From IMG/VR virus record IMGVR_UViG_3300025322_000545, positions 1-36,478 of that record: a stretch of DNA of 36,478 nt; one strand, 5' to 3'. The stretch comes from a virus. Each line of letters begins with the position of its first letter. Position 1 is the stretch's first letter. The notes beneath the pieces are model-generated. The model worked only from the letters and a program-made list of their open reading frames with translations, made no database searches and was not told where the DNA came from. This document shows positions 1 through 36,478 of the stretch, piece by piece. Made by a program: the position numbers and the translations under genes.

Positions 1-23
1 TCAAAACAGCCATCCGTTTGCAT
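1..23 (-). other. possible 5' end of the edge-spanning gene if the molecule is circular
   Basis: On the minus strand an ATG at 23..21 is followed by seven sense codons running off position 1. Joining position 1 to 36478 keeps the same frame with the partial gene at the right edge, giving a 118-residue protein. A TAA lies three codons before this ATG, so the ATG is the natural start. This is inference; it holds only if the two window ends are contiguous. Confidence 0.5.
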
Positions 24-168
24 CAGCCGTTAACAGGGGGTAAATCGCCATTTTCATTTTCCGAAGTCATAGTCTCATTTGATAAAATGAAAACTACCCT
101 TCGGGGCGTTTACCCCCGAACCGTTATGCCCAATTTGGTTTTCTCAAAAGGGGGTAACAGCCAGCAGC
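24..168. repeat. intergenic imperfect palindrome, attC-like
   Basis: This spacer contains long inverted arms. GGGGGTAAATCGCC (36-49) pairs with GGCGTTTACCCCC (105-117), leaving one extrahelical T at 45. Outside the arms are GTTAAC (29-34) and GTTATGC (123-129). A bulged imperfect stem bordered by TAAC and GTTA boxes is the layout of integron attC sites. The match to the GTTRRRY consensus is imperfect, so the identity is tentative. A Bacteroidota intergenic repeat family of another kind is the main alternative. Confidence 0.45.
134..155 (+). repeat. copy 1 of a 22-bp perfect inverted repeat
   Basis: These 22 bases begin TTTGGTTTTCTC and end AAAAGGGGGT. They recur exactly, in inverse orientation, at 783-804. 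Both copies follow a GTTATGCCC box at a short distance. The pair flanks the two small genes at 169-743, so the whole block looks like a cassette bounded by matching ends. Role unknown. Confidence 0.8.
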
Positions 169-417
169 CTAACACTCTTGAAATATTATTCTGCAATATT
201 CCTTTTCACCAAGTCCGCTGTTTAACTCTTTTATCACCTCAACTTCTGTATTTAATATTTTCTTCATAATAAATACACTTTCCACATCAGGGTGTATTCC
301 TTCGGCTTCATCATCAAAGTTTTTTTTGATAAATTCTTTGGCTTCTTCAATGGTTTCAAACTCTTCTAAGTCACCATTGATTCCATCCCATACAAAATAA
401 GGTTTTTCGTTTTTCAT
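169..417 (-). CDS. small acidic hypothetical protein (82 aa)
   Basis: An 82-residue, strongly acidic soluble protein beginning MKNEKPYFVWDGING, with no signal peptide or membrane segment. Its ATG overlaps the stop of the preceding gene (ATGA), so the two are probably translated together. The TAG stop lies inside a GTTAGGC box at the edge of the palindromic spacer. I do not recognise the family. Its position among small early-type phage genes suggests an accessory role, but no function can be assigned from sequence. Confidence 0.6.
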   Translation of the reverse strand: MKNEKPYFVWDGINGDLEEFETIEEAKEFIKKNFDDEAEGIHPDVESVFIMKKILNTEVEVIKELNSGLGEKEYCRIIFQEC

Positions 418-743
418 ATTGTTTTGTTTTTACATTTACAATTTATCTTAACGTCTGTTATTGCATCACGGTAAATCCATCCCTTGCCATTGCATCCATC
501 GCAAACTGGTTCTAACAATTCGTTTTTTACTTCTGTATAAAATGTTCTATACGAATCAGCTTTATGTTTGCTCATTATCAATGATAGGTCTTGTATTGAT
601 AATATCTCTTCTACGCACAGTATGGCACATTGGGTAGCATTGGCTCTCCTTTGAATATCGTATTCAGTCAAATCAGTTAATCTAACTGCCGAGTATTGGG
701 CAAATCTTTTTATTAATTCGTCTGCTTTTTCTTTTGGTGTCAT
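414..743 (-). CDS. small phage protein with C-terminal Zn-ribbon-like motif
   Basis: I place the start at the ATG at 743 (MTPKEKADELI); a longer reading would need a TTG at 770. The first ~80 residues, with MTPKEKADEL, QCAILCVEEI and FYTEVKNEL, resemble a short alpha-helical family that I recall as common in Bacteroidota phages. The C-terminus adds CDGCNGKGW and CKCK, like one DnaJ-type CxxCxGxG zinc module with a degenerate second half. The stop overlaps the next start. Function unknown; zinc binding is inferred from the cysteine spacing. Confidence 0.6.
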   Translation of the reverse strand: MTPKEKADELIKRFAQYSAVRLTDLTEYDIQRRANATQCAILCVEEILSIQDLSLIMSKHKADSYRTFYTEVKNELLEPVCDGCNGKGWIYRDAITDVKINCKCKNKTI

Positions 744-782
744 AGTTTTATTTTTAGTTATTAGTTTCAAGATTCAACAGCC

Positions 783-804
783 ACCCCCTTTTGAGAAAAC
801 CAAA
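783..804 (-). repeat. copy 2 of the 22-bp perfect inverted repeat
   Basis: On the minus strand this is identical to 134-155. It lies about 40 bases upstream of the ATG at 743, directly after the attC-like element at 819-912, so it forms the leading edge of the two-gene block. The internal TTTG might serve as a Bacteroidota -33 promoter box, but no convincing -7 box follows. Confidence 0.75.
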
Positions 805-818
805 CTTTCGCAGGGCGG

Positions 819-912
819 GCATAACAAGCAAATTAATAAACATTGCCTCCGAGCATTTTATCTGATATTTTGGTTTCGTAGTCAACGGTTTTTAATTTGC
901 AAACCGTTAGGC
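819..912 (-). repeat. attC-like imperfect palindrome at the end of the DUF551 gene
   Basis: Read on the minus strand the element opens with GCCTAAC (912-906), which fits the integron R'' consensus RYYYAAC and contains the TAA stop of the preceding gene, as often seen in gene cassettes. It closes with GTTATGC (825-819). Nine-base inner arms, GCAAATTAA (828-836) and TTAATTTGC (892-900), pair perfectly. The 94-base length lies in the attC range. No integron integrase (IntI) is visible in the window, so this would be an orphan site. A different palindromic repeat family is possible. Confidence 0.45.
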
Positions 913-1194
913 AAAAGGTGGTTTAGGAAGTTTGTGCCAGTATTTAACATCCAAATCATCGCTTTCACACTCCGCTACTATATTGCCTTTCTTTTCGTAA
1001 ATTACTCCGTTACTTTCTGCCCAATGCCATCCTTCGCTATAAACCAAACACCCTATGGATGTCCACCCCTTTCCATTGCTGATAAATACTGTTTCAAGTT
1101 CATCTGGTAAATGAACATTTGCGTCAAGCCACCCTTCGCCTAACACACCATTGGAAGAAATGGCGGCTTTAGTGGTTGTTTTAACTTTTGTCAT
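907..1194 (-). CDS. DUF551 domain protein
   Basis: A 95-residue protein. Residues ~22-94 match the DUF551 pattern seen in many phage and prophage genes: GWLDANVHLPDE, then FISNGKGW, GWHWAESNGV, the conserved block AECESDDLDVKYWHKLP, and a final PKPP. DUF551 has no established biochemical function. There is no signal peptide or membrane segment. The stop codon sits inside the GCCTAAC box of the attC-like element, so the gene looks like the body of a cassette. Family call is confident, role unknown. Confidence 0.8.
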   Translation of the reverse strand: MTKVKTTTKAAISSNGVLGEGWLDANVHLPDELETVFISNGKGWTSIGCLVYSEGWHWAESNGVIYEKKGNIVAECESDDLDVKYWHKLPKPPFA

Positions 1195-1206
1195 TCTATT
1201 TATATT

Positions 1207-1350
1207 TTAGTTGTTAATCAAAATTTGTGCTTCTAATTCCGCCACTTCTCCAATGGTCGGCACGTTATAAAACAGTTTGCCCAGTTCCCTTACAACTCTG
1301 ACATTGTTCCATCGTTTGTCTTTTACTATACTCCCAACCTTGACCGCCAC
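1207..1350 (-). CDS. candidate overlapping small ORF (47 aa, GTG start)
   Basis: In a frame offset from the Zn-finger gene at 1265-1525 there is an open run from a GTG at 1350 to a TAA at 1207. Its conceptual product includes VGSIVKDKRWNN, VRVVRELGK and PTIGEVAELEAQIL, a balanced composition that reads like real protein. It fills most of the otherwise empty gap 1210-1264. It could be an independent nested gene or the 3' end of a frameshifted longer form of the Zn-finger gene. No ATG start and no recognised family, so the call is tentative. Confidence 0.35.
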   Translation of the reverse strand: MAVKVGSIVKDKRWNNVRVVRELGKLFYNVPTIGEVAELEAQILINN

Positions 1351-1525
1351 AAGTAGGGCAAATCGAGTTTATAACATCAGGTTGGACAAGATTTTTACTT
1401 GCTTGCTCCCGCTTGCAAATGTTAAGTATCATTTCTTTTTCTTCCTCTGATGGCATATCGTTCACATGAACATTTGATATAAAGTTTTCAAGTCGTTTCC
1501 AAAAATTTATTTCTTGTAGTGTCAT
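1265..1525 (-). CDS. small Zn-ribbon protein with two CxxCxGxG motifs
   Basis: An 86-residue protein. The C-terminal third carries CPTCGGQGW and, 13 residues later, CQSCKGTG, the paired CxxCxGxG motif of the DnaJ-type zinc finger; the N-terminal ~45 residues are helical and acidic. The ATG overlaps the stop of the exonuclease gene (ATGA), so it belongs to the same operon. Stand-alone DnaJ-like fingers are common in phages, with undefined roles in nucleic-acid or protein binding. The last codons overlap another open frame (1207-1350). Confidence 0.7.
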   Translation of the reverse strand: MTLQEINFWKRLENFISNVHVNDMPSEEEKEMILNICKREQASKNLVQPDVINSICPTCGGQGWEYSKRQTMEQCQSCKGTGQTVL

Positions 1526-2229
1526 TTCGTCAATTCCTTTACTGCTATTAGTACTCTATTTGTCAAAGCTAACCTGTCTTCATCAGTAATCTCAAAAGTA
1601 AATGAAGACAAGTTAGGATAGTAATTCCCCTCAAGAAGATATGGCAATTCATGATCTGAAGCAAAGCCTAATCTACTAATCCAGTATTGAAATTCCCTGT
1701 CCTCGAACTGTTCGGGTGTAAGCACATTAATCCATTCATCTTTGTCTTTTATTATAGATAATTCTTTACGATATGGCACATACAAAGTCAATTCAGCCAC
1801 ACCCTTATCGCTAAGTATAACATGGCTCACTATCTGCCACGCAATATCCGGACAAACTTTTTTTAATGTTTCCCATCCTGTCGTAGCTGCATCATGCGCT
1901 TTGCAAAACTTTTTCAATTCGTAGCATTTGATTTCCCCAGCTTTATCAGTTCTTAGATAATCTTCCGCACCAGTCCAATTTGGTATAATTGAATGCACTC
2001 TGCGAATATTCTTAGTAGGTTTACAATCCATAGGCAATAGAACATTTGTAACCCTGTGTTGCAGCCATGTCCCCCACATAGCAGACGACGAAGACTTGTC
2101 CTGTTCAAGCTGCCTGCCTAACCGTTGTTCCATTCGCTTTTCTTCTATATAAGTTTTCATTACGGCATCACTACCCATTAGGCGGTATATTTGTGACGAA
2201 GTAAAGTTCGCGGTTCGGGTAGTTGTCAT
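1522..2229 (-). CDS. YqaJ/lambda-exonuclease-type recombination nuclease
   Basis: A 235-residue protein of the PD-(D/E)xK superfamily. Visible motifs are MWGTWLQHRV (residues 51-60, the place of the family's N-terminal G/E motif), GAED (87-90, catalytic Asp) and GEIK (98-101, catalytic Glu and Lys). Lambda-type exonucleases degrade one strand of linear duplex DNA 5'->3' and hand the 3' tail to a single-strand annealing protein. The preceding gene, two bases away, is the likely partner. At residues 57-58 QH stands where the family often has Glu. Family call is good; processivity and polarity are inferred. Confidence 0.8.
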   Translation of the reverse strand: MTTTRTANFTSSQIYRLMGSDAVMKTYIEEKRMEQRLGRQLEQDKSSSSAMWGTWLQHRVTNVLLPMDCKPTKNIRRVHSIIPNWTGAEDYLRTDKAGEIKCYELKKFCKAHDAATTGWETLKKVCPDIAWQIVSHVILSDKGVAELTLYVPYRKELSIIKDKDEWINVLTPEQFEDREFQYWISRLGFASDHELPYLLEGNYYPNLSSFTFEITDEDRLALTNRVLIAVKELTK

Positions 2230-2231
2230 GA

Positions 2232-2735
2232 TTATGCTATTTTTTCCAATGCCATTTTTAATTTACCGTAGCTTTCTACTTCATTCTCTTTTATAATCCG
2301 CTCCGCATCTCGCTGATCCGATACTTTCATTTTTTCTTTCTTAGTTATGTACAGGTCGGCAAGTAATTGTTTTTCTGATCTGCCCCCAGGTATCTGTTGC
2401 CGGATACGAAGCGCATCAGTAGTTGTCCCGAATGCTGAAACTGAAGCAACGTAAAGCTGAATTTTCTTTCCTATCCAATCTTCAATAAATGGAGTGCTGT
2501 AAATCTTTTCAATTATTTTACAGTTTGTTTTATTTAAGATCATTGGCTTTGCCCCTGCTTCAGCAAAGTGGCAGACGAATCCTTTTTCCTTTTTCCCATT
2601 CATACCCATGATTTCTTCTGGCTTTAGTTCTTTTATTGTGAGAATTATATCAGAGCCGACAGGAAGCGAATATGCTCCCAAGAAATTATAGTTATGATTT
2701 TTTTTCCAATGGGTCTTTACTTCTTTTGTTTCCAT
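2232..2735 (-). CDS. putative phage ssDNA-binding / recombination partner protein
   Basis: A 167-residue soluble protein with a beta-rich first ~115 residues (GSDIILTIKEL, KGFVCHFAEAGAKPMILN, WIGKKIQLYVASVSAFG) and a charged C-terminal helix rich in Lys and Glu. It sits two bases upstream of the exonuclease gene. Small OB-like proteins in this position are frequent beside phage YqaJ exonucleases and are thought to bind single-stranded DNA or act as recombination mediators. No diagnostic motif is visible, so the function is inferred from context. A RecT/Erf-like annealing protein is less likely at this length. Confidence 0.55.
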   Translation of the reverse strand: METKEVKTHWKKNHNYNFLGAYSLPVGSDIILTIKELKPEEIMGMNGKKEKGFVCHFAEAGAKPMILNKTNCKIIEKIYSTPFIEDWIGKKIQLYVASVSAFGTTTDALRIRQQIPGGRSEKQLLADLYITKKEKMKVSDQRDAERIIKENEVESYGKLKMALEKIA

Positions 2736-2802
2736 TTTTTATTTTGCGTAACCCGCCGGTGTTAGTTAATAAAATACAGCCTCCATTCCATACGTGCATG
2801 GA

Positions 2803-3039
2803 TTATTTCAGAGAGCGAGCGAGGTCGTCTGGCTGTATGTTGTTGTTTATTGTTTCGTTTAAATTTATTTTTCTGGTTTGCCATTTTCCGAATGGATGTT
2901 CTTCTATTGATTCTATAATATGCTGATTATCTAATTTTTCTCTTTCCTTTTTAGAAATATTGCCTATTGTATCCATAGCCTCTTGATCGCTATCTTCCCA
3001 TATATAAAAGGATGCAATTACTCTGTATCTTTTTTTCAT
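2803..3039 (-). CDS. small hypothetical protein (78 aa)
   Basis: The best start is the ATG at 3039 (MKKRYRVIASFYIWED); a longer reading needs a TTG at 3060 and would overlap the previous gene. The basic first strand followed by acidic helices, and the pattern YRVIASFYIWEDSDQEAMD, suggest a ferredoxin-like alpha-beta fold. The rest (ISKKEREKLDNQ, IIESIEEHPFGKW) is charged. No known family recognised. It belongs to the early operon between the coiled-coil gene and the recombination pair. Confidence 0.6.
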   Translation of the reverse strand: MKKRYRVIASFYIWEDSDQEAMDTIGNISKKEREKLDNQHIIESIEEHPFGKWQTRKINLNETINNNIQPDDLARSLK

Positions 3040-3043
3040 AGCT

Positions 3044-3268
3044 TTATTTTTTGTTTGCAAGCTTCGTCTTCAAAAACTGTTCCCAGCTTATCGTATAACC
3101 AAAATCCCAGCTTTCAACTTCACGCTTTGCTTTTCTTATGCGTTTAATTAATTCTAATTCATCGTGAATAATTTTAATTACTTGTTTTTTATTTAACCAT
3201 CGCAAAGTCTTATGCCGTTCTAAATCTTCCTGCTGTAATCGGAATGCGGATTTGTTTGTCTGGCTCAT
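3044..3268 (-). CDS. small basic helical hypothetical protein (74 aa)
   Basis: A 74-residue, Lys/Arg-rich protein, mostly helical, with LNKKQVIKIIHDELEL and RIRKAKREVESWD. No signal peptide or membrane segment. It starts one base beyond the end of the lipoprotein gene. Basic helical proteins in phage early operons often bind nucleic acid or host proteins, but nothing here identifies a target. Family not recognised. Confidence 0.6.
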   Translation of the reverse strand: MSQTNKSAFRLQQEDLERHKTLRWLNKKQVIKIIHDELELIKRIRKAKREVESWDFGYTISWEQFLKTKLANKK

Positions 3269-3269
3269 A

Positions 3270-3728
3270 TTAATAAATATAATTAACGGAAATACTCATA
3301 TTACCCATGCTGTTCTTTTGTTCTTTGACTAAACTTCCCGCTTTGTATATCCGAACATATAGCGTATCATAATCCTTGTATGGATTTGATGAGCGAGGAA
3401 TGAAAGAAAAATTCGTGGATACCTGATAGGATGTGGGTATAGCCTGATTCCATTCATGATGATTATCTTTTATTTCTTCCGCTATTGCTGGATTGCCAGG
3501 AATATACCAAGAACAATAGATGCTATCATATTGTTGCCCGTATGTAGAATAAATAATATCGGTAGTAATTTTTAATCCACCCGGTACTGACATCCCTGTT
3601 TGTGCTGGCGGCGGAGACGTATCTTTCTTACATCCAGATACCCCGATTATGATGGCAACCATTGCAAGTATAACGAGCAACGGCATTACTACTTCAATGA
3701 AGATAATGAATAGGAATGTTTTTTTCAT
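3270..3728 (-). CDS. predicted surface lipoprotein (superinfection-exclusion candidate)
   Basis: A 152-residue protein with an unusually long hydrophobic N-terminus (residues ~4-31) ending in the lipobox GVSGC, cleavage before Cys33, followed by KKDT. A charged patch just after the Cys resembles the lipoprotein export signal that sends Bacteroidota lipoproteins to the cell surface. The mature part is beta-rich with several Tyr and Ser. Phage lipoproteins of this kind can block superinfecting phages or alter the host surface; this role is inferred. The ATG overlaps the stop of the preceding gene, and the gene lies in the early operon next to the HTH regulator. Confidence 0.7.
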   Translation of the reverse strand: MKKTFLFIIFIEVVMPLLVILAMVAIIIGVSGCKKDTSPPPAQTGMSVPGGLKITTDIIYSTYGQQYDSIYCSWYIPGNPAIAEEIKDNHHEWNQAIPTSYQVSTNFSFIPRSSNPYKDYDTLYVRIYKAGSLVKEQKNSMGNMSISVNYIY

Positions 3729-3958
3729 AGTGTCTTTAATTTATATAACGGTTCTATATGCGGATTTTCTGTCGGGCTTAAATGCTCATGCTTTTCAAAC
3801 CACAGGGCGATCAGCTCCCTACCGTCCTCATTATGTGCCTCATAAGTTAATACTGGCTTACGTAATGTTTCAAGTTGAATTACATTTTCGCAAGAGAAAA
3901 TACAATGTTTCAGCTTTATATAAGCCGCTGATCGCGGGGTGTTGGGGAGTGGTTTCAT
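3725..3958 (-). CDS. small hypothetical protein (77 aa)
   Basis: A 77-residue protein. It is translationally coupled at both ends: its ATG overlaps the stop of the HTH gene and its stop overlaps the lipoprotein start. Visible features are a Cys pair (HCIFSC, around residues 18-23) and an acidic central block AHNEDGRELIALWFEKHEHL. No signal peptide. I do not recognise the family. The tight coupling says that it is made together with the regulator and lipoprotein. Confidence 0.55.
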   Translation of the reverse strand: MKPLPNTPRSAAYIKLKHCIFSCENVIQLETLRKPVLTYEAHNEDGRELIALWFEKHEHLSPTENPHIEPLYKLKTL

Positions 3959-4125
3959 AGTCCTAATATTTTTCTGATTTTATTCTTTTCCACTTCTGTC
4001 AACGAATCAGAATTTAGTTTGCGCCAGAAGGTAATGCGATTCATTTGCATTTTATCCATTAGCCAGTTTTTTTTTCGCCCTGAATTTTCAAGCAGCTTAC
4101 CGAGTTCAATTCTAAATTTTGTCAT
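3955..4125 (-). CDS. small HTH (XRE/Cro-like) DNA-binding protein (56 aa)
   Basis: Translation of 4125..3955 gives MTKFRIELGKLLENSGR, then KKNWLMDKMQMNRITFWRKL and EVEKNKIRKILGL. The pattern of a short helix, a turn, 'WLMDKM' (helix 2), 'NRITFWRKL' (recognition helix) and a final helix fits small Cro/XRE-type helix-turn-helix proteins of Bacteroidota. It is the second gene after the operator-containing promoter and so probably controls it. The stop overlaps the next ATG (ATGA). The fold is inferred from pattern only; the gene itself is well supported by coupling and composition. Confidence 0.65.
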   Translation of the reverse strand: MTKFRIELGKLLENSGRKKNWLMDKMQMNRITFWRKLNSDSLTEVEKNKIRKILGL

Positions 4126-4136
4126 AATAATTATAG

Positions 4137-4361
4137 TTATTTTATTAGTTGAATTAAATCATAATTGAAATTTTCAAGATTCTTTTTGCCCCAATTAATA
4201 GCTTTAATATAAGCAATTTTGCCCTTAAATATTCTTTCAATAATAGACTGACTTTTATTTTCAAAATAAATTATTTTATAATTACTCGATGGCAAATATT
4301 CTTTTAAATCCTTGGATCCAGTTATGTTCTGAAAAGCCCTGTGTGCGTGTGTTATTTTCAT
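4137..4361 (-). CDS. first gene of the early operon, hypothetical (74 aa)
   Basis: A 74-residue basic protein beginning MKITHAHRAFQNITG, with NYKIIYFENKSQSIIERIF and a C-terminal NYDLIQLIK. It starts ~25 bases after the TACATTTG promoter element and is followed closely by the HTH gene, so it is likely the leading gene of the early transcript. Base composition is very AT-rich. No family recognised. It might be a regulator or an early host-takeover protein; there is no direct evidence. Confidence 0.55.
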   Translation of the reverse strand: MKITHAHRAFQNITGSKDLKEYLPSSNYKIIYFENKSQSIIERIFKGKIAYIKAINWGKKNLENFNYDLIQLIK

Positions 4362-4383
4362 AGTGATTTGTTGTTTATAAGTA

Positions 4384-4391
4384 CAAATGTA
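4384..4391 (-). promoter_or_regulatory. Bacteroidota-type -7 promoter element (TACATTTG)
   Basis: On the minus strand TACATTTG fits the Bacteroidota -7 consensus TAnnTTTG exactly and lies 22 bases before the ATG at 4361. No clear -33 TTTG box is seen at the usual spacing; the upstream bases are instead occupied by the operator-like repeat 4390-4414, which overlaps this element by two bases. This arrangement fits repression by occlusion. Confidence 0.5.
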
Positions 4392-4414
4392 TGAATCATT
4401 TTTGTTTCATGGCT
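4390..4414. promoter_or_regulatory. operator-like repeat, proximal copy (25 bp)
   Basis: A 25-base sequence identical to 4465-4489. It contains a dyad, ATGAA and TTCAT arms with ten bases between, as expected for a dimeric HTH repressor site. It overlaps the -7 element at 4384-4391. The HTH gene at 3955-4125 is the obvious candidate binder. Confidence 0.6.
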
Positions 4415-4464
4415 ATGTTTATTTAACTATTTTTTAGCTGATAACGCAACTGCCTGACTATCAA

Positions 4465-4489
4465 TATGAATCATTTTTGTTTCATGGCT
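4465..4489. promoter_or_regulatory. operator-like repeat, distal copy (25 bp)
   Basis: Exact second copy of the 25-base dyad at 4390-4414, 75 bases away (start to start) and in the same orientation. That is roughly seven helical turns, so two bound dimers would face the same side and could cooperate. It lies between the late-operon terminator and the early promoter. Confidence 0.6.
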
Positions 4490-4490
4490 G

Positions 4491-4556
4491 TAAAACAGAA
4501 GCCACTGCCTTACGGGGCAATGTTTATCGAGGCGGTTAATCCCGCTGTTGCTTCTG
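4491..4556 (-). terminator. terminator-like three-way structure after the GH16 gene
   Basis: On the minus strand CAGAAGC (4556-4550) pairs with GCTTCTG (4502-4496), directly followed by TTTTA, as in an intrinsic terminator. The long loop holds two further small stems, GCGG/CCGC (4532-4535 with 4542-4545) and TGCC/GGCA (4506-4509 with 4516-4519). It would close the late operon before the early promoter. The large loop makes it unusual for a terminator; another RNA or cruciform role is possible. Confidence 0.45.
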
Positions 4557-4562
4557 ATTATG

Positions 4563-5198
4563 TCAACTTAATCGCAATACGAGCTTGTTGGAATCAATAC
4601 TTGCGCCTGACTCAAATAGCTGCGTTTCGCCAAGAATAAATGTAGGTAAATACCATCGGTTTTTATCTATCGAATGGAAGCTGTCTCTCCACTTATGGAT
4701 AAAGCCTTTATTGCTGTATTCAAAATATTCTACGTATTCATAAGAAGCAATCTGGGGAAGAAGCCCCTTATCGAAATCTCCAGCCCAATTACTTCCGCCT
4801 TGCCATATGTTCATCATAAGTTTCATTCTTTGGGATAGCTTAATTTGAGATGTCCTTATTACTATATCATTCACCTTCCAGGTAATTTTATCAGGAATCC
4901 ATTCTAAGGTTAGCTTCCACCACGCATCTGAACTGCGTCTATTCAATACGGTATGTCGGACGTTTACGTTTTTATCAGTAATGCCATTTACTGTTTGAAT
5001 AAGATTCGTATCAACGGAATTTGTGTGCCTACCTAAAAATTCAAAGTCTACTTCACTCCATTTCTTTTGAAAACCTATTGTGTCATCAAAAAGAAAGAAA
5101 CTGTTCACTATGCCAGAGCCGTATGCCGGCTTCATGAGGCATTCAAAGCGTCCGTAAAGGAAAGATTCCCTTGTATTAATGTTGCTTCCAGAGGTCAT
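4563..5198 (-). CDS. circularly permuted GH16 beta-glucanase-like hydrolase
   Basis: A 211-residue glycoside hydrolase family 16 enzyme (beta-jelly-roll; lichenase/laminarinase type). The signature ExDxxE-like site is WSEVDFEFLG: Glu49 nucleophile, Asp51, Glu53 acid/base. The order is changed. The protein starts at the strand before YGRFECLMK, runs through the catalytic motif, WKLTLEWIPD and MMNIWQGG, and ends with DSFHSIDKNRW and NKLVLRLS, which in ordinary GH16 enzymes form the N-terminus. The same permutation is known in the Fibrobacter succinogenes 1,3-1,4-beta-glucanase. There is no signal peptide, and it is the last gene of the lysis/late region. It probably acts on host capsule or matrix glucan when cells lyse, or as a virion depolymerase; substrate unknown. 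Confidence 0.82.
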   Translation of the reverse strand: MTSGSNINTRESFLYGRFECLMKPAYGSGIVNSFFLFDDTIGFQKKWSEVDFEFLGRHTNSVDTNLIQTVNGITDKNVNVRHTVLNRRSSDAWWKLTLEWIPDKITWKVNDIVIRTSQIKLSQRMKLMMNIWQGGSNWAGDFDKGLLPQIASYEYVEYFEYSNKGFIHKWRDSFHSIDKNRWYLPTFILGETQLFESGASIDSNKLVLRLS

Positions 5199-5214
5199 AA
5201 AATCTAAAGGTGGG

Positions 5215-5565
5215 CTATTTCTGAAGAGTATCTATCAATACGCTTGTAGTATCAATGACCGTAACGATAGGCTCATTTGGAATAACCGAATTACTTCCCT
5301 GGAGTAAATTGAGCGCATCATCAATAGTGATTATCTTCGTGCCAAAAGCATAAAGTATAATTCCCCAGCAAAGAACCTGAATAGCAATCGAAGTCCAATT
5401 ATGTGGCTTCGGCTTGTCGGCAGGCGTTTTGAAATTTTTAAATATTTCAATTACCGTAGCTGCCGGAGGGCAGAATGTTTTTATTGTTCCTCTGAATAAG
5501 GGATTAATTATCTTTTGGAAAATTGGTCTCTGGAACAATTTTACTTTTGGCGTTTCTTGTGTCAT
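5215..5565 (-). CDS. single-span membrane protein, lysis region (116 aa)
   Basis: A 116-residue protein with a basic N-terminal ~55 residues (cytoplasmic by the positive-inside rule), one hydrophobic segment near residues 60-80 (SIAIQVLCWGIILYAFG) and a short C-terminal tail that would be periplasmic. The ATG overlaps the stop of the preceding two-span protein gene. Its place in a run of small membrane proteins suggests a lysis accessory or holin-related role. No family recognised with certainty. Confidence 0.6.
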   Translation of the reverse strand: MTQETPKVKLFQRPIFQKIINPLFRGTIKTFCPPAATVIEIFKNFKTPADKPKPHNWTSIAIQVLCWGIILYAFGTKIITIDDALNLLQGSNSVIPNEPIVTVIDTTSVLIDTLQK

Positions 5566-5816
5566 GGTGTAGGTTGTTGAGTTGGTGTTTCTGTTGTCAT
5601 TTTATCAATAGTCTCCTGCTTTGCTTTGCTGCCGGAACTCGAGCCAAAATAATACGAGAACACAGTAGTATAAGAGCCTACGATAACTCCGATGAATCCA
5701 GCGACTAAAGCCGAAGGCTCTGCGGACTTCATTAATAACACTGCTAATATAGCGAGCGGAGCAATTACGCCGAGCATGGCGAGTATGGCTATGATAACGT
5801 CTTTTTTGTCTTTCAT
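5562..5816 (-). CDS. holin-like two-span membrane protein (84 aa)
   Basis: An 84-residue protein with two clear hydrophobic segments, residues ~8-29 (IIAILAMLGVIAPLAILAVL) and ~37-57 (ALVAGFIGVIVGSYTTVF), a short charged N-terminus and a polar C-terminus rich in Ser, Thr and Gln. This size and topology fit a class II holin that would open the inner membrane at lysis. It is coupled to the next membrane gene by ATGA. Sequence alone does not prove holin activity. Confidence 0.6.
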   Translation of the reverse strand: MKDKKDVIIAILAMLGVIAPLAILAVLLMKSAEPSALVAGFIGVIVGSYTTVFSYYFGSSSGSKAKQETIDKMTTETPTQQPTP

Positions 5817-5817
5817 G

Positions 5818-6102
5818 TTATCTGATTTTTAGTTTCTTTTTTATTCTGTCAATAGCATCGAAATCCATCTGCAAATATATACTATCCTTTGCGTTTCTTT
5901 GTTCTAATTTTTTTATACGCTCAATGTAATGCGCCCCAAGTATTGAATCTTTTATGCCTTTTGATTTTAGGTACCTTACTGTTCCAGGAAGATACCATAG
6001 TTCCTTTCCTGTGTTTGCCATAAACGTCCCGCCGACCGCTATCATGGACATTATTAATCCCATTATTACCTTGTCCTTTATGGTGTCCCAAAGTTTTCTC
6101 AT
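5818..6102 (-). CDS. N-anchored membrane protein, inner-membrane-spanin-like topology (94 aa)
   Basis: A 94-residue protein with an N-terminal hydrophobic segment (residues ~13-30, IMGLIMSMIAVGGTF) followed by a charged helical tail (HYIERIKKLEQRN, FDAIDRIKKKLKI). One N-terminal anchor plus a periplasmic coiled-coil is the layout of inner-membrane spanins, which join inner and outer membrane during lysis. It overlaps the putative lysin gene by four bases. The spanin role is inferred from topology and place; no homology seen. Confidence 0.5.
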   Translation of the reverse strand: MRKLWDTIKDKVIMGLIMSMIAVGGTFMANTGKELWYLPGTVRYLKSKGIKDSILGAHYIERIKKLEQRNAKDSIYLQMDFDAIDRIKKKLKIR

Positions 6103-6557
6103 TTCTTTATTTCGTCAAATATCTCGATAGTAACCACGCTTCCCTTTTCAATTTCATTTGCTACTACAGGATAGATTCTTTCATAAGCTGCCCCTGAACC
6201 TGCTACCGAGCCCCTGGTAGTTATGTTCTGAGTAGCTGAATCGCCTACCAGTAAGCACCCCGCGCTGTCCAGGTCGCTGTTTCCTAAGTGAATGAGTATA
6301 TACTCGAATCCAGGAACATCTTGAAGCCAGAGCATTCCCTTATGAATTTTGGGGTACTTGGCTGAGTACTTCTCATGGAATCCACCTTCCTTCCTTAGTG
6401 ATATTTTATAGTTGCCTGAAGGTATGCGGGTTTCTCCCTTCACTTTTACTTCCCGGTATTCATCCTCAATGATGAAGCAAACAAATCTACCGTCAATATG
6501 TAAAAGCCCTAAGGTGCTTTCATTTCCTGAACTGAATCTGTATAGTGATAGTTTCAT
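6099..6557 (-). CDS. DUF5675-like protein, putative endolysin or peptidoglycan-active enzyme
   Basis: A 152-residue protein that resembles the DUF5675 family common in Bacteroidota phages: STLGLLHIDGRFVCFIIEDE (residues 15-34), VKGETRIPSGNYKI, the block YILIHLGNSDLDSAGCLLVG (~86-105) with a conserved His91 and Cys101, and a C-terminal YPVVANEIEKG. The His and the following SxGC block recall the active site of L,D-transpeptidase-like enzymes, so peptidoglycan cleavage or modification is plausible but unproven. It sits inside the lysis region, upstream of holin-like genes. No signal peptide, so it would need a holin for release. Confidence 0.7.
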   Translation of the reverse strand: MKLSLYRFSSGNESTLGLLHIDGRFVCFIIEDEYREVKVKGETRIPSGNYKISLRKEGGFHEKYSAKYPKIHKGMLWLQDVPGFEYILIHLGNSDLDSAGCLLVGDSATQNITTRGSVAGSGAAYERIYPVVANEIEKGSVVTIEIFDEIKK

Positions 6558-6775
6558 TTTCCTTTGATTATTATTTTTAGTTCCTCAATAGCTTTCCTCC
6601 AGTTGATTATAATGATAATTGAAACAGAAGCAAGAGAAGCTGCCCTGAATATCCACGTATAAACATCGATTGCTGTTGCTTCGGCTGCGGCATTAGCGAT
6701 CCATCCGAATATTAAAAGCACCACGCTGATAATCGGACTACCTTCGCTCGTTCTGTTGTCTACGTCCGGCATCAT
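6554..6775 (-). CDS. holin-like membrane protein (73 aa)
   Basis: Two hydrophobic segments, SPIISVVLLIFGWIANAAAE and VYTWIFRAASLASVSIIIII, joined by a short acidic loop, with a basic Lys-rich C-terminus. I prefer the ATG at 6775 because a start at 6817 would overlap the preceding gene by 35 bases. The stop overlaps the start of the DUF5675-like gene, as in many holin-endolysin pairs. This is the best holin candidate by position; the other two-span protein (5562-5816) could be a second holin or an antiholin. Confidence 0.6.
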   Translation of the reverse strand: MMPDVDNRTSEGSPIISVVLLIFGWIANAAAEATAIDVYTWIFRAASLASVSIIIIINWRKAIEELKIIIKGK

Positions 6776-6782
6776 AAGTTTT

Positions 6783-7064
6783 TTATTTATATCCAAGTTC
6801 GGCGCAAACCGCTTCATATTTTGCCAACATTGCTTTTTTGTCGGCGAGTATTTTTTCAGAAGAAGAAATTTGGTTTTCCAGAATTTTAATCTCTGAATTT
6901 AATTTTTCTTTTTTTGCCACTACCTGCGCCCCTGTTAATGTGGTTTTCTTTTCAGCAACTGCTGGCGTTACTTCAATAGCTTTTCCGCTTTCCGCTTTTA
7001 TGGTTTGGGAAAATGAAGTCAGCGCAAAGGCTGTGATTGCAAGGGTAAGGAATAGTTTTTTCAT
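6783..7064 (-). CDS. exported periplasmic coiled-coil protein (93 aa)
   Basis: A typical Bacteroidota signal peptide, MKKLFLTLAITAFALTSFSQ, with predicted cleavage near residue 20, is followed by ~70 residues dominated by a coiled coil (KKEKLNSEIKILENQISSSEKILADKKAM). No lipobox. An exported coiled-coil protein next to holin and lysin genes could act as the periplasmic or outer partner in envelope disruption, similar in concept to a spanin subunit, though it lacks a membrane anchor. Function inferred only from position and export signal. Confidence 0.6.
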   Translation of the reverse strand: MKKLFLTLAITAFALTSFSQTIKAESGKAIEVTPAVAEKKTTLTGAQVVAKKEKLNSEIKILENQISSSEKILADKKAMLAKYEAVCAELGYK

Positions 7065-7078
7065 TTGTTTATTTTTAA

Positions 7079-7192
7079 TTATTGTGGAGTTCTTATATCA
7101 TAGAAGCAGTTAATTATTAAAAGCAATAACCCTATGGGTACGATAAATGGAAGCAATAAAACAACTGCAAATATTTTAAAAAAAGGTTTCAT
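7079..7192 (-). CDS. 37-aa single-span membrane peptide
   Basis: Translation of 7192..7079 gives a very hydrophobic peptide: MKPFFKIFAVVLLLPFIVP, then IGLLLLIINCFYDIRTPQ. The ATG overlaps the stop of the tail-fibre gene (ATGA), and the next gene begins 15 bases after its stop, so it fits tightly in the operon. A short membrane peptide at the head of the lysis region could be a holin, pinholin or regulator. Nothing more can be said from sequence. Confidence 0.5.
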   Translation of the reverse strand: MKPFFKIFAVVLLLPFIVPIGLLLLIINCFYDIRTPQ

Positions 7193-8685
7193 TTTATAAG
7201 ATATGTAAATGATACTCCAAATTCGCCTAAACTCAAGCCTGATGAAAGATATTTTAAATTAACGGTATCATTTGCAACATTAGCAAGAATATTTCCAGAT
7301 TGTCGCACGCTTCCACAAGTAAGGCTACCACCACATTCACCACTTCCTGCAAAATTAGACGGTATCGGTATAGACATTTGTAATTGTGTATCGGTAGCCG
7401 ATACGGTAGCATCTATGTCTATTCTGCCCGAAACAAGTACTACATTTCCAACCCTTATCCATTGCATTATATAAGTAACAGTATCGGTAACATTAGCATC
7501 TATTGTAACTACTGGTTGATAAGTACCGGACGCGATATATTGGTTAGTCGTTCCTGTCGGTAACTCTGAATTATTGTGAAGCTTAGTTCCAAAAATATTT
7601 CCATCGTCCCTAACTGCAAAGTTTATTGTACTGTCCGAACTTTCAGCCCTGAAAGAAACGGTTGTGCTTGCCGTGCCTACACCGTGCAAATGAAGATATG
7701 CCTTTGGAAAATGCGGATAATCCATATTAATGCCTACAGGAAAAGCAGCTTGAGCACCGCCCAAAAATAAAGCAGGTGTTTGAAATATTGTTTCATCTGA
7801 ATTTACCAGTTTAACGCCGTCAATAAAACCTAATCCAGGAGCATCAGCAGCGACTAACCTCAAAGCCGATCCATCTATGCCGGATGCGGCACTACCAATT
7901 CTTAAATCTTTATTGCCGGGTGAAAGTATATCAGCAGAACCATTATCGCTTTTGCCCTCGAACGTATGAAAATATGCAACATATCTAATTCCTGTCGTCG
8001 AAGCAAGGGTGTCAACTTCAATAGTATTTGCAACATTTGTTCCGCCAAAATATAATTTTGTACCTACGCCATCCGGGTTATCAAACGTCACATCTCCGCT
8101 TCCAACATGAAGTTTTACTGTTGGATTCGTTATTCCTACCCCCACATCGCCCCCGCTTTCTACTGTTAATTTTGTCGTGCCTCCTGTTTCAACTCCTAAA
8201 TCAAAAGCATCATTCAGTCCTATGATTGCATTCCCGCCAAATGAATTACCTCCGTTTAAATACCCCGAAATAAATGGTGCGCCTCCGCTACCATCACTCA
8301 CTATCTGCCATGCCGTTGCAGTAGAGTTATATTTTAACCCATACCATACGCTCGACCTTATCGCCCCGCTTGTTAATGCTCCCCCATTCAGTGTTATATC
8401 TTTAGCTGCCTGACTGTTTACTTTTAATGTAGAAGCCGCAGTATTTGAATTGGTAAATTTCGCCCAAATAAGCTGCTTATCATAAGGTGTTGTGTTTGTG
8501 CTTGCTGAAATAGTTACCGAATAGCTATTCGTCCCAGATGCTGTCCCTCCAAAAGCATCAATTTGCTGTTCGGTTGTTTGAGAAAATGAAAGGAAAAATG
8601 AGAAAAGGAAAAGGATGGTGAATAGGTGCTTCATTGGTTTATTTTTTACAAAAATAGTTAATTTATCTGAAAGTAAGTTACTCAT
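7189..8685 (-). CDS. tail-fibre-like protein with signal-peptide-like N-terminus
   Basis: A large beta-rich protein (498 aa from the coupled ATG at 8685, or 481 aa from the ATG at 8634). From the second ATG the N-terminus MKHLFTILFLFSFFLSFSQ is a textbook Bacteroidota signal peptide, unexpected for a virion fibre. Repetitive Gly/Ser/Thr-rich segments follow (LNGGNSFGGNAIIGL, VGVGITNPTVKLHVG), typical of trimeric phage fibres. Residues ~45-130 resemble part of the fibre encoded at 9033-9821. No intramolecular chaperone domain is visible at the C-terminus. Likely a receptor-binding or adhesin-like protein; whether it is exported is open. Confidence 0.65.
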   Translation of the reverse strand: MSNLLSDKLTIFVKNKPMKHLFTILFLFSFFLSFSQTTEQQIDAFGGTASGTNSYSVTISASTNTTPYDKQLIWAKFTNSNTAASTLKVNSQAAKDITLNGGALTSGAIRSSVWYGLKYNSTATAWQIVSDGSGGAPFISGYLNGGNSFGGNAIIGLNDAFDLGVETGGTTKLTVESGGDVGVGITNPTVKLHVGSGDVTFDNPDGVGTKLYFGGTNVANTIEVDTLASTTGIRYVAYFHTFEGKSDNGSADILSPGNKDLRIGSAASGIDGSALRLVAADAPGLGFIDGVKLVNSDETIFQTPALFLGGAQAAFPVGINMDYPHFPKAYLHLHGVGTASTTVSFRAESSDSTINFAVRDDGNIFGTKLHNNSELPTGTTNQYIASGTYQPVVTIDANVTDTVTYIMQWIRVGNVVLVSGRIDIDATVSATDTQLQMSIPIPSNFAGSGECGGSLTCGSVRQSGNILANVANDTVNLKYLSSGLSLGEFGVSFTYLIK

Positions 8686-9029
8686 AAAATTATATTATAA
8701 GAAATAGAATCAGCCTCGTCCGAAGATGCAAATAATTGTTCATCCCTTTTAATTTCTATCTGATGAAGGGTATGGGCATATTTTTCTTCATGGCAAACTC
8801 CAATGATATTGTTCTGTATCACTTTGTTTTCAAGTTTTACAAATACATTAATGCCGGATTCGTTTTCGTTCCATAATTCCAGAAAAATTATCTGGTCTTT
8901 ATCTGAAGTGAATATTGATTCAGATGTAGGCAGGCTCTTTCCTGTAATAACATTATCAACGATAATATCTTCTTGGGAGAAATCGCCCTGTCGAAGAAAT
9001 CGGATGTCTTTAAATAAATCTTGTGCCAT
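8682..9029 (-). CDS. small beta-rich virion-associated protein (115 aa)
   Basis: A 115-residue soluble protein, MAQDLFKDIRFLRQGDFSQ..., with alternating strands (QIIFLELWNENESGINVFVKL, TLHQIEIKRDEQLF). It lies between two tail-fibre genes, three bases after one and overlapping the start of the other (ATGA). By place it is likely a fibre attachment, decoration or assembly factor. No family recognised. Confidence 0.5.
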   Translation of the reverse strand: MAQDLFKDIRFLRQGDFSQEDIIVDNVITGKSLPTSESIFTSDKDQIIFLELWNENESGINVFVKLENKVIQNNIIGVCHEEKYAHTLHQIEIKRDEQLFASSDEADSISYNIIL

Positions 9030-9032
9030 ATA

Positions 9033-9821
9033 TTATAAAGGTATTATTATTAATCCGCTCACTCCTTTTAAACCCGAATTTGTAAATGGCGTTCCATCGC
9101 TGAGTTTATAAAAATTAACGACAGTCGCCGATCCGCCAATCTCTGCTAATGCACCAAGTGAATACACACCAGCATCTTGAGATCGTATAAGCAAGTCAAC
9201 ATAATTAGAACCAGCCCTTGAAGTATAGGGAATGGAAAAATTAGTAGTGGCTGAATTGCTTGTTCCATATAAATAAAATTGAACGAATAAAACAGATCCT
9301 GTTTTTTTATATTGTATGAACTTTGATGTAAAGGAGCTCCATCCCACTACAGTTGAGATAGAAGTGTAATCAGTCCACTCCACGTTATCAGACAAATCCG
9401 TTGTCGCATTTATATATGGTTGAATCTGAAAGTTTGTTCCATCATATATTAAATGATAAATCCGGTTGGCAATAATATCCCCGGCAACCAAAGCGGTAGA
9501 TACTCTTTTCACAATTGATTTTGCGCCAAGAGAATTTACATTGATAGTTGCGGCACCAGTATTGGTAATACCGAACTTCACTCGTATTCTCATGCCCGCA
9601 AAATACCCTAATATAGGAGGCATTTTTAATGACGCTACATAAGTATCCGTCCCTGTTGTTGTGGTAAACTCATATAAAATATCTGTATATGCAAGAGAGT
9701 TCCATGCCGTAACTCCGTCGCCTTCTTTCACGACCCCTGTATCTACTTCAATGCCAAAATCGCCCTTTAGTAATATAGGATTACTTGAAGTAAAATAGAT
9801 TGATGTGTGTTCGTATATCAT
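9033..9821 (-). CDS. tail fibre with Mtd_N-like amino-terminal domain
   Basis: I place the start at the ATG at 9821, which overlaps the stop of the upstream gene. The first ~45 residues, with FTSSNPILLKGDFGIEVDTG and VKEGDGVTAWNSLAY, match the N-terminal domain first described in the Bordetella phage major tropism determinant (Mtd_N), which attaches receptor-binding proteins to the tail. A beta-rich middle and a C-terminal globular beta domain follow (FIQYKKTGSVLFVQFYLYG). No reverse transcriptase or template repeat is seen nearby, so diversification by a DGR is not supported. Probably receptor binding. Confidence 0.75.
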   Translation of the reverse strand: MIYEHTSIYFTSSNPILLKGDFGIEVDTGVVKEGDGVTAWNSLAYTDILYEFTTTTGTDTYVASLKMPPILGYFAGMRIRVKFGITNTGAATINVNSLGAKSIVKRVSTALVAGDIIANRIYHLIYDGTNFQIQPYINATTDLSDNVEWTDYTSISTVVGWSSFTSKFIQYKKTGSVLFVQFYLYGTSNSATTNFSIPYTSRAGSNYVDLLIRSQDAGVYSLGALAEIGGSATVVNFYKLSDGTPFTNSGLKGVSGLIIIPL

Positions 9822-10891
9822 TTTATTACTTCGCAGCAAATGGATTTAATTATACTCTGTACACCGCGTTTGAAAAATACTTTTACTTTACTTAATCTCT
9901 GTCCTTTATTGTCCAGATATTCAGGCTCAAATGATCCATCCTTTACCACAACCATTCTCTTTAGATTAAAATCGGAATTGTGAATATTATAATCACTTAC
10001 CCTTAATTCGTCTGCCATCATTCCGTAAATAGCAAATCTCTCATGCAGATATTTAGGTAAATAGTTTGACAAATATTCGTACCTCTGAATGGCTTCGTCC
10101 CTTACTCGTTCTATCTTGCCGTGTTTTGGTTTGCCCCACTCCTGCATGACTTCTCTGTATTCCGATACTTTTTCATAGCCGAACCATCCTTTTACGCGAA
10201 CAGAATCATATAGCCACATTTTACATAGGTCATAAACAACATAATCGCTTCTTTTATCTCCAATCTTTCCGGTTAATCTGTTTTCCCATTTTACTGTCCC
10301 TTTTGCACGTTGGCAATCCCAAAGTAACGCATGGAAACAAGGAGTGGCTAAACAACTGATAATTAATCCAAATGTACTCGTTACCTTTACTCTATAAATA
10401 CCATTCCCCTCAAATTGAATTACCTTTCCCCAATTTATTGAGAAATAATAATATGATTTATGCCCTGCTATTGTACCAAATGAATTTGTTGTAATAAAAT
10501 TTATGGGTGCTGTTCCTACCGTTGTCCATACACCAGAAATAAGCTCTTCGAGATTTACTGTTACGGTTGGTTGGTCGTTTGGATTTGCTGACCATAACTG
10601 ATAATCCAAAAGCCATCCATTCACATCATTCTCATAAGTCGGGGTATTTATTCCCTGTCCGCTTTGCAGATTTCCAAATACAGGATTTTTCCACTCGTCT
10701 TCTGTTCTGCATTCTGTCGATGTGCAAGGAGACAAAGGAATGAAACCAGTAACCTGTACAGGGTGTAAATTTACAAAGTAAACTCCAGTTCCTCCGGATA
10801 CAGAACGCACAGGCAATATTGGTAATGGAGGCGCAAAGCCTTTTAAGACTGCCGCGCTTCCTCCCGCTGTGGATATTGTCATTACCGCCAT
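9818..10891 (-). CDS. putative tail or baseplate protein (357 aa)
   Basis: The likely start is the ATG at 10891, which shares a base with the stop of the previous gene (TAATG); an upstream ATG would overlap it by 46 bases. The N-terminal half is beta-rich with Pro/Gly turns; the C-terminal half is more charged, with WENRLTGKIGDKRSDYVVYD, RDEAIQRYEYLSNYLPKYL and a basic end. It lies between a small virion protein and the Mtd_N-type fibre. No family recognised; structural role inferred from place. Confidence 0.55.
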   Translation of the reverse strand: MAVMTISTAGGSAAVLKGFAPPLPILPVRSVSGGTGVYFVNLHPVQVTGFIPLSPCTSTECRTEDEWKNPVFGNLQSGQGINTPTYENDVNGWLLDYQLWSANPNDQPTVTVNLEELISGVWTTVGTAPINFITTNSFGTIAGHKSYYYFSINWGKVIQFEGNGIYRVKVTSTFGLIISCLATPCFHALLWDCQRAKGTVKWENRLTGKIGDKRSDYVVYDLCKMWLYDSVRVKGWFGYEKVSEYREVMQEWGKPKHGKIERVRDEAIQRYEYLSNYLPKYLHERFAIYGMMADELRVSDYNIHNSDFNLKRMVVVKDGSFEPEYLDNKGQRLSKVKVFFKRGVQSIIKSICCEVIK

Positions 10892-11244
10892 TAGAGTGAT
10901 GTTCCGTTTGCAATCCAGATACCAGCCTTGACACATTCAAAAGACATAGACGCTCCAGCACCCACATTGAACTGCATATTGGTTACTCCGTTTATTGACT
11001 GTCCTGCTATCGGGTAAACAGACAGGGTATTTGCGGTATTATTATACACATTCTGCCTTAATCCAATAGTGCCGGAAAGAAGTTTTACGCTGTCAAATTC
11101 CGTGGCGCACGTATTTACTTCGTTCCATTTTTTTGTCAATGCGACAGCGCTGCCTTGTCCGCCTCCGGCAAAAGCCGTTATTCCGGTTGTGACTCCTAAA
11201 TTTTCTTCTTCGTTTGTTGCGTACTTCGCCAATAATGTTGCCAT
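10891..11244 (-). CDS. small beta-rich virion protein (117 aa)
   Basis: A 117-residue protein, rich in Gly, Ala, Thr and Asn, beginning MATLLAKYATNEEENLGVTTG, with GGGQGSAVALTKKWNEV and NTLSVYPIAGQSINGV. The pattern of small strands ending in a hydrophobic YP-x-Gly-x-x-Ile-Asn-Gly block recalls small structural or decoration proteins seen in fibre regions of Bacteroidota and other phages. It may be a minor virion or fibre-associated protein. Function inferred. Confidence 0.5.
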   Translation of the reverse strand: MATLLAKYATNEEENLGVTTGITAFAGGGQGSAVALTKKWNEVNTCATEFDSVKLLSGTIGLRQNVYNNTANTLSVYPIAGQSINGVTNMQFNVGAGASMSFECVKAGIWIANGTSL

Positions 11245-11256
11245 TGTTTTTAGTTT

Positions 11257-13818
11257 TTAAGGAAATAGTGATTGTTCTGAATCTGACCATAAATGTAATT
11301 CGCCGTCTGAAAATTGCCTCAATACTGAATTATAAAATCCTAATCTTGGATAAATCAATACAGAGCCGTTTCTTCTTACTCCCCATTCTTTTATACTGTC
11401 ATCGTACCATGCTTCTATCCTGATTTCAACAATAGACCCCGGCACTCCTAATGGATCATCGTATGTATTTATTCTTACATTTCCATTAGCGGAAGATGTT
11501 AGGGCAGTAAGATCAACGTCCGTAGGCGAAAAAGGGGAATCGTCTTCGCTTGGTAATTCAGAAGATGCGAGACTTCTGTTGTTTATTCCGCCCTCGTCTT
11601 CAATATCGTCAAACATATATCCATAGGGAGAATCGGCTCCTGCTGGATATGGATCAAAATCGCCAGTAAATATAGCTACAATCCTTGTATTGCCATTTAT
11701 TACTATCGATCCACCGTCCGTATCCGTAACATCGGTATGTCCTATTTGATTTCCATCTTCATCATAATAAAATGTTTCTTGCGCTATGGCAGGATAACCT
11801 CCTGGCTGATCTCCTAATATCTTTACCGTAATTGCCGAGTCTGCCTGAAACTCATTTACGTATCCATCTGTGCCGAGTATGTTTGCTACAAATCTAAGCT
11901 TCAAACTCCAGCCCGCTGTTTGCAGATCGCTCCATTGATCCGAAACAACATCGATGTCCGAGAATATAGTATTCGTGCCAACTCCAGACTGTGTTCCGGG
12001 ATTCGTTACCCTGCTGTCGGTATGCAGTATTGTATTCCAAAATTCATACCTTAGTACAAAGGCATAGTTAATCATAAAGCCTTTGTATGCGCCGGAATCA
12101 AAGGCAGCGTCCCTTTCTATAAATACTAAATTAAAAGGATCGTCTTCGTATGTAATAAAATTCCTCTCTTCTTCAATATTGATTGTCGGGATTCCGGCGA
12201 GCTTTCTTTCTCCGGCTAAATTAAAAATCTTTTCCTCTAATATAAAATCATCTTTCGTTGCGTGTACCGCTACGATTTGAAAACCAGCTTTTTGAATCGT
12301 ATGCACAACTGACCCAGTAGATAGCACTCGGAATGGAAATTGAGAATAAACAGGATCGCCGGAATATCCTTTTATATCATTCGTTGGATCATTGTCTATA
12401 TCTGGATAAAGATAATTCCTGAATGTATCCACGGCTTGAATGAGACTCGAATCGTCCTGATTGTAATCCAGTGAACCAACGGCACACAAAACAGGAACGC
12501 GATCAATAATATTGGTTACAGCAATAGATAAATCCTGCGTACTTACTATCAGTGCAAAATTTCTGTTATCAGAAGATTTTAATTTCAAAAAATCTTTTAT
12601 GTACGTAGAATAATCAATATCGAATTCTACTGTGGCGTTATTGGCATCAACAAAAAGCCAATCAATATTTTTTAATACTTGGTAATCCGTTCCTACATAT
12701 TCACCATGCCCTGCTGCAGCGCTTATGAGTTGTAATTTTCTGTCATTGAAAAAATTCTGCCGTAATGTAGTTGACGTATTAATATAATCAGCCGTATCTA
12801 AAGGAAGATATAAATGTTCCAGTATCATTTTCGAGTGAATCTGAAACTGCCCTGTTCGGGATGTTAGTTCTATTGTTACATGGGTAATCTGATTAAGATC
12901 AGGGGCATCAACCACGTCCACTCCTATTTCATAAACAATAGAATTTAAAATATACTCAGGGCGAGTCCTGTCAGTATTCATGTCGAACCAATTCGACCGC
13001 CCCGAAATGTCAACTGATTTGCCTGTGTGTGGTACGTCCGGGTCTCCATAAACAAACTTTGCATCCACTTTGAAAATATACTTTAGGGCATTAATCCCTT
13101 GAAAATAATCCGGCGCAAATCTGTTTTGGAAATTAGTTAATTGCTCTCTTGTAGCAAATGGCGCGACATGAAACGTATGTTTTATGCGAAACGACTGTTT
13201 ATGATCTGCTATTCCAAGTCCCGCAATGTTTACGGTTGATACCTCTCCTGTTGCAGCGTCAAACAATTCATTGGTTACCCATCCAAAAGAGGACGAGCCA
13301 ATAAACATATTTGTCGCCGATACATCGGTTGCATCAAGTCCACTTACTGTAAATCTCTGTATTGCGCCTCTGTCCGTTAGCGATAAGTAGCTTTCCTGTG
13401 AAAGGTTCTCAATAAGATTATAATAAAAATCAAGTGCAGTGATCGGAGTGTCATCAAAGATTGAAGCATCTTCGTCTAATTCATCTATCAACGCTTCAGC
13501 TACCGTAATCGTCCTGTCTGTTACCTCCGTTATAGTATATGTGCCGTCATTTGAAACAGTATCTTCTACTTCAATAGTCATTCCAACTTTAAAGCCTAAT
13601 GTAATAAAGCTGTCAAAGTCATTATTGTTTACATTGGTTATCGTATCGGTGGCTCCGTCGAAGTCCAGCCGCTTGTTCTCTGCTGCAAGAAAAGTGTGTA
13701 TGTCAATCCACGCTATTAGCTTATCTGTTACACCTGCGTTTAAATAATCGTTCCCGCCCCCGGCAGGCGCACCAAGAAATTCGTCATATATTCTTATATC
13801 GTCAATAATTACGCTCAT
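11257..13818 (-). CDS. large acidic tail/baseplate protein (853 aa)
   Basis: An 853-residue, very acidic, beta-rich protein with many Asp-rich loops (NVNNNDFDSFITLG, DVSATNMFIGSSSFG, YDEDGNQIGHTDVTDTDGG) that could bind Ca2+. There is no signal peptide or membrane segment. It follows the membrane-segment-containing baseplate gene and a small coiled-coil gene with ATGA overlaps, and precedes the fibre genes, the usual place for a baseplate periphery or tail-tip protein. I recognise no enzymatic motif. Confidence 0.6.
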   Translation of the reverse strand: MSVIIDDIRIYDEFLGAPAGGGNDYLNAGVTDKLIAWIDIHTFLAAENKRLDFDGATDTITNVNNNDFDSFITLGFKVGMTIEVEDTVSNDGTYTITEVTDRTITVAEALIDELDEDASIFDDTPITALDFYYNLIENLSQESYLSLTDRGAIQRFTVSGLDATDVSATNMFIGSSSFGWVTNELFDAATGEVSTVNIAGLGIADHKQSFRIKHTFHVAPFATREQLTNFQNRFAPDYFQGINALKYIFKVDAKFVYGDPDVPHTGKSVDISGRSNWFDMNTDRTRPEYILNSIVYEIGVDVVDAPDLNQITHVTIELTSRTGQFQIHSKMILEHLYLPLDTADYINTSTTLRQNFFNDRKLQLISAAAGHGEYVGTDYQVLKNIDWLFVDANNATVEFDIDYSTYIKDFLKLKSSDNRNFALIVSTQDLSIAVTNIIDRVPVLCAVGSLDYNQDDSSLIQAVDTFRNYLYPDIDNDPTNDIKGYSGDPVYSQFPFRVLSTGSVVHTIQKAGFQIVAVHATKDDFILEEKIFNLAGERKLAGIPTINIEEERNFITYEDDPFNLVFIERDAAFDSGAYKGFMINYAFVLRYEFWNTILHTDSRVTNPGTQSGVGTNTIFSDIDVVSDQWSDLQTAGWSLKLRFVANILGTDGYVNEFQADSAITVKILGDQPGGYPAIAQETFYYDEDGNQIGHTDVTDTDGGSIVINGNTRIVAIFTGDFDPYPAGADSPYGYMFDDIEDEGGINNRSLASSELPSEDDSPFSPTDVDLTALTSSANGNVRINTYDDPLGVPGSIVEIRIEAWYDDSIKEWGVRRNGSVLIYPRLGFYNSVLRQFSDGELHLWSDSEQSLFP

Positions 13819-14126
13819 TTTTTCTTTCTGAGTTTATCAAAATATATGTCAGCATACTCTTTGTCCACAAAGATAATAGTTATTATTCCACCGTTGGTTA
13901 ATCCTATTGAACACTTCTTTTTGTCTATGACGGTATCGTCCATTTTTTTAGGATGAATCGTTTTGAGTTCGGTTACTTGCTTAGTCATGGAATCCATGAT
14001 CGGCTTCATCTGAGACATTAACCCATTCATCATTCCGCCTACGCCCTCAAGAGGGGTTTCAGAAATTCTTTTTCTCAATAGTTCGTTTTCCTCTCTGAGT
14101 AGTTTTAAATGTTCTTCGGTTGTCAT
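13815..14126 (-). CDS. coiled-coil linker protein in the baseplate region (103 aa)
   Basis: A 103-residue protein: an N-terminal helix (HLKLLREENELLRKRI) with leucine heptads, a Gly/Met-rich stretch (GVGGMMNGLMSQMKPIMD) and a C-terminal alpha/beta part (IGLTNGGIITIIFVDKEY). The start overlaps the preceding stop and the stop overlaps the next start, so its amount is tied to two large tail genes. Likely an assembly factor or small baseplate part; no family recognised. Confidence 0.5.
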   Translation of the reverse strand: MTTEEHLKLLREENELLRKRISETPLEGVGGMMNGLMSQMKPIMDSMTKQVTELKTIHPKKMDDTVIDKKKCSIGLTNGGIITIIFVDKEYADIYFDKLRKKK

Positions 14127-16072
14127 CGTGTAGAATCTATTATAATTGTTTCTTTTAGGTTAGTAGTAAAATCCTGTCGTATCCTGTAATCCACTCCTTC
14201 GGCAAGTTCGTTTTCGAGCCACCAGCTCAACTTTGTAAATTTACCTTTCTTATTGTCTGGTGTTATTAAAACATTTTTCTTTATGATCTTAGCTACATCC
14301 GTACAGCAAAAACCAAAACGCTTATCAAAATAAGTAATATATTGATTCCCTCTTGTAGCAAGTTGTTTGCCATGAAAATTATTAAACAACCCAACGGCTG
14401 ACATTATAGCCTGACTGTCCGGGTGTAGCTCCCAATCCCCACCTACGTTTGTGCCGATAAAAGTCTTTGGAATAGTAAATGAATCATTACTTAATTCCAT
14501 CCATCCTATTCTATTATCGAGCGTTTGCAATAGTCCTATCTGAGGTATGTCGAATCCATCTCCGCCAAAAAATTGTATCACTGCATTAAGCGTACCTATT
14601 ACCGTAGTAACAAATTGATTCATTACAGATATAAATCCATTCATTCCATTTATTATAGAATTAATTCTTTGCTCTATGGGATTAAGGAACTGTTTTCTTT
14701 TTGCCAACGCATAGGGAAGCTCAATCCAAACTGCCTGCCCATTGGTTAAATATTTTACATTGCCTACAATAATTGGATTCACCATTACATGAATAGAAGT
14801 GCCTTTGTAGAAATGTACAGTATTTAAATCGCTTGTATCCATTTGAAATTTCAATAGATACGAAGGAGGCAATTCGTGAAAATTAGTTCCGTGCGGATCA
14901 GGTAAATTAAATGTATATCCTATTTCATCTACATTAGGAATTTGATAAGGGTCTGTTACGTCCCAGAAATGCCTTTCCTCGAAGTAGAGCGTGTTGTTAT
15001 CAATACGAATCTCGGCATTATATTTTATCATCATTCGCTCCATAAATTCTTTACAAGTTCCGTCCGGATGTCCATAAGATTTTTGATTTCCGTTTTCATC
15101 ATAAGGACGGTCAAATACTGACAGTAAATTAAACGGCTGATATTCTGCTGGCATCACGATCTTTTGAGGCATCTCGGTAGCATCCCTGTAAGGGCTTCCG
15201 GGTGCGTATATCGTACTGGAAAAATTTAATCCGAAATAATTCGCTGTTCTTATCCATATATCTTCCTCCCTCATGCAAAGTTTGTAAATTTTCTTCGGAG
15301 GAAACGGTTTCAGGATGTTATCTGCAATGTCTTTTATAAGCTGAATGAATAGTTTAAGTAAGAAGAAAATGTAAATAAGATAAGCTACGATTTCAATTAT
15401 CCTAAATATTAATTGAAGTATCGCTCCGCTTGTTATGATTGCCGTTTGTGCCACGTAGACAACAAGTGCCTCTACCCTTTCCTTCAACCCCCTTATCAAT
15501 TCGGCAAGTTGCCACACTACCATAAATTCAGTAAGCAATAAAGTAACTATTGCCATGCCGTCCGGAATAAAGTTTATGGTATATGGAGTTTTTTTATAGT
15601 CCGAAAAATTTATCTTTCCGGGAACGCCCCCTCCTATATTTGCGCTTGCCAAATACCAATATGAAACCGATTCGGCTGCAACGCTCAACCAGTCAATTCT
15701 TCCCGACTGCAATATAGGACATTGCACCCTGTCGCATTCAAAACGTGCTGCGTCGCTGCCTAAATCCAGCATTAAATCAACTTTAAAGTCCACTTGAATG
15801 GTTGCAACCCCGCCAGATGTAATTAGCTTATAACATGGCACTATTTGCATCGGTATACACTCCCCGATTCCCCTGCCTCCTGTCATTCCCTGATTTTTAT
15901 ATTTGATTATGCTCTTTGCTGTTTCTCCTATCCATTCAAAATTAATTGACTGAATAGATGCGGAAGGTTTTTGGGAAGTGAAAATAATATCCAGCTTTAT
16001 AGCTGCGTGATTTACGGGAGGCGCAACTGTTACGAAGCCATTACCAAAATCTAATTTGAAAAGATAATCCAT
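14123..16072 (-). CDS. tail-tip/baseplate protein with internal membrane-like segments
   Basis: A 649-residue protein following the tape measure gene, the position of distal tail and hub proteins. Residues 1-170 are beta-rich (distal-tail-like). Residues ~173-252 form a long hydrophobic stretch with two or three potential membrane helices (AIVTLLLTEFMVVWQLAEL, IIEIVAYLIYIFFLLKLFI). From ~260 a second soluble part follows, with a mixed alpha/beta pattern and many aromatic residues. Such buried hydrophobic helices in a tail-tip protein suggest insertion into the host envelope during DNA entry. The function is inferred from place. Confidence 0.6.
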   Translation of the reverse strand: MDYLFKLDFGNGFVTVAPPVNHAAIKLDIIFTSQKPSASIQSINFEWIGETAKSIIKYKNQGMTGGRGIGECIPMQIVPCYKLITSGGVATIQVDFKVDLMLDLGSDAARFECDRVQCPILQSGRIDWLSVAAESVSYWYLASANIGGGVPGKINFSDYKKTPYTINFIPDGMAIVTLLLTEFMVVWQLAELIRGLKERVEALVVYVAQTAIITSGAILQLIFRIIEIVAYLIYIFFLLKLFIQLIKDIADNILKPFPPKKIYKLCMREEDIWIRTANYFGLNFSSTIYAPGSPYRDATEMPQKIVMPAEYQPFNLLSVFDRPYDENGNQKSYGHPDGTCKEFMERMMIKYNAEIRIDNNTLYFEERHFWDVTDPYQIPNVDEIGYTFNLPDPHGTNFHELPPSYLLKFQMDTSDLNTVHFYKGTSIHVMVNPIIVGNVKYLTNGQAVWIELPYALAKRKQFLNPIEQRINSIINGMNGFISVMNQFVTTVIGTLNAVIQFFGGDGFDIPQIGLLQTLDNRIGWMELSNDSFTIPKTFIGTNVGGDWELHPDSQAIMSAVGLFNNFHGKQLATRGNQYITYFDKRFGFCCTDVAKIIKKNVLITPDNKKGKFTKLSWWLENELAEGVDYRIRQDFTTNLKETIIIDSTR

Positions 16073-16073
16073 T

Positions 16074-18167
16074 TTAGCTAAAGGGAATTTCTCTCCTAAT
16101 TATTGGAGTGTTTTTTACGGTAATAACTTTATTGATTCCGTTTTCTCTTCTTGCCTTTACGATTTCCCCGAATAAGTTTTCAGAAATAGTCCATTCGGTT
16201 TTATTCTTTATTGTTTCTTCGAGGGATTTTAATCTGTTGTCCAATAATGAAACTATCGCCCTATTTACTTGATCGCCTCTTGAACTATCCTGCAATACCG
16301 GAATCTTCGGAAAGACATTATTCATAGCCCACTCCTGCGCTCCTGCGAATCCTGCTTTGTTTATAGCCGTCACAAGTCCTGGTGTTTCGGCTGTGCCTTT
16401 TGCTGTTGCCACTGACTCGCCTTTCGATATAGCTACAATATTACTGTCCGAAGTGCCTGTTCCTTTGCCTTTAAAGTCTTCCACTCCTTCCGCAAATGCT
16501 CCCGCTATGAACGAGCCAAATGCTTTAGCTGCTAATAAATCCTGCGACGCTTTCTGTAATGCAATATTTCCAGTATCTCCTTTTTTGATATAGTTATTAT
16601 AATTCTTATAAAAGGAATTTGCAAGGCTTATTAATGCTTCGAGCTGTTCAAGTTGTTGCCTTTTCTTTTGGTCGGCTTCCGAATCTCCTAATCCTTTTTT
16701 CTGTATGGCAAATAATGTAGAAGTAAGATTTTCCGCTATTGCCTTTCTTCTTTGTGCTGCATCTTCATCTTTCGCTAATATGTCGGCATGGATTTTGTCT
16801 ATACCGTCAAGTACTTTTTGCCTGTTTTCTTCGTTGGTTTGTACTCTTTTATCGAAATCGTCAGCTTCTTTTTTTATCCTTTGCTGTTCGGCGTCATCTC
16901 TTATTTTAGCTGCGTCTACATAAAACTTTCTATTTATTTCCAATAATTCTTCTTTCCTTTTTTTCTCTTTTTCTGCTGCATCGTCATCAAGTTTTTTCTT
17001 TTTTTCCTTTGCCTCTTCCGCAAATTCTTCCCTTACTTTCCCTAAATTAACTTCTAAATCCCGCTCTACTTGGTTGAGTGCTTCGTTCCTTCTCTTGGTA
17101 ATTTCTTCCGCAACTGTTAAAAATCTATTTTCACTTGCAAGGAATGTTCCGCTTCGTTCTTTTAATCTTTGTTCTCCAGCTTCGCGTTCTTCTTTGTTGA
17201 ACTTTTCATTTATCTCTGATAATTTTTTTAACGCTGCTGATTTCTCACGCAGTTCCTCGCCTGTTTGTTTTGATATTGTTCCGGCATTTACTGCTCGTTG
17301 TATTTGAAGATCATCTTCTTTGTTTATTGTTTCATTAATTGATTTATTCAATTCATCATGCTCTTCCCTTAATCGTTTATTTGCTTCGGCATTTTTATCT
17401 GTTTCCTTGCTCGTATCTGATAATGCTGAAATCAAAAGCCCTAATCCTATTACCAGCAATCCCACTCCCGTAGAAGCAAGCGCAATCCTAAAAGCTTTCA
17501 TTGCGCCAACCGATTCTCCCACTACAAAAGTATATGCCTTTTGAGCAAAAGTGGCGCCTCTTGTTGCCTGAACTGCTTCCTGTAAAAGAGAAGTATCAAT
17601 GCCTGTTAATCTCGAAAATGCCCGTAAGATATTATTTAATCCGCTAAATGCTTTACCATAGTCTCCTACGCTTCGGCGATGATCCCCTGTCGCCTGTTCT
17701 GCCTGCTTTAATTTTGTTCGGAGGTCAAGGAGATTTTTTGTTTGCTCTTTCGTTGGCGCGGAAAGGGCGTTGTATTCTTTAGTAAGTTGAGCAAGTTGAG
17801 CGCGAAGATTATTAATAGAACCCGCTGCCGAATTTTCTAATATTATTTGCTGCTTAGTATCATTCCTTGCTTGAGCCTGAGCCTGCCGTATTTTCTCCAA
17901 TATAACCGCTCTTTGCTTTTGTATTTCGCCATGCCCCTTTTCTATTTCAGCAAGCTTTTCTGTGTCTCGAGCAAGTTGTTCTACGTCCGATAAAGTCTTT
18001 GGATCAATTCCTGTGTTAATCTTTGCCCCGGTTATTTTTGCCAATTGCCTAAATCCTCCTATGAGTAGGCTTAATTTTTCAAGAAGCACATCTGCAGAAT
18101 CCGCAGTCGGCTTAAAGACATTCGGCTCTATAAGCTGGTCGTGCTTTATTGGAGCTTCAGTTGCCAT
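16074..18167 (-). CDS. tape measure protein
   Basis: A 697-residue protein. Residues ~70-165 and ~245-480 are long coiled coils rich in Lys, Glu and Gln (KQRAVILEKIRQAQAQARND, EEKRKEE-like runs). Between them is a hydrophobic helix (residues ~220-247, ALASTGVGLLVIGLGLLISA), and the C-terminal part has Gly/Ala-rich segments. This pattern is typical of tape measure proteins, which set tail length and are ejected into the host. The length predicts a tail of about 105 nm by the usual 0.15 nm per residue rule. The start overlaps the end of the preceding gene by 11 bases. Confidence 0.85.
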   Translation of the reverse strand: MATEAPIKHDQLIEPNVFKPTADSADVLLEKLSLLIGGFRQLAKITGAKINTGIDPKTLSDVEQLARDTEKLAEIEKGHGEIQKQRAVILEKIRQAQAQARNDTKQQIILENSAAGSINNLRAQLAQLTKEYNALSAPTKEQTKNLLDLRTKLKQAEQATGDHRRSVGDYGKAFSGLNNILRAFSRLTGIDTSLLQEAVQATRGATFAQKAYTFVVGESVGAMKAFRIALASTGVGLLVIGLGLLISALSDTSKETDKNAEANKRLREEHDELNKSINETINKEDDLQIQRAVNAGTISKQTGEELREKSAALKKLSEINEKFNKEEREAGEQRLKERSGTFLASENRFLTVAEEITKRRNEALNQVERDLEVNLGKVREEFAEEAKEKKKKLDDDAAEKEKKRKEELLEINRKFYVDAAKIRDDAEQQRIKKEADDFDKRVQTNEENRQKVLDGIDKIHADILAKDEDAAQRRKAIAENLTSTLFAIQKKGLGDSEADQKKRQQLEQLEALISLANSFYKNYNNYIKKGDTGNIALQKASQDLLAAKAFGSFIAGAFAEGVEDFKGKGTGTSDSNIVAISKGESVATAKGTAETPGLVTAINKAGFAGAQEWAMNNVFPKIPVLQDSSRGDQVNRAIVSLLDNRLKSLEETIKNKTEWTISENLFGEIVKARRENGINKVITVKNTPIIRREIPFS

Positions 18168-18711
18168 GCTTCGTAGATTTATATTGTTTTTCCAGCACCT
18201 TTATATAATTGTAAAATTCTGCTACGCTTGTTTTCATTGGATTAATCGCAAAACCCATTCCTTTTTCTATGTATGCTTTTGTTTCAAGAAATGTTCCTCC
18301 TCCGCTCATTTTCTTTAGTGTTTCAAGTTCTACCATGCAAACATCAATAAGCGTTTCAAGGCTTCTGTCGCCTGTCACTATTTTATTAACTTTCAGTAAA
18401 GCAATTTCTTTTTGCTTCCTTACTATGTCTAAGAAAGATTCCGTAAATCCAAATTGTTTTATGTATTCATCGTTGAGGCTTCTCCATATAACCAATAAGG
18501 CATATCTTTTTAATAAAGAAGATTTCTTTTTTGCCATGTGAATGGATTTCGTCCTTATCAAGAAAGACAAATTCCCTGTCTCATGCGCCTTGTTCCAGTA
18601 AAAGATCGGCAGTTCGTCAATTGAAACGTAACATTTACTTTCGTAGCTGCTCACTAATCTTTTCCTGAACCATCGGGAGAATCCATCCCGCAACTTTTTT
18701 AATATTTTCAT
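18157..18711 (-). CDS. putative tail assembly protein upstream of tape measure (184 aa)
   Basis: A 184-residue, basic, mostly helical protein, with LPIFYWNKAHETGNLSFL and IVTGDRSLETLIDVCMVELETL. It lies directly before the tape measure gene, where tail assembly chaperones usually are. From its first ATG it overlaps the previous gene by 77 bases; a GTG at 18654 would reduce this to about 20. No canonical slippery site for -1 frameshifting joins the two genes in the right phase. Assembly role inferred. Confidence 0.55.
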   Translation of the reverse strand: MKILKKLRDGFSRWFRKRLVSSYESKCYVSIDELPIFYWNKAHETGNLSFLIRTKSIHMAKKKSSLLKRYALLVIWRSLNDEYIKQFGFTESFLDIVRKQKEIALLKVNKIVTGDRSLETLIDVCMVELETLKKMSGGGTFLETKAYIEKGMGFAINPMKTSVAEFYNYIKVLEKQYKSTKHGN

Positions 18712-19099
18712 CGGTTAATCCTATAATATTATCTCCATAAATGTCTGTTAAATCTGTTGTGGCGTTCTTTATGGGGTCTGCCGCTATCCTAAATTCTTCC
18801 TTTTGATTCTTTATTTTAAAGCTGTCGTAAAATTCAAACGTATCCGATAGAGTAATATGGTCATATCGCTGTCCTTTTTGTTTCTTTCCGAGAAAATTCT
18901 TTCCCCCCTCTATTGTTGATGTAGCATATTCGCCTAAAGATGTACCGTCTGTCCTTATGCCTTTGTCATATAGCTGGTCTTCTGTGTTCAGCGCGATAAT
19001 ATCCTGTTGTATTGATGAATTAGATAACGCCTGCTCAATCATTCTGCTGCGGTTGAGCTTTCTTGCGTTATTGGCAATTCTTTTTAATGAATCAAGCAT
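18635..19099 (-). CDS. putative tail completion / morphogenesis protein (154 aa)
   Basis: A 154-residue protein starting MLDSLKRIANNARKLN, with DKGIRTDGTSLGEYATST, ITLSDTFEFYDSFKI and EFRIAADP. This arrangement recalls small virion morphogenesis or tail-completion proteins placed between major tail and tape measure genes. It starts 13 bases after a strong intrinsic terminator, so it is likely expressed by read-through at lower level than the tail tube. Confidence 0.55.
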   Translation of the reverse strand: MLDSLKRIANNARKLNRSRMIEQALSNSSIQQDIIALNTEDQLYDKGIRTDGTSLGEYATSTIEGGKNFLGKKQKGQRYDHITLSDTFEFYDSFKIKNQKEEFRIAADPIKNATTDLTDIYGDNIIGLTDENIKKVAGWILPMVQEKISEQLRK

Positions 19100-19112
19100 A
19101 GTACAAAGTTAC

Positions 19113-19147
19113 AAAAAAAATGGGTATCTTTTTAGGGATACCCATTC
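19113..19147 (-). terminator. intrinsic terminator after the major tail gene
   Basis: On the minus strand AATGGGTATC (19146-19137) pairs with GATACCCATT (19128-19119), a perfect ten-base stem with a short loop, followed by eight T residues. It sits 22 bases after the stop of the gene at 19169. A strong terminator within the late operon would reduce expression of the downstream tail genes relative to the tail tube. Confidence 0.85.
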
Positions 19148-19168
19148 AGTATAAACTTAAAAACAAAA

Positions 19169-20110
19169 TTAAGTTACAACTTCAATCAAGTTCTCGATCA
19201 CGCAGGTGTAATCACGTCCTGCTTTTGTAGGCGTAAGTCGTAACTCGTCGCCTAATGTTTGATTCGCGAAGGTGAAGCGATAGAATCCGTCGGGACTTTC
19301 TGTCAAAGTCAATATCGTTACCGGTGCTGAATCAGTCACATTATAAAGCGCAAAATCTGTAATGAGTAAACCCTTGTCGTGTCCGGGATTTTTGGGAGTT
19401 CCGTATTCCGTGGTAAGTTCAGCTGTAAATTCATCGCTGTCTACGCTTGTGTATGCAGCACATACATTTAATAGTCCTCGTATTGCCAAAAGATTTGCGT
19501 TATGCTCATCCGCTGTAAACATACGTAGGTTTTCATCGCATTCATCAGCCCCAAAGTTGAAAGCCACTTCAAGTTTTTGAATTGTGGTATCAGTAGACTT
19601 TATCAGTCGCGCTGATACGCTTTGGGAATCTATTTGAATAGGCTCTAAGGATAAGCCATCAGTTGAAATTTTACCGATAAGGTTTCCTGATTTATCAATG
19701 ATGTAAACGCCTACGTCCACACATCGTGCAGCTTCAATCTTGCCTTTAAGCTGTGCGCTTCCTGCCCCAGTTCCAGTTGAGCCAATCATCAAGCCCTTGA
19801 AAGTCCTGTTTCCTTCCTGAATAAACACGAAGGACTGATCTTCAAAGGTTTCATTGATATTATCTCCGCGAACATCTTCGATGTTTTTGAGTTCCGGTAA
19901 AGGGAACCAGCGTTTTGATTCGTCCGACTGGTTTACAAGGGCATCAAAGTATGCCTGAGTAAGAACATCAGTGAATAATATTTTATTTCTTGTTCCGTCG
20001 TCTGCAAAGATAGGAACCAGAACGACTTTTTTGGCAACTTGCATCAGGGGCGTACACGCCGAACCTGTATTGTCAAGACCATTTTCGCACGCACAAGCTA
20101 TACATCCCAT
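19169..20110 (-). CDS. probable major tail (tube) protein
   Basis: A 313-residue, beta-rich acidic protein placed before tail completion and tape measure genes and directly followed by a strong terminator, as expected for an abundant virion protein. It has an odd Cys-rich start (MGCIACACENGLDNTGSAC, five Cys in 20 residues). The middle includes FEDQSFVFIQEGNRTFKG and TIQKLEVAFNFGADE; the C-terminus a small beta domain (TFANQTLGDELRLTPTKAG). The tail tube call rests on place and expression context rather than on a sequence motif. Confidence 0.6.
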   Translation of the reverse strand: MGCIACACENGLDNTGSACTPLMQVAKKVVLVPIFADDGTRNKILFTDVLTQAYFDALVNQSDESKRWFPLPELKNIEDVRGDNINETFEDQSFVFIQEGNRTFKGLMIGSTGTGAGSAQLKGKIEAARCVDVGVYIIDKSGNLIGKISTDGLSLEPIQIDSQSVSARLIKSTDTTIQKLEVAFNFGADECDENLRMFTADEHNANLLAIRGLLNVCAAYTSVDSDEFTAELTTEYGTPKNPGHDKGLLITDFALYNVTDSAPVTILTLTESPDGFYRFTFANQTLGDELRLTPTKAGRDYTCVIENLIEVVT

Positions 20111-20151
20111 GTTAGTTAGTTTTAATTGTTATACAAATGTACAAAATGTTT

Positions 20152-21081
20152 TTAATCAATAACCAATATATTTTTTAGATATTCACCTGTTGCTTTATGG
20201 CTGTGCTTTTCTACTACCCATTTTCTTGTTTCTGCCTGTAATTGCTGTATCTCTTCTTTGGGCATCATGATCAATTTGTGTAGGTTGTCCTTAAATTCGC
20301 GCTCTGTGTTGCACATTACAAAAGGATAGTCGCATCCATAGGCTTTATTATATACATTAAGGTAAATATTCTGCGTCATCACAATCTTGCCTAATGCTGC
20401 TGCCTCAAATGCCGTGACTCCATAACATCCATAGGGGTTTCCATGCTGCGTAGGAGCGAACATTTCTATGTAAATATCGCATTCTAAAATCCTTTTCATC
20501 TGATCGGCATGGCTTACCTTAATATCCGTGAATAGAAATTTCATTCTGTGATTATGAGGCGGCAGTAAATTAATCAATTGAAGTATTTTTGCGCTCCCCT
20601 TTGTTTCTGCTTTGCTCGGATAGTGGGCTACTTTATAAGGAAGATCAATTACTTTCAATTCAGGATGGATTTTATCCGTATCAACGGCAGTAGCAACATA
20701 CTTCCATTTATTCATATTATATTCTAAGTGCATGAACTCACATTGATCGGTAAATATTTCAGCATCCTTGAATATTTCGTTCATCTCCTTTGGGTTGCGC
20801 CTGTAAATTGTACCTGTATGAAAGGCAATAACTCTTTTTCTTTCAGATAGTCCGTGAATTATTTTCCACCATTCAAGGTTAGAATGAAAGTATAGTATGA
20901 TATGTGCTGCCCTTACCTTTTCAAGGGCGGTTTTATTGTCTACTACCCGAGCTTCGTTATTGTAGCTAAATGGATGCTTGACGATCTTTATACATTCACA
21001 TTCCATGCCAGCAGCAAGAAGAGACTTATATGTATTGTACATATAATTTGCATAATCGTCGTAGCAAATAAGGAGCATCAT
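20152..21081 (-). CDS. glycosyltransferase, GT-B (GT4-like)
   Basis: A 309-residue protein with two Rossmann-like halves. N-terminal features include LLICYDDYANYM and RVIAFHTGTIYRR; the C-terminal half has CDIYIEMFAP (~201-210) and the GT4-type acceptor/donor block YGVTAFEAAALGKIVMTQ with Glu226. These enzymes move a sugar from a nucleotide donor, often retaining. No signal or membrane segment, so it acts in the cytoplasm. The start overlaps the methyltransferase stop. The neighbours suggest a joint sugar-modification pathway inserted in virion genes; the acceptor is unknown. Confidence 0.75.
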   Translation of the reverse strand: MMLLICYDDYANYMYNTYKSLLAAGMECECIKIVKHPFSYNNEARVVDNKTALEKVRAAHIILYFHSNLEWWKIIHGLSERKRVIAFHTGTIYRRNPKEMNEIFKDAEIFTDQCEFMHLEYNMNKWKYVATAVDTDKIHPELKVIDLPYKVAHYPSKAETKGSAKILQLINLLPPHNHRMKFLFTDIKVSHADQMKRILECDIYIEMFAPTQHGNPYGCYGVTAFEAAALGKIVMTQNIYLNVYNKAYGCDYPFVMCNTEREFKDNLHKLIMMPKEEIQQLQAETRKWVVEKHSHKATGEYLKNILVID

Positions 21082-21599
21082 CTTAGAAATTCTATCAGCA
21101 TGATTTTAGGATGGAGATATTCAATGTATCCAATCTTAAATGGATTCATTAATTCGGCGAGTTCCTCTTTTTTTATTTCAATCGTATGGTATTTGTCCGG
21201 AGGAATGTTTACGCCTGTTAGTATTACAATATTATTCGTACATACTCTTTTCATCTGCTCGACCGCTTTAGGCAAATCGTAAAGATTATCGAGCATAGCA
21301 AAGGCGTAAAGAGTTTCGAATGTATTGTCCGGGAAATCACATTCCTCAATATTCATTTTAATTACTTCATCGCTTACCGGAAATGGATCAATACCCGTGT
21401 ATTCCGTTTCTTGTGGCAGGCAGGACTTGATCGTCATTGATCCGCACCCTACATCTAAAACTGTTTTGCCTACGTAGCATTTATTTATATGCCCCTTGTA
21501 ATCATCTACGTGTTTGAATTGACTTGTAATGGCTCCGGCTTTTCTTCGCTCCAGAAGATTATTCATTCTTTCAAGCCACAAGTTTTGCGATACTTTCAT
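21078..21599 (-). CDS. SAM-dependent class I methyltransferase
   Basis: A 173-residue protein with motif I VLDVGCGSM (residues ~48-56), the acidic strand-2 end YTGIDPFP and a later PDNTFETLYAFAMLDNLYD block, the usual layout of class I SAM methyltransferases. It overlaps the GT2 gene by 29 bases (a later ATG at 21566 would avoid this) and is coupled to the GT4-like gene. A sugar or small-molecule O-methyltransferase is more likely than a DNA enzyme, as no DPPY/PCQ-type motif is seen. Confidence 0.75.
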   Translation of the reverse strand: MKVSQNLWLERMNNLLERRKAGAITSQFKHVDDYKGHINKCYVGKTVLDVGCGSMTIKSCLPQETEYTGIDPFPVSDEVIKMNIEECDFPDNTFETLYAFAMLDNLYDLPKAVEQMKRVCTNNIVILTGVNIPPDKYHTIEIKKEELAELMNPFKIGYIEYLHPKIMLIEFLR

Positions 21600-22320
21600 A
21601 TAGTGGTTTTTTAGGACGGTTGACGAAGTTATTATAAATACTTCTTTGATACGTTATTCCTCTGACATTCTTTGTGCTGTATCTTCCTCGCTTATTGTAG
21701 ATATAAATCGGCTGTTTAATAACTCCTATCCTATCCTTGCCGCACATTTCAAGACATGAGAACATTAAATTGCTTTCCGTGGTTGCTCTTACCCATTCAC
21801 CGTCGACCTTGAAATCGTCCTCTGTTAATTGATCGAATAGAAATCTTTTGAATGTATTAGGGGCTGTTGATCGGTATCGAACAGAGCGATAAGCTCTTGT
21901 TTCATGTTCCTCGTCAGTAAAATCAAGAAACCCTTTTGGCAGCATGATACCCGCATTGTCTTTCCAGTTGCCGTAAGTCATCCATTTGCCTGCGTCGTAT
22001 TCCTTCTTTATTTCACAAAGCGCATTTATGTCTAAGTAGTCATCCATTCCGAGCAATAATATAACGTCCTCGGGGTCTTGTGAATATTTCTTGATAGCAT
22101 CCCATCTTCTTTTGGCTGCGCCCTGATTGTCCGAATGTAATTCTAAAGTAAATCGGGGATCGGCAACCTTTTTAGACAGAAACATTTTTGTTCTATCGTC
22201 AGAACCGTCGTCGATAAATATCGCTCTCAGGTGTTTGTATCTTTGAAATTGTACGGATTGAATTAAAGTATGAATGTACATTTGGCAATTAACACCAGAC
22301 GAAACAATTAGGAAATTCAT
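21571..22320 (-). CDS. glycosyltransferase family 2 (GT-A)
   Basis: I place the start at the ATG at 22320 (MNFLIVSSGVN), where GT2 enzymes usually begin; a longer frame to 22383 adds a hydrophobic leader better explained by the overlapping 48-aa ORF. Key motifs are AIFIDDGSDDRT (residues ~33-44, nucleotide binding), SDNQGAAKRRW (~63-73) and LLGMDDYLD (~89-97, the DxD-like metal site). The ~249 residues make a compact GT-A domain without membrane anchor. It is adjacent to a methyltransferase and two further glycosyltransferases. Acceptor unknown. Confidence 0.8.
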   Translation of the reverse strand: MNFLIVSSGVNCQMYIHTLIQSVQFQRYKHLRAIFIDDGSDDRTKMFLSKKVADPRFTLELHSDNQGAAKRRWDAIKKYSQDPEDVILLLGMDDYLDINALCEIKKEYDAGKWMTYGNWKDNAGIMLPKGFLDFTDEEHETRAYRSVRYRSTAPNTFKRFLFDQLTEDDFKVDGEWVRATTESNLMFSCLEMCGKDRIGVIKQPIYIYNKRGRYSTKNVRGITYQRSIYNNFVNRPKKPLYESIAKLVA

Positions 22321-22466
22321 CAGAAGAGGATTGAGAAAATAAATATCCAGAAACAAACACAAGTCAAGAACATAAATCCCCATACCAGCCTGAACGCTAT
22401 CCTAAAGCGTTTGTCTTGACTGTTTGAAAAACGATTACTAAGGTCTATGTTATGTAATACATTCAT
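22320..22466 (-). CDS. 48-aa membrane peptide overlapping GT2 start
   Basis: Translation of 22466..22320 gives MNVLHNIDLSNRFSNSQDKR, then FRIAFRLVWGFMFLTCVCFW and IFIFSILF: a polar head and one hydrophobic C-terminal segment. Its ATG lies inside the end of the preceding gene (17-base overlap) and its TGA shares a base with the GT2 start (TGATG), a strong translational coupling. It could anchor or assist the GT2 enzyme at the membrane. Small size makes the call moderate. Confidence 0.45.
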   Translation of the reverse strand: MNVLHNIDLSNRFSNSQDKRFRIAFRLVWGFMFLTCVCFWIFIFSILF

Positions 22467-23166
22467 CGGGGCAGTCATCTGTTATTTTATAGACTACTAA
22501 GGACAGATTCAATTCGCACCCTGCTAACTTATCGGCAAACAGGCTTTTCTCCATTCCTTTATTCGATATGTAAACACCAAATTTGGCATAGTTGATAACA
22601 TCGTATTCCCAATCAATAAGATTAAAACGCCCCGGCATCAACCGAAGGTACTCGATAAAATTCTCCATCAACCTTCGCATAGGTTCTATGGCATTATGGT
22701 AGGCATCGTCTACGAGCCATTGTTCGTGATTTGCTTGAGTAAGAAAGAAGAGCCGGAAGTTTATTTGTCTCTCTCGGGTGTCTTCCGAATCATCAAAAAA
22801 CCTGTCTGTGAAATTTTCAAGGAACCATATCATCGGAGTTTTGTTTGAAGCATTTGACTCCTGTACCAATTGGACATTTGTTTCTATTGGTGTGCCGTGA
22901 AAGAAAAAAGGCGGATAAAGAAAGAACGACAAAACGACTATTGCTGCCGATCCTCTTACAATTATTGTATCCGGAGCCAGCACGTCAACTATTGTATAAG
23001 TATTTCCATCAATCGTTAATTTGAATCCGGGCTGTGCATAAAATACATCGCAAACCGTAAGTGTATGTACTTCGCCTGAAGTGCTTATTGAAACAATTTG
23101 CACAACAAAAGACATACTGGATACTACTTCGCCGATAACATCAATAGAAGATTGTTTGTAAATCAT
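22450..23166 (-). CDS. putative head-tail connector or tail protein (238 aa)
   Basis: A 238-residue protein. A beta-rich start (SFVVQIVSISTSGEVHTLTV, GFKLTIDGNTYTIVDVLAPD) is followed by a mixed region with PMIWFLENFTDRF, INFRLFFLTQANHEQW and MRRLMENFIEYLRLMPGRFN. It is located between a small aromatic protein gene and the sugar-modification genes. The position after the connector gene suggests head-tail joining or tail termination. No family recognised with certainty. Confidence 0.5.
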   Translation of the reverse strand: MIYKQSSIDVIGEVVSSMSFVVQIVSISTSGEVHTLTVCDVFYAQPGFKLTIDGNTYTIVDVLAPDTIIVRGSAAIVVLSFFLYPPFFFHGTPIETNVQLVQESNASNKTPMIWFLENFTDRFFDDSEDTRERQINFRLFFLTQANHEQWLVDDAYHNAIEPMRRLMENFIEYLRLMPGRFNLIDWEYDVINYAKFGVYISNKGMEKSLFADKLAGCELNLSLVVYKITDDCPDECIT

Positions 23167-23345
23167 TTTTTATAGCTACTTTTCTCGCCGTATAAATTAA
23201 ACCCATATTTATCGCACATTATATGAAGGTGTTTATAGTAAGTATTTGATGTGCTGCCAAAAAAAGAATACCCTATCTCGCACATTATTTTGTGATACCA
23301 CCACATAAATGGTTTACTTCCTGATTTTACCTTTCTCCATATCAT
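23163..23345 (-). CDS. small aromatic basic protein (60 aa)
   Basis: A 60-residue protein very rich in aromatic residues and Lys: MIWRKVKSGSKPFMWWYHKI, YSFFGSTSNTYYKHLHIM. Its ends abut or overlap both neighbours by one to four bases, so it is part of the same transcript. It also carries His and Cys residues (KHLHIMCDKYG) that might bind metal. Probably a small virion assembly factor; family not identified. Confidence 0.55.
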   Translation of the reverse strand: MIWRKVKSGSKPFMWWYHKIMCEIGYSFFGSTSNTYYKHLHIMCDKYGFNLYGEKSSYKK

Positions 23346-23893
23346 TATAGGAAGGATGAATACTTTGGAGTAAATTCTTTCCCGTTATAATCCACATAAT
23401 CTGTCGGAGCAAACGAAGTGCAATACCATTGTATTGCCGAAATAGATGTTAATGCTTCATTCCATTTCTGTTCTGCAAACCTTGCTGCATTTTCAGGAGA
23501 ATTATTATTGGCAACTTCTGACTGATTAATCGTCACGCCGGATTGAGAGTGTTTTGTTTGTGTATCGAAAACAAATTCAGAATAGATCAAAGAAATCAAG
23601 ACATCCTTTAGTCCTTTGCTTTCTCGAATGGAGTTCCATGAATTGGATTCCCATACCCAGCCAGACGAATTAGTGTCGTCTAACATAAACGCATCTTCAA
23701 TTGCTGCGTATATTGGGTCTTGGGTAGGCTGAGATTTATCGTCTATGTAAAGCTGTCCGAGCGTAGCCCCTAAAATAAGCTTAATGAATCTTTCCTCGAA
23801 ACGTGTAATGTATGCTTGAAGTATTCCGTCATTCTGTACGGATCGAGCCAGAACATGAAATCCAGCAAAGTCAGAGAGTTGAACTAAAATCAT
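23345..23893 (-). CDS. head-tail connector-like protein (DUF6712-like)
   Basis: A 182-residue, mostly helical protein. The pattern ILQAYITRFEERFIKLILGATLGQLY (residues ~23-50), then SRESKGLKDVLISLIYSEFV and NAARFAEQKWNEALTSISAI, resembles Bacteroidota phage proteins of the DUF6712 type that take the place of gp6/gp15-like head-tail adaptors. It overlaps the upstream glycosyltransferase gene by 23 bases. Role in joining portal and tail is inferred from family likeness and gene order. Confidence 0.55.
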   Translation of the reverse strand: MILVQLSDFAGFHVLARSVQNDGILQAYITRFEERFIKLILGATLGQLYIDDKSQPTQDPIYAAIEDAFMLDDTNSSGWVWESNSWNSIRESKGLKDVLISLIYSEFVFDTQTKHSQSGVTINQSEVANNNSPENAARFAEQKWNEALTSISAIQWYCTSFAPTDYVDYNGKEFTPKYSSFL

Positions 23894-24599
23894 TTTGTAA
23901 ATATAAGGATTTTATTTGTTCCATTTGTCGGGGAAATTCTTGGTCAAAAATTATTGGATATGCGGGAACGAAATTAAAATCGAATGTTTCCATCTTCGTC
24001 AATCCTACATCTGTTTTTATATCTACCGCTATCCCGCAGTCCTTCATGAGTAACTGTCTTTCTTTTATTCCCTGTAATGCCAATCTTCTGGAGCAAGTAA
24101 TATCCAGTCCTCTGTTTGTCCTCTCGTCGCCCCACGGCTTCCAATAAATTTTATCCAGTAGTTTTCTACTAAATAATCTTCCGCAGCCAATAGTAAAAGG
24201 TGATTTTGATCCTATGAACCCAAGATGCCTTATGGCTTTTTTTGTCTTGGCTGAATAAAAATATAAGTCTTTTAATCCAGTAAGATGCTCGTCTTCCGGG
24301 GTACAATTCTTTTGATAAAAATCTATTAATGATGTGCTTAGTAAATCATCGGAGCCGATCAACAATACTGCGTCCGGCGTGTACTCCTGTGCCTTTTGAA
24401 ATAGGGCTGCAAACTTGTAGGAAAGCGGTGTATTGGGATATTCGAAATAATCCCATCCGCACGACTCAACTAATTGCTTACTCGTTTCGCCTTCGCTGCC
24501 TACTGCAAGGCGTTTTAAATTCAGGTTGCGATAATACGGAAGGATTATCTTGGTGAGTTCCGGTCTTTCGTGTACAGCCGTTACGATTAGTATCTTCAT
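23871..24599 (-). CDS. glycosyltransferase-like protein, GT-A fold
   Basis: A 242-residue protein beginning MKILIVTAVHERPELTKII, as GT2-type GT-A enzymes do. The DxD-type site is LLIGSDDLLS (residues ~79-88, Asp84/85), and later GFIGSKSPFTIGCGRLFSR fits the acceptor half with the GCGR loop. No membrane anchor. It lies between the major capsid gene and the connector gene, away from the other two glycosyltransferases by four structural genes. Likely donor is a nucleotide sugar; the acceptor may be a virion protein, but this is inference. Confidence 0.7.
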   Translation of the reverse strand: MKILIVTAVHERPELTKIILPYYRNLNLKRLAVGSEGETSKQLVESCGWDYFEYPNTPLSYKFAALFQKAQEYTPDAVLLIGSDDLLSTSLIDFYQKNCTPEDEHLTGLKDLYFYSAKTKKAIRHLGFIGSKSPFTIGCGRLFSRKLLDKIYWKPWGDERTNRGLDITCSRRLALQGIKERQLLMKDCGIAVDIKTDVGLTKMETFDFNFVPAYPIIFDQEFPRQMEQIKSLYLQNDFSSTL

Positions 24600-24602
24600 T
24601 TT

Positions 24603-24704
24603 TTAATTCATGCAGATATTAATGTGTATAAAATCCGCATCTATAAAGCTAACTGGATTTGTTATCTCGAATACCTGAAATATATAATCGGTAATTATTA
24701 TCAT
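24603..24704 (-). CDS. possible 33-aa peptide between capsid terminator and glycosyltransferase
   Basis: An open frame from ATG 24704 to TAA 24603 encodes MIIITDYIFQVFEITNPVSF followed by 13 residues rich in Ile and Asp. It begins just after TATATTTG (24715-24708, TAnnTTTG-like) and stops four bases before the next ATG. It fills an otherwise empty 170-base gap. With no family and short length, it may be only a leader. Confidence 0.3.
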   Translation of the reverse strand: MIIITDYIFQVFEITNPVSFIDADFIHINICMN

Positions 24705-24721
24705 TGACAAATATACAAAAT

Positions 24722-24753
24722 AAAAAAGCCACACCGTATGGCGTGGCTTTTTT
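24722..24753. terminator. bidirectional intrinsic terminator after the capsid gene
   Basis: AAAAAAGCCACACC (24722-24735), loop GTAT, GGCGTGGCTTTTTT (24740-24753) form a 14-base stem with one G:U or A:C-type mismatch and A/T tails on both sides, so it can act in either direction. On the minus strand it lies 18 bases after the capsid gene stop. It would let capsid be produced in excess of downstream genes. Confidence 0.88.
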
Positions 24754-24771
24754 ATAAACTACTTTTAAAAA

Positions 24772-26187
24772 TTATGTAGTAACATTGATGTCTGCAATCG
24801 AAGTCGCAAAGTCACCAGTTACAAATGCTCCTGCATAATTGGTTTTGATATAATGTACTGCACGAACTTCGCCCATGATGGTAACGAGGTTCTTTGTGAA
24901 GTCATCATTCTCCCATCCGATAGAGATAGCGATGTCCTTACGCATTAACACGCGGGACTTAGTGAAATCGCCTACAAGGTAATCTCCCTCAGTCATTCCG
25001 GTGTTAGTGATAACAGGTACGCCCTTTACCATTCCGCCAACTCTGTCGGCATAAGGATAAATAACATATTCGCCTGTTGTATTTTTCTCCAATTCCATCT
25101 TCGCTAAATCGTTCGGGTGAAGAACAATGTAGTTAGGCTGAAACTCTGCATTTTGAACCTGAGTAATCGCAAGGCGCAGAACGTCATAACGATTCGCATC
25201 AAAGATTGAATCCTGAAAAGGAACCGTATTGAAGTTCGTTGCGCTTGGAATAATTCCGGTCATATTAGGAGCAACTCCGTTTCCTAACAGAACTTGTTGA
25301 TCTAAACGCAGCTTGATAAGCTCGATCAGTTCGCTGTTTATCTCGGAACGCATGAAGTCAACATCATCCAGCATCTCGGTAGATACTTTGATGTAGGCAG
25401 TGATCTTTCGAACTTCTGCTGATTTCTCAACAATGTCAAAGTCCGTTTGATGTTTGCCTTGTCCTTCCGCCGTGATTTCAGCTTCGCCGTCATCCGGGTT
25501 TGCTTGCTCTGCCCATTGTACAAACTTTTTAAGGGTCGTACCTAAGTTTACAATTTCCAAGATAAAAGGCATTCTGCGAACGATACGTGTAAGCCCCGAT
25601 TCGTATTGTGCAAGTGTGAAAGGAATACTATCCGTTCCTACTGCATCAATATTCGCCGTAGTCATTGTACCAACGGTTTTCAATTCCATTGTTCTATGAT
25701 CTCCCTTAGACATTGGTTTGAATGCACCATCTTTGTCGAACATCAATGCTTTGTATCCCTCTAAAAGAACTTCGGCTAATCTGCCGGTTTTCTTTTGTTT
25801 AGGAATTTCTTGCAAAGCCTTAACGCCGAGTCCGATTTCGTCAATCTGGGTTTTTAGTTTGTCCAGATCTTCTTTTGATGTAGCCGTCTTGATTTTCTCA
25901 GCGAGTCCCTTGATGGATTGCATATCTGCATTTCCATCAATCAGAGCCTTAAAGTCGACTGCCATTTGGCTCTTAATCTTTTCCAATAATGCTTTCTCTT
26001 CGTCCGCTGCGGTTGGTGCAGTGCTTCCCAATATACCTGATGGCATAGGAAGGAAAGGCATTGCGATCATTGCTGCTGCGAAGATTCCTGCGAATACCAG
26101 CCCTATGGGCGATAGGCAGAAGAAAGAAATAATGGCGAGCATAAAGCCATTAAGTCCCTTGATTCGGTTGTTAAATTTCTTTTTCAT
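24772..26187 (-). CDS. HK97-fold major capsid protein with hydrophobic N-terminus
   Basis: A 471-residue protein. Residues ~60-130 are a charged coiled coil (delta/scaffold domain); residues ~170-471 show HK97-type features: a P-loop/A-domain pattern with AEQANPDDGEAEITAEGQG, ITAYIKVSTEMLDD, VLLGNGVAPNMTGII, PNYIVLHPNDLAKMELEKN and the C-terminal VHYIKTNYAGAFVTGDF. Unusually, residues ~12-48 form a hydrophobic stretch (FMLAIISFFCLSPIGLVFAG and more) before the delta domain. The prohead protease encoded just upstream probably removes this region. It is followed by a terminator, as expected for an abundant protein. Confidence 0.88.
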   Translation of the reverse strand: MKKKFNNRIKGLNGFMLAIISFFCLSPIGLVFAGIFAAAMIAMPFLPMPSGILGSTAPTAADEEKALLEKIKSQMAVDFKALIDGNADMQSIKGLAEKIKTATSKEDLDKLKTQIDEIGLGVKALQEIPKQKKTGRLAEVLLEGYKALMFDKDGAFKPMSKGDHRTMELKTVGTMTTANIDAVGTDSIPFTLAQYESGLTRIVRRMPFILEIVNLGTTLKKFVQWAEQANPDDGEAEITAEGQGKHQTDFDIVEKSAEVRKITAYIKVSTEMLDDVDFMRSEINSELIELIKLRLDQQVLLGNGVAPNMTGIIPSATNFNTVPFQDSIFDANRYDVLRLAITQVQNAEFQPNYIVLHPNDLAKMELEKNTTGEYVIYPYADRVGGMVKGVPVITNTGMTEGDYLVGDFTKSRVLMRKDIAISIGWENDDFTKNLVTIMGEVRAVHYIKTNYAGAFVTGDFATSIADINVTT

Positions 26188-26286
26188 AGATAAAATAGTT
26201 AAAGGTTGATTTTTATTATCAAGCTTTTCTGTTTACCTATGAAGCGGGTCTGCTATGAGAGTGCTTCGGCAGTAAGGGAGGCAGGC

Positions 26287-27144
26287 TTATAAACTTTCGG
26301 TAATATTACGCAAATTTATTTTAATAGGAACAATTTCTTTTTCAACAGACTTTTCTATAGCAATAGGAGCAACCTTGATTATTTGAATTTCATTCATTAA
26401 TTCGCTCATCATTTGCTTTATCTGGAGTACCTGTACTTCGAATGTGTGCATCATTTCGTCGGATTGCATTCCGCTCTTTAGGGTCTTAATCAGTTTGTCC
26501 ATTCTTGTCTGTAATGCCAGCAAGGTTGCATCCTTGTTTCCGGATTTGATTCCAAGAAAAGGCGTTAATGAGTTTGCACCAAACGCCACGGTACTTCCTT
26601 CGAATAGTTCAATTTCCTTTACGGCAAAGATTACGTCTTTCTCTGCTGCTTCTTTTGGATTGATTAATTCGTCAATGATTTCCCTATACCCATCTGTGCC
26701 TCTCTCCATCATTTCAATTTGTTTGTAACGAAATCCTATGGAGTGATTATCATAGATGCCCTCCTGGTAATTTATCAGAGTATCGTTGCCAAGAGTAGTG
26801 TCTGACATTTTTGTCTCAAAATATATTCCGGTAATTCCGTCAATAGTTTTTTCTCGGAGCACCATTAGTTTTCCCGGGAGCATTGTCAAATCATGATTAA
26901 CTGCGTGTTTTATTTTTGCCACCGCCTCGCTCTCTACGCCGCGTGCTTTGATAGATCGCTTTGCTGCACCGGGGAGCAAAACATCATTATCCGAATCAAG
27001 GAAGTTATACGAGTTAAAGAATCCTGTCACTATTCGTTTTGTCAGGTCTACTTCTTTTATAGAAGCCTTTCCTATGCCGGAAGCCTTCACTTGATAGTGA
27101 GTGTTCTTTTTATCCTTGAGCGCACTTTCGATATTGGTATTCAT
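26287..27144 (-). CDS. HK97 family prohead protease
   Basis: A 285-residue protein. The N-terminal half has the family features: RIVTGFFNSYNFLDSDNDVLLPGA (38-60), NHDLTMLPGK with the catalytic His84, and NHSIGFRYKQ with the catalytic Ser135. The C-terminal ~110 residues are charged coiled coil and may act in scaffolding, as in protease-scaffold fusions. It matures the capsid by removing the delta domain during head assembly. The ATG overlaps the stop of the 59-aa gene. About 100 bases separate it from the capsid gene, enough for a capsid leader. Confidence 0.85.
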   Translation of the reverse strand: MNTNIESALKDKKNTHYQVKASGIGKASIKEVDLTKRIVTGFFNSYNFLDSDNDVLLPGAAKRSIKARGVESEAVAKIKHAVNHDLTMLPGKLMVLREKTIDGITGIYFETKMSDTTLGNDTLINYQEGIYDNHSIGFRYKQIEMMERGTDGYREIIDELINPKEAAEKDVIFAVKEIELFEGSTVAFGANSLTPFLGIKSGNKDATLLALQTRMDKLIKTLKSGMQSDEMMHTFEVQVLQIKQMMSELMNEIQIIKVAPIAIEKSVEKEIVPIKINLRNITESL

Positions 27145-27320
27145 TTGTTTTGAAGATTCATTAATGGTTTTGTTTCTCTGTCGAGTACTTCCTGCCTTAC
27201 AGACCGCTTTAGGTTTTTAACCTTCTGCATGAACCTGAGCCGCTTTGAGAAGGTCATGTAGATTTTCTTTTTCCTCTTCTTGAAAGGACTTGATATTTTT
27301 AATTTGTCGAGTAGGCTCAT
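27141..27320 (-). CDS. 59-aa basic protein between portal and protease
   Basis: Translation of 27320..27141 gives MSLLDKLKISSPFKKRKKK, then IYMTFSKRLRFMQKVKNLKR and SVRQEVLDRETKPLMNLQNK. It is coupled by ATGA overlaps to both the portal stop and the protease start, which strongly supports real translation. The basic first half (KKRKKK, KRLR) suggests nucleic-acid or portal contact. No known family; the position suggests a head assembly factor. Confidence 0.6.
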   Translation of the reverse strand: MSLLDKLKISSPFKKRKKKIYMTFSKRLRFMQKVKNLKRSVRQEVLDRETKPLMNLQNK

Positions 27321-28705
27321 GCTATCGGTTGTATTACTACTGAAACTAATTGTGCGGTTAATATATCCATCGCTTGACTTAATGATGTACTCAACGCAGT
27401 ATCGCCAGCTGTGTTAGCTCTTTCCCTTGCTAACGCCAATTGCTGAAGTGCTAAAGGAATTTTTCCAAGACTGTCGGTATTTGCTGCCTGAACTATTTCA
27501 TCAGCAAGTTCAACGTCCATCATCTGAGCGTATGTTTCCCGGCTGATTATATTATCGGCAAGCATCAGCGAAAGTCTTTCTGCTTCGATCTTCTGTACTT
27601 GTTCTTCCCGGAGTTCGTCTTCTTTCAAAATAGGCAGCCAAGAATAATCAGCAATAAGTTTTAACCCCTGTTCCGTTAAGCCTAATTCATTTGACAATGT
27701 ATTCATCAGGTCGTCGGCTTCCGGCTGTATTGTATTCTGATAAGTCATTATTAGTCCTTGCTTTTTATTTTCAAATGTAGCCCCTTTGATTGACGGAAAT
27801 ACATCCCTGTCCATTCCATAGGCAGAAAGTATGGCTGCAAAATCATCCTCGACCTCTTCCATAAATAACATATCCTTCATTGGATAGCTCATTGCCTCCC
27901 ATTTCAGGGCAGAGTTGGTGATTGCGATATGGCTCTTATTGGAATAAATATTTCTGTCTTTATTGAACTGATTTTCTATCCTGGCTCTTTCGTCCTGTCC
28001 GAGCGGAATTGCTCCAGCATTGTCTTTTGCTTGATTGGAAAGTATTCCAAACATTCCCTTCTCTGTGATAATAACATTGCGACTTTTTAGCGAGGCGATA
28101 ATATTACTGACTGGAAGAGTAAGCGAAAGAATCTTGCTGATCCCTTTGCCGTGTTCAGGATGATAATTTTCTGTTTTATAGATAATATCCGATACTTGAT
28201 ATTTTTCTTCCTGCCCATTCCATTTGAGAATATATTCCTTGATTATGTCTTCTATTTTTGTTTGCTTAAACATTTTACCTGTCCATAATACCTCCATAAG
28301 CCCGCTCGGTAAATTCCATAGTGCCTTTGGATCCGATGTCGACGTTGCTCTCAACTTATAGATGAAGTTGCTTGCAAAAATATCTTTATAGATCGAATAC
28401 TGCGTAACCCATTCTTCAAATGACTGTATAGGCGTTGGCTTCTTCAATAGATCAAGGACTGCATGATTTTCTATCTCTTTGTCCTCTTTTATATCGAAAA
28501 GTTTTACCGACATATTTGACATCATTTCCGCTCGCTTATTTATTACGATCTGCAAATGCGGACAGTCTAAATATGGGCGCATCAAGTCTGCCGTATCAAC
28601 AAGTACAGGGGAATTAGAATTAAAAAAAATATTAGAAAAATAAGTCGACGAAGTTGGCGTGGCTTTGTTCCATTGCCAAGAAAAGAATCGCTGAAAAACA
28701 TTCAT
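27317..28705 (-). CDS. phage portal protein (HK97 type)
   Basis: A 462-residue protein between terminase and protease genes. It shows the portal pattern: CPHLQIVINKRAEMMSNMSV (~49-68), NHAVLDLLKKPTPIQSFEEW (~81-100), a wing/stem region with IYKTENYHPEHGKGISKILS, and FMEEVEDDFAAILSAYGMDRDVF (~281-303), the conserved core. The C-terminus is helical and acidic. It forms the dodecameric DNA entry ring. The stop overlaps the start of the 59-aa gene. HK97-type assignment is from pattern and gene order. Confidence 0.85.
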   Translation of the reverse strand: MNVFQRFFSWQWNKATPTSSTYFSNIFFNSNSPVLVDTADLMRPYLDCPHLQIVINKRAEMMSNMSVKLFDIKEDKEIENHAVLDLLKKPTPIQSFEEWVTQYSIYKDIFASNFIYKLRATSTSDPKALWNLPSGLMEVLWTGKMFKQTKIEDIIKEYILKWNGQEEKYQVSDIIYKTENYHPEHGKGISKILSLTLPVSNIIASLKSRNVIITEKGMFGILSNQAKDNAGAIPLGQDERARIENQFNKDRNIYSNKSHIAITNSALKWEAMSYPMKDMLFMEEVEDDFAAILSAYGMDRDVFPSIKGATFENKKQGLIMTYQNTIQPEADDLMNTLSNELGLTEQGLKLIADYSWLPILKEDELREEQVQKIEAERLSLMLADNIISRETYAQMMDVELADEIVQAANTDSLGKIPLALQQLALARERANTAGDTALSTSLSQAMDILTAQLVSVVIQPIA

Positions 28706-28726
28706 GACACAAAGATATTAATAATT

Positions 28727-28915
28727 TCAATTGAAAAATTGTTTTCCAAATGCAATAATTCTCTTGGCTGGATTTTTGGAGCATGGATCACAAAGATATA
28801 CACCGCAAAGATTACAATACTTTACTTGCTTCTTCTTGTAATCTTTATCTACAAGCACACAGCAACGACATAGTCTGTACTTGTAGGCGTTCTTTTGACA
28901 CGAAGGACAACTCAT
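28727..28915 (-). CDS. small Zn-ribbon protein beside the large terminase (62 aa)
   Basis: A 62-residue protein with four Cys pairs: CPSC, CRCC, CNLC and CDPC, so it can bind two zinc ions. The C-terminus is basic and aromatic (KRIIAFGKQFFN). The ATG overlaps the terminase stop (ATGA). Such Zn-knuckle proteins beside terL occur in several phages and may assist packaging or the head; the role is not established. Confidence 0.6.
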   Translation of the reverse strand: MSCPSCQKNAYKYRLCRCCVLVDKDYKKKQVKYCNLCGVYLCDPCSKNPAKRIIAFGKQFFN

Positions 28916-30180
28916 GGCTGGAATAAATGAGGAAGAAATCCCTGAATGAAGTTTGCAAGTCCCGATAAACTATCCGGAGCATCGTCATGCTTGCTCGATC
29001 CATCCTTCATGTAAGCAAGTAACTGCCGCATGAATAAATCATAGTCGCTGCCGGGAACAATTTCGGATTCATCAAGGAAGTAACAATATTCTTTTATGAA
29101 TCCATACTGCAAAAGTATTCGTGTGTGTTTATTGTTTGTATTGCTCACTGACAAAATCTTCTCGACAGGAACTAATTGCCGCAGCATCTTGATAAAAACA
29201 CTGCCCTGATTGTTTGCCTCTACACGAACATACTCTGGGTTGTTTTTCTTTATCATTCCAGAAACCATTGGGAGCGTTACGTCTACATTTGCTCGCGTGA
29301 AAAGAATATCTGTAATGAATATCTTCTTTGAAAATATATCCGCCATTGGCATGGAAAAGTAGTCGTCTCCTTCGTCCGCTATGTCCGCATATCCTAAAGT
29401 AGCTTCTTTGCCTTGCGGCTTATAATTCTTTAAAGAAAACCGCTTCAATTCTTTTTTATCAAACAAAACACCCTCCAGCTTTACATCCCAGTTCCCCTTT
29501 ACAAATACTTCATATTCGTGTTCTGGCATATTCTTTTGTAAGCTGTCCAGATATTCTTTAGATATATATGGGTTGTCCGTAATTAGTGCATTTATAAACG
29601 CCCATCCTGGCTTTAATCTTCCCTCTCTCCATTTGTCGTAAAAGGTTTCCTTCACCCATCCATTAGAAGGATTGCAAGTACCGATTATTTTTATAGGGAC
29701 TCTCCCCGCTTCAGCCCAGCTACCAGATCGCTCTATTAATTTATAAAATGTTTGTGGTTGCATTTCGTTTATTTCATCCATTCCCGCTCCGTTTATTTCG
29801 AGTCCTCGAAATCTATTCAAGTCTTTGTCTTCATTAAAACTTTCTCCCATAAATATTATTTGCGATCCGTTATTAAAAGTTACCGTATTGGTTTCCCTAT
29901 TCCAATCTTTCACATATTGTAAATACCCTTTGTCGAGAAAATTAGTTTGAAATGTTGGCAGCAAATTTCGTTTCAATGTCGGCATATTCTCCCGAACTAT
30001 TACCCATCTGGATTTGGGATATTGAAAACAAAATTTTAGAAATCTACCAAGAAGAAAAATACTTTTGCCTCCACGAATACCGCCGCCGTAAATAAGTATT
30101 GTATTATTTTGAAGTAGCCGGTTCGCTTCCTGTTGCTTCAGGGTTAACCGTATCGTCTGGCTTTGCTGGGGCGGTGTCAT
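28912..30180 (-). CDS. terL: terminase large subunit (ATPase/nuclease)
   Basis: A 422-residue packaging motor protein, starting at the ATG at 30180 (a TTG precedes it). N-terminal ATPase: Walker A GGGIRGGKS (residues ~32-40), Walker B GAGMDE (~131-136) and motif III GTCNPS (~167-172). C-terminal RNase-H-like nuclease: LGYADIAD with catalytic Asp (~266), VRVEANNQG with Glu (~321) and HDDAPDS with Asp (~400-403). It cuts concatemers and drives DNA into the prohead. It overlaps the small terminase gene by 77 bases in another frame. Confidence 0.9.
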   Translation of the reverse strand: MTPPQQSQTIRLTLKQQEANRLLQNNTILIYGGGIRGGKSIFLLGRFLKFCFQYPKSRWVIVRENMPTLKRNLLPTFQTNFLDKGYLQYVKDWNRETNTVTFNNGSQIIFMGESFNEDKDLNRFRGLEINGAGMDEINEMQPQTFYKLIERSGSWAEAGRVPIKIIGTCNPSNGWVKETFYDKWREGRLKPGWAFINALITDNPYISKEYLDSLQKNMPEHEYEVFVKGNWDVKLEGVLFDKKELKRFSLKNYKPQGKEATLGYADIADEGDDYFSMPMADIFSKKIFITDILFTRANVDVTLPMVSGMIKKNNPEYVRVEANNQGSVFIKMLRQLVPVEKILSVSNTNNKHTRILLQYGFIKEYCYFLDESEIVPGSDYDLFMRQLLAYMKDGSSKHDDAPDSLSGLANFIQGFLPHLFQP

Positions 30181-30511
30181 CAATGATGAGTGGTAAATTA
30201 ACTACATTCTGATTTATTGTTTGTACAGGCAATCCATCTACTCGGTTCATAATTCTTTCGGCTGATTTGCTATCGGGATCAAGTTTGGCGCGAAGCGTCA
30301 TTTTAGCCATGATTATTTCTCTATTAGTTGGGGGATTTTTTGTATCTGAAAATATTTTTTTTATTTCCTCATCTTCCATGTCTTTTATGCTTGCCTCCAT
30401 ATCAAGCAACGCTTCAAGAACTGCTTTAAAAGATTTCCCTTTGGGTCTCCCATTCGGGTTCCCGGATTCACCTGGACTAAATTGAGTTTCTTTGTTTGGA
30501 AATTCTCCCAT
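30104..30511 (-). CDS. DUF5681-like protein, putative terminase small subunit
   Basis: I place the start at the ATG at 30511 (MGEFPNKETQFSPGESGNPNG), since the longer frame begins at TTG. Residues ~13-26 (SGNPNGRPKGKSFKA) form the GNP.GRP.G motif of DUF5681. The rest is helical (DMEASIKDMEDEEIKKIF, EIIMAKMTLRAKLDPDSKSAER) with an acidic, Pro-rich tail. Proteins of this type lie directly before terL in many phages and probably act as DNA-recognition small terminase. Its 3' end overlaps the terL start. Confidence 0.7.
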   Translation of the reverse strand: MGEFPNKETQFSPGESGNPNGRPKGKSFKAVLEALLDMEASIKDMEDEEIKKIFSDTKNPPTNREIIMAKMTLRAKLDPDSKSAERIMNRVDGLPVQTINQNVVNLPLIIDDTAPAKPDDTVNPEATGSEPATSK

Positions 30512-30546
30512 ACTTTCACCTGTTTGAAACCTGTTATACCGCAAAG

Positions 30547-30915
30547 TTACAAATTAAAAATAACTTGCTTAAATTCTTCCAATGATCGGACTATTGCATA
30601 CTGCAACCCCATTTGCTTACAATGGGTTTCAAATATAAATTGTTTGTTCGATTGTTTTCCATTTGGTATCTTGACCTCCACGAATAACCAAGTCGGAAAT
30701 GATGCCATATTACACGTTGGTTCTCTTTTATGGCATACAATCAGATCGGCGCATCCAGAATAAAGTCCCGTGGCTATCAGTTTCGTCACCCTGGCTGCGT
30801 TTGATTCGTTGGGGACGCTAAATATCATACAGCGAGGGTTATAATGCGCTAAACAGTACGTATTGCGATACCACAGAACAATGGATTGTTGGATGGATGC
30901 TTCGGATTGTATCAT
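30547..30915 (-). CDS. VRR-NUC domain nuclease
   Basis: A 122-residue stand-alone VRR-NUC enzyme of the PD-(D/E)xK superfamily. Motifs: SEASIQQSIVLWYR (helix 1), FSVPNES, the catalytic Asp in YSGCADLIV (~residues 53-61), VEVK (~79-82, ExK) and SNKQFIFETHCKQMG with the conserved Gln. VRR-NUC proteins cut branched or single-stranded structures, and phage versions are linked to replication or packaging. It stands between the origin-like spacer and the terminase genes. Confidence 0.82.
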   Translation of the reverse strand: MIQSEASIQQSIVLWYRNTYCLAHYNPRCMIFSVPNESNAARVTKLIATGLYSGCADLIVCHKREPTCNMASFPTWLFVEVKIPNGKQSNKQFIFETHCKQMGLQYAIVRSLEEFKQVIFNL

Positions 30916-30940
30916 ATTTAAAAAATCATGTTAATTTTAT

Positions 30941-31211
30941 TGTAAATGATGTAAATGAAAAATATTTGCCATTTACAAATTTTTTACAAACGTAATATCG
31001 TTGTAACTACTTGTATATTATAATATTATTATTAAATTTTATATAGAAGATGTTGTCTGTAAAAATTGTAAATGGATTTTAGGCAGTTTATAGAAAATGG
31101 ATTGTTGTAATGAAGTTGCGAAAAGTGCTTTTGTCCATTTACAATTTACAAACGCTGTAATCTATTGATTATTAGTTAGTTATTTGTAAATGGAAAAGTA
31201 AATGTAAATGG
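30941..31211. other. iteron-like repeat array, candidate replication origin
   Basis: The 316-base gene-free stretch 30916-31231 is very AT-rich and holds many copies of TGTAAATGG/A in both orientations: 30941-30949, 30950-30958, 30969-30977 (inverse), 31067-31075, 31135-31143 (inverse), 31185-31193 and 31203-31211. There are also partial copies near 31144-31150, 31198-31204, 31218-31224 and 31230-31237. Dense short repeats beside an AT-rich segment, directly downstream of the primase-helicase gene, fit an origin with iterons for initiator binding. A multi-site operator is the main alternative. Confidence 0.6.
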
Positions 31212-31231
31212 ATTTTTATTTACAGCGGTGT

Positions 31232-31990
31232 TTACATGTCTAATTTTTCGCTAAATTTTTTTATAGCTGATTCAAAGAAAAACGGTATTCCGACCCTTTC
31301 GGTCACAGTTTCGTTTTTACAAAACGGTTGGTAGCGCTTCATTTTGCATGAAGGAATCTTCATTTCCTGAATCAATACTTTACGAATGTAGCCAATTGTG
31401 ACTTGGTTATTACGAATAAACCACTCTTCTTTTATGTCTTTTGAGGTAGCTTCGAATGAATTATGTTGAGAATTTGCAAAAAAATCTTCAATTAAAATCT
31501 CCAATTCCTTGTGTAGCCATGATTTACTTTCAGATTTAACGTCATCAAGATGATCCGTTTTTGTTTCTTCAAGCGTAAATACAAGTCGATCGTGAGTGAA
31601 ATCTATGGGCGGCATTTGGGAAAGGTATCGAATAAACTTCGGTATCTCATCGAATAAATCGTGGTCAATGCGGGTATTCTTTTTGCCAGGGACGGGTTTA
31701 ATATATCGAATCCAAAAACGATTTTCTTCTTTATCTATACGCATGAAGTCACGAACTTTATTTGTGCACATAATTATTTTTCCAAAGAAAGGAATAGAAT
31801 AACCCTGAACGTGCTTAGGATTAACCGACATTGTTTTGGCTGTGGTAAGGGACTTTAATTTTTCTACTCCGGCGGTTTTTTCGACTATTGTTTCGTCTAT
31901 TAAAATAATATTTTTTGTTCCTGAAAAAATTGTTAGTCGAATTACTGTTGGTGATGAAGTTATAGTTGATTGTGATAGTTGTAAAAATAG
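31232..31990 (-). pseudogene. primase-helicase, 3' part (Walker B onward), after in-frame stop
   Basis: This is the same reading frame as the gene at 31991-32821 and continues it after one TAA. Read-through codons give TIFSGTKNIILIDE (Walker B), then KLKSLTTAKT, IPFFGKIIMCTN (sensor/C motif) and RFWIRYIKP, the expected second half of a D5/DUF5906-type helicase. An internal ATG at 31831 could start a 199-residue fragment, but it lacks Walker B. Without suppression or a sequence correction, this part cannot form a complete ATPase. The C-terminal ~110 residues look like a winged-helix/DNA-binding tail. Confidence 0.7.
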
Positions 31991-32821
31991 TTACAAAGCT
32001 AAAATTACTTTTATTTCACCCAGCGCTGAATTTAAGAATGTAGTTTTACCTGTTCCGCGTTCTTCCGATACAAGGACAATAACCGGGAGCATTTGTTTAG
32101 GATTTTCATAAAGTATTTTCATGTATTTTATTCCTAAGTGAAATTGTTCGCCGAAGACGTGCTTTATGACCGTTAGGCTATAAGGTATTTCCGATTCTTC
32201 TACTTCTTTTGGAAATGGGTCATGTGGAAAAGCGGAGTATAGGTTGTAGCAGTTATCATGTATTCGGCTGTAATTAATATTATTCGGAACAATTACGAAG
32301 TCATCATACTTTGGAAGTATGGTGTGTATTTTCTTGGTATGATCTTCTGTGATCGTATCTTTTTTCCACGCCTTTAAAATTATATCGCTACCGCCCCATC
32401 TATTTTGCTTTTTGATTGACTTGAAAAAATCAGTTCCTACTCGGACATACGGGATTTCTATTTTCATTAAGGTATATTCTATATAAGACATTGCAGCGCG
32501 GTAATCATTATTAAATTTCAAAATAGAGAATGCCATAAATTTTGAAATTATACTGCCGACAGCTATCTTCCATTGGTTTGACTTCATAACATTTATAGTT
32601 CCATGCGAAGAAAGAGAAAACGTAGGGTTGTTTATGTCGTCTTGGAGATCGTCCGGATTAATAAAGCAGGCTTCGGTATCCGATTTCATGTGGACAGATT
32701 TTATTTCTCTAAAAATGTCTTTGAATGGAATATAAAGGTTAAAAAAATCTACTGGATTTATGCCGAATGGCATAGATAAGGAGGGAGGATGGATGGCTGA
32801 AGAGGATTTTATTTTATTCAT
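31991..32821 (-). CDS. primase-helicase (DUF5906/D5 type), 5' part ending at in-frame TAA
   Basis: A 276-residue product. Residues 20-220 resemble the N-terminal region of Bacteroidota phage D5-type primase-helicases (CYNLYSAFPHDP at ~191-202). Residues ~231-262 hold GIKYMKILYENPKQMLPVIV and the Walker A ERGTGKTT (254-261). A TAA at 31993-31991 then stops the frame 16 codons after Walker A, while the matching Walker B lies downstream in the same frame. Either a nonsense mutation, a sequencing/assembly error or read-through. The normal protein would open the origin and unwind DNA. Confidence 0.75.
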   Translation of the reverse strand: MNKIKSSSAIHPPSLSMPFGINPVDFFNLYIPFKDIFREIKSVHMKSDTEACFINPDDLQDDINNPTFSLSSHGTINVMKSNQWKIAVGSIISKFMAFSILKFNNDYRAAMSYIEYTLMKIEIPYVRVGTDFFKSIKKQNRWGGSDIILKAWKKDTITEDHTKKIHTILPKYDDFVIVPNNINYSRIHDNCYNLYSAFPHDPFPKEVEESEIPYSLTVIKHVFGEQFHLGIKYMKILYENPKQMLPVIVLVSEERGTGKTTFLNSALGEIKVILAL

Positions 32822-33158
32822 TAAAAAGTTTTATTAATTGAATATGTTGATCCAGAAGTTTTTTATTATTATAATATTTTTCTATAATGACGGGATTACC
32901 TTTTGATACTATGCTCATGCAAAGTAGTTGTTCAAGAAAGACCATTCGATCTTGCGCATTGAGAAGACTATTCTGTACATTTTTAGTTAAATTATCAGGA
33001 GAAGACCATTCTAATTTTAGACGCTGAGACAATTCTTTTTTACAGGCAATTGATAATGTAAATTCAGTTTTATCACATTCTTCAATAAGCCAGATCAAAT
33101 AAGAGGACGGGAGTCGTTCTATGTCTTCGCCTGTGTATTTTCCAAAAAAGATTTTCAT
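32814..33158 (-). CDS. DUF3820-like small protein (114 aa)
   Basis: A 114-residue protein. Its first ~50 residues (FFGKYTGEDIERLPSSYLIWLIEECDK, and KKELSQRL) match the DUF3820 / putative quorum-sensing-regulated virulence factor pattern, FGKYKG..I..LP..YL.WL. The C-terminal half is helical. The function of this domain is unknown; phage versions often sit among replication genes. The stop overlaps the primase-helicase start by 8 bases. It has a structured 130-base leader that may control its translation. Confidence 0.7.
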   Translation of the reverse strand: MKIFFGKYTGEDIERLPSSYLIWLIEECDKTEFTLSIACKKELSQRLKLEWSSPDNLTKNVQNSLLNAQDRMVFLEQLLCMSIVSKGNPVIIEKYYNNKKLLDQHIQLIKLFNE

Positions 33159-33165
33159 AATAAAA

Positions 33166-33258
33166 CCCCCTTACGCATCAAAGAAGCATCCCGGAGCCGA
33201 AGCTCTTAGGCAGTGATGTTTCAGGGGGAAATAAAATTCATATTGGTACGGGATGCTT
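33166..33258 (-). ncRNA. structured leader RNA with pseudoknot potential
   Basis: The leader of the gene at 33158 contains, in minus-strand order, AAGCATCCC (33258-33250), CCCCCT (33238-33233), CATC (33218-33215), a GAGC-tetraloop-GCTC hairpin (33205-33194), GGGATGCTT (33192-33184), GATG (33179-33176) and AGGGGG (33171-33166). The nine-base outer stem and the C5T/AG5 stem interlock, so they form a pseudoknot or two exclusive folds. AGGGGG sits 8-13 bases before the ATG, so pairing could hide the start site. No known riboswitch class is recognised. Confidence 0.55.
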
Positions 33259-33294
33259 GAGCAAAGATAAAAAATAATTATAATTGGAACATAT

Positions 33295-34821
33295 TTATTT
33301 TATTATATAATTAGAAAACTTGCTATCCTGTATCTTTTGAATCTGAGAAAATACCCATCCATTTTTATAACCGAATAGCTTTGCATATTCGGTTATAGCA
33401 TCTATTCCTTTTGATCTGACAATTCTCCAACAGTATGTACTTTTGTAGCGTTTTGATTTTTGAATGTCTGCAATTTCCTCTAACGACAATTCACTAACTC
33501 TTTTCCCCTTCAATGCAATTGGAGTTCCAGTATCCACCTCACACATAACGCCCTCCCGAAGTTCTGTTGTGGCGATCTCGAACGTATGCCCACAAAATTC
33601 ACAAATTCTGACCGAAGCAAATAGCATTGCCGAACAATTTGGGCAAGTCTTAACAGGGGCGGCTTGTTGCGTCTTTCTTTTTTTAGGCGGCTCGAGCGAC
33701 CATGTTCTGGGTTGATTCCATAGCCCAAGCCTGGTATGGTTGTCTCCAAAATCACAGACGATAAAATGTGATTTGCCTGTGTGCTTCCGCGAACCTCTTC
33801 CTTGCATTTGAAGCCAAAGGGGTAGGGAAGTAGTTGCTCGGTCAACAAAAACAAACATGATAGGATCGTGAGAATATCCGGTTGTGAGAATCCCGCAGTT
33901 AATCATAACGCCATCTTCCGAAGATTCATATTCCCGAATATTATAATCACGTTCTGATTCAGTCATTTTACTATGGCAAAGAAAAGTATTCACTCCATCT
34001 TTCATAAATGCCTCATAGGTTTTAATTGTATGTTCTACGTTCACGCAGAACACAATTCCTTTCAATCCTTTTACGAGCTTGAAATATTCGTCTAATACGC
34101 CCTTATACCTATTTGCTTTATTATATATTTTAAATAGTTCATTAGTATCAAAATCATCACCCTTCTTTTTTACCTTATCGAATCCATCCGCGTCCTTCAT
34201 CATATATGGTTTGCATGGAGTTAAATATCCCTGCTGCAATAATTCAGGGATGCCGATATTCTGAACAATGTCTGTGTAAAGTTTTGAAATGTGTTTGCCT
34301 TGTGGAGTAGCCGTGAAAGTAATTACAAAACTCGATGAGAAGTGTTCAATTATCTTTGTGAAATTATTGAAATGCCCTTCATCGCAAATGATTAAGTCTG
34401 GCATAAGAATAGGCGGATTGTGATCGGTTAAATCATATCCATTATAGTTAACCCCATTGTAAAATTTTTCTTGCCCTGTTGAATCTATCTTGCTCTTGTG
34501 AATCCTATTCCAAAGTGTCTTTTCCATACACAGCATTACACGCCAATCTCCAATAGGCATAGATGAACCCGCATCCAATTCCGCGCAAGGTATTCCAGCA
34601 TTTCCAAGATGAGCCAAGGTTGATTTAAATAATTCTTTTCTGTGAGTTAGCAAGACAACACGCTTTCCTTTCTCGTAAGCCAAGCGTGTCATTTCTGCCA
34701 TTTCGAGAGACTTTCCTGAACCAGTAGGGGCGCACCGTATGATTCGTTTGTGTCCCTTCCTGAATGAATTAGGGATAAGGTCAAATACGGAGATTGATTG
34801 GTATGGGCGAAGCGAAATCAA
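33295..34821 (-). CDS. superfamily 2 DNA helicase with C-terminal Zn finger
   Basis: A 508-residue SF2 (DEAD/DEAH-like, UvrB/RecG-type core) helicase. Motif I APTGSGKS (31-38), motif II DEGH (147-150), motif III FTATP (169-173), motif VI QMQGRGSRKHTGK (338-350), and a zinc ribbon with CPNC (393-396) and CEFC (407-410). The start is a TTG overlapping the integrase stop (TTGA), because the conserved RPYQ at residues 5-8 needs a start here. It likely unwinds branched DNA in phage replication or recombination. Confidence 0.85.
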   Translation of the reverse strand: MISLRPYQSISVFDLIPNSFRKGHKRIIRCAPTGSGKSLEMAEMTRLAYEKGKRVVLLTHRKELFKSTLAHLGNAGIPCAELDAGSSMPIGDWRVMLCMEKTLWNRIHKSKIDSTGQEKFYNGVNYNGYDLTDHNPPILMPDLIICDEGHFNNFTKIIEHFSSSFVITFTATPQGKHISKLYTDIVQNIGIPELLQQGYLTPCKPYMMKDADGFDKVKKKGDDFDTNELFKIYNKANRYKGVLDEYFKLVKGLKGIVFCVNVEHTIKTYEAFMKDGVNTFLCHSKMTESERDYNIREYESSEDGVMINCGILTTGYSHDPIMFVFVDRATTSLPLWLQMQGRGSRKHTGKSHFIVCDFGDNHTRLGLWNQPRTWSLEPPKKRKTQQAAPVKTCPNCSAMLFASVRICEFCGHTFEIATTELREGVMCEVDTGTPIALKGKRVSELSLEEIADIQKSKRYKSTYCWRIVRSKGIDAITEYAKLFGYKNGWVFSQIQKIQDSKFSNYIIK

Positions 34822-35645
34822 AGATGAATGGAATTTATAGGACTTTGAATTTTTGAAATAATATTATGAGAAATATGAGTATATAGTTCAGTGGTCTTTA
34901 CATTACTATGTCCGGCAATTCTTTTTATAAGTAGAATATCTGTTCCCATCTCAACCATATGAGTGAATGTACAATGTCTTATGAGATGAGTGTAAACCCT
35001 TTTAGATAACCCGGCTGATCTTGCAAGTTGTTTTATTACCTCGCCAACTGATCGAGCCGAATATTGTAAATCATTCTGCCCATTAAACACATACTCAATG
35101 CTTCGGTATTGTTGCCAATATTTAGTCAGCAGTGGAATAAGCGAATCACTCAAGCCTACCTGCCTATCCTTCTGTCCCTTCGCCTGGATGATATTTATAA
35201 TCATCCGGCTCCGGTCTATGTGTGACCACTTCAAGTTTATTAGTTCCGATACGCGAAGTCCGGCAGAATATAAGAGAGCAAGGATTGTTCGGTGCTTCAG
35301 ATTTTCGCAGACATCGAACATCTTTTGAATTTCATCTTGGGATAGGACGATGGGAAGTTTTTTATTTGGTTTACAATAAGGAATGTATTTAAATTTTTTC
35401 TTCTGCCCTATGCATATTTCATAGAACTTTTTTATTGCCGAATGATAACCACGCTGCGTATTGGGTTCATTAAACTTTCCCAAAAAAATACGTATATCAT
35501 CCTCATTGATATTTTTCGGGTAATCCTTCACTGATTGTCCGAAGAACTTTTTAAGACAGGATAAGTAATTATCTATGGTCTGAATACCGAAATTTCTACG
35601 TTTCATTTCCTGCTCGAAGTATGTTATATGTTCAGAAATATTCAT
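34818..35645 (-). CDS. tyrosine recombinase / phage integrase
   Basis: A 275-residue tyrosine recombinase of XerC/D-like layout. An N-terminal SAM-like core-binding domain (residues 1-90) is followed by the catalytic domain with Arg131 in SAGLRVSELINLKW, Lys156 in QAKGQKDRQ, HLIR (His220, Arg223), His246 in IAGHSN and the nucleophile Tyr255 in TTELYTHIS. All catalytic residues are present. It would integrate and excise the phage or resolve dimers. Alternatively it could act on the attC-like sites, although it lacks the extra helix that typifies integron integrases. Confidence 0.9.
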   Translation of the reverse strand: MNISEHITYFEQEMKRRNFGIQTIDNYLSCLKKFFGQSVKDYPKNINEDDIRIFLGKFNEPNTQRGYHSAIKKFYEICIGQKKKFKYIPYCKPNKKLPIVLSQDEIQKMFDVCENLKHRTILALLYSAGLRVSELINLKWSHIDRSRMIINIIQAKGQKDRQVGLSDSLIPLLTKYWQQYRSIEYVFNGQNDLQYSARSVGEVIKQLARSAGLSKRVYTHLIRHCTFTHMVEMGTDILLIKRIAGHSNVKTTELYTHISHNIISKIQSPINSIHL

Positions 35646-35686
35646 GTAAGTATTTGATTAGTTGATTGTTATTTTGATGTAATACA

Positions 35687-35700
35687 TATAACTTGTTATA
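35687..35700. promoter_or_regulatory. inverted repeat upstream of integrase
   Basis: TATAAC-TT-GTTATA lies 42 bases before the integrase ATG, in the short AT-rich spacer 35646-35711. It could be an operator or part of an attachment site. No clear Bacteroidota promoter boxes accompany it. Confidence 0.3.
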
Positions 35701-35711
35701 AAACACTTTGC

Positions 35712-36029
35712 CTAAAATATCGGTCTGTTGCATCTTGTGCATATTGGTCTATTATTTATCTCTTGAATCTCCCTACTAACTTGGCAAAGGCAAAGCGATT
35801 TTATAACATGGGCTTTATTCAAGTTTTTAAAATCACAGGCTTCATCCTCCGAACAAGTAAAACATTGCTCTTTACATCTATCCTCTGCTCCCTTTGCACA
35901 CATAAATTTTTTATAGCCTTTTGCATATTCCTCAATCAGTTTTTCTCCATTTAATATTGATTCTTCTGCTTTGCCATTTGTTGCAGGGCTATAAAAAATT
36001 TCCTTTGCTATTTCCTTCGCTGTTTTCAT
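35712..36029 (-). CDS. Cys-rich hypothetical protein (105 aa)
   Basis: A 105-residue soluble protein. The N-terminal helical half (MKTAKEIAKEIFYSPATNGK, KLIEEYAKGYKKFM) is followed by a Cys-rich half with CKEQCFTCSEDEACDF, SLCLCQ and CTRC, so it may bind zinc or form disulfides. No membrane or export signal. It lies upstream of the integrase gene and after the palindromic spacer at 36068-36119. Family not recognised. Confidence 0.6.
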   Translation of the reverse strand: MKTAKEIAKEIFYSPATNGKAEESILNGEKLIEEYAKGYKKFMCAKGAEDRCKEQCFTCSEDEACDFKNLNKAHVIKSLCLCQVSREIQEINNRPICTRCNRPIF

Positions 36030-36067
36030 ATTATGTTTTGTCTAAGATTTTAAAAACCTAAATAAAG

Positions 36068-36119
36068 CCCCGAACCGTTGTGCGCTATTGGCTTTAACCT
36101 CATTGGCGAACAGCCAATA
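36068..36119. repeat. palindromic spacer element, third attC-like region
   Basis: CCCCGAACCGTT (36068-36079) repeats 114-125 exactly and in the same orientation. TATTGGCT (36086-36093) pairs with AGCCAATA (36112-36119), and ATTGGC/GCCAAT sub-stems lie inside. The element stands between two small genes in the same way as 24-168 and 819-912. It lacks a clear GTTRRRY box on the expected side, so it is the weakest of the three as an attC site. Confidence 0.4.
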
Positions 36120-36144
36120 CACCCAGCCGTTGATTTTTTCAAAA

Positions 36145-36478
36145 TCATTTTAGAGTTGGTATTTGTTCTTTTAAGTATTTATATATTTTCCAACTTTGTA
36201 TCTTCGGTGAAGAAATAAATGGATATAGCTTTTTCCAATCAGTATTTCTGCACACATTTAAAATTTGTTCTCTGAAATTTTCATTCTTAACAATGATGTA
36301 GTTCTCTTGTGCATATTGCCCAACATATCCAACTTCTTTTCCCAATGCGTTCCCCCAACTACACATTCCAAAATCATATTGCTCTGGTTTCTTGTATGTG
36401 CCACCTCTTCTATATTCGTAAACATCAACATCTTTTAATTTAAAGTTCTCTTTCTTATTAAGTTCTCCGCCTTGTGGT
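36145..36478 (-). CDS. partial small hypothetical protein cut by the window edge
   Basis: The frame is open from the edge through the internal ATG at 36366 to TGA at 36145, giving at least 110 residues: PQGGELNKKENFKLKDVD, YEYRRGGTYKKPEQYDF, then SWGNALGKEVGYVGQYAQEN and IISSPK-like C-terminal helices. It continues in frame to an ATG at position 23 if the ends are joined (118 residues in all). The charged alpha/beta composition suggests a soluble protein. No family recognised. Its stop is followed by the palindromic spacer. Confidence 0.6.
   Translation of the reverse strand, partial: PQGGELNKKENFKLKDVDVYEYRRGGTYKKPEQYDFGMCSWGNALGKEVGYVGQYAQENYIIVKNENFREQILNVCRNTDWKKLYPFISSPKIQSWKIYKYLKEQIPTLK

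Follow-up and report, generated by a model that had tools for sequence, protein, structure and literature searches.

A circularly permuted GH16 glycanase of licheninase type at the end of a lysis-like cassette in a phage with a likely Bacteroidota host

The window, i.e. the whole stretch of DNA analysed, is a 36,478-base IMG/VR virus record. Nearly all of its long open reading frames (ORFs) lie on the minus strand, and terminase, portal, major head protein, tape measure and tail-fibre-like genes as well as an integrase are present. No RNA families or tRNAs were detected in the window. The features on which this study draws are listed below.

4563..5198, minus strand: GH16 (licheninase-type) glycanase, circularly permuted, 211 aa, without signal peptide (PF00722, PDB sequence match, model TM 0.93)
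5031..5060, minus strand: WSEVDFEFLG, residues 47-56 of the GH16 protein, with the catalytic E-x-D-x-E (E49, D51, E53; alignment of relatives)
4563..4685, minus strand: residues 172-211 and stop, DSFHSIDKNRW...KLVLRLS, the strand segment found at the N-terminus of normal GH16 but at the C-terminus of this protein (profile, shuffle, structure)
5215..5565, minus strand: ORF of 116 aa, one predicted transmembrane segment (hydropathy), no family match
5562..5816, minus strand: holin-like ORF, 84 aa, two predicted transmembrane segments (hydropathy); PHROG 9990, function unknown
5818..6102, minus strand: ORF of 94 aa, one N-terminal transmembrane segment (hydropathy), spanin-like by architecture only
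6099..6557, minus strand: DUF5675 protein (PF18925, 4.2e-27), probable peptidoglycan-active endolysin
6554..6817, minus strand: holin-like ORF, 87 aa, two predicted transmembrane segments (hydropathy)
28912..30183, minus strand: terminase large subunit (PHROG 979/2); context of a Bacteroidota siphophage-like phage
34818..35645, minus strand: tyrosine integrase (PF00589, 3.6e-35); context of a temperate phage

Upstream of the GH16 gene and on the same strand, an ORF with two transmembrane segments is followed by the DUF5675 gene, a one-segment ORF, a second two-segment ORF and a further one-segment ORF, with 16 nt between the last of these and the start of the GH16 gene. Phage homologues of the DUF5675 protein are annotated as peptidoglycan hydrolase or L,D-carboxypeptidase/transpeptidase. 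We call the cassette lysis-like, as the identities of its genes are drawn from architecture and the DUF5675 match. These small membrane ORFs and the DUF5675 gene agree with an earlier note on this DNA, which had described holin-like neighbours in a phage late region.

A Bacteroidota host is likely, as the terminase is similar to the Flavobacterium phage 11b protein (32% over 62% of the query) and a protein of the tail region to counterparts in Flavobacterium phages, 1/32 among them (23% over 96%). Prophages with the same tail protein were not found in 396 Bacteroidota genomes, and a search through the 853-aa structural protein returned no lysis regions of related phages. A second contig of 9.1 kb repeats positions 21902-31036 at 99.9% identity; the GH16 gene lies outside its reach.

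Several other features of the window were recorded. A 25-base exact direct repeat (4390-4414 and 4465-4489, spacing 75) lies in intergenic DNA on the downstream side of the GH16 gene. In the long ORF of the tail-fibre region at 7189-8685 a signal-peptide-like stretch (MKHLFTILFLFSFFLSFSQ) comes after an internal Met, and the neighbouring ORF at 6783-7064 begins with such a stretch too, which is unusual among phage structural genes. Between the head and tail genes, 20152-24599 holds sugar-related genes, including a GT2-type glycosyltransferase (21571-22383), together with methyltransferase-like and glycosyltransferase-like ORFs; in one relative (L083) the DNA similarity continues across this region.

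The 211-aa ORF matches Glyco_hydro_16 (Pfam: PF00722) with an E-value of 2.8e-25 and 89.2 bits, against a cut-off of 22. The BglS equivalog (NCBIfam: NF047856) has a cut-off of 300, which the protein does not reach at 89.1 bits, and the ExoK family (NCBIfam: NF052392) matches its core only, with an E-value of 1.1e-14 and far below the cut-off. From stop to stop the frame has 222 codons. Only 11 of them precede the ATG and therefore a signal peptide cannot fit, as the earlier note had said of this minus-strand gene. Neither Pfam nor the structural model revealed an accessory or tail-attachment domain in the single 211-aa domain. By GC content (z 0.05), GC3 (z 0.86) and codon usage (z -0.89) the gene is like the other genes of the phage. 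AlphaFold predicted a beta-sandwich with a mean pLDDT of 93 and a pTM of 0.89 from an alignment of 28 rows.

The textbook natural permutant of this fold is the 1,3-1,4-beta-D-glucanase of Fibrobacter succinogenes (PDB: 1mve, 3h0o, 3axd), and the six best sequence matches of the phage protein among solved structures are all this enzyme. The best match is colinear without any rearrangement (phage residues 3-189 to residues 5-202, E-value 3e-22), and the alignment with the Bacillus enzymes of normal order is confined to phage residues 10-159. A profile of permuted order, from which the window was excluded, covers the phage protein as one full-length domain with 157 bits, whereas a profile of normal order splits it into pieces of 104 and 2 bits; after rotation of the sequence the latter gives a single full-length domain of 110 bits. 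Taken alone, the C-terminal 51 aa reach 19.5 bits with the permuted profile, compared to 8.0 for the best among 2000 shuffles. With a profile built from the N-terminal strands of normal-order enzymes alone the margin is thin, with 9.0 versus 8.9 for the best shuffle.

The structural comparison with Foldseek points the same way. The phage model aligns with the F. succinogenes structures at a TM-score of 0.92-0.93 over 219-225 columns, with the engineered permutants 1cpm and 1cpn at 0.82-0.83, and with normal lichenases at only about 0.63 over 157-179 columns, so that it fits permuted GH16 better than normal GH16. The strand that usually lies at the N-terminus is C-terminal here, and the new N-terminus is the strand before the YGxFE motif. 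Sequence comparison and model thus confirm that the phage protein is a natural permutant in the strand order of the F. succinogenes glucanase. In the earlier note a circular permutation had been proposed, with WSEVDFEFLG at residues 47-56 and the DSFHSIDKNRW...KLVLRLS segment (172-211) at the C-terminus. All of this was borne out: by profile and model the last 50 or so residues are paired and the catalytic residues are not displaced, and the permutation stands.

Compared to the F. succinogenes enzyme, the phage protein has the same permuted order, breakpoint and catalytic motif. The identity is 28-30%, and the Fibrobacter enzyme differs in being secreted with a signal peptide and in having a C-terminal extension. 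Permutants of Bacteroidota and Marinimicrobia (L003, L129-L157) share the order, the KxMMNxW motif and the catalytic site with the phage protein at 29-33% identity overall (up to 35% in the best tblastn segment), but they are mostly about 600 aa long with a leader-like N-terminus, whereas the phage form is a bare domain. The Bacillus GH16_21 licheninases (PDB: 1gbg) resemble it in the E-x-D-x-E motif and in a length of about 210 residues and possess the normal strand order. ExoK-type endo-beta-glycanases, which act on succinoglycan and are not known to be permuted, have a related lichenase-type fold.

Permuted GH16 is no peculiarity of Fibrobacter: Bacteroidota and Marinimicrobia have an established lineage of it. 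In a scan of genome contigs, colinear permuted homologues were found in Fibrobacter, Bacteroidales, Paludibacteraceae, Prevotellaceae, Marinimicrobia and Polyangiaceae, and also in Kiritimatiellae and Verrucomicrobia MAGs that are perhaps mis-binned. Profile searches of whole genomes detected the permuted form in 36 of 396 Bacteroidota genomes (9%, counted as full-length colinear rows) and in 45 of 149 genomes (30%) of the phylum of the Marinimicrobia genome. The single matches among 189 Myxococcota genomes and among 195 genomes of the phylum of the Verrucomicrobia MAG are in each case the centre genome itself. Relatives of normal order can be distinguished, as the permuted profile matches them as two swapped pieces; one Polyangiaceae genome encodes both strand orders. 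The frequency of permuted GH16 in Bacteroidota and Marinimicrobia (cellular loci L003, L129-L157 and L287-L296) seems to be under-reported. The Fibrobacter order named in the earlier note was correct, but to regard Fibrobacter as the natural permutant was too narrow.

The cellular permutants that we inspected have leader-like N-termini and are mostly longer, exported proteins with ORFs of about 600 aa, some of which, such as L003, combine the domain with a malectin domain and a type IX secretion tail. Near the cellular permutants, phage genes are limited to an integrase at four loci and a single DUF5675 gene. In a Paludibacteraceae locus (L035:612-5675) a small transmembrane ORF, DUF5675 and an integrase (3192-4529) directly precede a permuted GH16 lipoprotein gene (4812-5675), so that this cellular permutant has a prophage-like element as its neighbour. 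In two genomes (L284 and L285) a long protein that by eye appears glycosyltransferase-like in its N-terminal part has a C-terminal GH16 domain of normal order.

Two trees put the phage protein outside both cellular clades, at the end of a long branch (end length 2.1-2.3). The phylogeny that the earlier note had called for resolves these clades well, with support of 100/98 for the Bacteroidota/Marinimicrobia type and 99/98 for the Fibrobacter/rumen type, but does not place the phage protein. AU tests reject none of its placements, be it with all permutants (p 0.195), with the Bacteroidota/Marinimicrobia type (p 0.637), with the Fibrobacter/rumen type (p 0.677) or with normal order (p 0.385 and 0.421). 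That the permuted forms share their breakpoint speaks for a common origin rather than an independent permutation in the phage gene.

Among viruses the window stands by itself. One protein scan and two alignment scans of IMG/VR found no other viral permuted GH16, and two degenerate-codon scans, with stretches checked by motif and profile, gave no second viral copy among the matches listed; since scans of this kind sample conserved motifs, they could miss rare divergent copies, and records very close to the window may be omitted. A tblastn search with two queries against 50,697 phage records returned no second copy, and neither PHROGs nor the BFVD structures (best TM about 0.57) contained a viral permuted form. 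GH16 genes as such are reported from viruses as genes for carbohydrate degradation (PMC9636769) and from crAss-like phages (PMC12053484). In the GH16 subfamily survey a chlorella virus enzyme, closest to GH16_3, is the only characterised member named from a virus, and neither permutation nor Fibrobacter is mentioned (PMC6827312). Within the collections searched, the gene would be the first phage occurrence of permuted GH16. The idea that phages are a route by which the permuted form moves is therefore unsupported: no other viral copy was found in these searches, and permutants are frequent in cellular genomes.

The catalytic block is intact. E49, D51 and E53 correspond to E105, D107 and E109 of Bacillus 1gbg and are invariant across all aligned relatives; they lie in the block pointed out in the earlier note. 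The equivalents of Phe92 (F35), Trp103 (W47), Trp192 (W138), Asn121 (N65), Asn182 (N130) and Trp184 (W132) are also kept, and the enzyme is probably catalytic, judging from its residues. In Bacillus numbering, Glu63 is replaced by Asn6, Arg65 by Asn8 and Tyr24 by Ile188. The Glu63 equivalent is invariant in all 59 aligned cellular permutants and kept in the F. succinogenes enzyme; Tyr24 is missing from the aligned cellular permutants shown as well. Residues 24, 63 and 65 of the Bacillus lichenases line the donor subsites. Since these contacts are replaced, the substrate may differ from mixed-linkage glucan, which is perhaps not preferred by the phage enzyme, and a lowered activity is possible.

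Subfamily GH16_21 is described by a domain of about 210 residues, Phe92 at the -1 platform, Trp103 and Trp192, and by the aromatic substrate-binding residues Tyr24 and Tyr94 (PMC6827312). The phage protein agrees in size and platform (211 aa, F35, W47, W138) but has Ile188 and Phe37 at the last two positions, of which Phe37 is still aromatic. Tyr24 may define the Bacillus type alone. With Tyr24 absent here and from the aligned cellular permutants shown, we withhold the GH16_21 assignment.

Our preferred reading, to which we give slightly better than even chances, is that a phage whose host probably belongs to the Bacteroidota captured a permuted GH16 domain, without secretion signal or accessory domain, as a leaderless, single-domain, polysaccharide-cutting glycanase released at lysis. 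The captured domain would have been kept at the end of the lysis cassette. Its product would be made late and would stay in the cytoplasm until holin and endolysin break the cell; once freed, it could cut beta-linked glucan-containing polysaccharide of the host coat, the biofilm matrix or the surroundings, which may help the progeny to disperse. For a leaderless enzyme encoded at a lysis cassette, release at lysis is the simplest reading. ExoK cleaves rhizobial succinoglycan (PMC4916376), so that action on bacterial exopolysaccharide is known for the lichenase-type fold, and the donor-subsite changes suggest a substrate other than standard mixed-linkage glucan. More tentatively, and with rather low expectation, the protein could represent a class of phage depolymerases other than tail spikes: permuted lichenases with a remodelled donor subsite, leaderless and released at lysis, which cut a new type of host exopolysaccharide.

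A tail-packaged enzyme which clears polysaccharide ahead of adsorption would agree with the tail-fibre-like ORFs a few genes away (9033-9839, matching tail PHROGs), but the missing tail-attachment domain and the lysis-like cassette that separates the GH16 gene from the tail genes make this improbable. We likewise give little credence to an auxiliary metabolic gene (AMG) that boosts the use of plant or algal beta-glucan by the host during infection or lysogeny. Viral GH16 genes are reported as AMGs for carbohydrate degradation (PMC9636769) and from crAss-like phages (PMC12053484), and this phage carries an integrase; yet without a signal peptide extracellular glucan would be out of reach before lysis by the usual route, and the inspected cellular permutants have leader-like N-termini. 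The occurrence in a single viral record, the long branch and the lost subsite residues would fit a passenger or decaying host-derived gene with little function. We regard this as similarly doubtful, given the full-length open frame, the intact catalytic motif and structural core (pLDDT 93) and a composition resembling the rest of the phage.

Natural circular permutation in GH16 is taught mainly from one Fibrobacter enzyme. The permuted Bacteroidota/Marinimicrobia lineage can be compared with available relatives of normal order, and the phage gene offers a minimal natural permutant for work on protein folding. Under our preferred reading of release at lysis, the enzyme is also a candidate lysis-time depolymerase against biofilm polysaccharides of Bacteroidota.
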